Below, piece after piece: positions 1 to 50,545 of a DNA stretch of 50,545 nt (its first letter is position 1; each line of letters starts with the position of its first letter). The notes under the pieces are model-generated. The model had not been told where the DNA came from and did not search any database. It worked only from the letters and a program-made list of their open reading frames with translations. Where the stretch lies: the NCBI GenBank assembly GCA_028284955.1, contig JANQQS010000119.1, forward strand, positions 1 to 50,545, written 5' to 3'. The DNA comes from Myxococcota bacterium (lineage in GTDB: Bacteria > Myxococcota_A > Polyangia > Polyangiales > Houyiibacteriaceae). Made by a program: the position numbers and the translations under genes.

Positions 1-8
1 AGGGTCTC

Positions 9-1388
9 CTAACTAACCCCCGATTCGGTTTGTGGGATGGGTAAGAGTTTGAACCCGAACACCTTAGCTTTTCTCTCGAGATTACGAATCACGCGCTGAG
101 TGTAACGCTGTTCGTATGCATCGATACCGGGGTCGACGTAGGAATGGCCACGAGAGAGCAAGGCATAGATGGTTCGGGCGAGTTTGTGAGCGGTAGCGGT
201 GATGGCCTTGGGCGCGCCGAGTCGGGCCCGCATGCGTCTGTAGTAAGCGCCGAGAGCGGAATGACTTCGAGCTAGCGCCTGAGCGGCGCGTCGCAAAGCG
301 GCGGCAGCGCGATTGGGAGTGGGTTGAGTCCGACTGGACATGACTTTTCCTCCTGTGATGCGGTTTCGTGGACAGAGCGCGAGCCAAGCACAAAAGGCTT
401 TTGAGTTTTGCCATCGCGTCATATCGGTTCCGATTTCAGCGAGGAGGTGCTGAGCGGTGATGGAGTCGATACCCTCGATGGACGTGAGATCGACCCCCGT
501 CATGCGGAAGAGTTCATGGCGGAGAGCGGGTTGTTTGGATGGCTTTTTTTGTCTCGGGGGAGGAGGCTGTTGTCCGTCGCTTTGGTCAGGAAACTTCTGG
601 ACGCATGCTTCAATCTTGGCGTCGCAGGCTTGGATTTGTTCCCGGAGTGTGTCGTAGAGCATCAGTTCCTGGGCCAAGACAAACACATGCTCTTCACGAA
701 AGTCACCTTGGAGAGCGGCGGCGACTTTGTCGGATGAGCTCTGAATCCTCGGGTCTTTGAGCTGAGCGAGCGCCTTTGGGTCCCGTTCGCCTGCGACGAT
801 GGCGCGAAGGATGCGCAACCCAGTCACCCCCGAGATGTCGCGGATGACTTTGTGCAGGTGAATGTTCATCTGTATGCAGGCTTTCTGCATTCTCTGCACA
901 TGCCGAGTGGATTGCTCGACGAGAGTGGACCGTTGGCGGACATAGCTTCGCAAGACACAAGTGGCATCGTCGGGCCGAAAGGATGAGGAGAGCAGGCCGT
1001 AGCTATGAAGGCGCTGGATCCACTGGCAATCTTGGACGTCGGTTTTTCGACCGGGGACGTTTTTGAGGTGCCGAGGATTGACGAGCCAGACCTGAAACCC
1101 TCGTGTCTCTAAGACTTGAAAGACGGGCACCCAATAGACTCCGGTGGCTTCCATGGCGACGGTTGTGATGCCACATTCCTTCATCCAGTTGGCCATGCGA
1201 TAGAGGTCGGCTGTAAAGCAAGCGAAGGATTGGACCGGAGCGTCGCACCGGTCGGCAGGGACAGCGACGAAATGGCGCTCGGAGCCGAGGTCGATTCCCG
1301 CGGCATGGGGATGGACGAGGTCCAAAGGGTCCGGCCGAGATGGGTTTCTGTTTTGTTTGGTGTGTTTGTTCCGTCGACGCTTGGGCAT
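9..1388 (-). CDS. IS110-family transposase (DEDD recombinase)
   Basis: This is the recombinase that moves the IS110 element. The N-terminal RuvC-like DEDD domain shows the acidic residues D33 (AGIDLGS), E80 (AMEATGVYW) and D117/D120 (KTDVQD). The C-terminal Transposase_20 domain begins near SIEGIDSITAQHL and includes a GGKVMSSRT segment, where the family's catalytic serine is expected. The protein is 459 residues from the ATG at 1388, a normal to slightly long size. That start is preferred over the longer frame from 1460 because AAAGGAG lies five bases upstream and the extra 24 residues look non-coding. The frame is intact, so the element may be active. In this family the target is chosen by an RNA encoded in the non-coding end. 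Confidence 0.93.
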   Translation of the reverse strand: MPKRRRNKHTKQNRNPSRPDPLDLVHPHAAGIDLGSERHFVAVPADRCDAPVQSFACFTADLYRMANWMKECGITTVAMEATGVYWVPVFQVLETRGFQVWLVNPRHLKNVPGRKTDVQDCQWIQRLHSYGLLSSSFRPDDATCVLRSYVRQRSTLVEQSTRHVQRMQKACIQMNIHLHKVIRDISGVTGLRILRAIVAGERDPKALAQLKDPRIQSSSDKVAAALQGDFREEHVFVLAQELMLYDTLREQIQACDAKIEACVQKFPDQSDGQQPPPPRQKKPSKQPALRHELFRMTGVDLTSIEGIDSITAQHLLAEIGTDMTRWQNSKAFCAWLALCPRNRITGGKVMSSRTQPTPNRAAAALRRAAQALARSHSALGAYYRRMRARLGAPKAITATAHKLARTIYALLSRGHSYVDPGIDAYEQRYTQRVIRNLERKAKVFGFKLLPIPQTESGVS

Positions 1389-1660
1389 GGGCACTCCTTT
1401 CGACGTGTCCGGGGCCCCAACGACGAAGTCAATCGATTCTCCTAAACGGGATCGCCGCACGCGACGTCACCAATGCCTTTGACCCGAATCGTTGGGAACC
1501 ATGCTGGCACCCGGGCAAGAAAGCACCAATGTTCAACCGGCCTTAGCTGCCCCGAAACCGTCCGAGCCAGTGTGCATCACGTTTCCGTGCCGCGCGACCT
1601 TGGGTTAGAGGCTTCCTTGGACGCGGTCGAGTGTCCGCGGCGCCTGCTGGCACCCAGACC
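1389..1660 (-). ncRNA. candidate bridge RNA region of the IS110 element
   Basis: This non-coding stretch lies upstream of the transposase, where IS110-subgroup elements encode the bridge RNA that pairs with donor and target DNA. The 11-mer TGCTGGCACCC occurs at 1645-1655, close to the proposed element end, and again at 1502-1512 inside the stretch. A donor-binding guide should resemble terminal donor sequence, so such an internal copy of near-terminal sequence is what one would expect. I did not fold the RNA, and the exact 5' and 3' ends are unknown. Confidence 0.35.
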
Positions 1661-1671
1661 CTCCTAACAAC

Positions 1672-4404
1672 TCAGCGCAGCATCATGCGGCACTGAGAAA
1701 CGTATTTTCCTTGCCCTCGAGCGACACAACTTCGGTAGGCGTCTCTCGCGCCATCGGTGTCTCGAAGACCCTGGCGTGCGGCGCCAAGCGTGATCCACGC
1801 CTTAGAGCTGGCCGGGTCTACGCTGACCGCACGAGATGCGAGCTCTTTGGCTTCCTGGTTGCGGCCGCGGTTGAGCATCAGAAAAGCGAGTTCGGTTAGC
1901 GCAACGCCTCCTTGCGGATTGAGCTCAAGGGCACTTCGGTATGCGGTCTCAGCTTTCTTACCACGAAGTCGCTTGGCCTTTTTGAGGGCAGCGTCATAGT
2001 TTTCGTTCTGAGGTCCGTCCTTGACGTTTGGGGTGCCCCCGGATTGTGCGAGTTGCTTCTCAGGAGCATCGGGCGCCACGTTCGAACCTTGCGTTGCGGT
2101 TGAGTCTGGTACGGGGGCATCCGGCTCAGTGGTGCCTGGCTCGTTCGGAGCTTGATTTTCCGCGGTTGCCTCGTCGGCCGTTGTCCCGGCCGGTTGTTCG
2201 GTTTCGTTCGGAGAATCTGAGGTCGCGTTCGCAGAGCCGAGGTTGTCGGTAGCTTGCGGCTCGGTCTCAGAAGGGCGCGATCCGTTTTCGTCCGGCGCCG
2301 TTTGCTCGGAACCTTGGTCCGTCGATCCCAACACTTCGGTAGGCATCTGCGCGTGACCGAGCTCAGCTGGCTGCGGCATGACAAACTTTTGGTATCCTAG
2401 AAATGCGAGGATCGCGGTCACACCCACTGCTGCCACGGCCACGGTAGTTCGTTTGAGCCACCGGTCGGAAGACGATTCAGGAACCTGTTCCGTGAGGTCC
2501 CCCCACTCTTCCTCTTCGTCTTCCTCTTCGGTTTGTTCGGGTGCTCGGAAGAAATCCTGAGCGACCGCAGCATGTTCGCCGCTCGATGTAAGCTCGCTGA
2601 TGTCGCTCTGCGCGGCGTTGTCCGGCTCACTTTCGTCTCGTGAGGTTTCGTCCGGAGAGGCTTCACCCGAAGCCGCGGAGGAATCAGGCTCGTCTTCCGA
2701 GTCAGTCGTCTGCACCGCGTCAGTAGCGTCAGTGGCTTGCGGTGGTTCGTCAGCCTCGGCGTGCGGTAGCGCTTCCGCTTGAGACTGGGCTGGCTCGACA
2801 GCTTCTGATTCGTCGAGGCGTTCAGGGTCCGCATAGTCGTTTCGGTCCCCTTCGTCCTGATGTTGCGCACCTTCACCGATGGGTTCCGGTTCGACCGCCG
2901 AACGCTCATCGATTGCTGGTTCCTCGTTTTCGACATCGTTCGTTTGCTCGCCCATTTCTGGGCTGGCTACCGTACCGGGCAGAGTGGTTCGAGAAAGACG
3001 GCTTTTTTTGCGTCTTCGCTTGCGTCCTTTCGATGAAGTTTGCTCCGGCCGCGCTACGGCGAACGGCTCCGCATCCGCCGGCTCGTTTTCAGGTCCGGAC
3101 TCAGGCTCAGTGCGTTCGCGTTGTTGCACTGGATCGACCGGCGTTTCAGATTGCGGTCGGACTGATGGCGGTCTGCTTTGCTCTGGTTCAATCGATTGAT
3201 CCGAGCCGGTGCGCGGTTCATCAGCCGGAGAAGAAAAAAGGCCAGGCTGCGTATGTCGTGCGGGGGCGAGGACGTCTGGCGAGCTTGACTCATTTGATGA
3301 AAGAGCAGCGTTCTCCGATTCGGAGGACGCGATGACCGGATTGGCTCCGACGACTACGGAGTGGTCGTCCAACTCGTGGCTTTCCGGAATCGGGCTTTCC
3401 GAGAAAACCGCTGGCGGCGCGCTTGAAGTAATGGGCCCAGGGTCGATGGATGTTCGGCCGCTGTCTACGATAAGCCCTTCAAAATAGAGCTTCGAAATCG
3501 CGGTGAGTGTCGCTAAGTCGTCGTCGGTGCTTGCATCGACGGCCTCCATCAAGGAGCGCTCCCCGTCGAAGAGCCGCAACACGTGATTGATCTCGTCTGG
3601 GATCTCTGCCAGCCGTTCGAGCAGTTCGCTGTCGTCGACTTCGAAAATATTCGCAAGCGGCGGAAGCTGTTCAAGGAGTCGACCCCATTCGTCCACTCTT
3701 CGCATACCTTCCATCAGCAAACCCTGCGTGGTCGCGGTGATCGTCGTGCTGTCGCATCGAACTGGGCGGAATTCCACGTCGAACGTGCCTTCGTTCCAGA
3801 CCAGGAAGCGGTACACTGCGGCGTCTCCCGAAAGCTTGCCGAGCTCGGCGTGAATCAGCCGACCGTCCTCGAAAAAGATGGCGCCCCTTCGACCATGCGA
3901 TGAGAGGTACATCACGCCAGACTTTCGGCTGATATCGATGGTCTGCAGCAAGTCGACCAGACCCATGTCGGTGAGCGAGCCGCTGAAACGAGTTTTCGTT
4001 TCCCCGCTTTTGCGTTCGATTCCTTCGCGCTGCTTTTTTTGGAGTTCTAGATTGACACGGGTGATGATTTCTTTGATGTAGATCGGTTTGGTCAGGTAGT
4101 CCTGCACTCCGAGTTCAAGACCTTTGACCTTGTTCTCGACCGATCCGTCGCTCGACAAGAACATGAACGGAATGTCGCGCCATTCCGTATTTTCTCGTAG
4201 CCGACGCACGAATTGAAACCCGTCTAGCTCGGGAAGCCGGGTGTCTGAAAGAATAAGGTCCGGCTTGCTCAGGTCGACCATCTCGAGCGCAGTATTCGCA
4301 TCGCCGCAGCTCGTGACGCTGTAGCCCGCCTTACGGAGGCTTACCTCCATCACGCGCAGGCTTCGCGGGTCGGGGTCTACCAGAAGAAGATTTTGCTTCG
4401 CCAC
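1672..4404 (-). CDS. receiver-DUF4388 (PATAN) protein with transmembrane segment and C-terminal TPR
   Basis: Residues 1-120 form a two-component receiver with phosphoacceptor D54 (LILSDTRLPELDG) and conserved K106 (YLTKP). Residues 140-315 are a DUF4388/PATAN domain (FSGSLTDMGLVDLLQ). Residues 320-650 are a long acidic E/S/P/D-rich linker with a basic patch at 460-471. A single membrane segment lies at 653-672. A second low-complexity stretch and TPR-like helices follow at about 840-905. The start is GTG. DUF4388 regulators are common in Myxococcota, but a membrane anchor that would place the TPR in the periplasm is unusual; an inside-out signalling or secretion role is possible but unproven. 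The IS110 element abuts the stop codon, so the native terminator has been displaced. Confidence 0.85.
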   Translation of the reverse strand: MAKQNLLLVDPDPRSLRVMEVSLRKAGYSVTSCGDANTALEMVDLSKPDLILSDTRLPELDGFQFVRRLRENTEWRDIPFMFLSSDGSVENKVKGLELGVQDYLTKPIYIKEIITRVNLELQKKQREGIERKSGETKTRFSGSLTDMGLVDLLQTIDISRKSGVMYLSSHGRRGAIFFEDGRLIHAELGKLSGDAAVYRFLVWNEGTFDVEFRPVRCDSTTITATTQGLLMEGMRRVDEWGRLLEQLPPLANIFEVDDSELLERLAEIPDEINHVLRLFDGERSLMEAVDASTDDDLATLTAISKLYFEGLIVDSGRTSIDPGPITSSAPPAVFSESPIPESHELDDHSVVVGANPVIASSESENAALSSNESSSPDVLAPARHTQPGLFSSPADEPRTGSDQSIEPEQSRPPSVRPQSETPVDPVQQRERTEPESGPENEPADAEPFAVARPEQTSSKGRKRRRKKSRLSRTTLPGTVASPEMGEQTNDVENEEPAIDERSAVEPEPIGEGAQHQDEGDRNDYADPERLDESEAVEPAQSQAEALPHAEADEPPQATDATDAVQTTDSEDEPDSSAASGEASPDETSRDESEPDNAAQSDISELTSSGEHAAVAQDFFRAPEQTEEEDEEEEWGDLTEQVPESSSDRWLKRTTVAVAAVGVTAILAFLGYQKFVMPQPAELGHAQMPTEVLGSTDQGSEQTAPDENGSRPSETEPQATDNLGSANATSDSPNETEQPAGTTADEATAENQAPNEPGTTEPDAPVPDSTATQGSNVAPDAPEKQLAQSGGTPNVKDGPQNENYDAALKKAKRLRGKKAETAYRSALELNPQGGVALTELAFLMLNRGRNQEAKELASRAVSVDPASSKAWITLGAARQGLRDTDGARDAYRSCVARGQGKYVSQCRMMLR

Positions 4405-4506
4405 GAGTGCGTTCCGATTCGCGTTGCGTCGACCAATGGCACCAGGTCATTTTGGGGACGCGGGGGGCATGGTGTCAACCCTGCGATTTGTTGACTATTT
4501 TTCCGA

Positions 4507-6879
4507 CTATTGTCGGCCATCGTGACGACGACGGCTCGCGCCGCCGGGAATCAGTGTCAGGTGAGGAACGGGGGCATAGGCCGCGATAGCGCCATTTTCC
4601 TCTGCGGCGTACACCCAGCTGCGTTCGTCGACCCGAATGAGGTCTGGCACGAGATCTGAGGTTGGAACGTTGCCCAGCGGAGAGCCGTCTTGGGGCCGAA
4701 CGACGCGAACCGAGCCTCCCGGTACAAACAGTCCTCCTCCTCGCAAGACCGGCTCTAGTTTTCTCGGCACCTCATCTGCGATTGGGTCCCCGAATGTGTG
4801 CTGCCATCGCATATTCCCGTTTGAGAGGCCGATCGCCGATACCGGTCCACCCGGCGCGTTGATGACGAGAAGATCATCGACTAGCAGTCCGCATCCGCCT
4901 AGCCCGAGCCCCGGATCGGGGATGGTCCAAACTCGGGTTCCCGTGCTCGGATCGATACCGTGCAGCGACCCTCCTCGCGCGTCGGTCGTCCCGACGACAA
5001 CCGTGTCACCTCCGTTGATCGGTGGGCATGCGGGTATTTGATCGAGGGAGCATTCGAATCGTAACGCTCCGCGATAGAGATCGACGCCGACGACCGTGGT
5101 CGACGATTCGGGGCTGGGACATGTGGCCACTACCGTGTCGTGACTGCATACCGGGGCAAAAGGAAACCGGCCGGGGCCAGAAAAACACCAGAGGTCTTCC
5201 CCGGTCGCCAAGTCAACCGCCCGAATCATCTCATTTCCTGTGGTCCACAGAAGAACTCGGCCGGATCGGGAAAACTGGGGGGTGCCAGTGCCGCCGTATT
5301 CGTATTGCCATCGCAGTTCTCCGTTGCGGAGATCGATTGCGACCAGTTGATTGTTTCCGGCCCCGAGCACCGCAACCGGTGGTGTGGAGCCTCCGCCGGG
5401 GCACGAAAACGCGACTGGTGGCCCGCCCGCTCGGGGGGCGATACGGCATGACGCAAAAGGCTCTCCGTCGCCAACGTCGCAAAGATCGACGTCTCCCTCT
5501 GGAGTCAAGCGAAGCAAAACGGAACCGGCCATGAGCGCGGACCCGCCTCCGCTTTCTCGCGACCACAGCAAACGTCCGTCGTTTCGTGATAGCGCCAGGG
5601 TGCGCGCCGGGGTGGAGAGCACGAGGCGATCCCCGCATAGAAACGTTGCGCTCGCGTCCAGTCCATCGATGTCGAGGCACCATCGTTGCTGAAAACGCAA
5701 CGCACGAGGAGTCGTGACGGCGTTTGTTGCTTCTTTCGTGCGTTCGGATTGATGCGGTGCACGAATGAAATCCGGGTCGTGATTGAGAAAGCTCGCCGCT
5801 GAGCGTTTTCGTTTTGCACGAATGGCTCGTCTCAGGTCCCGACATTCTTCCCGAAGAACCCGCACGCGCAGATTTCGCCCCTGGGCTCGATCAACGGAGA
5901 CGAGCGCCCGCAATAGCTCGGTTGCGGTGCGCAGTATGGGAAGAACTGCTTCTTCCAGCGTCAGTGCTGTTGCGGTGACGTATTCTGTGCCTCGACCGAG
6001 CGTGATGGTGGCTTCCTCGGTTCGGTCGACGCGCAATCCAATTTGAAAACTACCTAGGCGAAGCCGCACGTTGCTCGGGCGGTCATCTTGCCAGGCATCT
6101 ACCGCATGGCGGATGGCAGCCACCATGCGCTGAACCACCAACATAATGGGCCCCTTCGCAAGATGAATACGTCTGCCGCGAAGGAATGCCCAGAGTTCAC
6201 CCTCGAAAAGCAACGCGTGAACATCCGCGCGCACCGAGTGGGCGGGGATGTTCGCCGTGCCCGAGTGAATCGATGCTTCGTAGCCGAACGCCAAAGGAAT
6301 CATCTTTGAGGGTGCTTCAAACGATCCGCCGCGCTTGGCGACTGGTTCTTCGGTTTCATGAGCGGAGCAATCGCTGCGCTTCATGTCTTCGCGAGTGAGA
6401 TTGTTGTGTCTCAATTTGGGCAGTGCGCCCTGCGCCCGCTCCGCCATACGGGCGGCCGAATGTCGAAGGTGCGGGTCGGTTTGAAACCTTGCGTTGTCGA
6501 GAAGCGATTGGGCACAGGCGTTCAAGAGTGGTGCGAGTGCGGTGCGTCGGTTCAGTTGGTGTACCGCGGGGGTGCTCGAGGTCGTGTATACGCTCACCCA
6601 AACTTCGTCACCTCGGCGAATCAGCGCAAATTCAAGAGGGGTCGCCCCGAGGGGCAACAAGATTTTCTTTCGCAGCCGGCGGGCCAAAGAGATCACCCCG
6701 GCGCAAAGATCCATCAGCGGCGGTAGATCGACATCGTCAAGATCGGCCACCAGCAACCGTCTGAGCGACACGCTCGGCATCGGTTGCGGACAGGGTAGCG
6801 ACGCAATATTTGGTCCTTGGGCCGACGAGCTGTTGGAGGGCGTGGCAGACGGGCGGTTGGTGTGTAGTTCCATTCTCAC
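4507..6879 (-). CDS. PQQ-like beta-propeller protein with novel N-terminal region
   Basis: This is a 790-residue protein without a signal peptide or membrane segment. About residues 400-780 carry successive beta-propeller blades of the PQQ/BamB type, seen as repeated units such as AVDLATGEDLWCFSG, GIDPSTGTRVWTI and GLSNGNMRWQHTF. The first 390 residues do not match a family I can name; they appear to contain two related halves, LLPLGATPLEFALIRRGDE and MIPLAFGYEASIHSG. The start is GTG at 6879; an ATG two codons later is equally plausible. It lies about 100 bases upstream of the receiver-DUF4388 gene on the same strand, so they may be co-transcribed. The propeller probably binds a protein or ligand rather than acting as a quinoprotein dehydrogenase, because a periplasmic signal is lacking. 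The function is unknown. Confidence 0.8.
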   Translation of the reverse strand: MRMELHTNRPSATPSNSSSAQGPNIASLPCPQPMPSVSLRRLLVADLDDVDLPPLMDLCAGVISLARRLRKKILLPLGATPLEFALIRRGDEVWVSVYTTSSTPAVHQLNRRTALAPLLNACAQSLLDNARFQTDPHLRHSAARMAERAQGALPKLRHNNLTREDMKRSDCSAHETEEPVAKRGGSFEAPSKMIPLAFGYEASIHSGTANIPAHSVRADVHALLFEGELWAFLRGRRIHLAKGPIMLVVQRMVAAIRHAVDAWQDDRPSNVRLRLGSFQIGLRVDRTEEATITLGRGTEYVTATALTLEEAVLPILRTATELLRALVSVDRAQGRNLRVRVLREECRDLRRAIRAKRKRSAASFLNHDPDFIRAPHQSERTKEATNAVTTPRALRFQQRWCLDIDGLDASATFLCGDRLVLSTPARTLALSRNDGRLLWSRESGGGSALMAGSVLLRLTPEGDVDLCDVGDGEPFASCRIAPRAGGPPVAFSCPGGGSTPPVAVLGAGNNQLVAIDLRNGELRWQYEYGGTGTPQFSRSGRVLLWTTGNEMIRAVDLATGEDLWCFSGPGRFPFAPVCSHDTVVATCPSPESSTTVVGVDLYRGALRFECSLDQIPACPPINGGDTVVVGTTDARGGSLHGIDPSTGTRVWTIPDPGLGLGGCGLLVDDLLVINAPGGPVSAIGLSNGNMRWQHTFGDPIADEVPRKLEPVLRGGGLFVPGGSVRVVRPQDGSPLGNVPTSDLVPDLIRVDERSWVYAAEENGAIAAYAPVPHLTLIPGGASRRRHDGRQ

Positions 6880-6999
6880 CGTGGTGCATCGAGATGGTGT
6901 GGGGTCGTGAGACGAAGTGTTCGAACCGTAGAGAAATGGTAGAAAAGCCGGTCGGCTTGATCCAAATATTCGTTGCGGGTTTGCGCATCAGCCGGAGAA

Positions 7000-7422
7000 A
7001 TGAGCCACTTGGAGCGCGTGGAACAGCTTGTCGCGGTTTCGGCCGTCATTTTTCGGTCCGGATCAATATTGGCGATGCGTCGATCGGCGGTTCGGGATGC
7101 AGGTGCAGGGCTATGGGAGGTTGTCTCTGGCCGAGTTCATGTCCAAGAGTGTCCCTTTCAGGCCGTGAAGCGCGAGGTTCAAGAAGAAACGGGTTTGCAT
7201 GTCCAGTTCGAAGAACGTCCCGTGGATGTGTACGCAGCATTTCGTGGCGCGGCTCCGATGGTCGTGATCGTGTATCGAGCAGACTACATATCGGGATGCG
7301 TCTCCATCTCGTCCGAGCACGACCGCTACGACTGGCTCACCCCGAAAGAGTTTGCGGCTCGAACATCACTCGCACGACTTGCGGAGGCGGTACGTCGAGC
7401 GGCTGCCGCGACCACGAGTTGA
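7000..7422 (+). CDS. Nudix hydrolase
   Basis: The protein hydrolyses a nucleoside-diphosphate-linked substrate, which cannot be named from sequence. A full Nudix box is visible: G, five residues, E, seven residues, then REVQEETGL. It supplies the Mg-binding glutamates. The protein is 140 residues, typical for a stand-alone Nudix enzyme. The ATG at 7000 follows GGAG very closely (two-base spacing); a TTG at 6973 is an alternative. It is divergent from the PQQ-propeller gene, and the roughly 120 bases between them must hold both promoters. Its 3' end overlaps the convergent glycosyltransferase gene by 97 bases. Confidence 0.9.
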   Translation: MSHLERVEQLVAVSAVIFRSGSILAMRRSAVRDAGAGLWEVVSGRVHVQECPFQAVKREVQEETGLHVQFEERPVDVYAAFRGAAPMVVIVYRADYISGCVSISSEHDRYDWLTPKEFAARTSLARLAEAVRRAAAATTS

Positions 7423-8594
7423 AAACGTCGGTAGAACAGACCAGGCTCGTGTTCGCGAGCGACATACGTTCGCCCTGCGGCTCCTATCTCTTGCGCACGA
7501 TCCGGTTGGTAAAATAGCTCAGCGACAGCACTGGCCAGCGTCCGAAGGTCGTGGTCGAACACGACCTTTGCCGCATGTGCCATAGAGAGTTCCGAAGTTG
7601 CATGCTTCGTGACCACGATGGGCACTCCCCGCGACATCGCGTCGAGCATTTTTATTGGTACCCCACCGGGCGCTCGCCGGGGGACCATTGCGACATCGGT
7701 GGCGGCGTGGATCGAGCGCCGATCGGATTCATTCGATAGACCGGTGATGCGCGTGAGATGCGTAATTCGGCGGGCTTCGATCGCCTCGAGAAGTGGTTTT
7801 GGTGATGACGCGGTCGCGACGAGGAGCCGCGCATCGGGCGTTTCATTGGCGAGCACAACGAACGAATCGAGAACCTCGTCGAAGCCCTGGTAGCCGTCTA
7901 GATTGCCGGCATAGAGAAGCACCCGATGATGATCGTGGTAGCCAAATCGGGCCCGAGCCTCGATGCGTTCCGATGCGTGGATTGGGGGCGGAATGGTCCA
8001 AGGAATCGGCAGATATGCGATCGACGGCACTGCGCCGCGCGTGTTTTGCTGGAGTAGTTCGTGAAGTTTGCGGCAGAGAAGGGGCGATATGCCGGCGATC
8101 GTCGCGCCGGTACATGAAAGTCGATCGAGCAGCCTTCCTGCATCGGCCAACCATCGCGGCTGAGTCGAGACGTAGGTAGGAAGTTCCGTTTCGAAGAGCG
8201 TATGCGCGACGTACACGCGCGGCGAAATACCAGCCAACCGAGCAACGATAGCGGATTCGACGTTGTGCGCGACGCACAACGCATCGCGCCGCCGCATTAG
8301 AAGTCTTCGGCTTTGGACGACCATCGACACATCGAGTGCGACCTTTCCAAACGATGGCCCCGAGCGCAGAGAGCGGACTCGAGGGATGTCTGGAAGCCGG
8401 TGGACCGGATGAACTGCGGATATGGTTCGGTCGCCGTAGGCGTACGCGAGAAGTTCGGCGTGTGCTCCTCGATCGTGAAGCGTTCGAAGCATTTGATGAA
8501 TCAGCGCCTGCGTACCCTGAGGGCTCGGGTAGGGCATGCACGCGAGGTGGATAGTGGGCGGAGCGAGTGAACGATTCTCGCGGGCTGGGTTCAC
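7326..8594 (-). CDS. GT-B glycosyltransferase, group 1 (GT4-like)
   Basis: This is a 422-residue glycosyltransferase of the GT-B fold. The N-terminal acceptor domain starts with PTIHLACMPYPSPQGTQ and the C-terminal donor domain contains VLLYAGNLDGYQGFDEVL and MVPRRAPGGVPIKMLDAMSRGVPIV, the usual nucleotide-sugar binding part. The start is GTG and overlaps the stop of the upstream phosphatase gene by four bases (8591-8594), so the two are translationally coupled. It is the last gene of the flotillin operon. The likely role is transfer of a sugar to a lipid, glycan or protein at the inner face of the membrane; the acceptor cannot be told. Its end overlaps the Nudix gene in the opposite direction. 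Confidence 0.85.
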   Translation of the reverse strand: MNPARENRSLAPPTIHLACMPYPSPQGTQALIHQMLRTLHDRGAHAELLAYAYGDRTISAVHPVHRLPDIPRVRSLRSGPSFGKVALDVSMVVQSRRLLMRRRDALCVAHNVESAIVARLAGISPRVYVAHTLFETELPTYVSTQPRWLADAGRLLDRLSCTGATIAGISPLLCRKLHELLQQNTRGAVPSIAYLPIPWTIPPPIHASERIEARARFGYHDHHRVLLYAGNLDGYQGFDEVLDSFVVLANETPDARLLVATASSPKPLLEAIEARRITHLTRITGLSNESDRRSIHAATDVAMVPRRAPGGVPIKMLDAMSRGVPIVVTKHATSELSMAHAAKVVFDHDLRTLASAVAELFYQPDRAQEIGAAGRTYVAREHEPGLFYRRFQLVVAAAARRTASASRASDVRAANSFGVSQS

Positions 8595-10363
8595 GAATCC
8601 ACGTATCCGAGAGATCGCAACCGAGCCTCGAGGACGGCTTCAATGCCTGCGCCCAGTGGGGGTGGAGAGGCGATTCCAGAGCTTCCAATAGAGCTATCCA
8701 CGCTCGGGAGTGAATGTAGAGCGCGTTCGTTTTGGTGCAGCGCCTCCCAAAGGATTCGACCTGAGAAATCGGAAGGAACGCCGACATTCATGCGCGCGAG
8801 GATTGTCGCCGTCGCGTCGGCAATGTGTGCTTGCACCTTCGTTGCAGGGATGACTTGGGGTCCGTGCATGATCAACACTCCGTGGCTTCGATGGCTGCCA
8901 GGCAGGCTGCGACCTTTTCGGCCTAAATACTCGCGAGGCTGAAGGACGCTCCAGACCGGTCCGTTCGGGTCGCGCCCGCTGGGCATCAGGTTGTATGAAT
9001 ATCCGTCATCGAGATTTAGATCGAGCAGCAAGTCGGGTGCTCGCTCGATCCACGGGCCATCGAATAGCTCTTCGCGTGGCACAGCGCGTCGAACCACGCG
9101 GGCTTGTGTCCAAGGGTCGCGGAGGTTTTCAAGAACGTCGATCACCTTCTGGCGTGTGCGTTCGAGATCGGTCGGGTCGACGGTTCCACGCGGTTCTCGT
9201 CCCCGAAGGTTCAGATGGACCGAAGGAAAGTAGTTAAGCTCTTCGCTGAACGCGACGGTATTCGTCATGTCGATTGCACCGAAGCGCACGCGCGATTCGA
9301 GCCAGTTGGGAAGAAAGGATCGATGGGCGCGAAACAAAAAATCGCGAAGCGCAGGGGAGAGCATCGTCAGCGCCTGATCTCGTGCCCATAACGACAAAGA
9401 GCCAACTGTTGAGAACGCTTGAAGGCCCGCGCCGATGTGCCGCGGCGCGCTCGGGTCAGCGTGCGAGACATTGCCTTTGAACTGCAAAAGACCATGTTCT
9501 GCGAGTGCGCGATTGAGGTACACGATTTTTCGAGACGACCCTCCAGACCCATGGTCGCTTGCGATGGTGAGCTCAGCGTCAGGCGCATAGCGCTGAATCT
9601 CGCCGACTGCTTCGTCGAGCGCCCGATAGACTTGCTCGAGACCGGAGCTGCCTTTGTTCTGATCCGCGAAGCGTGGGGCATCGCTGGGCCGGCGCGGGGA
9701 GTCGGCGTCGAAGAGGCTCCACAAATAGTGCGATGCGGTGTCGCTTTCTCCGAAGTATGCCGCGAATAGATCCCAAGGTCGCGATTTCAGAAGCCACAAA
9801 CTCTGTTCGACCCGGCGCGAGATTCGTCTGCACAGCGCGTTTGGAAGCTCGCTGTGCCACCCTTCTTCTTCTGCGGAAAACTCGTTGACGTCGTCGAATC
9901 GCGGTACGCCAAAACGTTCGACCCAGCGGGCGTACAGTGACGGCGGCCAAACGAAAGAATCGGAAGCTTCAGACGCGACCGGCGCATCCCAGCCGCTGAC
10001 CATGACGCCGTGCCGGAGTCGTTCCGGCGGCCAGGTTCCCGGAAAACCCAACGAACAACACGAAAGGCCCAGCTCATCCAGACGAGCCATCATCGTTGGA
10101 ACCTCTCGAACTGTGCCGCCCGTGAAACGAACCCCGTACCCGTGGCGGGTAGTGAAATCAAAAACGCCATGGCGCCCAGGGTCAACACCGGTCAGAAACG
10201 TTGTCCAGTTCGGCAGTGTGGCGGGAGGTTGTACGCTTTCCAGTCGAGCGAAGGCCCCGTCCTCCATGAGCCGATGAAAAGTTGGGAGCGATTCGTTTCC
10301 CATGCGCAAGATAAGGTCGAGGTCGAGACCGTCGAGGCCAAGGATGAGATTGCGCGTGCCCAT
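8591..10363 (-). CDS. alkaline phosphatase superfamily phosphodiesterase/phosphohydrolase (590 aa)
   Basis: The protein belongs to the type I phosphodiesterase/nucleotide pyrophosphatase group. Visible metal-site and catalytic elements are D11 (LGLDGLD), candidate nucleophile T49 in PPATLPNWTTFLTG followed by DPGRHG, and the SDHGSGG metal motif. No signal peptide or membrane segment is seen, so it would act in the cytoplasm or bound to a membrane protein. The gene starts 32 bases after the stop of the second phosphatase and overlaps the glycosyltransferase start. The enzyme may cleave phosphodiesters of a lipid-linked intermediate or transfer a phospho-group; family membership is firm but the substrate is unknown. 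Confidence 0.85.
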   Translation of the reverse strand: MGTRNLILGLDGLDLDLILRMGNESLPTFHRLMEDGAFARLESVQPPATLPNWTTFLTGVDPGRHGVFDFTTRHGYGVRFTGGTVREVPTMMARLDELGLSCCSLGFPGTWPPERLRHGVMVSGWDAPVASEASDSFVWPPSLYARWVERFGVPRFDDVNEFSAEEEGWHSELPNALCRRISRRVEQSLWLLKSRPWDLFAAYFGESDTASHYLWSLFDADSPRRPSDAPRFADQNKGSSGLEQVYRALDEAVGEIQRYAPDAELTIASDHGSGGSSRKIVYLNRALAEHGLLQFKGNVSHADPSAPRHIGAGLQAFSTVGSLSLWARDQALTMLSPALRDFLFRAHRSFLPNWLESRVRFGAIDMTNTVAFSEELNYFPSVHLNLRGREPRGTVDPTDLERTRQKVIDVLENLRDPWTQARVVRRAVPREELFDGPWIERAPDLLLDLNLDDGYSYNLMPSGRDPNGPVWSVLQPREYLGRKGRSLPGSHRSHGVLIMHGPQVIPATKVQAHIADATATILARMNVGVPSDFSGRILWEALHQNERALHSLPSVDSSIGSSGIASPPPLGAGIEAVLEARLRSLGYVDS

Positions 10364-10395
10364 TCTGGCGACGTTAGCGGTTTGCTATCGGCGGT

Positions 10396-11829
10396 TCAAT
10401 GGCGGTCCGCGGAGAGAGAAACGAGCGATCGACCCAGTAGGTCGTTTGGCGCTTCGGTCTCCATTAACTCCAGCACGGTGCGCGCAACGTCGTAGATGCG
10501 TGCGCCGTTCACGCGTCCCTCGCGCGGGGCGCCCCTACCGGACAGGATCCACAGACCATCCCAGTCGTGGTTGCACTCGTCGTAATTGCCTGGCCCGCTT
10601 CGATCGTCGTGCGCGATAACCCACTGACCGTGTCCGAGCGTGCCAGCGGCTCGATATGCTAGGTCGTCGAAGTACACCAAAAGGTCAGGGGCGAACCCTC
10701 GCGTTGCCCGATACTCACGCTCGGGTTCATCGATGCGAACGGGAATCGGTGTTCCGGCAGAGTCTACCAAGCCAAGGAGTTCTTCTTTGAGGCGCGCGCG
10801 CTCGTTCGCCCAGTCGGCCGGGGCCACGATGCCGTGGGGTTCGCGGCCTGCCACGTTGAGCCAAATGCGCGCGTAGTAGCCGCCTTCGCCCCAGGCCTTG
10901 GTCCGGGACCAATCCACCACGCCTTCGTGAATAGACGTTGAGTGCGGGAGGTTAGGGTCTGCGGCCTGCGCATGCGTTTTGAGCCAACCGTGGTCACGCA
11001 GCCATTCGTTGATGCACACGCTACCGTGCAACGCTCGGGCTCCATGGTCGCTCACGATCATCACGGTCGTGTCTTCGTCGATCGATTCAAGCAGCGCTCC
11101 GATATTCTGATCGAGAAACCCGTAGAATTCTCGGCCGAGATGCTCGAAGCGATTGCCGCGGATGTATCGTGGATGTGCGGGATCAAACGCTGACCAAAAC
11201 GCGTGATGAAATCGGTCGGGCGCCATGTCTACGAACATCATGAAGTCGGGAATTTTTTGCTCCCAGACGTAGCGTGCGATGTTGAAATGCTGCGCGGTCA
11301 TCTTTTTGAGCGCGTCATAGATTCGCGGCTTGTCGCTTGCACGGAAATCGGTGACGTCGCGGATGTAGGGCCCGAATCGGTTCGTTAGTTCGTGCTCGAA
11401 GCTGGTGGGGAATGCCCACGGAAGAGTCAGGTCGGGGGTGAGAAAGCAGGAGACCAAATGACCGCGCACAGGCGTTGGTGGCCAGGTCAGGGGGACGAAT
11501 AGGGAGGCCACCGATTTGCCCGCATCGCTGAGCCAATCCCAAAGGCGTTTTTCTTGAACCCATTCCGATGTGGCTACGCGAGGCTTGTATTCGGTAGGCC
11601 GGTTGGGAAGGCGATTTCGAAACCCGTAGAGACCGAGCTCGCCGGGGTCCCGCCCGGAGACCATGCAAGTCCACGCGGGAACGGTGATCGGTGGTGCAGA
11701 CGATCGAAGCAAGCCAAAGCTGCCTGATTCCATGAGTCGCGACGTATTCGGCATGACATCGCGAAATCGATCGAACACAAGGTGCGGCGACGCGCAGTCG
11801 AGCCCAATGACCAAAACCCGGCGCGGCAT
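10396..11829 (-). CDS. alkaline phosphatase superfamily phosphodiesterase/phosphohydrolase (477 aa)
   Basis: This is a second member of the same superfamily as its downstream neighbour. It shows D11 (VIGLDCASP), candidate nucleophile T49 (PPITVPAWTCMVSGRDPG) and VSDHGARALHG. The two proteins are diverged but keep the same spacing between first metal ligand and nucleophile. The ATG at 11829 is chosen because it opens directly into the conserved core and lies 19 bases after the flotillin stop; the longer frame to 11937 would run into that gene. AGGAG is present but at a long spacing of about 12 bases. No export signal is seen. It is part of the flotillin operon, with an unknown phosphoester as substrate. 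Confidence 0.87.
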   Translation of the reverse strand: MPRRVLVIGLDCASPHLVFDRFRDVMPNTSRLMESGSFGLLRSSAPPITVPAWTCMVSGRDPGELGLYGFRNRLPNRPTEYKPRVATSEWVQEKRLWDWLSDAGKSVASLFVPLTWPPTPVRGHLVSCFLTPDLTLPWAFPTSFEHELTNRFGPYIRDVTDFRASDKPRIYDALKKMTAQHFNIARYVWEQKIPDFMMFVDMAPDRFHHAFWSAFDPAHPRYIRGNRFEHLGREFYGFLDQNIGALLESIDEDTTVMIVSDHGARALHGSVCINEWLRDHGWLKTHAQAADPNLPHSTSIHEGVVDWSRTKAWGEGGYYARIWLNVAGREPHGIVAPADWANERARLKEELLGLVDSAGTPIPVRIDEPEREYRATRGFAPDLLVYFDDLAYRAAGTLGHGQWVIAHDDRSGPGNYDECNHDWDGLWILSGRGAPREGRVNGARIYDVARTVLELMETEAPNDLLGRSLVSLSADRH

Positions 11830-11848
11830 ACTGCGGGATGACTCCTGG

Positions 11849-13159
11849 CTATTCGTTTCCGAACGTACCTGGAGGCACCGATGTCGGACGGCGTGGTCCT
11901 GCGGTGCGAGATGTACCCACCCGATCTCGGAACACACCCGCTACATCCACGCCCGTTGCGGCTTTGATGTGTTCGTTGGTTTTGATGAGGTCCGAAGCGA
12001 GGTTGTTCCCCCCGTTTGGGTGGCCGGCCCCGTTTTTCCCAATCACCGTCAAGCGATCCACTTTGAGTTTGCCAATCGTTGCGCTGACTTCTTCCACGAT
12101 GGGCACGAGTTTCTGCATGAGAAGAACGTCCCGCCCGTTGGTGCCGCTGCCTCGGTATTGCGTGGCGAGATCGGTGAGCACCTGCGCAGTGGCGCGGCCT
12201 TGTTCGATGATTTTCATCGCGTCGGCGCGTGCTTCCGCGATGGCCTGCTGTTTCTTCGCTTCCGCAGGTTGAACGATGTCGGCCTGCAGTTTGAGGCGAA
12301 CTTGCTCGATACGAGCGTTTTGCATTTCGATTTCCGCGGTCGACTGAGCAATGGCGGCTTGCACCGTCGCGCGCTGCTCCGCGATCATGGCTCCGCGTTT
12401 GGTTTGCGCATCGGCGATGCGACGTTCGTTTTCTTTTTTGGCGACCGCAATGGCTGCTTCCAGCTTCGCCACTTCACCCTGCATAAAGTTTTTCCATTTT
12501 ACTTCCGCCGCCGCGGCTTGGGCGTCGGCTTCGGCGACCTGTGCGTTGCGCCGAATATGTGCGCTTCGCATGCGCCCAATCGCGTCCAGATAGCCGACTT
12601 CGTCGCTCACGTTTTGGATTTTGAGCGTGTCGAGAATCAACCCGATGCGATTGAGGTCGTGCTCGGCTTCCTCAGTGAGCTTTTGCGCGAATGCCTCTTT
12701 GTCTTGGTTGACTTGTTCGGGGGTGAGGGTGGCGAGCACCCCGCGAAGGTTTCCTTCGAGCGTCTCGCGGCCGAGTCGCATGATTTCTTCGCGGGTGCGT
12801 CCCAGAAATCGTTCGAGCGCGTGGTGGATGAGCGGAAGCTCGCCGGGGACTTTGATGTTGGCGACCCCCTGCACGGTCAGCGGAATGCCGCCTTTCGAAT
12901 ATGCGTTTTTGACCGTGACCTCGATGATCATGTTGGTGAGATCCATGCGGTCTACGGTCTCGATGAGTGGATAGCGGAACGCCCGGCCGCCTTTGACGAT
13001 GCGATACCCGACCACGCGACCCGCTTGGCGATGTTTGCGGCCGCTGAACACCAATACTTCGCTCGGTTGGCATACGTAGAGGAGGTTTTTGACGATCATC
13101 ACGAGCGCGAGAAATGCGATGAACGCGATGAGCGCCAAGGCGAGGATGGCGGCGAACAT
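11849..13159 (-). CDS. SPFH/flotillin-like membrane protein B
   Basis: The 436-residue protein has an N-terminal membrane segment (residues 2-28), an SPFH/band 7 domain (about 30-200, with VFSGRKHRQAG and EVVGY-like features) and a long Ala/Glu-rich coiled coil (about 200-330). A flexible C-terminus follows. Flotillins oligomerise in membrane microdomains and scaffold other proteins. It lies one base downstream of the first flotillin gene and has a strong AAAGGAG eight bases before the ATG. It shares segments such as LDTLKIQNVSDE with flotillin A, so the pair arose by duplication and probably forms a hetero-oligomer. Confidence 0.9.
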   Translation of the reverse strand: MFAAILALALIAFIAFLALVMIVKNLLYVCQPSEVLVFSGRKHRQAGRVVGYRIVKGGRAFRYPLIETVDRMDLTNMIIEVTVKNAYSKGGIPLTVQGVANIKVPGELPLIHHALERFLGRTREEIMRLGRETLEGNLRGVLATLTPEQVNQDKEAFAQKLTEEAEHDLNRIGLILDTLKIQNVSDEVGYLDAIGRMRSAHIRRNAQVAEADAQAAAAEVKWKNFMQGEVAKLEAAIAVAKKENERRIADAQTKRGAMIAEQRATVQAAIAQSTAEIEMQNARIEQVRLKLQADIVQPAEAKKQQAIAEARADAMKIIEQGRATAQVLTDLATQYRGSGTNGRDVLLMQKLVPIVEEVSATIGKLKVDRLTVIGKNGAGHPNGGNNLASDLIKTNEHIKAATGVDVAGVFRDRVGTSRTAGPRRPTSVPPGTFGNE

Positions 13160-13160
13160 A

Positions 13161-14540
13161 TTACGCGCTCCTTTCTGCAGCGGTGGAGGAGACCTGGCCG
13201 TTCAGAATTCCTCCGATGTCGACTCCGGTGGTTTCCCCGAGCGCAGACATCACCGCAGAAACCATTTGCGGGTAGGTCGCGGCGTAGCTCGCGAGGCCTT
13301 TGCCGTCTCCCTGGTCCAACACGCTAACCTCTCCGACGTCTACTTCATCGAGGTTCGACACCACCGTATGAATGATCTCTTCGAGGTGCTGAATGATATA
13401 AATCTCGCGTGCCTGAGGACCCATCGCTCGCCACGCGTCGCTCATTTGGCGCAGCACTTCCACCACCGCGGCGCCGTTTTCGGCGGTTGGTGCGGCCTCG
13501 CCCACCGCGAGCAGGGCCTGCGCTTCGCGATGTGTTTCTGCAGGAATGACCACATCGGCTTGTAGGCGCTTGTTTTCAAGATCGGCTCTCAATGCTTGCA
13601 GCTCTTTTTCAGCCGTCGCTCGAGCCGTCTTGGCCGCGGCTTCCGCTTCTCGTTCCACCGATTGGGCTTCGCCGTCGAGTTCGGCCTGGACCTGACGTAG
13701 CTCGTTTTGCTTCTGCAGAACGGCTGTTTCACATGCCGCCTTGGCCACATCGGCGCGGCGGCTGGCGTCGGCTTGTGCCCGCGTGATCTCCTGTTTGGCT
13801 TCGTTTTCCGCGTTTTCCGCGTCTCGAAGCACCGCCGCGATACGCGGCCGGCCGAGAGAATCGAGGTAGCCAGTTTCATCGCTGACGTTTTGGATCTTCA
13901 GCGTGTCGAGCTGCAACCCCAGCTTGTGGAGGTCGTCTTCCGCGGTTTCGACGAGTTTTTCGGCGAACTTGAGACGGTCTTCATTGACTTCCTCGGGGGT
14001 CATCGTAGCGATGACTTCGCGTACGGAGCCCTCCAAAGTTTGTTGGGCAACCTTTTGAACTTCGACCAGCGATCGACCGAGAAATCGTTCCACGGCGTTG
14101 CGAATATGGGCTTGGTCGCTGTGAATCTTCACGTTGGCAATGGCGTGAATCTGGAGCGGGATATTGCCTGCCGAATAGGCGTTTGGGACCAAGATATCGA
14201 TGGGCAAGAGGCGCATGTCGATCCGGTCCACCCGTTCGAGCACGGGAATTCGCCAGCCGCGGCGCCCTTGCTGATAGAGACGATTGGGGAGCACCGTTCC
14301 GTTCGGTGCGGTGTATTTTCGGCCGCTCAAAACGAGGGCTTCGTTGGGCCGCGCGATAAATAGAAGCGAGCGCGCCACCGCGATGAACATCAAAATCCCC
14401 ACCGCGACCCCAAGGCCGCTGAATACCGTGAGCCACAGGGGATCTTCGAGCACGCGGGTGAGTATGTCGGGGCCTAGTTGCGCAGGAATGGCGGGGTCTT
14501 CGGCCGCTGGACCTCCGTATTCCGGAAACGGTTCTCTCAT
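13161..14540 (-). CDS. SPFH/flotillin-like membrane protein A
   Basis: This 459-residue protein has a short acidic N-terminus, a membrane segment at about residues 37-63, an SPFH domain with VLSGRKYTAPNG and NVKIHSDQAHIRNAVERFLGRS, an Ala/Glu/Arg coiled coil and a C-terminal region ending near TGVDIGGILNG. GGGGAG lies eight bases before the ATG, and the start overlaps the stop of the NfeD-like gene as ATGA. NfeD-type proteins are classical operon partners of flotillins. The role is probably a membrane scaffold; its client proteins may be the phosphatases and glycosyltransferase encoded downstream, which is inference. Confidence 0.9.
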   Translation of the reverse strand: MREPFPEYGGPAAEDPAIPAQLGPDILTRVLEDPLWLTVFSGLGVAVGILMFIAVARSLLFIARPNEALVLSGRKYTAPNGTVLPNRLYQQGRRGWRIPVLERVDRIDMRLLPIDILVPNAYSAGNIPLQIHAIANVKIHSDQAHIRNAVERFLGRSLVEVQKVAQQTLEGSVREVIATMTPEEVNEDRLKFAEKLVETAEDDLHKLGLQLDTLKIQNVSDETGYLDSLGRPRIAAVLRDAENAENEAKQEITRAQADASRRADVAKAACETAVLQKQNELRQVQAELDGEAQSVEREAEAAAKTARATAEKELQALRADLENKRLQADVVIPAETHREAQALLAVGEAAPTAENGAAVVEVLRQMSDAWRAMGPQAREIYIIQHLEEIIHTVVSNLDEVDVGEVSVLDQGDGKGLASYAATYPQMVSAVMSALGETTGVDIGGILNGQVSSTAAERSA

Positions 14541-15157
14541 GACGCGTTCTCCCCATTGACGCGGGCCACCCGGGCGGTGGTTCCCTCCATCTCAATAATC
14601 ATGGCTTCTTCGTGCGCACCGAGGGTTTCATCTGCCTTGGCGAGCACGTCGACCGTTTGTCCCTTGAGCTGCAGTCGTACCTTGCCTGTCCCGCGGAGTT
14701 CAATGGGAACCACGACCCGAACGGTTTTTCCGATGTAGTCCCGACTGTCTGCGGCGGCGGCCGTTTCGTCGCGCGAGAGAAACCGAATGACCCGAGCTGC
14801 GGTGAAGCCGCTTACCGCGCCCATCGCGATTGCGAGACTCAGGGTGAGCCACCCCTGCTCAACCAACCCGAGCCCATCCAGGGTGACCCCGGTGAGGCCA
14901 AAAAAAGCGAGAAAAAACGTCCAAAACCGCATCGTGCGGAGGGGCCAGAGAAAAAAATCGCCGCCCGCGTCGCCGATGTCGAGCGACTTGTCGACATCGG
15001 CCCAATCCCCATCCGCCAGCTCCCCGTCTGCGAGGTCTCCGTCCGCGAGGTCTCCGCCAGCGTCTGCCTCACCGACGTCCGATCCATCGTCTTGTCCGCC
15101 CAATAAGATCGACGCGCCCAGCAGTACGCCGCCGACAATCAGACCAAACAAGTACAT
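14537..15157 (-). CDS. NfeD/YqiJ-like membrane protein with C-terminal OB-fold
   Basis: The 206-residue protein has an N-terminal membrane segment (MYLFGLIVGGVLLGASILL), an acidic loop with four GDLAD-like repeats at about residues 35-55, two further membrane segments (about 77-95 and 103-127) and a soluble C-terminal OB-fold-like part with YIGKTVRVVVPIELRG. The layout is that of the YqiJ/NfeD partners of flotillins. The start is uncertain: the ATG at 15157 has no clear Shine-Dalgarno sequence, and a GTG at 15169 preceded by GCGGA is possible. The frame extended to 15433 lies antisense in the kinase gene and is rejected. It is the first gene of a six-gene operon and is divergent from the kinase. 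Confidence 0.8.
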   Translation of the reverse strand: MYLFGLIVGGVLLGASILLGGQDDGSDVGEADAGGDLADGDLADGELADGDWADVDKSLDIGDAGGDFFLWPLRTMRFWTFFLAFFGLTGVTLDGLGLVEQGWLTLSLAIAMGAVSGFTAARVIRFLSRDETAAAADSRDYIGKTVRVVVPIELRGTGKVRLQLKGQTVDVLAKADETLGAHEEAMIIEMEGTTARVARVNGENAS

Positions 15158-15283
15158 GTAGATCAGCACGAGTAAATCCGCCCGGGCCGAGCATAACGCC
15201 TCGGTCGCCTCGGGCGCACTCTTTCTGCGGAGAAACCTTCGTTTTTTCGGGCGGTTTCCGTGTATGCTGAACGCCAGGGGGAG

Positions 15284-17596
15284 ATGGAAACACCGTCCTG
15301 GATACCCGTTCCGGTTCGGGCCTTGGTGCTTGAGCAAGACGACGAAACGCGCGCCCAGATCGTGCGAGCGCTTAAGGAACGCGGTCACGACGTGCGTGAG
15401 TTTCGCGACGGGAAGAGCGCGCTCGAAGCGCATCTACAGCGTCCGTTTCGGATCCTGCTGCTGGAATGGCGAGCCCTGGGGATGGACGGGCTTGAAGTTA
15501 CGCGCCGGGTCCGTGCTTCGCCCGGCGGCGACGTGGTGAGCATTTTGGTGCTCATGGACAGCGAAGGGTATCACTCCCTCGACAAGATTCTCGACGCGGG
15601 TGCGAACGACTACCTCACCAAGCCGCTCGATATGGGACGGCTTCCTCGCCGGATTCTGGTGGCCGAACGGGTGACTGCGGATCGCTTGCGACGTAAAGAA
15701 GCGGAAGCGAAGCTGCGGCGAAGCGAGGCCGACCTTACCGCGCTCATCGAGAACACCAATGATGCGGTGTGGTCGGTGGACGTGCGATTTCGCATCATTA
15801 CCACCAACTCGGTCGCGAGAAATCTCGCGTACATGCTTTTTGGTGTTGAAGTCGCGCCGGGGCTAGATGTGATTCAGGCGCTGCCCGAACCGAGGCGTGC
15901 TCGCGTGCGGGCGACCTACGAGCGCGCGTTTGGCGGACGCCATTTCACGCGATCCTGGCGCATTGTCACCCAGGGCGCCGAGCTTCATTTGGAAGCCTCG
16001 TTCAACCCAATTCGCAATGCGGATGGCTCGGTACGTGGCGTGTCGGTATTTGCTCGCAATGTTAGCGATCGGCTCCAAACGGAAGAAGCGTTGCGGCGTT
16101 CTCAGCGTGATTTTCGCCAGCTGATCGAGGCCGCCCCTGATGGGGTCGTCATCCTTCGGGATAGGCGACTGGTGTACGTCAATCAAACGTTTGCACACAT
16201 GGTGGGTCGCGACCCAGACGAGCTGGTAGGGCATCGGCTCACAGACTTTTTTCACCCCGACGACCGAGGGATGGTGCTGATGAGCGACTGGCGGCGGAAC
16301 GACTCCGTGCCTCCCCGTATCGAGCTTCGGGCGCTCCAGCCTGAGAGGAAAGCCATGGTGGTCGAAGCGCTTCCCGGCGCGGGCATCGATTTCGATGGCG
16401 TTCCTGCGCAGGTGGTGTCGATTCGCGACATCACCGACCGGAAGAAAATCGAGGCGCAGCTCGTGATGACCGATCGATTGGCGTCGATGGGTACGTTGGC
16501 GGCGGGCGTCGCCCACGAGATCAACAATCCCTTGGGCTATCTTTCGGCGAACTTGGAGTTTCTTGAAGAAAACGTGGCCGACCTTGGAGAGACGATTGGC
16601 CACGGAGAGCGGGGAGAGTTGACGGAAGCGCTTCGGGAAGCCCGGCAAGGAGCCAACCAAGTACGCCGTATCGTTTCGGATCTGAAACAGTTTTCTCGCG
16701 TCGATGATGAACAGCTTGGTCCCATCGATGTGCGTGCGGTTCTCGAGAGCGCCATTCAAATGACCGCCAACGAGCTTCGCCATCGTGCCCGGCTGATCCG
16801 CGATATCCAAGAAGTGCCACTGGCGCACGCCAACGCGGGGCGACTGTCACAGGTTCTTGTCAACTTGCTTACCAACGCAGCCCAAGCACTTGACGACAAG
16901 AGTTTCGAAACCAACGCGGTGACTGTGCGTGTTGTGCCGTGCTCCATGGGTGTTCGGGTTGAGGTCGAAGACAATGGACCGGGCATTTCCGAAGATGTAC
17001 GGTCGCGGATGTTCGATCCCTTTTTTACCACCAAGGAAGTAGGAGAGGGCACAGGCCTTGGGCTTTCGATTTGCCACAGTATCGTGACCGGATTCGGTGG
17101 GTCGATACGGGTGGATAGCGAAGTAGGCCGCGGGACCATTGTGCGCGTGGAACTACTCTCCGACCGTGCGGTAGCGCTGCCGGTGCAAGAACGTACCACG
17201 ACACCGATGGTTCACGCCGATCGTCTGCCCGGACGCATCTTGGTGATCGATGACGAGCCGCTGGTGGGCCAATCGTTCCGGCGCGCGCTTGCTGCACACG
17301 ATGTAGTGGTTACAGAGAGCGGGAGGGAAGCGCTAGGCATGCTTCAAGAGCAAGAGTTCGATGTCGTATTTTGCGATCTCATGATGCCGGAAGTCAGCGG
17401 AATGGATTTCTTCGAAACGCTTCGGTCAGACCAACCGGAGCTATGCGAACGGGTGGTGTTCATGACGGGGGGTGCGTTCACGCCGCGGGCTCAGCTGTTT
17501 GTGGAGACGGTCGACAACGTTACGCTCACGAAGCCTTTTGAAATGGATTCGGTGCGTCGATTGGTGCAGAACAAGCTGCAAAAATCAGATTTGTAG
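15284..17596 (+). CDS. hybrid sensor histidine kinase: receiver-PAS-PAS-HisKA-HATPase-receiver
   Basis: The domains in order are a receiver (residues 10-125), two PAS domains (about 145-265 and 275-395), HisKA with H411 in [11 protein letters not shown], HATPase_c with the N box ([10 protein letters not shown]), G1 (VEDNGPGI), F (FDPFFTTKE) and G2 (GEGTGLGLS) motifs, and a C-terminal receiver with [11 protein letters not shown]. The C-terminal receiver keeps its aspartate. In the N-terminal receiver the phosphoacceptor position is glutamate ([12 protein letters not shown], codon 15464-15466), so it probably cannot be phosphorylated. No membrane segments are present; it is a cytoplasmic sensor. 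The ATG has AGGGGGAG directly in front of it; a GTG at 15260 is the alternative. It is divergent from the flotillin operon, so it may control it, but this is inference. Confidence 0.92.
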
Positions 17597-17599
17597 CGA

Positions 17600-17725
17600 G
17601 CGCCGAAGCCGAGCCCGACCCGGACGCGGCCAAAGCCCCTCCCGATCCCGACGCTCCTCCCGATCCTGATCCCAAACCCGATCCCGACGCTCCTCCCGAT
17701 CCCGGTCCTCATCCCGTTCCCGCTG
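17600..17725. repeat. degenerate GATCCC-type tandem repeat between convergent genes
   Basis: Immediately after the kinase stop there are about ten imperfect copies of a hexamer-like unit (CCCGATCCC/GACGCTCCT), grouped into longer repeats such as CCCGACGCTCCTCCCGATCC at 17647 and again near 17686. The open frames across it on both strands are low-complexity shadows. It separates the kinase from the convergent phosphomevalonate kinase gene. Confidence 0.7.
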
Positions 17726-17772
17726 CGAGCGAGAGGTTCACGGTCAACGCGATAGGCCGCAGCACTTCTACC

Positions 17773-18762
17773 CTACTCTAGATGCGGCTCTATCCGGACG
17801 CCGGGGCCGCCGACCGTGGCGTCGAGCACTGCAAAGCCGGCATGGGCGCAGCGATCCTCGAAACGCCGAGCGCGATTCGCGTCGGTAAAAAAACCGAGCG
17901 CCACATCGCCGCCGCCGGCCCCGGACGGCTTGGCCGCGCCTTGTTCTTCTTGAGCCAACGAGCGGACTTTGGAAAGGCGTTCTTCAACGATTGGCGCTCC
18001 GCTCTCCCGCCCCAACGCAGCCATCGCTTCTCCATATTGATCAGCGCACGACAACACGCGTTCGGCGTTGCCGTCCGAGTACGCCGCGACGAACTCCTGG
18101 GCTGATTCGGTCAGCGCGGCCATCCGTTCGGTGTAGCGCGTCGGGTCGCTTTGTCCCCACGCCCGAACCTGGCGCACTAAGTTGCTCGTGCGCGCTTCTT
18201 GGCCTGTCCACACCACGCGGACAATCAGGCCTTTGGGCCATGGGAGGCGTTTTGCGTCGAAGGTGTCCGTGCCCGTTCGACGAAAGCTCACTACGCCACC
18301 GAGCGCGCTCGCGGCGACGTCGGCGCCGCTGCCTTCCGGGGCTACCGCGCGGTGTCCGCGCATGGCCACGTCGAGAACCCGGGCCGAGACGTCCGGTTGT
18401 TCAAGGTCGTGACCGTGCCACGCGAATACCGCGGCCGAACAGGCCGCCGCTCCGGCCGCGGAGGAGCCTACGCCGAGTTTGCGATCGCCATGGCGCAGCG
18501 ACGCTACGTCGAGGAGGATATCCCTCGGAACCGTGCCGCAGTGCGTTTCCGCCAGCGCTCGCGTTTGCGCGGCCTCGGGCGCTTTGGACAGGGGGCGCAG
18601 CGTCTCCGGCGCGCGGCTGCGGTTGGTCTCAAAAAACAAAGCGCGCGCGCGGGTCTGGAGCGCGCCAACGAGGGCTGGTGCGCCTTCGAGCACGGCGTAT
18701 TCCCCCGCGATCATGATCTTCCCGGGCGCAGACGCGCCAGCGATGAAGGGTTCGTGTGTCAT
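17773..18762 (-). CDS. phosphomevalonate kinase (GHMP family)
   Basis: The enzyme phosphorylates 5-phosphomevalonate to 5-diphosphomevalonate. It has the GHMP N-terminal SAPGKIMIAGEYAVLEG, the ATP-binding LGVGSSAAGAAA and the C-terminal KPSGAGGGDVALGF motifs. It is 329 residues from the ATG at 18762, a usual bacterial length. The ATG overlaps the stop of the decarboxylase gene (ATGA), which decides the start against the longer frame to 19119. It is the third gene of the mevalonate kinase - decarboxylase - phosphomevalonate kinase operon. Among GHMP kinases the phosphomevalonate assignment rests on the N-terminal motif and operon context, and is strong. Confidence 0.9.
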   Translation of the reverse strand: MTHEPFIAGASAPGKIMIAGEYAVLEGAPALVGALQTRARALFFETNRSRAPETLRPLSKAPEAAQTRALAETHCGTVPRDILLDVASLRHGDRKLGVGSSAAGAAACSAAVFAWHGHDLEQPDVSARVLDVAMRGHRAVAPEGSGADVAASALGGVVSFRRTGTDTFDAKRLPWPKGLIVRVVWTGQEARTSNLVRQVRAWGQSDPTRYTERMAALTESAQEFVAAYSDGNAERVLSCADQYGEAMAALGRESGAPIVEERLSKVRSLAQEEQGAAKPSGAGGGDVALGFFTDANRARRFEDRCAHAGFAVLDATVGGPGVRIEPHLE

Positions 18763-19748
18763 GCGCGCTCGATTTCGATGCCCGGCCCGGGCGTTGCCAC
18801 CATGGTGTGCAAGACGCCAGGGGCTTCTTTGAGCGCTTGCTCGACCAACGGCGCTTGATCCCGAACGCAGAGCGCTTTGACGTGAGGCCCTGCGTCCATC
18901 GTGGCCCAGACGGAAATGCCTTCGCTGCGGAGGCGTTGGATCACCCGCAGCGCTGCGAGGGTGGGCGGTTGCCAATAGAGAATGCTGGGCAGCGACGACA
19001 TCGCGCAGGCGTGAAAGCAGTACGTGCTCTGCTCCATGGCAGCCCCCAGCTTGTCGAGGTCGCGTTCGGCAAGCCCGGCGCGCACCTGGCGATTCAGTTC
19101 CGGGGCTTGCTCGACCCATTGCGCGTAGAGCGGCGACGTCTGTCGCGAACGCTCCATGCCTTCAGTGGAGCCCACCGCTTTCGGCCCTTGTGCGGTCACC
19201 GCGACCACGAGGGCCACATCCCAGTGCGTGCGAGAGTGTAGCGGTTTGGCGGCGAGCGTATCGTCGCCCGGCGCGCCGGCTGGCAACTCGACAAACCCTT
19301 CATACACCGAGCGCGCCGCCGAGGCGCTGGATCGCCGGGCCAGACGACTAAGGAGCGCAGAATCGTAGTCCACGCCGGCCGCGGCGCAGGCGGCTCCGGC
19401 GAGCGCGGCGAACCCTGACGCACTCGATGCGAGGCCGGCTGCGGTCGGAAAGTCGTTTCGCGTATCCACCTCCGCGCGGGCATCGATCTGGGCGAGCGCG
19501 CGCACGCGATCGAGCAACTCGCAGACCCGCACCGCTTCACGCGCTGAGGCGACGCGATCGTCCAGTCGAACCTGGTCTTCCTTCAGCGAACCATCGAACC
19601 GAACCGAAGTCGTGGTCACGAGACCGCTCAGCGTCATCGAAATGCTGGGTACGGCGGGCAGGTTGTGCTCGATATCGCTCTTTCCCCAGTATTTTGAAAG
19701 CGCGATGTTGGAACAGGCGCGCGCGACGGCGCGATTTGGCGTGGTCAT
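18759..19748 (-). CDS. mvaD: diphosphomevalonate decarboxylase
   Basis: This GHMP-family enzyme makes isopentenyl diphosphate from 5-diphosphomevalonate using ATP. Diagnostic segments are NIALSKYWGK near residue 15, NDFPTAAGLASSASG in the ATP loop and the C-terminal TMDAGPHVK that matches the family DAGPN-type motif. It has 329 residues. GGAGG lies eight bases before the ATG at 19748, and the start overlaps the mevalonate kinase stop by four bases; the frame extended to 19985 is rejected on that basis. It is coupled at both ends to its pathway neighbours. Confidence 0.95.
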   Translation of the reverse strand: MTTPNRAVARACSNIALSKYWGKSDIEHNLPAVPSISMTLSGLVTTTSVRFDGSLKEDQVRLDDRVASAREAVRVCELLDRVRALAQIDARAEVDTRNDFPTAAGLASSASGFAALAGAACAAAGVDYDSALLSRLARRSSASAARSVYEGFVELPAGAPGDDTLAAKPLHSRTHWDVALVVAVTAQGPKAVGSTEGMERSRQTSPLYAQWVEQAPELNRQVRAGLAERDLDKLGAAMEQSTYCFHACAMSSLPSILYWQPPTLAALRVIQRLRSEGISVWATMDAGPHVKALCVRDQAPLVEQALKEAPGVLHTMVATPGPGIEIERA

Positions 19749-20773
19749 GAAGGGACCCTCCGGCCTGATGAGAGGCTGTCCGGCGGGCTGCCGTCTTGTG
19801 CGCGGCGGTCGTCGGCGGCTGGAGCTCCTCCGATTTCGACCACGAATGCTTGTTTGCCTTGGGCCTCGACAGCGTCTCGGACGGCCTCGGCGCTCGTTTG
19901 ATCGACCAGCGCGATCATGCACCCGCCGCCGCCTGACCCGGTCAGCTTTGCGCCGAATGCACCTGCGGTTCGAGCCGCTTCGCACATGCGTTCGAGGGTT
20001 GGCGTCGAAAGCAAGAGTGAGCTCAGCAGAGCGTGGTTCAGATCCAAAAGCTGTCCGAGCGCCAGCGTGTCCCCCGCGAGTACGGCGAGACGGCCGTTCT
20101 GAACCAACGACGCCATGCCGTCGAAGACTTGATCGATTCGCGCAGGCTCTTTCTGATGCAACCGAGCGACCTGGTCGACCATGGTTTTTGTGGATGCAGA
20201 TTCACCGCTATCTCCGATCACCAGCGTGAATCGAGGCGCGCCCCGCAGCGGCTCGGGCGCGCTGCCCTTTCGAAAGAGAGCCAAGCCGCCACAGGCCGCC
20301 ATCGTGTTGTCGAGCCCTGACGGGTTGCCGTGAAACACGCGTTCCCACGCCATGCACGCTTCGCCGCGCTCTTCTGCGGATCGCTCGATACCAAGCGCAT
20401 GATCCACCGCGCCCAGTACTGCGACGCCGATCGCCGCGGAGCAACCGAGCCCTGCGCCAGCGGGCAGCGCCACCTCGGCGCGAACGAGCAATCGAGGTCG
20501 GTCGGCGGCGTAGCTTGCCAAAATCGCATGAAACGCCTGCCCAAGCTCCGGTCCGTCCGCCGTCGCGTGAAGCCTCAGGCCCCACTGCGGCACCTCAATC
20601 GCATCCGCCTCTGCCCGATCAGCGGTCGCAACCACGCCCCGGTCAAGCCCCGCAGCCAACGCCGGCCGGCCGTACACGACTCCGTGCTCGCCCAGCAGAA
20701 TGACTTTTCCGCGACCGAGAGCATGTCTGGTCGAGGCTTGTTTCAGCGGCCGGAGATGAACATCAGACGCCAT
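19745..20773 (-). CDS. mvk: mevalonate kinase (GHMP family)
   Basis: The enzyme phosphorylates mevalonate and opens the lower pathway. The N-terminal GRGKVILLGEHGVVYG is the mevalonate kinase signature; the ATP loop PAGAGLGCSAAIG, the FHGNPSGLDNTM segment that carries the catalytic aspartate, and the C-terminal AKLTGSGGGGCMIAL are all present. It has 342 residues. It is the first gene of the three-gene operon and is divergent from a lipoprotein gene. No clear Shine-Dalgarno sequence is seen before the ATG, though the start matches the family's N-terminus. Confidence 0.94.
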   Translation of the reverse strand: MASDVHLRPLKQASTRHALGRGKVILLGEHGVVYGRPALAAGLDRGVVATADRAEADAIEVPQWGLRLHATADGPELGQAFHAILASYAADRPRLLVRAEVALPAGAGLGCSAAIGVAVLGAVDHALGIERSAEERGEACMAWERVFHGNPSGLDNTMAACGGLALFRKGSAPEPLRGAPRFTLVIGDSGESASTKTMVDQVARLHQKEPARIDQVFDGMASLVQNGRLAVLAGDTLALGQLLDLNHALLSSLLLSTPTLERMCEAARTAGAFGAKLTGSGGGGCMIALVDQTSAEAVRDAVEAQGKQAFVVEIGGAPAADDRRAQDGSPPDSLSSGRRVPS

Positions 20774-20873
20774 TGCAACAGGGGTGTAGACCGGAGCGGA
20801 TGCGGTTTCAACTCGTGCGGCGTCTGCTTGCGTTGACGGCAGTTCTAGATAACGACGCGCGCTGGCCAGACGA

Positions 20874-21737
20874 ATGCTTAACGCCTCGCTGCTTCATCAG
20901 AGGAAACTTCGAGATGATCGCGCCGCTCGCGAGCGTCGACTCGGAGGGAGTCGCGTCACCGCGCTGCTGGTCGCTTCTCTGGTCGCTGCCTTGGGCCCCA
21001 GCGCCGGATGTGCGGCGAGTGTCGGCGACAGCGAGCGCGCCGCTAGCCAGGTGAACACCGAAAAAGCTGCACCCGCGATTCCAATTATTGTTTCGGTCGG
21101 CGTCGCCGCCTGCTTGGAACAAGAGTGGTGCCGCGGGCTGGTCATTTCGGCGCTGGTGGTGCTTGGAAAGGGCATCGCGGGGGCTAGGGCTGGTTTGGTT
21201 CGCGCGGTGTCGAACTGGGACCTGCTGAACGACAAAGAGAAACAAGACACCGCGAATGCGATCGAGGGCATTCTGCCCGCTCCAGCCGCGCCGGATGACT
21301 ATGACCCGACGGACGATTTGGAGGACCAGTATCCCGGGTCGTCCGACCTGGGCAGCTGGCCCGAAGACGAGGCGGATCAAGTTGGGCTCACGTCATCGGA
21401 TGGGCCGAGACTGTACAATCACCTACGCATCTCGATGCTGAACGCTCTCGTCGTATTGCGTGTTTGCAAAGGGACGAACGACGAAGCCTACAACGCGATG
21501 CACGACTCGCTTAGGTCTCTGTGGGGGAGTGCGTGGTTTGTGGGGGAGCCTCCACGCAACATCGCTGAGAGGGTCACAAGAATCTTCGGAGAGCAAGCCG
21601 AGAATCTGAAGTTCTGCAGCTTTGTGCGCTCTCTTCTGGAAGAACTGCTCTGCCGGCTCAGGGACATCATGGCGGCTGCTTTCGCAACCACGGGGGGTAC
21701 GGTGCAGATTATCGAAGACTGGGCTACCTGCGACTAG
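20874..21737 (+). CDS. predicted lipoprotein or secreted protein of unknown function
   Basis: I do not recognise this 287-residue protein. A basic N-terminus is followed by a hydrophobic stretch (TALLVASLVAALGPSAG) and C46, so it has a signal peptide and perhaps an atypical lipobox. A second hydrophobic region lies at residues 68-105, then an acidic D/E-rich segment at 135-170 and a helical C-terminus with several cysteines. The start is uncertain because no ribosome site is seen. The stop codon shares the palindrome CTAG with the convergent polyprenyl synthase stop. It sits between two isoprenoid genes but nothing in it points to that pathway. Confidence 0.6.
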   Translation: MLNASLLHQRKLRDDRAARERRLGGSRVTALLVASLVAALGPSAGCAASVGDSERAASQVNTEKAAPAIPIIVSVGVAACLEQEWCRGLVISALVVLGKGIAGARAGLVRAVSNWDLLNDKEKQDTANAIEGILPAPAAPDDYDPTDDLEDQYPGSSDLGSWPEDEADQVGLTSSDGPRLYNHLRISMLNALVVLRVCKGTNDEAYNAMHDSLRSLWGSAWFVGEPPRNIAERVTRIFGEQAENLKFCSFVRSLLEELLCRLRDIMAAAFATTGGTVQIIEDWATCD

Positions 21738-22756
21738 TATTTCCTTATCGCGAGGCGCTGGGCAACTTCGCGGAGCATGGTGCGGCCGGAGTCTTCAAAG
21801 GGGGCTTGCCCGAGCGCGGCTTCTGCTTCGGCGAGTAGGGCGGCGAGCCGATCTTCGACGTTTTTTCGGGCGCCGGAGGAGATGATGAGTTCTGCCGCGG
21901 CCATGATGTCGCGTTCGCTTGCATCGGTGTGACCAACCACCCGGGTGAGCACTTCGCGCCGCTCAGGAGGTAGTAAGCGTTCGACTTCCAGGATGAGCGC
22001 GGTGCGTTTGCCGTTTTTGAGGTCGTTTCCAGGTTTTCCGGTGGCTTTGGTGTCGCCGAATGTGCCCAGAAGGTCATCGCGCAGTTGAAACGCTTCGCCG
22101 AGCGGCGCGCCGAACTCGCGCAGGGCCTGCATTTGCTCTTTTGTCGCATCGGCCAACAGCGCGCCGACTTTGAGCGGGCCTTCCACGGTATAGCTTCCCG
22201 TTTTCAACTGGTGCATGCGGGAAACGTCGGGGTTGGCGGTGAGGTCGAGGTGTTGTCCGAGGAATACTTCCTTTTGAATCTGCAAAAACAGCTCGAGCGC
22301 TTCGGCGCGGCGGTGCGCGGGGAAGGGCGCGTTCAGCATGAGCTCCCAGGCGTATGCCGAGGCGAGGTCGCCGGCCAAAATGGCGAGCGCGTCGGCCAGG
22401 TGACCCGGGTGACGTGCTCGGTAGGCTGCATGCACCGCGGGGCCTCCGCGCCGTTCGTCGTCCTGGTCCATCCAGTCGTCATGAATGAGCAGATAGCTTT
22501 GCAGAAGCTCGAGCGACGCTCCCGCTGAGCGCGTCGATGCGGGGTCGCTTCCGCCAGCGGCATGAAACGCGGCCGTGAGCACCACCGGACGGAGACGTTT
22601 GCCGCCTCGCATCGTCATTGTCGCGACTTCGTCTCCGAGCTCGACTGAATCTGGCGAGATCGCGTTCGATTCCGAGTGTTTCTCGGTGAAGAACGCCCGC
22701 AAGGTGTCGTCGATTTCCGCGCGAACGCGTTCGATCCAGTGGAGTTGTTCGGTCAT
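21734..22756 (-). CDS. polyprenyl (geranylgeranyl/farnesyl-type) diphosphate synthase
   Basis: This trans-prenyltransferase condenses allylic diphosphates with IPP. The first aspartate-rich motif is DDWMDQDDERRGG and the second is LRDDLLGTFGD. A conserved LELLQSYLLIHDD helix precedes the first motif and GGKRLRPV begins the core. It has 340 residues, normal for FPP/GGPP synthases. Product length cannot be set from sequence alone. AGGA lies about ten bases before the ATG. The gene is in the isoprenoid block, convergent with a lipoprotein and divergent from the IPP isomerase gene, with about 95 bases for two promoters. Confidence 0.93.
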   Translation of the reverse strand: MTEQLHWIERVRAEIDDTLRAFFTEKHSESNAISPDSVELGDEVATMTMRGGKRLRPVVLTAAFHAAGGSDPASTRSAGASLELLQSYLLIHDDWMDQDDERRGGPAVHAAYRARHPGHLADALAILAGDLASAYAWELMLNAPFPAHRRAEALELFLQIQKEVFLGQHLDLTANPDVSRMHQLKTGSYTVEGPLKVGALLADATKEQMQALREFGAPLGEAFQLRDDLLGTFGDTKATGKPGNDLKNGKRTALILEVERLLPPERREVLTRVVGHTDASERDIMAAAELIISSGARKNVEDRLAALLAEAEAALGQAPFEDSGRTMLREVAQRLAIRKY

Positions 22757-22850
22757 TAAGGGCAGTTCCTACGCGGCCGCGCTTTCAAGAGCAAGGCGGC
22801 CGCGCGTTCCGGGTTGCGCGGACGCCTTTTTCGTAGTCTGTTCCAGCACC

Positions 22851-23903
22851 ATGGCGGTAGATATCAAGCAACGAAAAGCCGATCACCTCGACTTGTGCGC
22901 CACCGACGAAGTGGCATTTCGCAAGCAAACCAACCTGCTCGAATGCGTGCGCCTGATGCATCAGTCGCTTCCCGAGATGCACATGGATGAGATCGATTCG
23001 AGCGTGGAGCTGCTCGGCAAGAAACTTTCCGCGCCGATTGTCATCGCCGGCATGACCGGGGGGCACGAGCGAGCCGCCGAAGTGAATCGCGCGTTTGCGA
23101 CGATTGCGAACCAGCGGGGCTATGCGTTTGGATTGGGCAGCCAGCGCGCGATGCAAAAGCGGCCCGATACAGCGTGGACCTTTCAGGTGCGCGAGTGGGC
23201 GCCAGACGTACTGCTGCTGGGCAACGTGGGAATAGTGCAGGCGCGCGACATGTCGACCGATGTGATTCGCGGCATGCTCAAAGAAGTCGGCGCCGACGCG
23301 CTATGTGTTCATCTAAACCCCGCCATGGAGTTGGTTCAGCCGGGCGGCGACCGCGATTTTCGTGGTGGTCTCGAGACGTTTCGCCGACTCGTGGGCGAAC
23401 TCGATGTGCCCATCATCGCCAAAGAAACGGGCAATGGTCTAAGCCCGCAGGCCATTCGAAGCCTGCACCAGGCAGGGGTGCGGCACGTGGACGTTGGTGG
23501 AGCCGGCGGGACAAGCTGGGTTGGTGTCGAGACCTTGCGCGCTGAGGGTGACGCGAAACGCCTTGGCGACCGCTTGTGGGACTGGGGCGTGCCCACGGCG
23601 GCCAGCGTGCACTATGCGGCGCGACGAAAGATGGTTTCGATCGCGACCGGAGGCATGAAAACAGGCTTGGACGTCGCGCGCGCAGTCGCGCTGGGAGCGA
23701 GCGCGGGCGGTTTTGCGCGGGCCGCGTTTCAGGAATGGGTCGCGTCGGGAAAAGAAGGCGCGGAGCAGTTCTTTACCCGAGCCGAGCAAGAGATTCGAGG
23801 CGTGATGTTGCTCTGCGGCGCGTCTTCCATTGCCGAGCTTCAATCGGCTCCGAGGCTGATTCGCGGTGAGCTTCGCGATTGGATGGAGCTCGATGCAGCC
23901 TGA
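22851..23903 (+). CDS. fni: type 2 isopentenyl-diphosphate delta-isomerase (FMN-dependent)
   Basis: The enzyme interconverts IPP and DMAPP, which the mevalonate route needs to start chains. The sequence begins with QRKADHLDLC and has the TIM-barrel motifs APIVIAGMTGGH, GLGSQRAM, HLNPAMELVQPGGDRDF, AKETGNG and the FMN-phosphate loop GGAGGTSW plus IATGGMKTGLD. It has 350 residues, typical of the family. The start at 22851 matches the family N-terminus; the 92 upstream codons are rejected because they are antisense to the polyprenyl synthase start. It is first in an operon with arginine decarboxylase and the mannosyltransferase. Confidence 0.95.
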   Translation: MAVDIKQRKADHLDLCATDEVAFRKQTNLLECVRLMHQSLPEMHMDEIDSSVELLGKKLSAPIVIAGMTGGHERAAEVNRAFATIANQRGYAFGLGSQRAMQKRPDTAWTFQVREWAPDVLLLGNVGIVQARDMSTDVIRGMLKEVGADALCVHLNPAMELVQPGGDRDFRGGLETFRRLVGELDVPIIAKETGNGLSPQAIRSLHQAGVRHVDVGGAGGTSWVGVETLRAEGDAKRLGDRLWDWGVPTAASVHYAARRKMVSIATGGMKTGLDVARAVALGASAGGFARAAFQEWVASGKEGAEQFFTRAEQEIRGVMLLCGASSIAELQSAPRLIRGELRDWMELDAA

Positions 23904-25947
23904 GCCCGCTTCGCGAGACGACGTTTCGGATCGCGCCAATACTGATCGAGACGGTACCGATCGCGACGGCACCTCAGAGGATCGAGAAGGTCGAGAACGT
24001 GCCTCGGCCATTTCGTCCCCGCCGCTTGAGGACGGCGCTTCGGTCGAAACGGGCGGCTGGAGCGTAGAGCAGAGCGCGGAGACCTATCAGATTCGGGGGT
24101 GGGGCGAGCCCTATTTCCGAATCTCCAAAAAGGGGCATGTCGAGGTTTTTCCCGATCCATCTCAAGATCGACCGATCGACCTCTTCGAGCTGGCGTGTCA
24201 GTTGCGCGAACGCGGCCTCGATCTCCCGATCCTCATTCGCTTTCCCAATATTCTCCAGCATCGCATTCGATTGATGAACGAGTGCTTTCAGAAAGCGATC
24301 GACGAATATGAGTACGAGGGCGTGTATCGCGGTGTATTTCCCATCAAGGTGAATCAGCAGCGCCACCTGGTTGAAGAAATTGTCGAATCGGGTCGGCCTT
24401 ATCGTTTCGGGCTCGAGGCGGGGAGCAAGCCGGAGCTCTTGATCGCGCTCGCCGCGATGGACGACGAAGATGGGTTCATCGTGTGCAACGGGTACAAAGA
24501 CCTCGCCTATTTTGAAGCGGCGCTCGTCGCCCAGCGATTCGACAACACTGTGATTACGGTGCTCGAACGCATCGAGGAGCTCGACCTGGCGCTCCGGGCG
24601 TCCGACAAGCTTGGAATTCGGCCTTGCCTTGGCGTGCGCGCGAAGCTGAGCAGCAAAGGAATCGGTCGCTGGGCCGATTCGGCCGGCGATCGCGCGAAGT
24701 TCGGACTGACCACAGCGGAGATCGTGGAAGTTGTGGACCAGCTGGAAGCGCGGGGCATGCTTGATTGCCTGCAGCTGCTCCACTTTCATTTGGGGAGCCA
24801 AGTATCGAGCATCATTCCCGTCAAGAACGCGATGCGCGAAGCGGCTCAGCTTTACGTAGAGCTGCGCAAGATGGGTTGCGACCTCCGCTATCTCGACGTG
24901 GGTGGGGGTCTCGCGGTGGATTACGACGGTTCGAAAACCGATTTTCGCGCTTCGATGAACTACGGCGTGCAGGAATACGCCTACGATGTCGTCGCGGGTA
25001 TTCAGGAAGCGTGTCAAAAAGCAGACGTGCCCCACCCGACGCTGGTGAGCGAGAGTGGGCGCGCGATTGCGGCGTATCAATCGGTGCTGGTGTTCGATGC
25101 GCTGAGCGTGGACCAGCTCGGATTTGGCCAGCCGCAAACGCCGGATGCCGAATCGCATCGCGTGATTCAAGATCTCTATGAAACTTGGAAAGGCATCCAG
25201 CCAAAGAACGTTCAGGAGTCGTGGCACGATGCGAGCCAGGCCCTTGAAGAATCACGAAGCCTCTTCAAATTTGGCTACCTTGGCCTCCGCGAGCTCGCGC
25301 GCGCCGAACGGCTCTTTTGGAATTGCTGCGAGAAGATTCAGCGAAACGTAGGCCGGCTCAAGCACATTCCCGAAGAGCTCCAGAAGCTCGACGAGCTCTT
25401 GGGCTCCATCTACTACTGCAACTTTTCTATTTTTCAGTCCGCGCCCGATATTTGGGCCATCGACCATCTCTTTCCTATCGTGCCCATCCATCGTCTCGAC
25501 GAGCAGCCGACGGTCAAAGCGCGGCTCGCCGATCTTACCTGCGATAGCGACGGAATCATCGACCGATTCATCGACGTAGAAGAGGTGCAGAGCTCGCTCG
25601 ACGTGCATCCCGTTCGCCCGGGAGAGCCGTACCTGATGGCGCTCTTTTTGGGAGGCGCTTACCAAGAGATTCTCGGCGATTTGCATAACCTTTTCGGCGA
25701 CACCAACACGGTGCACGTTCGTCTCGAAGACTACGGCTACAGCGTAGCCAACGTCATCAAAGGCGACTCCATCGATGAGGTGTTGCGCTATTTGCAGTAC
25801 GACCCCGAAGTGATGGTCGAGCGCGTTCGCAAACAGGCCGAGCGCGCGTACAACCAGGGGCGTATGACGTTGTCGCAATTGAGCAGCTTCATGCAGTATT
25901 ACGAGCGCAGCTTGCGCGGCTATACCTACCTAAAGGGCGAGCCATGA
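23893..25947 (+). CDS. speA: biosynthetic arginine decarboxylase (PLP-dependent)
   Basis: The enzyme converts arginine to agmatine for polyamine synthesis. It is 684 residues, as usual for SpeA. The PLP lysine is K152 in YRGVFPIKVNQQ; the LGSQ, DVGGGLAVDYDG and ESGRAI segments of the fold III barrel follow, and the C-terminus has YSVANVIKGDSIDEVLRYLQY. The ATG at 23893 has GGAG five bases upstream and overlaps the isomerase gene by 11 bases. The first 45 residues are a low-complexity Asp/Arg-rich leader with TDRDG repeats absent from most homologues. Coupling of a polyamine gene to isoprenoid genes is unusual. Confidence 0.95.
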   Translation: MQPEPASRDDVSDRANTDRDGTDRDGTSEDREGRERASAISSPPLEDGASVETGGWSVEQSAETYQIRGWGEPYFRISKKGHVEVFPDPSQDRPIDLFELACQLRERGLDLPILIRFPNILQHRIRLMNECFQKAIDEYEYEGVYRGVFPIKVNQQRHLVEEIVESGRPYRFGLEAGSKPELLIALAAMDDEDGFIVCNGYKDLAYFEAALVAQRFDNTVITVLERIEELDLALRASDKLGIRPCLGVRAKLSSKGIGRWADSAGDRAKFGLTTAEIVEVVDQLEARGMLDCLQLLHFHLGSQVSSIIPVKNAMREAAQLYVELRKMGCDLRYLDVGGGLAVDYDGSKTDFRASMNYGVQEYAYDVVAGIQEACQKADVPHPTLVSESGRAIAAYQSVLVFDALSVDQLGFGQPQTPDAESHRVIQDLYETWKGIQPKNVQESWHDASQALEESRSLFKFGYLGLRELARAERLFWNCCEKIQRNVGRLKHIPEELQKLDELLGSIYYCNFSIFQSAPDIWAIDHLFPIVPIHRLDEQPTVKARLADLTCDSDGIIDRFIDVEEVQSSLDVHPVRPGEPYLMALFLGGAYQEILGDLHNLFGDTNTVHVRLEDYGYSVANVIKGDSIDEVLRYLQYDPEVMVERVRKQAERAYNQGRMTLSQLSSFMQYYERSLRGYTYLKGEP

Positions 25948-26666
25948 CCGACTCGGTGCTGATCGTCACGCCGACCTACAACGAGCGAGAAAACCTCAAA
26001 CCGTTTCTTGATGGCCTTTTCCAAGTGATGCCGGAAGCGCACGTATTGGTGGTCGACGACGCGTCTCCCGACGGAACCGGAGACCTCGCCGACCAGCTGG
26101 CATCGACCGACGAACGCGTTCGCGTCATGCATCGGCCAAGCAAGCTGGGGCTTGGCAGCGCCTATCTCGCCGCCTTCAAACAGGCTCTCCCTCAGGGCTA
26201 TGACGTGCTCTTCGAAATGGATACCGATCTGTCCCACGACCCTCGGTATCTGCCGGACTTCATGGCCGCGCTCAAAGATGGCGCGGAGCTCGTCATCGGC
26301 TCTCGCAATATTCCCGGAGGCGGCGTCGAAGGGTGGGGGCTCGGCCGAAACGTACTCAGCAAAGGGGGAAGCCTCTACAGTCGAACGATTCTCGGCTTAG
26401 ACGTTCGCGATCTGACGAGCGGTTACAAAGCGTTTCGACGCGACGTGCTCGAAGCCATTCCTCTCGATTCCGTGCGCAGCGAAGGCTACTCGTTTCAAAT
26501 CGAAATGACCTACCGGGCAATCTTGGCGGGCTTTTCGATTCGCGAAGTGCCCATCATCTTCACCGACCGCCGCGCCGGGCAGAGCAAAATGAGCCGAAAA
26601 ATCTTCGCCGAAGCCGTGACCTCGGTGGTGAAACTGCGATGCGACTCGGTCTTCGGTCAGCTCTAG
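25944..26666 (+). CDS. polyprenyl-phosphate mannose synthase-like glycosyltransferase (GT2)
   Basis: This GT-A enzyme of family 2 is close in layout to dolichyl-phosphate mannose synthase. It shows TPTYNERENL, the VVDDASPDGT nucleotide-binding motif, the metal-binding EMDTDLSHDP, LTSGYKAFRRDV and SFQIEMTYRA. It is 240 residues with no C-terminal membrane domain, so it is a peripheral single-domain form. It would transfer mannose from GDP-mannose to polyprenyl phosphate at the cytoplasmic face. The start overlaps the speA stop (ATGA). Placement with isoprenoid genes agrees with use of a polyprenyl carrier. A glucose-specific relative cannot be excluded. Confidence 0.88.
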   Translation: MTDSVLIVTPTYNERENLKPFLDGLFQVMPEAHVLVVDDASPDGTGDLADQLASTDERVRVMHRPSKLGLGSAYLAAFKQALPQGYDVLFEMDTDLSHDPRYLPDFMAALKDGAELVIGSRNIPGGGVEGWGLGRNVLSKGGSLYSRTILGLDVRDLTSGYKAFRRDVLEAIPLDSVRSEGYSFQIEMTYRAILAGFSIREVPIIFTDRRAGQSKMSRKIFAEAVTSVVKLRCDSVFGQL

Positions 26667-26675
26667 CGAAAACCT

Positions 26676-26909
26676 GTGCTTCGTATTGACGACGGAACTG
26701 GAAACGTTTTGGCGACTCGCGTGTGTTCTGTGCCGCGCGTTCACTCTATTGCCCTCACTCGGGAAATCGCTTTGACGGCCGACGCGCTCGCCATGCATTC
26801 CGATCCCGCCGACCGCTTTATCGCCGCCACAGCGACGACCCTCGACGCGCAACTTGTCACGAAAGATAACCTGCTGCGTAAGCTCGCGTGGCAGCCTACC
26901 CACTGGTAG
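26676..26909 (+). pseudogene. truncated PIN-domain (VapC-like) toxin remnant
   Basis: The last 50 residues of this frame resemble the C-terminal half of a VapC toxin: LTREIALTADAL, then the acidic HSDPADRFIAATA motif and DAQLVTKDNLL, ending in a short tail. The N-terminal half with the first catalytic aspartate is missing; the preceding residues do not look like a PIN domain and the GT2 stop is only ten bases upstream. No antitoxin gene is next to it. I read it as a decayed toxin. A functional short gene is unlikely because PIN nucleases need residues from both halves. Confidence 0.6.
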
Positions 26910-27070
26910 TTCCACAGCGACCGCATCGGCTTCATCGACATGACGTCCGAGCAATGCTCGCCGACGGACTGATCGTTGCCATGCGAGAGATCGAACGAAG
27001 TATTCGATCGCTGCACAAGTTGCATTACGCAGAGCATTGATTGACAACCATCAGATCGGTAACTGGACGC

Positions 27071-27140
27071 CAAGGAGCATCCCATAGAGTAGTGATCAGA
27101 TTGGTTGATTGCAGCGCAAGGAGCATCCCATAGAGCAGTG
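27071..27140. repeat. two 24-bp direct repeats, period 46
   Basis: CAAGGAGCATCCCATAGAG occurs at 27071-27089 and 27117-27135; with one mismatch the match extends to 24 bases (27071-27094 and 27117-27140). Between the copies is CAGATTGGTTGA (27097-27108), also found at 40778-40789. The stretch 26910-27253 has no gene; besides these repeats it holds the inverted repeat listed next. Confidence 0.8.
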
Positions 27141-27143
27141 GAA

Positions 27144-27243
27144 TTTTGGCCTGAGCGTGAGCGCCCCCACAGCGAACGACTGAGGAAGGCTCCGAGCCTT
27201 TCGCAGGGAGAGAGCGAGGAGGTAAGCCGCGCTCAGGCCAAAA
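27144..27243. repeat. 100-bp imperfect palindrome with perfect 14-bp arms
   Basis: TTTTGGCCTGAGCG at 27144-27157 is the exact reverse complement of 27230-27243. Inside is a smaller hairpin, AAGGC (27186-27190) with GCCTT (27196-27200). The element sits between the 3' ends of the GT2/PIN region and ettA. It could be a bidirectional terminator, but the long arms and nested structure also fit a small non-autonomous repeat or structured RNA. Confidence 0.6.
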
Positions 27244-27253
27244 GGCCGTCGCT

Positions 27254-28930
27254 CTAGCCGCGAGCGAAGCGGCGATACTTTATCCTCTTCGGCACTTCCG
27301 CGTCGTCGCCGAGCCGCTTTTTGCGATCGGCTGCGTACGCGGCATAGCTTCCCTCGAACCACACCACGTTGCTGTCGCCTTCGAACGCCAAGATGTGGGT
27401 GCAGATGCGATCGAGATACCAGCGATCGTGGCTGATGATCAGGCAGCATCCAGGAAATTCGAGAAGCGCTTCTTCGAGCGATCGGAGCGTTTCGACATCG
27501 ATGTCGTTGGTCGGCTCATCGAGCAAGAGCACGTTGCCGCCGCTCTTGAGAAGTTTGGCGAGATGCACTCGATTCCGTTCGCCACCCGATAGCTGATTCA
27601 CCCGTTTCTGTTGGGTGCTGCCCCGGAAGTTGAACCAACCTGCGTACGCGCGCGCGCTTACCGTGCGCCCGCCAACATCGATCTCGTCGGCGCCTCCGCT
27701 GATTTCTTGAAACACCGTGAGGTCATCGTTCAGCGCGTCTCTTCCTTGATCGACATACGAAAGGCACACTGTTTCACCGACGTCGACGGTCCCAGAGTCA
27801 GGGGTCTCCTCGCCTACCAAAATACGAAATAGAGTGGTTTTTCCAGCGCCATTCGCTCCCACAATGCCCACGATGCCGCCCGGCGGCACGCGGAAGCTCA
27901 AATCTTCAAACAGCAGCCGGTCACCGAAGGCTTTGGTCACCCCGTCGACTTCGATTACTTTGCTGCCGAGCCGCGGACCCGGAGGAATACGTATTTCGTT
28001 GGGGTCGCGCTTGGCGCGACCGTGTTCCGCAACAAGCGTGTCAAACGCTGAGATGCGCGCCTTGCTCTTGGCCTGACGAGCTTTCTGCGAAGCGCGAACC
28101 CATTCAAGCTCGGATTTGATTTTGCGTTTGCGCGCGCTGTCTTGCTTCTCTTCGAGTTCGAGACGCTTTTCTTTGTTCTCGAGCCACTCTGAGTAGTTGC
28201 CTTTGAACGGAAACGCGCGACCCCGATCGAGCTCCAAAATCCACTCCACGACCTCGTCGAGGAAGTAGCGATCGTGGGTCACCAACACCACGCACCCGGG
28301 GTAGGTCTGAAGATGCCCCTGGAGCCAGGCCACCGATTCGGCGTCGAGATGGTTGGTGGGCTCGTCGAGAAGGAGCAAATCCGGCTTCTCGAGCAGCAAG
28401 CGACACAGCGCGACCCGCCGGCGCTCTCCACCGGACAGTGCGCTGGGGTCGGCATCGCCAGGCGGAAGCCGCAACGCATCCATCGCGATTTCCACCGTGT
28501 GGTCGAGGTTCCAGCCATCCACCGCGTCGATGCGATCCTGCAGCGCCCCTTGCTTGGCGAGGAGCTTTTCCATGTCGTCATCGCTCATCGGCTCGCCGAG
28601 CTTCATGCTGAGCTCCTCGAACTCACGAATCACGTCGCGGACCGGACGCACCGCTTCTTCGACGACATCGCGCACGGTCTTGGCGTCGCCCAAGTCAGGC
28701 TCCTGCGGCAAGTAGCCGACCGTAGTCTGCGGCCTGCGCCAGGCTGCACCGGTGAAGTTGTCGTCCACGCCGGCCATGATGCGGAGCACGGTGGATTTTC
28801 CCGTGCCGTTGACCCCGATGACGCCAATCTTCGCGGTGGGCAGAAACGACAGATGCAGGTCCTCCACCACCTTGTGGTCGGGTGGGTGAACCTTGGTCAC
28901 TCCACTCATCGTGAAGATGTAATCGGCCAT
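27254..28930 (-). CDS. ettA: energy-dependent translational throttle ABC-F ATPase
   Basis: EttA binds the ribosomal E site and gates entry into elongation according to the ADP/ATP ratio. The protein has 558 residues with two ABC domains: Walker A GVNGTGKST and GANGAGKTT, signatures LSGGERRRVALCRLLL and LSGGERNRVHLAKLL, and Walker B LLLLDEPTNHLD and VLLLDEPTNDID. The N-terminus MADYIFTMSGVTKVHPPDHKV is typical of EttA. The linker with charged RLELEEKQDSARKRKIKSELEWVR is the P-site tRNA interaction motif region. No membrane domain is present. The start lies three bases after the FKBP gene stop, so the two are co-transcribed. Confidence 0.96.
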   Translation of the reverse strand: MADYIFTMSGVTKVHPPDHKVVEDLHLSFLPTAKIGVIGVNGTGKSTVLRIMAGVDDNFTGAAWRRPQTTVGYLPQEPDLGDAKTVRDVVEEAVRPVRDVIREFEELSMKLGEPMSDDDMEKLLAKQGALQDRIDAVDGWNLDHTVEIAMDALRLPPGDADPSALSGGERRRVALCRLLLEKPDLLLLDEPTNHLDAESVAWLQGHLQTYPGCVVLVTHDRYFLDEVVEWILELDRGRAFPFKGNYSEWLENKEKRLELEEKQDSARKRKIKSELEWVRASQKARQAKSKARISAFDTLVAEHGRAKRDPNEIRIPPGPRLGSKVIEVDGVTKAFGDRLLFEDLSFRVPPGGIVGIVGANGAGKTTLFRILVGEETPDSGTVDVGETVCLSYVDQGRDALNDDLTVFQEISGGADEIDVGGRTVSARAYAGWFNFRGSTQQKRVNQLSGGERNRVHLAKLLKSGGNVLLLDEPTNDIDVETLRSLEEALLEFPGCCLIISHDRWYLDRICTHILAFEGDSNVVWFEGSYAAYAADRKKRLGDDAEVPKRIKYRRFARG

Positions 28931-28933
28931 CGG

Positions 28934-29869
28934 CTACAGGATCTCGATCAGCTCGACGTCGAACACCAACATGCCCTGCGGCCGGCCGGGTTGGCCTTTG
29001 TAGGCGAGCGCTTCGGGAATCCACAGTCGTCGCTTTTCGCCGGGAACCATCAACTGCAGCCCCTCGGTCCAGCCGGGAATCACGCGGTTGAGGGGGAAGG
29101 TCGCCGGCTCGCCGCGCACCACCGAGCTATCGAACATATTCCCGTCGGTCGTCCAGCCCGTGTAGTGCACTTTAACTTGGCTCGTCTCGGTCGGGTGTTT
29201 TTTGCCTTTGCCGGGCTCGAGCACGAGCGACGCCAAGCCTGACGCTGTCTTCTTCGCCTTCTTGGGCGGCGCAGCCACGTTCTTCGGCGCGGGCGGCGGC
29301 TCGGGGGTCTTTTCGATGCTGATCAGCTCGACATCAAACACCAACATGCCTTGCGGCCGGCCGGGTTGGCCTTTGTAGGCGAGCGCCTCAGGAATCCACA
29401 AGCGGCGTTTCTCTCCCGCGACCATGAGCTGGAGCCCTTCGGTCCAACCCGCGATGACACCATTGAGCGGAAAGGTCGCGGGCTGTCCGCGTTTGACCGA
29501 GCTGTCAAACATCTTCCCGTCGGTCGTCCAGCCGCTGTAGTGCACGGTGACTTTGTCGCGCTCGCCTGGATGGTCGCTTCCCTGACCGGCCTGGAGCACT
29601 TTGCTGCGCAGCCCCGACTTGGTTTTCTTCGCGTCCGCGGGAGGCGCGGCTACATCAGGTGGAGCAGGAATGTCGCCCTCGGTTGCTTGGGTGGGAGATT
29701 TTGTCGGCGATTGCTCGGAGCCGGCGCTCTCGGCGGCCGCCGTTTGTTCGGAGCTCGCCGGTTCTTCTTTTTTCTTTTTCGAACAGCCGACACCGACCAA
29801 CAGAGAAGCCAGCGCGAACGACATAAACGTCTGGAAATACCCCATGCGAGGGGTGGTACTCGAGCTCAT
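28934..29869 (-). CDS. lipoprotein with two tandem FKBP-type peptidyl-prolyl isomerase domains
   Basis: The protein has 311 residues. A signal peptide with lipobox LVGVGC is followed by a Lys/Glu and Ser-rich linker, then two FKBP domains at about residues 85-187 and 205-311. Each holds VTVHYSGWTTDGKMFDSS or VKVHYTGWTTDGNMFDSS, the GWTEGLQLM segment and a shared end region with ALAYKGQPGRPQ. The two domains are nearly identical in places even at the DNA level (375-bp offset), so the duplication is recent or is kept homogeneous. It probably folds proteins in the periplasm while anchored to a membrane. Start choice between residue 1 and M9 is open. It is operonic with ettA. Confidence 0.9.
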   Translation of the reverse strand: MSSSTTPRMGYFQTFMSFALASLLVGVGCSKKKKEEPASSEQTAAAESAGSEQSPTKSPTQATEGDIPAPPDVAAPPADAKKTKSGLRSKVLQAGQGSDHPGERDKVTVHYSGWTTDGKMFDSSVKRGQPATFPLNGVIAGWTEGLQLMVAGEKRRLWIPEALAYKGQPGRPQGMLVFDVELISIEKTPEPPPAPKNVAAPPKKAKKTASGLASLVLEPGKGKKHPTETSQVKVHYTGWTTDGNMFDSSVVRGEPATFPLNRVIPGWTEGLQLMVPGEKRRLWIPEALAYKGQPGRPQGMLVFDVELIEIL

Positions 29870-29926
29870 CGAGGATGTCGAGTGTCATCCATGCTGCGGA
29901 GGCCGCTGCTGTGGCGCGCTCTGCGT

Positions 29927-30910
29927 TCATGGCAGCTCGTACACTTCGACCTTGTTGTGGTTGAAGCGGGGCACGAGCAGACGATTGCGTTTCTTGTCGT
30001 ACCCAATATCTGCAGGCGCTTCGAGGTTTGAAAATACAGGCTCAAACGCCTGCCCCGGGCGACCGCGCAGCACGGCCGAGCCCGCCCAGCTGGTCATCAA
30101 TATCGAACCATCGCTGAGCGCGACGATCCCATCGAGCCCGCCCGGTTCGATCGCCTGCACATCGGCCCGCGCGCCGGCTTCGTCGATGCGATAAAGCTCA
30201 CCCGAGGAAAAGGTCACCACCCACAGGCCGTCGCCGGTCGGCAACAGTCCGTTGGGCGCGCCCAGCTCGTCGCCGCGAATCAAAGGCTTGGCTCCCTCGG
30301 GAAGGCTCACCTCGTACACCGCGTCGGTCCCGGTCGGTTCAAACCCGGAATCGCCGAGCGTAACCCCCGAATCGGAGACGTAGACCTTACCGTTTTCGCC
30401 AATCGCAATGTCGTTCAAGAACGTCGCGCCACCAATCTTCACTTCGCCGGTCGCGGCGCCGGTCTTGGCATCAAATACGCGCACCGTATCGATATCGGCC
30501 ACGTAGAGCTTGCCATTCGCGATGCCCATGCCCTTGGGAGCATTGAGCGTGACCCCCGCCGCTTCTCCGTCAATGAACTTCAGTTGTTCGACTTTGCCGT
30601 CCGGGGTCAGCTTCGAGATAAAGCCTTTTCCGTCGGCTTCGATGGGCGAGCCATCGATGTTGCTCACGTAGTACACGTCCGAATCGGCGTCGTAGAGCAC
30701 GCTTTCGGGCGTGGAAAACCCTTCGTAGACGAGCTTGGCGGCTTGCGGGAGATGTTCACCACCGGCGGTCGCGGGTGGCTCGTTCGCGGCCACCGACTCC
30801 GGAACGCTCGACGACTTGCAGCCCCCGGCGGCAACCACCCACACGGCGGCGCACCCTGCGCCAACGAGCGCTGTCACCGCCCGAAACCCGAATCTTCCCG
30901 ACTGATTCAC
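29927..30910 (-). CDS. SMP-30/gluconolactonase-like beta-propeller lipoprotein
   Basis: The GTG at 30910 is chosen over the ATG at 30937 because GGAGG lies eight bases upstream and the resulting 327-residue protein opens with a clean signal peptide (NQSGRFGFRAVTALVG) and lipobox VAAGGC. The mature part is a six-bladed propeller of the SMP-30/NHL type: ESVLYDADSDVYYVSNIDG, NAPKGMGIANGKLYVADIDTVRVFD, LNDIAIGENGKVYVSDSG, GAPNGLLPTGDGLWVV and ADIGYDKKRNRLLVPRFNHNKVEVY. The metal ligands of true lactonases cannot be confirmed. It probably binds or hydrolyses a small molecule in the periplasm. Confidence 0.82.
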   Translation of the reverse strand: MNQSGRFGFRAVTALVGAGCAAVWVVAAGGCKSSSVPESVAANEPPATAGGEHLPQAAKLVYEGFSTPESVLYDADSDVYYVSNIDGSPIEADGKGFISKLTPDGKVEQLKFIDGEAAGVTLNAPKGMGIANGKLYVADIDTVRVFDAKTGAATGEVKIGGATFLNDIAIGENGKVYVSDSGVTLGDSGFEPTGTDAVYEVSLPEGAKPLIRGDELGAPNGLLPTGDGLWVVTFSSGELYRIDEAGARADVQAIEPGGLDGIVALSDGSILMTSWAGSAVLRGRPGQAFEPVFSNLEAPADIGYDKKRNRLLVPRFNHNKVEVYELP

Positions 30911-31000
30911 GAGGACCACCTCCCGGGCCGCGTCCATCGCGCAGCGCCTGCGTGCATCTCAGGAAACCCGCGCGCCCGTCAACCCCAAAAGGGCCCCGCG

Positions 31001-31030
31001 TTGTTGCGCACCCCAATCATGCTGTATATT
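31001..31030 (+). promoter_or_regulatory. promoter of the CAP-domain gene, probably leaderless
   Basis: TTGTTG (31001-31006) and TATATT (31025-31030) are spaced by 18 bases. The -10 box ends seven bases before the ATG at 31037, so transcription would start at or next to the start codon. No Shine-Dalgarno sequence is present. Confidence 0.6.
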
Positions 31031-31036
31031 TACATC

Positions 31037-31609
31037 ATGAGGAGTTTGCTTCTGACATGTGCCCTGCTGGGGATTTTCGCCTGTAACCAAACCGCGGAGA
31101 TGCCAGCTTCGGACACTGCCTCCGATGCCTCGATGCCGAATAACTCGGTGCCGGATAACTCGTCCCCGACCGCCGCGCTGACCTCACCCATCAAAGGTTG
31201 CGCTCCTGCTCCGCTGCCGAGCACCGGGGATCCGCATGAAGACTGCGTGGCGCGCATCAATCAGCTACGCATGGAATGCCAAAAGCTTCCCCCGCTGAGT
31301 CGCTGGGAAAACGGCGAGCGATGCGCCGATGACCAGGCGCGCTACGACAGCACCCGCGGGCCCCACGCAGGGTTCGCCGACGGCATCTGCGAGACCCAGG
31401 CGCGCGGACAAAACGAATGTCCCGGTTGGCGCTCCCACAGCGAAGTGCTCGCTGGCTGTTTGCAACAGATGTGGGACGAAGGGCCGGGAGAAGACTTCGC
31501 CGCCCACGGCCACTACCTGAACATGACCAACGACGCATTCAACCAGGTCGCCTGCGGCTTCTACACCACCCCCGGCGGCGAGGTGTGGAGCGTACAGAAC
31601 TTCCGCTAG
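31037..31609 (+). CDS. CAP/SCP-domain lipoprotein
   Basis: The protein has 190 residues. The signal peptide (MRSLLLTCALLGIFAC) ends in a lipobox-like LGIFAC; a Ser/Asn/Pro-rich spacer follows, then a CAP (SCP/TAPS) domain from about residue 60. Visible CAP elements are the helix with INQLRMECQKLPPL, the histidine of TRGPHAGF, and GHYLNMTNDAFNQVACGFY near the end, which carries the second histidine of the family's metal site. It would act in the periplasm or on the cell surface; bacterial CAP proteins have no common activity. An in-frame ATG at 31019 is possible, but the signal peptide and the -10 position favour 31037. Confidence 0.82.
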   Translation: MRSLLLTCALLGIFACNQTAEMPASDTASDASMPNNSVPDNSSPTAALTSPIKGCAPAPLPSTGDPHEDCVARINQLRMECQKLPPLSRWENGERCADDQARYDSTRGPHAGFADGICETQARGQNECPGWRSHSEVLAGCLQQMWDEGPGEDFAAHGHYLNMTNDAFNQVACGFYTTPGGEVWSVQNFR

Positions 31610-31643
31610 GTCCGCACCACATCTCGCGCCGGGTCACGAAGCG

Positions 31644-32228
31644 CTATCGCTTTGGCGGTCGTGACAGCAACGCGCCGAAACGAATGCCTGGCGTGACGAA
31701 GTCAACGATGGGATCCAAGTCTTTTACGAGGGTGACGCGAACGTTCCACGCGATGCCCAGCGCGATCGGCGCTTGAAACGGCGTGTACCAAAACGCCCAT
31801 CCGGGCTCCAGGATGTTGACGCTGAATGGGTCGTTGGGCGCCAGAGACGTCAGATAGGTGATTTCGGGCCCAGTTCCGAACGGTTTTTCATTGACGATCA
31901 TGTACTCAAGGTGGAGGCCCACGTTGATGCCGAACTTGTCATCGCTCGGCGGTGCGGAAGGGTCGTTCGAGGGAAGGCCGTTTCCGTTGTAGGTGAATCC
32001 AACCATCGCCGCAGCGAGCAAGCCGCCATTGAACATGATGCCGGCGCCGATACCCGGTCGCTCGGACACTTCCGCAATGGTGATCGGCAAATTCCCCCCG
32101 ATGACTGGAGGCGCTCCTTCTTTGGGCGGCCCTGAATTGGCCGGATCTTGCGCTTTCGCACCTGCGTTCACAACGAAAACGGCGCATATTGCCGCTACAA
32201 TCGCACTTCCTAAACTTCTTCTGTTCAA
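31644..32228 (-). CDS. predicted exported outer-membrane protein, unknown function
   Basis: The 194-residue protein starts with TTG, supported by GGGGAGG about ten bases upstream. A signal peptide (IVAAICAVFVVNAGAKA) is followed by a proline-rich linker and alternating hydrophobic strands with aromatic residues (GINVGLHLEYMIVNE, FAFWYTP-like turns, ALGIAWNVRVTLVK), ending GIRFGALLSRPPKR. This pattern suggests a small beta-barrel. I do not recognise a family. It stands alone, convergent with the CAP-domain gene. Confidence 0.6.
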   Translation of the reverse strand: MNRRSLGSAIVAAICAVFVVNAGAKAQDPANSGPPKEGAPPVIGGNLPITIAEVSERPGIGAGIMFNGGLLAAAMVGFTYNGNGLPSNDPSAPPSDDKFGINVGLHLEYMIVNEKPFGTGPEITYLTSLAPNDPFSVNILEPGWAFWYTPFQAPIALGIAWNVRVTLVKDLDPIVDFVTPGIRFGALLSRPPKR

Positions 32229-32310
32229 GTCCCAAACCCCTCCCCAGGGTGGTGTGTCGGCCTTCGGAACAGCCCGAAAGCGGTATCACCATGGTTACAT
32301 CTTTTTTGAA

Positions 32311-32333
32311 AAAATCTATATATATTAGATTTT
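32311..32333. promoter_or_regulatory. AT-rich inverted repeat between two minus-strand genes
   Basis: AAAATCTA (32311-32318) and TAGATTTT (32326-32333) form a perfect 8-bp inverted repeat around TATATAT, in an otherwise GC-rich sequence. It lies about 80 bases upstream of the TTG-initiated outer-membrane protein gene, and downstream of popT. It may be an operator with an embedded -10 region, or a terminator for popT. Confidence 0.45.
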
Positions 32334-32465
32334 GATAAAAAGACGTCACCTGGCCTGTCGAGGAAGGCCCTAGGAGACTGGTGTCAGGGAATCGAATGTT
32401 TGCGGCGAGGCGCTCATGTCGGCCGAACCGACGTTCCGAGACAGCGAACGAAAACGAATAAATCG

Positions 32466-33494
32466 CTAACGAGCGTTTGAATCCGCGCCGAGTTTGGCGA
32501 CCAGTGCAGTGGCGACAAAGCCCACCGCGATCAGGGCTGCTGCGCCGGCGAGATGCAGAGGCTCAGGGGAGAAGTATTCGGTCGGATATTTGTGCGGCTC
32601 GAGCTCGGCGAGGAGCTCAGGGGTCACGACCTGGCCTTTGAATGTGGCGCCGAGTTCGGGAGCTACGCCGCGCCGAAACGGCCACAGGCCCACCACCGCG
32701 CCGACTAAAAACCCGAGCAGCGCACCCAGGGTCATCTTTTCGAAGCGCGACAAGAGCGCGCGGAGCAGATTGCTCACCAGCGACACCCCCACCACGACGC
32801 CCACGCCCACCGGCAGCACCACGGCAAGCCCCGGCCCCATCATCGCTCCGATATCGCCGGCCTTGAGCGCCTCTTTGAACGCATCAATAGCGGCGAGAAT
32901 CGGCACATAGACGCCGAGCACAAGAAGCAAATAACCGCCACTGATGCCCGGCAAAATCATCGCGCTGGCTCCCGCGAGCCCCGCCAAGAACATCATCAAG
33001 GGACCCGAGCGATCCGCCGCGGCCTCGCCTCCTGCGGCCTGGGCCACCGCAATCACCGCCATCACCAAAAACCCAAGCGCGGCGCCTGTCCATAGACGCG
33101 CGTCGGCCGGCTTGGCCATCTTCCACACCACGGGCACACCGCCGAGCGTAAGCCCGATGAACAGCGAATACATCGCCCAGCGATGCTCCACCACGAGCCC
33201 CTTCACCGCGCCCGCAAACGCCAAAATCGACACCACCGCCGACGCCACCACCAGCCCCAGCACCCACAGCGAAAGCCGCCGGAACCGAAGCGTGCTCACC
33301 TCGGCAATCGCGCGAATAAACCGTGGATAGACCCCCGACGCGAGCAGCATGGTGCCCCCGCTGATGCCCGGCACCAGATTGGCGAGCCCCATCAACACCC
33401 CGCCCACCACGCTCCGCGCGCCAAGCCGCACGAGGGGTTCGCCCGAGTTTGCATCGACTGAGCCTTCAGAACCAAGCGCCTGCGCTTTCGACAT
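32466..33494 (-). CDS. popT: DUF368-family polyprenyl-phosphate translocase
   Basis: DUF368 proteins (PopT) flip undecaprenyl phosphate back to the cytoplasmic leaflet for reuse in cell-wall and glycan synthesis. This 342-residue integral membrane protein carries both family motifs: NLVPGISGGTM near the N-terminus and MILPGISGGYLLLVLGVYVPIL in the middle, within at least eight hydrophobic segments. The ATG at 33494 opens directly into the family start; the extension to 33785 would overlap the divergent nucleotidyltransferase gene. The function ties to the polyprenyl and mannosyl-phosphoprenol genes elsewhere in the window, though it is not in their operon. Confidence 0.88.
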   Translation of the reverse strand: MSKAQALGSEGSVDANSGEPLVRLGARSVVGGVLMGLANLVPGISGGTMLLASGVYPRFIRAIAEVSTLRFRRLSLWVLGLVVASAVVSILAFAGAVKGLVVEHRWAMYSLFIGLTLGGVPVVWKMAKPADARLWTGAALGFLVMAVIAVAQAAGGEAAADRSGPLMMFLAGLAGASAMILPGISGGYLLLVLGVYVPILAAIDAFKEALKAGDIGAMMGPGLAVVLPVGVGVVVGVSLVSNLLRALLSRFEKMTLGALLGFLVGAVVGLWPFRRGVAPELGATFKGQVVTPELLAELEPHKYPTEYFSPEPLHLAGAAALIAVGFVATALVAKLGADSNAR

Positions 33495-33693
33495 GCGCGG
33501 CCATGTAGCGCAGGACCGGGGAGCCGACCAGCGGCCGCGATGCAGAGAACACCCCTGCAGTTTCTTGGCATTCCGTACAGAGCCCAACACGTTGTCGGCG
33601 CCTGACATCAGCCTTTTTTTGAGCGAGTCTTCGATGCTCTTGAAGACAGGGGCCCATGTGCTCGTGTTCGATGTGCGGTGTACCCTGGTGGAG

Positions 33694-34170
33694 ATGAGCG
33701 ACCCCTTCGAGGACGTCAGGCGCGTGATCGCCGGCCTGAACGAAAACCGTGTCGAATATGCGGTCGTCGGGGGCGTTGCGCTCAATATTCACGGACTGAT
33801 TCGCGCAACCGAAGACCTCGATATCGTCGTCCTACCGGATGCCGAGAATATCGATCGTCTCCGCCGTGCGCTACGCTCGGTATGGAACGACCCGGACATC
33901 GATCAGATCACGGCGGACGATTTGTGCGGCGAATACCCGGTGGTTCGCTACGGTCCACCAGAAGGATCGCTATATCTCGATATCGCGACTCGACTCGGCG
34001 AGGCCACGACATTGGCTTCTCTTGAAACTGAGAAACGCGATTTCGACGGAACGACCGTCATCGTGGCCACTCCTTTAGCGTTGTACAACATGAAGAAAGA
34101 CACCGTTCGTCCGATCGACAAAGCCGACGCGCAGGCGCTTCGCACCGCGTTCCGGCTCGAGGAAGGGTGA
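33694..34170 (+). CDS. nucleotidyltransferase-fold protein, DUF6036/AbiEii-like (cassette 1)
   Basis: The protein has 158 residues. It carries the nucleotidyltransferase signature YAVVGGVALNIHGLIRATEDLDIVV, in which GG and the D-x-D pair (EDLDI) form the metal and nucleotide site. The C-terminal part (STPLALYNMKKDT-like, VRPIDKADAQALRTAF) matches the helical end of antitoxin/toxin-type nucleotidyltransferases. GGTGGAG lies directly before the ATG, too close for ideal initiation, and a TACCCT box lies eight bases upstream. It is followed after four bases by a small conserved-looking gene. Relatives act as toxins that nucleotidylate tRNA or as antitoxins that AMPylate a partner; which applies here is unknown. 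Confidence 0.78.
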   Translation: MSDPFEDVRRVIAGLNENRVEYAVVGGVALNIHGLIRATEDLDIVVLPDAENIDRLRRALRSVWNDPDIDQITADDLCGEYPVVRYGPPEGSLYLDIATRLGEATTLASLETEKRDFDGTTVIVATPLALYNMKKDTVRPIDKADAQALRTAFRLEEG

Positions 34171-34174
34171 CACG

Positions 34175-34408
34175 ATGCCAGTCGAAAAGTTTTCATCCGT
34201 ATCCGACATCCCCGCCCTCCCGAGAATCGATGACGACACCCTTGCGCGCCGGATGCGAGCTCTTTGGCGCCGAGCATTTCGGATTTCTCCCCCTACCGTA
34301 AACCACGGCGTCACCTTCTTTCGTTGCATTGAAGACGCGCAACAATCTCGGCGAAAGGAAACGATAAAACGCATGCGTGCCACCGCCCCCGATGGTAGTG
34401 CCCGGTGA
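34175..34408 (+). CDS. small partner protein of nucleotidyltransferase cassette 1
   Basis: The protein has 77 residues, starting MPVEKFSSVSDIPALP and containing LARRMRALWRRAFRISPP and FFRCIEDAQQSRRKE. This layout, an N-terminal K-F-x-S-V-x-x-x-P segment, a helix, then P-x-x-V-x-x-x-R-x-I-E-x-A, looks like the short proteins that accompany such nucleotidyltransferases. AGGG lies just upstream and the gene starts four bases after its partner's stop. Its last four codons and stop lie inside a 28-bp repeat, so the natural C-terminus may have been replaced. The function is unknown. Confidence 0.65.
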   Translation: MPVEKFSSVSDIPALPRIDDDTLARRMRALWRRAFRISPPTVNHGVTFFRCIEDAQQSRRKETIKRMRATAPDGSAR

Positions 34409-34426
34409 CACGCACCACCCGTGTAA
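34399..34426 (+). repeat. 28-bp REP-like repeat, copy 1
   Basis: This 28-base sequence, from TGCCCGGTGACACG to CCCGTGTAA, recurs exactly at 35844-35871. It can form a short stem between ACACG and CGTGT. An inverted partial match (CGGTGACACG) lies at 34553-34562 on the minus strand. The two full copies flank the AAA_14 ATPase gene. Confidence 0.75.
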
Positions 34427-34585
34427 ACCGATGAAATCGTTGGGTACGTCAGAAAAGTGCGAGACTTTGTGAGAGACGATCCACGAGATGCGGATGTTCG
34501 CTTTCGCATTTTCTGAGCAACCCAATCTTTTCATGGACTTGGGCACCCGGTTCGTGTCACCGAGGAGCCAATTGAGGTGAATGCT

Positions 34586-35731
34586 CTACAGCGTCTCGAT
34601 CACTTGTTCGTAGTTCTCGGGCGTCACGACGCGCAGCTCCGCATGTGAAAACTGTTGCTTGAAACGCGCGAGGCCTTTGGCTTGCTGCTTGGCGCCCGAC
34701 TTCACTTCGATCGCGACGAGTCTTTTTCCGAACTGATAGACGTAGTCGACTTCATCGTTTCGATGGCGCCAATAGTAGAGCTTTCCAGGTTTGCGGGCGA
34801 TGGCGTTGCCCACCGCAATCTCGAATGCACGGCCACGCTCTTTGGTGTCCAGATCTCCATCGAGTATGATGGAGTATAGCGCTGGGCACGCGGGAAGGAT
34901 TTTGGGTGACGAGGTTTTTCGGAGCACGGGCTTGTTTGAATATTTGTGCAGTTGTCGAAGAAGGAACGCTCCCTCGAATAGGTCAAGGTAGTGCCGGATG
35001 AGATCGGTGTTGCCGCGGTCTTGAAGCTGACCGAGCAACTTGGTGTAGCTGATCTCTTGAGCTCCATAGGCGCACGCGATATCAAAGGCCTGGCGAAATA
35101 GTGCGGGAGACTTGACGCGTGATTGGCTGAGAATGTCGCGACCAATCACTGCGTCAACGATCGATTCTTTTACGTATCCGAGCCACTCCTCACTCGGCGC
35201 CTGGTTGTGAGTGTCGACAAAACGATAGCTGCCAGGATAGCCGCCTGTTCGTAGATACGCCTCGAACGAAATCCCGTACGCTCTTCTGCTTTCCTCAAAG
35301 TTCCACGGAAACACGCGATGGAGTTGAAAACGCCCGGCTAGGCTTTCGTTCAAACCGGTTTGAATCTCGAGCGAACTTGATCCAAGCACGACGACGCGCA
35401 TTCGAGGTCCGCGCTGCGGTGCGTCCCAGAGCTGCTTGAGGCCTTCGGACCAACGTTCGATTTTTTGAACTTCGTCGATGACCAACAGGCAGTTTGGGCT
35501 TTGCGTGCGGGCGATCGCCCATTGCTCGACCAACCAACTTCCACTTCGGGCGAGCAAACCGTCCGCCGAAACGTAGTGTGACGGCTCTTCAAACTGCTCG
35601 AGCAGCATGCGGATGCCCGTTGTTTTTCCAACTTGCCGAGGCCCGAGCACGACTTGAACGAGCGGCTCCGATTGTCGCAACCGATGGAGCAACTGCGAGA
35701 CGAACGGGAGCTCGATAGAAGATGGCAGCAT
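34586..35731 (-). CDS. AAA_14/DUF4143 ATPase
   Basis: The 381-residue protein has an N-terminal P-loop ATPase: VVLGPRQVGKTTGIR (Walker A), CLLVIDEVQKI (Walker B) and VVVLGSSSLEIQ (sensor region). The C-terminal half is DUF4143, a restriction-endonuclease-like fold with YWRHRNDEVDYVYQFGKRLVAIEVKSG. In the latter, the D and E-x-K residues (EVDYV, AIEVKSG) look like an intact nuclease core. Such ATPases are widespread single-gene accessory loci of unclear function. The ATG at 35731 lies inside a 22-bp tandem repeat; a GTG at 35752 is the alternative. No ribosome site is seen before either. Confidence 0.88.
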   Translation of the reverse strand: MLPSSIELPFVSQLLHRLRQSEPLVQVVLGPRQVGKTTGIRMLLEQFEEPSHYVSADGLLARSGSWLVEQWAIARTQSPNCLLVIDEVQKIERWSEGLKQLWDAPQRGPRMRVVVLGSSSLEIQTGLNESLAGRFQLHRVFPWNFEESRRAYGISFEAYLRTGGYPGSYRFVDTHNQAPSEEWLGYVKESIVDAVIGRDILSQSRVKSPALFRQAFDIACAYGAQEISYTKLLGQLQDRGNTDLIRHYLDLFEGAFLLRQLHKYSNKPVLRKTSSPKILPACPALYSIILDGDLDTKERGRAFEIAVGNAIARKPGKLYYWRHRNDEVDYVYQFGKRLVAIEVKSGAKQQAKGLARFKQQFSHAELRVVTPENYEQVIETL

Positions 35732-35774
35732 TTTGCTAGCTATGTCTATCACTTTTGCTAGCTATGTCTATCAA
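35731..35774. promoter_or_regulatory. 22-bp tandem repeat at the ATPase start, operator-like
   Basis: TTTTGCTAGCTATGTCTATC begins two tandem 22-bp copies, 35731-35752 and 35753-35774, with 21 of 22 matches. Just beyond it CTATCA-AAA-TGATAG (35768-35782) is a perfect palindrome. The repeats include or touch both possible start codons of the ATPase gene, as expected for an autoregulatory operator or a duplicated leaderless start. Confidence 0.6.
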
Positions 35775-35843
35775 AATGATAGGAAGCTGGTGTCAAACGC
35801 TCCCGTCGGCTCGCTTGGGGCGGCAGGCCATTCGCCGCCATGG

Positions 35844-35871
35844 TGCCCGGTGACACGCACCACCCGTGTAA
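35844..35871 (+). repeat. 28-bp REP-like repeat, copy 2
   Basis: This is an exact copy of 34399-34426. It lies upstream of the ATPase gene and downstream of the lipoprotein gene that ends at 35907, in the intergenic stretch 35775-35906. Confidence 0.75.
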
Positions 35872-35906
35872 GCAGGCAACGTGCCCTCCGCAGCCGGCGA
35901 CCTGAC

Positions 35907-36785
35907 CTACGGCGCGGTGTGAACGTCGGCGAATGTTTTTTCCACCACAAAACGAAGGTAGTGCTCATCTGTGGGTGTACCGTTGAAAGGGGATGCACCG
36001 CCGAAGGATCGGTTGCCGAAAATTGCATCGGGATTGCGATGAATACCCCACGGGCGAGCTAGTTCTCGGCGCACAATGAGGTTCCTCCGCTCGCGGAAAC
36101 TTAGAGCATTCGGATGCTGGGCGCCTCCAAACAACACCGCATGATTCTTTGGCGCGTTCAACACTTCGTCCGGATGCTCCAAGGACGGTAAGCACTTCGT
36201 ATCGTCAACGGTGGTCAGAACGTCACCTATGCAGACGTCGGTGCCGGGAACTTCGCTCGAGGAAAGCGTCGCGGCAGCGACGTTCCCCTCAAAGCCGTGC
36301 CACTGTTTATTCGCGTCGATCCGTTTTTCGATCATGCCCGTTGAAGACACTTTTTTGGATGGAAACGAACTCTGAAAGAGCGAAGCCAAGCACGTCTCAA
36401 ACTTGCGAACGAGCGGGTCTTCCACCTGTCTATCCACAACCGACGGCGACGTAAGGAGCTGGTCCGCAGCCTGCTGCATGGTCTCGGTCACTTCCAAGTG
36501 GGCAAACCCCATCCCGGCCGTCCCCTTGAGCGCGCGCCAATCGCTCCCGCGAGTGAACCCGTAAACGATATCTGCCGCCGCATGGGCGGGATTCTTGAGC
36601 ACTTCAGCGCATCGGCAGGCGACGTCAGCGGGAATCGCGTCTGGCGGGGAAACGGCTTGCTTCTGACGGCTGCCCGCCTCGCTCGCGCCCCAGCCCGCTC
36701 CGGAATCCGGGCTGCATGCCGAAAGGGTTCCTGCGATTGCCGCGTACCCGGCGAGCCTGCGAAGCCACATCTCCTTCGCATTCAT
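35907..36785 (-). CDS. predicted lipoprotein of unknown function
   Basis: The 292-residue protein has a signal peptide (MWLRRLAGYAAIAGT) ending in lipobox LSAC. The mature part is soluble with four cysteines that could form disulfides and motifs such as LEVTETMQQAADQLL and HPDEVLNAPKNHAVLFGGA. I do not recognise a family. A second start at M6, with AAGGAG directly before it, is possible. It is divergent from the toxin-antitoxin pair; its 5' leader would contain two strong hairpins. Confidence 0.6.
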   Translation of the reverse strand: MNAKEMWLRRLAGYAAIAGTLSACSPDSGAGWGASEAGSRQKQAVSPPDAIPADVACRCAEVLKNPAHAAADIVYGFTRGSDWRALKGTAGMGFAHLEVTETMQQAADQLLTSPSVVDRQVEDPLVRKFETCLASLFQSSFPSKKVSSTGMIEKRIDANKQWHGFEGNVAAATLSSSEVPGTDVCIGDVLTTVDDTKCLPSLEHPDEVLNAPKNHAVLFGGAQHPNALSFRERRNLIVRRELARPWGIHRNPDAIFGNRSFGGASPFNGTPTDEHYLRFVVEKTFADVHTAP

Positions 36786-36850
36786 GCGCGAGAACCTGAG
36801 CGCTCATCTTTCCGCACGCAACGTCGCGGCCGAGAAATTGTAACTGTTCA

Positions 36851-36897
36851 GGGGGTCTTCCGAGACCCCCTCGATTGGTGAACTCAGTCCACCAATC
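36851..36897 (-). other. paired perfect hairpins in a divergent intergenic region
   Basis: GGGGGTCT (36851-36858) pairs with AGACCCCC (36863-36870) around TCCG, and GATTGGTG (36873-36880) pairs with CACCAATC (36890-36897) around a nine-base loop. Neither has a U-run and no gene ends here, so they are not obvious terminators. On the minus strand they lie 65-110 bases before the lipoprotein start. Stretch 36786-37145 otherwise holds only the toxin-antitoxin promoter. Confidence 0.65.
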
Positions 36898-37111
36898 TTC
36901 ACCCCTACCGTAGGGATCGCTTCGCTCCGGCGGATCGAGCTGCCGCGGCCTTGCACAAAACCTCTCCTGGTAGAATTCAAGGGGGTGGGTGAACGGTTGC
37001 GAGAAATTTAGCAGCCCACGACGACGATTGTCGCACATCGAGCGAATGATGGAGCCCCGCCTGCGGGCGCCATTTGGTGCATGATTCCAGGCGTTTACAT
37101 GTCTTCTTTTG

Positions 37112-37139
37112 TTGACGACGGGGTCGATGGTGATAACAT
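37112..37139 (+). promoter_or_regulatory. promoter of the toxin-antitoxin operon, probably leaderless
   Basis: TTGACG (37112-37117) and TAACAT (37134-37139) are spaced by 16 bases. The -10 box ends seven bases before the ATG at 37146, so the transcript would begin at the start codon; no ribosome site is present. Confidence 0.6.
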
Positions 37140-37145
37140 CTGTCT

Positions 37146-37391
37146 ATGAGTAAGGCGGATGTGCTCTCTTTGCGTCTCGAACGTGGCCTGCTTTCGGAGC
37201 TTGACGAGCTTGCTCGAAGCACAAAACGATCCCGAACATTTTTGGTCGAGGACGCGCTGACCGCCTATCTCAAGCAACACATGTGGCAGGTCCGGGCGAT
37301 CGAGCAGGCGGTTCGAGAAGCGGACGCAGGAGACTTCGTGTCGGAGGACGAGATTTCGGCGCTCGACCGGAAGTACCGAAGAAGCAAGTGA
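37146..37391 (+). CDS. ribbon-helix-helix antitoxin
   Basis: The 81-residue protein begins with an RHH DNA-binding fold: a short strand (DVLSLRLERGLL), helix A (LSELDELARSTKRS) and helix B (RTFLVEDALTAYLKQ). A C-terminal acidic tail (AGDFVSEDEISALDRKY) would wrap the toxin. Its stop overlaps the toxin start by four bases (GTGA). It should repress its own promoter and neutralise the downstream ParE-like toxin. Confidence 0.9.
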   Translation: MSKADVLSLRLERGLLSELDELARSTKRSRTFLVEDALTAYLKQHMWQVRAIEQAVREADAGDFVSEDEISALDRKYRRSK

Positions 37392-37657
37392 AGCTCCGAT
37401 GGTTGCGGCGTGCGAACGCGAGCCTCGAGGACTCCGCGGATCGTATCGCTGAACACGATCTCGATGCCGCAGCTCGATTCGTGAGTCGAATCCGCAGCGC
37501 GGCGGATTCGCTACGGCAGCATCCACACCTCGGTCGTCCCGGACGCGTGGCGGGCACTAGGGAACTCGTGGTGACCGGAACCAACTATCTCCTTCCATAC
37601 CGGGTGGTGGCCGATGAAGTTCAGATTTTGCATGTGTTGCACGGGGCTCAACTTTAG
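37388..37657 (+). CDS. RelE/ParE-superfamily toxin
   Basis: The 89-residue protein begins at a GTG overlapping the antitoxin stop. It has the family pattern: an N-terminal strand (VKLRWLRRANASLED), helices with IAEHDLDAAARFVSRIRSAADSL, then LGRPGRVAGTRELVVTGTNYLLPYRVVADEVQILHVLHGAQ. The HPHLGRPGR and YLLPYRV segments are typical of ParE. It would inhibit gyrase or another target; the substrate cannot be assigned. The pair is intact and probably functional. Confidence 0.9.
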   Translation: MKLRWLRRANASLEDSADRIAEHDLDAAARFVSRIRSAADSLRQHPHLGRPGRVAGTRELVVTGTNYLLPYRVVADEVQILHVLHGAQL

Positions 37658-37874
37658 CCTGACCGTTTTGAATGACTTGCCGAGCCCGAGTTCGGAGGAT
37701 CCTTCCCTCCCCGAGAGCGAGACCGCTAGTCCGCAGTATCCCGAGCGCTATCCCCTTGTTCACGACACGAAGAGCCTTCTCCCTCAGCTTCACAAACGCA
37801 AATGCGACCGATACTCAGGCCAACGAGCTGTCTGCGGACGAACACGCTGCGGACCATCCGGGGCGACCGGCGCG

Positions 37875-38795
37875 TTATTCGAGGCTGCTGCGCAAGAAAT
37901 CGCCGATGAGCCCGGCGACGCTAGCGACGGTAAGCGACTCGGAGGCTGCCAACTCGACGGCGCGCGGGTGGGTGTCCGTGCTTACGATGTCGCGGAGCAG
38001 ACCTTGGCTCCGCAATGCGCTCAGCGAATCGCCGGGAAATACGCCGTGGGTGCACACCGCGGCAATCTCCGACGCGCCGGCGTCCATATACGCCCGCGCG
38101 GCCTGGAGCACGGAGCCGCCCGTGCGGATCATGTCGTCGTAAATGACCACCGCTTTGCCGCGAACGTCGGCCGCGAGCGCCGTGATTTCGGTCTTGGAGC
38201 CTGACATGCGCCGCTTGAAGACGAACGCGGCGTCGACTCCGAGCTGGTTGGCGAACGCCTCGACCCATTTGGCGCGCCCCGCGTCGGTTGCGCCAAGCAC
38301 GAAATCGGCGCCGCCCACCCGCCTGATTTCGCCGAGGACCACCGCCTCCGCCGAAAGGTGAACGGGGCGAATATTTCCCGAGAAATAGTGGGTAATGCCC
38401 GCGGAATGCAGGTCGATCAGCGCGATGCGGTTGCCGTGCGCCGCGCTGGGAATCGATGACAGCAGGCGGGCCCGCGTCTTGGCGACCACGACTTCGCCGT
38501 CGAGCGCGGCGCGCTCCATGGTCTGGTAGCCGTACCACGGCACCACCAAAGTCAGCGTACGTGCGCCACGGTGGACCAGAGCGCAGGCGAGGTCGTATAT
38601 TTCCAGCGTGTCTTCCGCGCCCACCGTGCCCCCCAACAGCGCCACATCGTGCCCTGAGCAATCGGTCAGAATTCGGCGGTAATGTTCCCCATCGGGAAAC
38701 GCGCGCCGCTCGATTTCCCCCGGTTCGAAGTTCGGATCGAGTGCGCAGACGGCCCGATGGAGGTATGCGTAACGTTGGGTGGCAAAAATGCGCAT
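37875..38795 (-). CDS. ribose-phosphate pyrophosphokinase (PRPP synthetase) family protein
   Basis: The enzyme makes PRPP from ribose 5-phosphate and ATP. The 306-residue protein has the N-terminal domain with [13 protein letters not shown], the [11 protein letters not shown] segment in the position of the usual DxHAxQ region, an IDLHSAGI metal site, the flexible-loop [11 protein letters not shown] and the PRPP-binding [18 protein letters not shown]. Divergence from housekeeping Prs is visible (the usual PYARQDR motif reads PWYGYQT), so it may be a specialised paralogue. Its start overlaps that of a divergent lipoprotein gene. Confidence 0.85.
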
Positions 38796-40011
38796 GAGAC
38801 ACGCTTCGAACCATACGTTTCATAAGAAGGCAAGCCCGCTCCTGCTGGCGCTGATCCTGCCCGCATGCGGGCGGGTCACTCCCCCCGTGACGCCCGACGC
38901 GTCGTGCGGCGGGGCTCGATGCGCGCAAGCCAAGGCTCAGGCGGTGCAAGAGTTTCCGTGCCCCGAGCGGGTGGTGATGGTGCGGCACGTGCGCGGCGAT
39001 ACCTTCCGAGCCACCGGCTGCCTACACAGCGCCGTCTACGCTTGCGACCAAGACCAATGCGCCCGGGTCGGAGTAAAACGCTCCCTCAGTCAACAAGACG
39101 AAATCCGCTATCGCGCACGCTACGAACTGCTCTGCGCGTCGCCTCAGCGGGTCAAGGTTGAGACTACAGGGAAGAAATACCGCGCGGTCTGCCGCGGGGT
39201 CACCAAGCTCTACGAGTGCGGACCCTACGGCTGTTTTTCTTCGGGCTCCGAGGAGCCGTTCTTGCTCGCGTTGAGACAGCTCGAACCCGAAGTGCTCGAT
39301 TGCACGCAGCGCCCCGCGATGAAGCTCGCGCTCAAGTTCGACGACCAAGGCCGCGTCGCTGAAGTCGCCGGCAAAGGTTTTCGTACAATTCGCCTGCGAA
39401 AATCGGTTCAGCTCTCGCACGAAACCCGCGGCGGCATGCGCGCCTGCATTCGCGAAACGTTTCGCAAGGCCGAGCTAGTGGCCCCACCCGAGCAGCGCGA
39501 GACCGAACTCGTATTTCCGTTCGGTGGCGTCTTCCCGCGTCCCGAATCCGAAAGCGCTTCCGAGGCGCGCGCGGGAGCGACTCAACCGGCCGAACAGAGC
39601 GAGGAAAACGAACGCACAAAGCCGCGGACAATGCCTTCATCCTCGCCCGCCTCTTCGAGCGCGGCAGAGAACCCGGCCGCCGCCAATGACTCGAAGAAAG
39701 ACGGCCCAGGAAAGGACGAACCCGGGAAAGAAGCCGAACCGCCGAGCGAACCCTCGACGTCTGAAGAACCGCCCGCGAACCCGTCCGCGGTGGTGCGCGC
39801 GGCTATCGATGCGGAAAGCGAAGCCGTTCTCGCCTGCGTAGACAAAAAACGCATCGTGGTCGTCGCCACGCTCAAGCCGGACGAAAACGTATCCCTATCG
39901 CTTCGCGGATCGCTCACCGGCTCCCCCGAGGAGGAATGCGTCCGATCCGTGCTTTCCGAGCTCTCGGTGCGTGCGTCCGAAGAGACGCGGGTCGTCCATC
40001 TGGTTCGCTAG
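38788..40011 (+). CDS. predicted cysteine-containing lipoprotein of unknown function
   Basis: The 407-residue protein has a signal peptide with lipobox LILPAC. The mature part has a cysteine-rich N-terminal region (about ten cysteines before residue 180), a central region with [21 protein letters not shown] and [14 protein letters not shown] that resembles the energy-transducer-like tail of AgmX/adventurous-motility proteins, a Pro/Glu/Ser linker at about 255-350, and a similar second copy of that fold at the end ([16 protein letters not shown]). The ATG at 38788 has GGGTGG five bases upstream; a second ATG lies at 38794. The start overlaps the divergent PRPP synthetase gene. Confidence 0.62.
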
Positions 40012-40081
40012 TGTTCATCAGATTTGCTGGCGTTCATCTGGTTTGCCGGGCCGGCGCTTCGCGCGTTTCCTTTGTCGTGGG

Positions 40082-40087
40082 TATACT
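40082..40087 (+). promoter_or_regulatory. -10 box of nucleotidyltransferase cassette 2, probably leaderless
   Basis: TATACT at 40082-40087 ends seven bases before the ATG at 40094. A weak TTCGCG at 40058-40063 has an 18-base spacing. No ribosome site is seen. Confidence 0.5.
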
Positions 40088-40093
40088 GAACAC

Positions 40094-40546
40094 ATGCAGC
40101 TTCACGAGGAGCTCATGGCGCTCGTTCGCGCGCTGAGCGAGGAAGAAAGCATCGATTACGCGCTGGTAGGCGGTCTGGCGGTGGCGGTCTGGGGCGCGCC
40201 ACGCGCGACGCAAGATATCGATCTACTGATTCAACCGGAGGATGTAGAGCGCGCGAAGCAGCGCGCTTCGAAGTGCGGGTTTGTCGTTGAAACGCCGCCG
40301 ATGACCTTCAGCGACGGCTTGACCATACACCGAGTCAGCAAGGCCACGGGAAACCAACTCCTGATGCTGGATTTGTTGTTGGTCAACGCCAACCTAAAGA
40401 CGTTTTGGAACGCCCGGGAGAAGCGAGCCGTAGGAACGCAAGACCTATGGGTCATTTCTCGAGAAAGTCTGATCGCGATGAAGACAGCCGCGGGACGGCC
40501 ACAAGACCGAGCGGACGTCGTCCGTCTCTTGGAAATGGATCGATGA
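40094..40546 (+). CDS. nucleotidyltransferase-fold protein, AbiEii-like (cassette 2)
   Basis: The 150-residue protein has the signature YALVGGLAVAVWGAPRATQDIDLLI, with GG and the D-x-D pair of the nucleotidyltransferase site, and an end part with DLWVISRESLIAMKTAAGRPQDRADVVRL that is typical of AbiEii-like proteins. It differs clearly from the cassette 1 enzyme, so the two are not a recent duplication. Its stop overlaps the start of the downstream small gene (ATGA). The partner architecture suggests a toxin-antitoxin-like or regulatory pair; the direction of action is unknown. Confidence 0.82.
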   Translation: MQLHEELMALVRALSEEESIDYALVGGLAVAVWGAPRATQDIDLLIQPEDVERAKQRASKCGFVVETPPMTFSDGLTIHRVSKATGNQLLMLDLLLVNANLKTFWNAREKRAVGTQDLWVISRESLIAMKTAAGRPQDRADVVRLLEMDR

Positions 40547-40776
40547 GCAAAGACGAGGCTGGCGTCGACATGTCGGCGAGCGCGATCACGCAACGCCTAC
40601 GACAAGCCTCTGCGGCCACGAACTTGTCACCGAAAACGCGCTTGGAAACCAAGATCAACATGTCGGCCGAAGCGATCTTGGAGCGGCTACGCGAGGTGTC
40701 TGAGCTCCTGCACGTGTGCCGAACACTGGCCACCCCGCAGCCCGAACACGAACTCAAGCAGAGCTGTGAGTCGTGA
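40543..40776 (+). CDS. small partner protein of nucleotidyltransferase cassette 2, internally duplicated
   Basis: The 77-residue protein is translationally coupled to the nucleotidyltransferase. It contains two related segments, DMSASAITQRLRQAS (about residues 9-23) and NMSAEAILERLREVS (about 39-53), so the gene seems to hold a duplicated unit. The second copy is followed by ELLHVCRTL. Both units would form a short amphipathic helix. No known domain is recognised. It may be the partner that controls the nucleotidyltransferase. Confidence 0.65.
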   Translation: MSKDEAGVDMSASAITQRLRQASAATNLSPKTRLETKINMSAEAILERLREVSELLHVCRTLATPQPEHELKQSCES

Positions 40777-40863
40777 GCAGATTGGTTGACGGTCGAACCG
40801 GGCGCCGAATCCGAGGTAGACGCAGATGCAGACTCTGACGCCGATTTCGCATGAAAGAATGCG

Positions 40864-42738
40864 CTACCGGTCGTCGTCAGAGAGCAACGCGCTGGCGCTT
40901 TCGACCCAGCCTTCTTTGCGAATACGGGACGGCAAGACGCCGATTTGGCTCGCGATACTGTCGATGTCGTCCTCGGTCCACGCGGCCACCTGTTCGAGCT
41001 CGGTGATGCCGGCTTCAGCCAACGCGCGCTGAAACTTGGGCCCGACGCCGCGAATCTGGCGCAGCCCCGGCTTCTCCGGTCGCTTTTCGGGCGCGCTTTT
41101 TTGATGGACCGCATCGAGCGCTTCGCGGAGCGACGCTTCCAGGGCATCGAGCCGTTCATCGCGAGCTTTGAGCTGACCTTCGAGGGACTGGACTCTGGTC
41201 TTCCATGCATCGAGTTCCTCGGAGGAAATGTCTGCCCCAGACGTTTCTTCTTTGAGCTCCTGTTCCCGGATTTCTTGTTCCTTGCGTCGTTCTTCTTGGA
41301 GCCGTCCCGCATCAGATTCGAGGCCATCGAGGCGCGCCGCCATCTTCTGTGTGCGCTCGACCAGCGACGCGACCGCGGCCGCGGTTTCGTCACCGCGCCG
41401 GCGTTCGCTATCCACCGCGCCCTCGAGCGCGCCGATCAGCCCCGGACGAGTGGTCGCTTCAAGCATGCCGAGACGAGCGTCGAGTTGAGAAAATGTGTCG
41501 CGCTCGACACGACCAGAAACTCCCGTTTGGGTGCGCCGTACGTTCCCATCAGAATCGAATGAGCTTGCCGACTCGTCCGCATCGGCATCGAGCGCTCCGC
41601 CGTAAACGTCTGCGGCTTTTTCGCTCTCTCGGTCGGCGTGCTCAATAAGGTCATCAACGCGCCCCTCGATTTCTTCAACTTGGAGCTGTAAGGAGCGCAA
41701 CGCGCGCGCGTACTCATCCGATATCTTTTTTAGATTCCGCATTGCGGAATCCATGCTCTGCACCCGCGTGGTCAACGCGACGGTGACCGCGCCGGGCTGA
41801 TCCGAAGCGCCTGAGGACTCCCTTGCAGGACCGGAAGCACGGGGCGAGCTGGCTTGGTTCGACCGACTGGGCCTCCCCGATGCACTGGATCGTCCAGACA
41901 CACTGGGTTGCCCCGACGGACTGGGTTGCCCCGACGGACTGGGTCGACTGGATTGACGAGGCCGCCCAAGAAGATCGTGGCGATGAGGAGCGTGTGGCGG
42001 CGACCCCGTGGAAAGGGAACCTGTAGAAAAGGAACCCGCAGAAAGGGGACCTGCAGAAGGGGAAACCGCGGGTCGCGACGGCGTTCGAGGCGGTGACGAC
42101 GCCCGAGACTGAGCGTACCCGGCTTCGCTCGTTGGCTCGTCGTCTTCCAACCAATCCACGTGAATCGGCGTCGTTCCTCGAGACGCAAGCGCCGACCGAT
42201 CCATGTCGGACCCTGATGAGAGACCAGCCATTGACGGAGAAACCGACGCAGGCGCGGAATCCTCCGCCGGGGGTGCGCTGGACGACGCAGCCGGCGCATC
42301 GGACGTGGCCCTCGGCGCGCTCGTCCGAATGCCTCTCAGCCGGGGCGGCGGAATCAACGTTCGGCCGAGACGAGCTCGCGGGTGGGGACGGTCGCCAGCC
42401 GCGGACCCGGGCTTCGGCTGGGCTGGGCTCGATTGGGCTGGGCTCGATTGGGCCGACTTGGACTGGGCCGGACGCGAGGGAGGGAGCGGCGGCGGCGCAG
42501 ACCGCGGCGCTGCCGAAGGCCCGGACAACACCTGGTCAGGCAGCGGACCGACGGCGTCGTCCGTCGAGAAACTCTCGTAGTCAGCTGGCGCGGAAGCATA
42601 GTCGGCTGGCGCGGAGGCGCTTTCCGGTGGTGGCTCCGGCTCTGGCGCGGCGGTGACCAGCGTATCCGGATCCTCGTCAGTCTCGCCAGGGACGATTTCC
42701 AACGTGTCCCGGTCCGCAGACCGTGGCGGTTTGTTCAT
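40864..42738 (-). CDS. coiled-coil protein with C-terminal helix-hairpin-helix domain
   Basis: The 624-residue protein has a low-complexity Pro/Ser/Ala-rich N-terminal half (about residues 15-320) with several repeat blocks (six-residue PSPSGQ-like, five-residue QSSPA- and STGSL-like), long charged coiled-coil segments (about 340-550) and a C-terminal HHH domain from residue 560: LRQIRGVGPKFQRALAEAGI followed by QVAAWTEDDIDSIASQIG. That domain is of the kind attached to ribosomal protein L21 or NADH dehydrogenase in some bacteria and suggests DNA or protein binding. The ATG at 42738 is chosen because the upstream extension is not conserved-looking. The function is unknown. Confidence 0.7.
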   Translation of the reverse strand: MNKPPRSADRDTLEIVPGETDEDPDTLVTAAPEPEPPPESASAPADYASAPADYESFSTDDAVGPLPDQVLSGPSAAPRSAPPPLPPSRPAQSKSAQSSPAQSSPAQPKPGSAAGDRPHPRARLGRTLIPPPRLRGIRTSAPRATSDAPAASSSAPPAEDSAPASVSPSMAGLSSGSDMDRSALASRGTTPIHVDWLEDDEPTSEAGYAQSRASSPPRTPSRPAVSPSAGPLSAGSFSTGSLSTGSPPHAPHRHDLLGRPRQSSRPSPSGQPSPSGQPSVSGRSSASGRPSRSNQASSPRASGPARESSGASDQPGAVTVALTTRVQSMDSAMRNLKKISDEYARALRSLQLQVEEIEGRVDDLIEHADRESEKAADVYGGALDADADESASSFDSDGNVRRTQTGVSGRVERDTFSQLDARLGMLEATTRPGLIGALEGAVDSERRRGDETAAAVASLVERTQKMAARLDGLESDAGRLQEERRKEQEIREQELKEETSGADISSEELDAWKTRVQSLEGQLKARDERLDALEASLREALDAVHQKSAPEKRPEKPGLRQIRGVGPKFQRALAEAGITELEQVAAWTEDDIDSIASQIGVLPSRIRKEGWVESASALLSDDDR

Positions 42739-43027
42739 GCTCTTCGACGATACCTGATCAGAGCGCGATTTCTTACCCCAGGAGGAAAAAAATAGTTGCA
42801 TTCTGCTGCGATGCGACGCCATCTCTTCGAGAGGTACCATCCTCCGTTGCAACGAGCATCCCGATTCTTCATCAGAGCAAGGCCGCGGCCTTTAGAAACG
42901 CAGCTTTTGCGACGTTCAGGCAGCAACTGACGATTCCGACACTTCGAGCGGAAACGAAACCAAAAACTGTTCCTATGTTCAGATCGTGGATTCTTGAAGT
43001 TCTTTTCCCCTTCGAACCGCACGGGTC

Positions 43028-44617
43028 ATGAGCGGCTACTTTTCGTCGCAAGATTCTTCGGGCTTGCTGTTTCCTCGACTCGGCGCGCCAAAACCAGGAT
43101 TCGGCCTCGCCGACGCCGCTCCCGCGCTTGAATGCGCCGGCAAAACGCTCTCCTACCGCGAGCTTGCGGGTGCGTGCGCGGATCACCTCGCGGCGCTCTC
43201 GTCGCGCACCATTGGACAACCTCCGCGGGTAGCGATCTCGGCGGTTCCTTCGATCGACACCGTGGTTGCGCTGGTCGCGCATGCCTGCGCGGGGATTGCA
43301 AGCGTGCCGCTCAACCCGAAGCTCGGCGCAGATTCACTTCGCCACATCCTTCGGGACGCGCAGCCGAGCTGCGTGTTGGTGCCCCGAGACCATCCAGCGC
43401 TCGTCGAACAGGTGCGCGCGGTGAGCGACGTGCCAACCGTTCCTTTTCCTTTGCCGAACTCAGATTCCGCGAAGAACTCAGATTCCATAAAGGCCGCAGC
43501 TCCAGCCGAGATAGGTTCTCCGATTTCGGATGGGGCGCGGCTGATTCTGTATACATCCGGAACCACCGGGCCGCCGAAAGGCGTGGTGCTCACCGAGCAA
43601 AATCTAAGAGCCAATCTCGACGCGCTGGCGCATGTCTGGCAATGGACCGAGGACGACCTGTTGGTGCATGCACTGCCCCTATTTCACGTGCACGGACTGG
43701 TTCTCGGGGTGTTCGGTTGCCTGCGCGTGGGAGGTTCGTTGCGGTTGGTGCCGAAGTTTGATGTCAACGCAATCGACAGCGCGTTGGTGCCGCCGCCTTC
43801 CAGTTCCCCGACAAGCAGTTCCCCGGCGGGCAGTTCTCCCGCCAATCGTCGTTCTGCCACCATGTTTTTTGGAGTGCCGACAATGTATCGGCGGCTCGCG
43901 GACGCCGCAGAACAATCCCCTCGCCTTCGCCAGGGACTGGGCAAGATGAGGCTCTTGGTTTCAGGTTCCGCCGCGCTCCCTGTCTCGGTCCAGGCGCGCA
44001 TTCAAGAACTGACCGGCCGAGGTGTCCACGAGCGCTATGGGCTTACCGAGACGCTCATTTTGTGCGCCGTGCCCTCCTGGGCCCCTCCGGAACCTGGGTG
44101 CGTTGGCCCACCGTTACCCGGAGTCGATCTTCGTCTCCGACCTCTCGACGGGAAAAACGAACTGGGAGAAATCCTCGCCCGCGGCCAACAGGTGTCTCGA
44201 GGCTACCTCGGCGGCACAGATCGCGAACCCGGCGCGTGGTTCGCCACCGGAGACCTGGCTTCACAACGCCCCGACGGCAGCGTGCGAATCATGGGACGAC
44301 AATCGACCGATCTCATCAAGACCGGCGGGTTCCGAGTGGGCGCGGGCGAAATCGAGCATTGCTTGCTCGCGGATCCCCGGATACGCGAGGTCGCGGTCGT
44401 CGGCTGCTCGGACGACGATTTGGGACAGCGTATCGTCGCGGTGGTGGTTCCCGCCCGCCCCTCCCCAACCGCTTCCGAGCTCGAACAGCGCGTCGCCGGC
44501 CACCTAGCACCCCACAAACGGCCTCGTGAAGTGATATTCGTCGAGGAATTGCCTCGAAACGCGATGGGGAAAATCAACAAAGTCGAGCTCGTGCGCAAAC
44601 TGGAGAGGCCCACTTGA
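43028..44617 (+). CDS. acyl-CoA synthetase (AMP-forming), malonyl-CoA synthetase-like
   Basis: The 529-residue ANL-superfamily enzyme activates a carboxylic acid with ATP and CoA. The A3 motif is LILYTSGTTGPPKGV; PLFHVHGLVLG, GVHERYGLTET, DLASQRPDGSVRIMGRQ and the A10 lysine in ELPRNAMGKINKVEL complete the set. The HVHGL segment is reminiscent of MatB-type malonyl-CoA synthetases, but the substrate is not proven. An in-frame insertion of SSSPT/SSSPA/GSSPA at 43800-43850 and a NSDSAK/NSDSIK duplication at 43457-43492 are repeats. Its stop overlaps the TTG start of galT by four bases. Confidence 0.9.
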   Translation: MSGYFSSQDSSGLLFPRLGAPKPGFGLADAAPALECAGKTLSYRELAGACADHLAALSSRTIGQPPRVAISAVPSIDTVVALVAHACAGIASVPLNPKLGADSLRHILRDAQPSCVLVPRDHPALVEQVRAVSDVPTVPFPLPNSDSAKNSDSIKAAAPAEIGSPISDGARLILYTSGTTGPPKGVVLTEQNLRANLDALAHVWQWTEDDLLVHALPLFHVHGLVLGVFGCLRVGGSLRLVPKFDVNAIDSALVPPPSSSPTSSSPAGSSPANRRSATMFFGVPTMYRRLADAAEQSPRLRQGLGKMRLLVSGSAALPVSVQARIQELTGRGVHERYGLTETLILCAVPSWAPPEPGCVGPPLPGVDLRLRPLDGKNELGEILARGQQVSRGYLGGTDREPGAWFATGDLASQRPDGSVRIMGRQSTDLIKTGGFRVGAGEIEHCLLADPRIREVAVVGCSDDDLGQRIVAVVVPARPSPTASELEQRVAGHLAPHKRPREVIFVEELPRNAMGKINKVELVRKLERPT

Positions 44618-45693
44618 CGCGTGAACCCCAGTCCAATGAACCCCAGTCCAGTGAAAACCAGTCTAGTGAAAACCAGTCTAGTGAAACCTCGTCTAGTGAA
44701 CCCCAAGCTCGCTACGATGTACTAAGCGATACCTGGCGTCTGATTGCCCCTTCGCGCGCGTTCACGACGTTCGGAATGAAATCGCCCACCGGGTTGCCCA
44801 AACGCGACAGGCCGTGTCCGTTTTGTCCAGGAAACGAAGCCGAGACCGAACAGACTGTTCTTCAGGACCCCGCATCCGGCCCATGGAACGTCCGGGTCAT
44901 CAAGAATCGCTACCCCGCAGTAGTCGAATCGGTATCAGACCACGCAATCGCTCGAGACGCGGCACGCCTTAGCGAAGGCGTGGAACCCGCCCTGGGCGTG
45001 CACGAAGTCGTCCTCGAGAGCCGTTCCCACGACGCGGACTGGGCCACCCTGCCAGAAACCGAAGCCTTCCGCGTGGTGCACGTCCTGCAGCGGCGCGTGC
45101 GCGCGCTCGAAACACAGCCGGGAATTCGTTACGTGAGCGTGTTTCGCAACCGAGGTCGGAGCGCGGGGAGCTCCCAACCCCACCCTCACGCGCAGGTCAT
45201 GGCGCTCTCTCACCCCGCGCCAGAACCGCAGCGCCGTTGGGCGATTGCTCGCGCACACCAAGAACGAACAGGCCGCAACTTGTTCGCCGAGGTGGTGAAT
45301 CGATGGCTCGAAGAACCCGCGCGCATTCTCTCTCGCGCAGGCGACGTGGTGGCTCTGTGCCCTATGGCGCCCACTCATTCGTTCGAAGCGTGGATTGTGC
45401 CTCGTCCGCCGACCGCTTCGTTTGCTGCCACCGAGGAGGCAACGCTCCGCGAGCTTTCAAGCCTCGGCCAGCGCGTGGTGCTGGCAGTGCTTCGCGCGGC
45501 GGGAGCAGAAGACTACAACCTCATCTGGCGGCTCATGCCGACCGAAGCATCGGGCCACCCCGCCAACTACTGGTACCTGCAGATCGCCCCCCGCAGCGGG
45601 CGCCCGGCAGGGTTTGAACTCGCCACTGGGATGTCTCTATGCACCGTGTTGCCCGAAGTCGCGGCGGCAAACATCCGCAACGCCCTCTCATAA
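44614..45693 (+). CDS. galT: galactose-1-phosphate uridylyltransferase
   Basis: This HIT-superfamily enzyme exchanges UMP between UDP-glucose and galactose 1-phosphate. The zinc motif CPFCPGNE, the active-site segment SSQPHPHAQVM (H190-P-H192; the nucleophile is the second histidine) and the C-terminal NLIWRLMP, GHPANYWYLQI segments are present. It has 359 residues. TTG is the only in-frame start upstream of the conserved core, and it overlaps the synthetase stop. Residues 4-33 are six copies of a five-residue repeat, EPQSN/ENQSS, absent from the family. Co-expression with an acyl-CoA synthetase has no obvious metabolic reason. Confidence 0.92.
   Translation: MTREPQSNEPQSSENQSSENQSSETSSSEPQARYDVLSDTWRLIAPSRAFTTFGMKSPTGLPKRDRPCPFCPGNEAETEQTVLQDPASGPWNVRVIKNRYPAVVESVSDHAIARDAARLSEGVEPALGVHEVVLESRSHDADWATLPETEAFRVVHVLQRRVRALETQPGIRYVSVFRNRGRSAGSSQPHPHAQVMALSHPAPEPQRRWAIARAHQERTGRNLFAEVVNRWLEEPARILSRAGDVVALCPMAPTHSFEAWIVPRPPTASFAATEEATLRELSSLGQRVVLAVLRAAGAEDYNLIWRLMPTEASGHPANYWYLQIAPRSGRPAGFELATGMSLCTVLPEVAAANIRNALS
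44623..44712 (+). repeat. six 15-bp tandem repeats in the galT leader
   Basis: Units such as GAACCCCAGTCCAAT and GAAAACCAGTCTAGT encode EPQSN, EPQSS, ENQSS, ENQSS, ETSSS and EPQAR. The number may vary between strains because the repeat keeps the reading frame. Confidence 0.85.
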
Positions 45694-45698
45694 GATCG

Positions 45699-46892
45699 TC
45701 ATCCGCCGGAACCACATTTCGTGCCGTGCTGCTCCAGATCGCGAACGAACGTACGCGCCTGGGCGCGAAGCCGCACCGTCTGCGACCGAGACCGCAGCGT
45801 TCCTCGAATCGACACATCGACGGCGCCTGCGCGACGCGCCTCAAGTGCTTGCACCGTGATCGCGCCTCGCGCGCCGGCTTCGTCAAACTCCGCGCCATCC
45901 GGAAAACGCACGCGGATTTTCGCGCCACCCGGACCCATCGGAACCTCGAATGGTCGTTCCCGCGTCGTGTCGACGGGAATATCGAGATGCACGACCGCTT
46001 CTGAACGCACCCCCTCGTCACCCAAGCGAAGCCGATGCTGGCAGTTGACGGAGGCCAAGTACGCGCCGCGCTCAACCGCGGCAGGATGCACGGACATCCG
46101 CTCGGCACGCGCAGCGGGCCGCTGCCGCACCACATCGCCAACCCACGTCGTGGGCAGCGCTTCGCCAGGCGCCGGGGAAGCATCGAACGCCTCCGCGTAG
46201 CGTGCGACCAGCGCGGCACAGGTGCGACGATCGAGCTCCCGCGCGTCGCGGCAAAGTTTGGCCTTTCCCTGCAACACGGCGCGGCAGCGTGGCACTTCGT
46301 GGGACGCCGCCGCCGCGCACAGTCGCTCGTCGCGCGATGCCCACGCCAAGCAAAGAGGGTCGCGACCTTTGCCCGCTCCCACGTCTGGACACAGCCCGGG
46401 TTCTTTCTTCAGCGCTGCTACGCGCCGCTGGCACGAACGCCTCAGCCGCGACACGCCAAGCGTATCGCAAAGCGCCGCGTCGCCATCTCGCGCCGCTTTG
46501 AGGCTCACACATACGTCGTGCAAAAACCCCGCGTAGCCCAAATCGCTAAGTCCTTCGGCGAGCTCCACGGGAAGCTTTTCGGATAGCTGGTTCGCACATT
46601 GCTTCACCGAAGAAAACGATTGAATGCTCGTCTCTACGTTCTGGACGGCTCCCGTCCAAATCTGATGGCTCGGAGGCTCCGGCGTTTCCTTTGCGTTTTC
46701 TGGGGACTGTTTCGGAGACTGCCTCGAACGCGCGCTTTGCTCCGGTCGATCATCAGCGGACGGCTTGCGAGGAGGAGATCGACGGTCGCAACCCACTGCG
46801 ATCGCGACTCCGAACACCATTGCGCCGAACCCAACTGCATTGGGTCCAAGGCGGCAGAGCGCGACGATCAATAGAAACGCGTAGCGGAGCAT
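45699..46892 (-). CDS. cysteine-rich lipoprotein of unknown function
   Basis: From the ATG at 46892 the 397-residue protein has a hydrophobic signal ending in lipobox IAVGC, an Arg/Pro/Ser-rich linker, a cysteine-rich helical domain with about eleven cysteines at intervals (CDTLGVSRLRRSC, LCPDVGAGKGRDPLC, LCAAAASHEVPRC, LCRDARELDRRTC), and a C-terminal part of beta strands (AVVHLDIPVDTTRERPFEV, VSIRGTLRSRSQTVRL). The regularly spaced Cys pairs would form disulfides in the periplasm. A later ATG at 46820 is possible. It is five bases from the galT stop (convergent). Confidence 0.65.
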   Translation of the reverse strand: MLRYAFLLIVALCRLGPNAVGFGAMVFGVAIAVGCDRRSPPRKPSADDRPEQSARSRQSPKQSPENAKETPEPPSHQIWTGAVQNVETSIQSFSSVKQCANQLSEKLPVELAEGLSDLGYAGFLHDVCVSLKAARDGDAALCDTLGVSRLRRSCQRRVAALKKEPGLCPDVGAGKGRDPLCLAWASRDERLCAAAASHEVPRCRAVLQGKAKLCRDARELDRRTCAALVARYAEAFDASPAPGEALPTTWVGDVVRQRPAARAERMSVHPAAVERGAYLASVNCQHRLRLGDEGVRSEAVVHLDIPVDTTRERPFEVPMGPGGAKIRVRFPDGAEFDEAGARGAITVQALEARRAGAVDVSIRGTLRSRSQTVRLRAQARTFVRDLEQHGTKCGSGG

Positions 46893-46980
46893 ACGACGCT
46901 CGTGTCCATAGTCGACGGGTGCATATCCGGCCAGTATGCTTGCGCGGGTGTCTCCGAATCGAAACAAGGCAGCATCATCA

Positions 46981-48243
46981 ATGCGTTGGTGGTTCGGCGT
47001 AGGCGCCGTTTTGCTCGGCTCGGGCATGCATGTCTTCCAGCCGAAAATCTCCGAAGCGCAGCCGCCGGCTCAGTCTTCCGAAGAGGCCGACGTTCTCTCC
47101 CCCCCCAAACCGCCGGCGCCGTCTACTCCCGCCCCACCGACCACGCCTAACGCCGAGCCGCCGAATCCTTCTTCTCAGGAACCAGAGACTCCCCAAACGC
47201 CGCCTCCTTCTGCATCGTCGACCGAATCAGCCACAGACGCGATGTCGCCCCCGGATGCGGCGCCGACCAGCGACGCGGCTACCCCCACTCCGTCGACGCC
47301 GCTCCGCGTCATCGCCATCGACGCGGAGGCATCTGGAGTCGCCCCGGTCGTTGGGCGCGCGGTAACCGACCAAATGCGCAAGACCGCAGAGGCCATGGGC
47401 TACGAAGTTGTGAGCGCCGCCGATACCATCGCGGCGGCGCAGCGTTTGCGCATGCCCTACCCGCCATCGCCCGCCGACCTTTGGCGCGTCACCTTTGTCG
47501 CGCAAGCCCAGCGAGGCGCCTTCGCGCGTGTATGGGCGCACGAGGGTCAATATGTGACCGAAATCAGCGTGGCTAGTTTGGATGGAGCGGGCCCTTTTTT
47601 CGCGCGCGGAGCCTCCGGGGCCGACGACCTCAAGGGAGTGGTGGAGCGGTTGATTCGCCAGGCGCTCCCCGCCCCGACTCAATGGAACGCGGAAGAAGCA
47701 AAACGACTGACCCAGCAAACGCAATCCGCCACCCAAGCCGACGCTCCGGAGCCCTTGCCTGTACCCAAAACCCAGCTGCGCATCGTGCCCATCTCGCGCA
47801 TGGCGGCGCTGCGCCCCACCCGCCGCTGGGACCTCGCGCTACAAACCGAGGCTGCGTTCGGAACCTCGAGCGACTTCTTCTACAACCATCTCGCGGGCTT
47901 GCGCCTCGGTTTTCGCATCACCCGCAACATCCTCATCGGGGCCTACTACGGCTACGCCAACCTACGCGGCCGCGACAACCGCGAGCACAACATGCTCTCC
48001 TACTTTCAAATCGAACATCGTATTCGGCTCACCCAGCGCAGCGACATCACCGTGCCGGTACGTTTCGGCGTCGGTTACGTGCCCTTCAACGGCCCCATGT
48101 TCCGGCTCGCCGCCGGGCTCAACATTCCCATCGCAAGCCGCGTCGAACTTGGCTTCGACCTCTTCACTCCGACGTTCTGGATCTTGCCCGACCGCACCAC
48201 CGTATCGCTCAACGTCGGCACCGAAGTTATCTTTCGACTATGA
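46981..48243 (+). CDS. predicted outer-membrane beta-barrel protein
   Basis: The 420-residue protein has a signal peptide (RWWFGVGAVLLGSGMHVF), a Pro/Ser/Thr-rich linker (about 25-110), a soluble alpha/beta region with RVIAIDAEASGVAPVVGRAV and MRKTAEAMGYEVVSAADTIAAAQRL that resembles TolB- or CsgG-like nucleating domains, and from about residue 285 a C-terminal barrel of alternating strands ending in IFRL with a final aromatic-rich strand. I infer that it sits in the outer membrane with a periplasmic domain. The gene overlaps the M3 peptidase start by four bases. Confidence 0.65.
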   Translation: MRWWFGVGAVLLGSGMHVFQPKISEAQPPAQSSEEADVLSPPKPPAPSTPAPPTTPNAEPPNPSSQEPETPQTPPPSASSTESATDAMSPPDAAPTSDAATPTPSTPLRVIAIDAEASGVAPVVGRAVTDQMRKTAEAMGYEVVSAADTIAAAQRLRMPYPPSPADLWRVTFVAQAQRGAFARVWAHEGQYVTEISVASLDGAGPFFARGASGADDLKGVVERLIRQALPAPTQWNAEEAKRLTQQTQSATQADAPEPLPVPKTQLRIVPISRMAALRPTRRWDLALQTEAAFGTSSDFFYNHLAGLRLGFRITRNILIGAYYGYANLRGRDNREHNMLSYFQIEHRIRLTQRSDITVPVRFGVGYVPFNGPMFRLAAGLNIPIASRVELGFDLFTPTFWILPDRTTVSLNVGTEVIFRL

Positions 48244-50318
48244 CCAACCCGCTGCTCCATCTAGACTTCGAGATTCCTTTCGATCGCATCTCTGCCCAGC
48301 ACGTTGTTCCTGGCATCACCGCGCTGATCGAGCGTGTACGCGAAGACATCGCGCGCATTGGCAGCGACGACACGACCCCGCGGACCTACGACAACACCCT
48401 CGGCGCGCTTGAATCGGCGACCGAAAAGCTCGAGCGAGCCATGAGTGTAGTCGGCCATTTGGAATCAACCGCTACGTCGGATGCCCTGCGCAAGGCGTAC
48501 AGCGAGGTGCTGCCCCAGGTCAGTGAGCTCTATTCGAGCATTCCTCTCGATGAACACCTTTTTCGCGCGCTGCGAAGCTTTGCCGAAACCGAAGAGGTTA
48601 AATCGCTGTCGCCCACGCGAAAGCGGTTTCTCGAAAAAACAATGAGAGAGTTTGTGCGCCATGGCGCGGAGCTCGACGCAGCCGGCAAAGCGCGGCTCAA
48701 AGAAATCGATGTCGCGCTAGCGAACGCAACCACGCGGTTTTCACAAAACGTGCTGGACGACACCAACGCTTTTGAACTGACGATTACCGACGAGGCGCAA
48801 CTGGCAGGGCTTCCCGAGCACGCGGTCAACGCCGCGCGGGCGTCGGCGAAAGCAAAGAACCTAGACGGCTGGCGCTTCACACTGCATGCGCCGAGCTTGA
48901 TCGCGGCGCTCACCTATCTCGAAGATTCCGCGATTCGCGAAACGATGTGGCGCGCATACAACACGCGCTCGAGCCCCTCTTCGTCCAACGCCGCGCGAAA
49001 CAACAGTCCTTTGATTCGCGAGATCGTGAAGCTGCGGCGAGAGAAAGCGCGGCTGCTCGGCTACTCCAGCTTCGCCGACTTGGTGCTCGAAGAACGTATG
49101 GCCAAAACCGGCCAGCAGGCGCGCGATTTCGTCGACGACCTGCGCGCGCGCACGGAACCTGCGTTTGCCCGCGAGCAGCAAGAACTGCTTGCCTTTCGTC
49201 GTTCCCAAGAGGGGACCGACGCCGCCGAACTCGCTCCCTGGGATGTTGCATTTTACGCCGAGCGACAGCGCAAAGCTCTATTCGACTACGACGCCGAGGC
49301 GCTGCGACCATACTTCAGCGCGGACCAGGTGATGGAGGGGCTCTTCTCAGTCGTGTCGAGCCTCTACGGCGTTCGCATCGAACCTTGGCCTGGCGCTCCG
49401 ACTTGGGATCCCGCGGTTCGGACCTATCGCATCGTCGATGCATCCGGCATCTGGATCGGCTCTTTCTACGTCGACCTTTATCCCCGCGAAAACAAAAAGG
49501 GCGGTGCCTGGATGAACTCGTTCATCACCGGCGGCCCTCGGCAAGCGGCCGACGCATCGAACCAACATGGATTTGCCCCCCACCTCGGGCTCTTCTGCGC
49601 CAACGTCAGCCCGCCCGTCGACGGCGCCCCCGCGCTGCTCACCCACCGCGAAGTGCAGACGCTCTTTCACGAGTTTGGCCACCTCATGCACCACTGCCTC
49701 AGCACCGTCGACGTCCGCAGTCTGGCGGGCACATCGGTCGCCTGGGATTTCGTCGAGTTGCCATCGCAGATTATGGAAAACTGGACCTTTCATCCCGAGG
49801 CATTGAATCTCTTCGCGAAGCACCACACAACCGGCGACCCTATTCCCGATGAGCTCGTGCAGAAGCTCAACCGCGCGCGTACCTTCCGCGAAGCGAGCGC
49901 GATGATGCGACAACTTGGCTTTGCGCATGCCGATCTCACGTTGCACGAAGACTACGATCTCGAAAGCGACGACCCAGCTCGCGCCGACCCAGTCGCATTC
50001 GCTCGAGAGGCGATGAGCCCGTTCGCGCCCGCGCCGCTTCCCGAAGACTTCGCCATGATCTGCAGCTTCGGACACCTCTTCGCGAGCCCGGTGGGCTACG
50101 CCACGGGCTACTACTCCTACAAATGGGCAGAAGTACTCGATGCCGACGCGTTCAGCCGATTTGACCGAGAGGGCGTTCTCAATCGCGAAGTCGGCGAAGC
50201 CTTTCGAAGCACCATCCTCGCCCGCGGCGACTCCGACGACCCCGCCCAGCTCTTCCGCGACTTCATGGGACGCGACCCAGATCCTGAGGCTCTACTCAAA
50301 CGAAGCGGTCTGCTTTAG
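48240..50318 (+). CDS. M3-family oligopeptidase (thimet oligopeptidase/PrlC-like)
   Basis: The 692-residue zinc metallopeptidase degrades short peptides in the cytoplasm. The active site is HEFGH (residues 477-481) in TLFHEFGHLMHH, followed by the glutamate-bearing DFVELPSQIMENW that supplies the third zinc ligand. The N-terminal half has the helical substrate-channel part. Length matches the oligopeptidase A group. The ATG overlaps the outer-membrane protein stop (ATGA); the longer frame to 47682 is rejected since it runs through that gene. A signal peptide is absent. Confidence 0.95.
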   Translation: MTNPLLHLDFEIPFDRISAQHVVPGITALIERVREDIARIGSDDTTPRTYDNTLGALESATEKLERAMSVVGHLESTATSDALRKAYSEVLPQVSELYSSIPLDEHLFRALRSFAETEEVKSLSPTRKRFLEKTMREFVRHGAELDAAGKARLKEIDVALANATTRFSQNVLDDTNAFELTITDEAQLAGLPEHAVNAARASAKAKNLDGWRFTLHAPSLIAALTYLEDSAIRETMWRAYNTRSSPSSSNAARNNSPLIREIVKLRREKARLLGYSSFADLVLEERMAKTGQQARDFVDDLRARTEPAFAREQQELLAFRRSQEGTDAAELAPWDVAFYAERQRKALFDYDAEALRPYFSADQVMEGLFSVVSSLYGVRIEPWPGAPTWDPAVRTYRIVDASGIWIGSFYVDLYPRENKKGGAWMNSFITGGPRQAADASNQHGFAPHLGLFCANVSPPVDGAPALLTHREVQTLFHEFGHLMHHCLSTVDVRSLAGTSVAWDFVELPSQIMENWTFHPEALNLFAKHHTTGDPIPDELVQKLNRARTFREASAMMRQLGFAHADLTLHEDYDLESDDPARADPVAFAREAMSPFAPAPLPEDFAMICSFGHLFASPVGYATGYYSYKWAEVLDADAFSRFDREGVLNREVGEAFRSTILARGDSDDPAQLFRDFMGRDPDPEALLKRSGLL

Positions 50319-50320
50319 AT

Positions 50321-50436
50321 TTCGGAGGGTCTGGCCGCAGACCCTCCCCCCACGGAATACGATTCCGCGGGGCCGCTGTTTTTTCGGAGGGTCTGGCCGC
50401 AGACCCTCCCCCCACGGAATACGATTCCGCGGGGCC
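50321..50436. terminator. two copies of a paired-hairpin terminator
   Basis: A 54-bp unit is present twice (50321-50374 and 50383-50436, period 62). Each copy forms GGAGGGTCT/AGACCCTCC around GGCCGC and a second stem, CCCCACGGAAT/ATTCCGCGGGG with one mismatch, around ACG. A T-run (50379-50384) follows the first copy, fitting rho-independent termination after the peptidase gene. Downstream to the window end I see only GC-rich, structured sequence. Confidence 0.75.
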
Positions 50437-50545
50437 CCCCTTCCGCCGCCGCTTCGCGCTGCGCGGGGGCCCCTACGCCCCCTTGCTCTCGTCGTGCGGT
50501 GTTGGGGTGAACTGCTTTCTCTGTGCTGTTTGCGGTGACCTGAAG

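Follow-up and report, generated by a model that had tools for sequence, protein, structure and literature searches.

Operons of the NfeD-SPFH2 type have already been described, with two SPFH2 genes in cyanobacteria (PMC2636767). Separately, the Halobacterium proteins Agl30 and Agl31 (VNG1056C and VNG1057C) were identified by deletion and heterologous expression as glycan sulfotransferases of the alkaline phosphatase (AP) fold, and they act on the N-glycan of this organism (PMC11980604). In the window analysed here, a whole stretch of 50,545 nucleotides from a Myxococcota bacterium, genes for an NfeD-like protein, two SPFH proteins, two AP-superfamily enzymes and a glycosyltransferase follow each other on the minus strand in the order NfeD-SPFH1-SPFH2-AP1-AP2-GT4, as established from the window sequence and Pfam (Table 1).

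Table 1. Features of the flotillin and AP gene cluster and its neighbours in the window.
Feature	Position	Strand	Evidence
NfeD/YqiJ-like partner	14537-15157	-	PF01957 1.4e-7; 5' of SPFH1 in most relatives
SPFH1 flotillin	13161-14540	-	PF01145 (Band_7) 2.2e-20; PDB match flotillin-1 1.6e-29
SPFH2 flotillin	11849-13159	-	PF01145 (Band_7) 2.6e-23; ~60-73% identical relatives after SPFH1 elsewhere
Junction of flotillin module and AP module, 19 bases	11830-11848	-	Sequence; AGGAG 12 bases before AP1 ATG; not found in relatives
AP1, cytoplasmic NPP-fold AP-superfamily enzyme	10396-11829	-	Phosphodiest PF01663 6.6e-47
AP2, AP-superfamily enzyme, intact metal site, C-terminal RLRSLGYVDS	8591-10363	-	PF01663 2e-31
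GT4 glycosyltransferase	7326-8594	-	PF13692 4e-14; homologue 3' of AP2 in 18 AP1 loci
NUDIX hydrolase, antisense between GT4 and PQQ	6973-7422	+	PF00293 7e-14
PQQ/BamB-like beta-propeller protein, conserved end of AP module	4507-6879	-	PF13360 8.8e-26
Hybrid histidine kinase, divergent neighbour of flotillin module	15260-17596	+	Domains

The spacing of these genes is tight, with an overlap of 4 bases between NfeD and SPFH1, gaps of 1 base between SPFH1 and SPFH2, 19 bases between SPFH2 and AP1 and 32 bases between AP1 and AP2, and again an overlap of 4 bases between AP2 and GT4. The original prediction had given the same gene list, order, spacing and domains, and sequence and Pfam agree with it in each respect. 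The 3' end of GT4 is overlapped by the antisense NUDIX gene, and the same-strand cluster runs on past it to the PQQ/BamB-like gene. A scan for sigma-70-like promoters, which is weak for this phylum, found none between 7000 and 15600 on either strand. Judging from the gene arrangement, the flotillin and AP genes are probably carried on one transcript in this genome.

The histidine kinase (HK) gene and NfeD-SPFH1-SPFH2, here called module A, form an ordinary bacterial flotillin operon. Both SPFH genes encode a Band_7 domain and are adjoined by a gene with an NfeD-like C-terminal domain, as in operons of the NfeD2-SPFH2 class, and the unit NfeD-SPFH-SPFH recurs separately in relatives, with a divergent HK in three loci (L063, L066 and L070). 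The matches to PF01957 and PF01145 and this recurrence bear out the earlier view of NfeD and two SPFH proteins as a standard microdomain module. The two window proteins scored 162 and 160 bits against the FloT equivalog model (NCBIfam NF058507), below its cut-off of 700, and are by this measure classed as flotillin-like and not as FloT itself. The window HK was also considered as a counterpart of the HKs found upstream of AP1 in other genomes, and this was dropped because it scored 676 bits with the HK of L070, which is divergent from NfeD and 50% identical, versus 264-278 bits with the AP1-side HKs; by sequence similarity it fits the flotillin-side HK better.

The genes AP1-AP2-GT4, the antisense NUDIX gene and the PQQ gene make up what is, from their recurrence, a second conserved Myxococcota module (module B). 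The AP1 survey was composed of 55 loci from a GTDB-wide scan and 20 stretches from relatives, or ~68 loci without recognised duplicates. In these loci, for which the available flanks ranged from <1 kb to 10 kb and the assemblies were frequently fragmented, AP2 was found 3' of AP1 in 23, together with GT4 in 18 and also with PQQ in 16, and a PlsC-like acyltransferase gene was found 5' of AP1 in 18. A NUDIX homologue accompanied AP2 and GT4 in 10 AP1 loci, on the strand opposite to them. Module B in relatives is normally headed by the PlsC-like acyltransferase gene, with or without a histidine kinase gene, and the best explanation is that it encodes a conserved Myxococcota envelope pathway.

Having defined the two modules, we compared their distribution. 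Of the 57 relatives, 47 have AP1 and 28 gave a match to the SPFH2 query, and in one genus (g2) AP1 occurred in most genomes, usually with AP2, without an SPFH2 match. A neighbourhood search, as proposed for SPFH-SPFH-AP-AP-GT in Myxococcota with the original prediction, found no SPFH gene in the flanks of any of the ~68 AP1 loci. Relatives that have the AP pair as well as the flotillin pair carry them on different contigs, except for the single-contig genome G043, where they are ~6.6 Mb apart. Because no SPFH gene accompanies AP1 in these loci and the gene sets lie apart in relatives, we read the locus as the junction of two independently conserved modules, in which AP1, AP2 and GT4 would modify a lipid-linked glycan or a glycolipid, and we consider this reading fairly probable. 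The arrangement of flotillin, AP, AP and GT genes, which had been proposed as one system, was unique to this genome in what could be searched, and a flotillin-phosphatase system is not supported beyond it. This removes a false lead, in which a single odd adjacency suggested that flotillins organise a phosphatase pathway, and puts in its place a conserved and apparently undescribed Myxococcota module.

The join itself might be explained in other ways. In this genome the PlsC-like homologue is surrounded by unrelated genes on contig 165, and contig 82 has the BamD-like homologue; module B therefore seems to have shed the genes normally ahead of it and to begin now 19 bases behind SPFH2. The junction is known from one assembled contig of a genome in 223 contigs, and since it occurs in one genome only, with both modules separate elsewhere, it could be an assembly chimera of two contigs. 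We find this very improbable: the join falls exactly in the 19-base intergenic gap and is clean, neither gene is truncated, an AGGAG sequence stands 12 bases before the ATG of AP1, and GC and GC3 stay level from one side of the join to the other, which speaks against a chimera. The junction is more probably a real, recent and local rearrangement, by which module B would have landed 19 bases after SPFH2 in this lineage; transcription with the flotillins may have followed. A recent fusion could also have been selected because the flotillins gather AP1, AP2 and GT4 in a microdomain that makes or trims a lipid-linked glycan, so that the locus would be a true functional unit. The tight same-strand spacing, the 4-base overlaps, the AGGAG before AP1 and the position of cytoplasmic enzymes beside an inner-membrane scaffold are all in keeping with such a unit. 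It is nevertheless highly unlikely, as the arrangement was in no other searched genome, AP1-AP2 is present in genomes without such flotillins, and each module has its own conserved neighbours elsewhere.

All AP metal ligands and the Thr nucleophile are kept in AP1 and AP2: residues D11, T49, D205, H209, D261, H262 and H421 are invariant in 25 AP1 sequences, and D11, T49, D208, H212, D270, H271 and H491 are invariant in 15 AP2 sequences. Together with the PF01663 matches of both proteins and the NPP fold of the AP1 model, this places AP1, and probably AP2, in the NPP branch. The predicted structure of AP1 (pLDDT 91.9) aligned best with the nucleotide pyrophosphatases Xac NPP (2gsn_A; Z 30.2, rmsd 3.2, 348 residues) and ENPP4 (Z 30.1), and its structural matches included the choline-lipid enzymes ENPP6 and ENPP7. 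Phosphonoacetate hydrolase was also high among the Foldseek matches of the model. The AP2 model had a mean pLDDT of 58.5, too weak to use, and for AP2 the NPP fold is suggested by its PF01663 match. A PDB sequence search with AP1 and AP2 gave no match. In a tree, the AP1 sequences cluster separately from AP2, in a single supported group that spans several phyla. Residues 4-10 of AP1 form the first core beta-strand in the model and the N-terminus of AP2 aligns in the same way; neither protein has a signal peptide, as had been predicted. AP1 is predicted, with a confident model, to be a cytoplasmic enzyme of the NPP fold that keeps its metal site and Thr nucleophile.

AP2 carries a further invariant feature, R581-L-R-x-L-G-Y587, in the same 15 sequences, and the full-length AP2 proteins all have RLRxLGY or a close variant at the C-terminus, in one case RMRALGY. 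The same tail is found on most APS-kinase-family neighbours of AP1 outside module B and on none of 243 proteins from flotillin loci. A few small, unrelated proteins and a sulfatase near AP1 have this tail as well. A paper search for 'RLRALGY' found no occurrence. Our guess is that the tail is a docking element.

In bacteria outside the Myxococcota, among them Chloroflexota, Zipacnadia and WS1, the gene order, with Pfam assignments, has AP1 homologues flanked by the genes for ATP sulfurylase (Sat) and APS kinase (CysC). Of 69 AP1 loci, 15 have Sat, CysC or a CysC-like gene no more than 2.5 kb from AP1, against none of 20 flotillin control loci. Three AP1 loci also contain glycan assembly genes, namely O-antigen polymerase, GNVR and GT4 in L121, O-antigen ligase, GT2 and a flippase in L135, and a priming transferase in L137. 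From the Sat/CysC linkage, these glycan genes and the Halobacterium sulfotransferases, the role of AP1 and AP2 is, by analogy, most likely the modification of a glycan or glycolipid. As cytoplasmic two-metal, Thr-nucleophile enzymes of NPP type working with GT4, they would act on a lipid-linked glycan or glycolipid before its export and add or remove a charged group. The foremost candidate for this group is sulfate, and for the chemistry sulfation, since in other phyla the AP1 homologues have ATP sulfurylase on one side and APS kinase on the other. The original prediction had suggested that the AP enzymes may work on a lipid-linked glycan or phospholipid at the inner face, gathered by flotillins; the glycan holds as a plausible substrate class, and the tie to flotillins is not supported by the AP1 loci surveyed.

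No sulfate genes were found near module B, either in the window or in AP2-bearing relatives. This genome encodes CysC on another contig and PAPS_reduct-family proteins, but no Sat of the PF01747 type, and from this gene content PAPS supply is likely. Inspected by eye for sulfotransferase-like neighbours, the CysC locus has ordinary surroundings, and its CysC is without the tail. The presence of CysC was associated with that of AP1 across the 57 relatives (Fisher p 0.003), on which we place little weight because the genomes lacking AP1 belong to only three families.

The Thr nucleophile and NPP fold suit chemistry on phosphate esters no less well than on sulfate, and two other roles have to be considered. 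AP1 and AP2 might act on the phospho-headgroups of a phospholipid or glycolipid, by transfer or cleavage, where the PlsC-like acyltransferase and GT4 take part in making that lipid and sulfate has no part. The PlsC gene 5' of AP1 in 18 loci, the Thr nucleophile shared with NPP-type phosphodiesterases and the structural matches to ENPP6 and ENPP7 make this possible, although on the unlikely side, since it leaves the Sat and CysC genes beside AP1 homologues unexplained. Alternatively, the Sat-AP1-CysC order in several phyla, and an NPP fold whose members cleave nucleotides, would suit a housekeeping role of AP1 in sulfate activation, for example in disposing of PAP, a by-product, or of some other adenine nucleotide, with AP2 as a diverged partner and the glycan link secondary. 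This is doubtful, considering that the recurrent neighbours of AP1 in Myxococcota are AP2, GT4 and PlsC and not sulfate genes, and that some AP1 loci are exopolysaccharide clusters. A more far-reaching version of the glycan modification that we favour would make AP1 and its partners a widespread, undescribed class of cytoplasmic enzymes of NPP fold that sulfate glycans, or are partners in sulfation, and are supplied by Sat and CysC next to them. The shared RLRxLGY tail would dock APS kinase or AP2 into one complex, and the Myxococcota AP1-AP2-GT4 version would draw PAPS from the general pool; this is speculative and rather unlikely as a whole. If AP1 homologues do sulfate glycans, many proteins now named 'alkaline phosphatase family' would need renaming, and sulfated bacterial glycans would become predictable from genomes. 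The AP1 neighbourhoods connect NPP-fold enzymes, across phyla, with sulfate activation and with glycan genes. A literature search found no published description of the AP1-AP2-GT4 or Sat-AP1-CysC arrangement, and nothing pairing COG3379 with a glycosyltransferase or ATP sulfurylase with the AP superfamily.

Compared with known systems, AP1 has PF01663, a two-metal site and a Thr nucleophile in common with Xac NPP and ENPP4, and differs from them in being cytoplasmic and only 13-16% identical. Most NPPs with solved structures are secreted or anchored in a membrane. In the flotillin part, YuaF/YuaG, YqiJ/YqiK and Synechococcus Syc1604/1607/1608 have, like the window, an NfeD-like gene followed by flotillin-type SPFH, and the Synechococcus operon also has two SPFH genes (PMC2636767). 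The window differs from these NfeD2-SPFH2-SPFH2 operons in having an unrelated AP-GT module no more than 19 bases behind. Agl30 and Agl31 are AP-fold proteins, one of them cytosolic, encoded in a glycosylation gene cluster and acting in glycan sulfation (PMC11980604). AP1 and AP2 share with them, as likened by description, the AP fold, the lack of an export signal and a glycosyltransferase in the cluster; the relatives of Agl30 and Agl31 are sulfatases, unlike the NPP-type AP1. The Sat-AP1-CysC operons of Chloroflexota, Zipacnadia and WS1 encode AP1 homologues that are ~40-44% identical over their length, and the window module has AP2 and GT4 where these operons have Sat and CysC.

In several phyla, a homologue of AP1, one of the two cytoplasmic alkaline-phosphatase-superfamily proteins of the window, lies between the genes for ATP sulfurylase and APS kinase. 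At one such locus (L107), the three-gene run continues with genes for a TauE-type exporter and another AP protein. A C-terminal tail of the RLRxLGY type is common to AP2 and to APS kinases adjoining AP1, and was found in none of the 243 proteins of the flotillin loci that served as controls. The tail is also carried by one small protein and one ABC ATPase in L097, and likewise by a sulfatase in L131. Some AP1-adjoining proteins, APS-kinase-like or of similar size, have the LGY tail and no evident P-loop; these are possibly non-catalytic partners.

Features of the AP1 and AP2 loci (L numbers, loci in other genomes)
Feature	Position or loci
RLRxLGY-type tail, AP2 C-terminus	8591-8626 (window)
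RLRxLGY-type tail, loci listed	L095, L097, L103, L107, L109, L110, L111, L125, L136
ATP sulfurylase - AP1 homologue - APS kinase order	L107, L109, L110, L111, L114, L116, L121, L136, L137
APS-kinase-like or similar-sized protein, LGY tail, no evident P-loop	L097:11422-11931
Same	L131:11424-11861
Same	L132:11449-11934

The NUDIX gene (6973-7422) is antisense to the glycosyltransferase gene GT4, overlapping its 3' end by 97 bases, and in relatives it is again antisense with the same placement. An IS110-like transposase ORF (9-1460) lies near the AP module, at the start of the window. Genes for GHMP kinases, diphosphomevalonate-decarboxylase-like proteins, a polyprenyl synthase and a type 2 IPP isomerase, as read from translations only, mark 17773-23903 as a predicted mevalonate pathway cluster.
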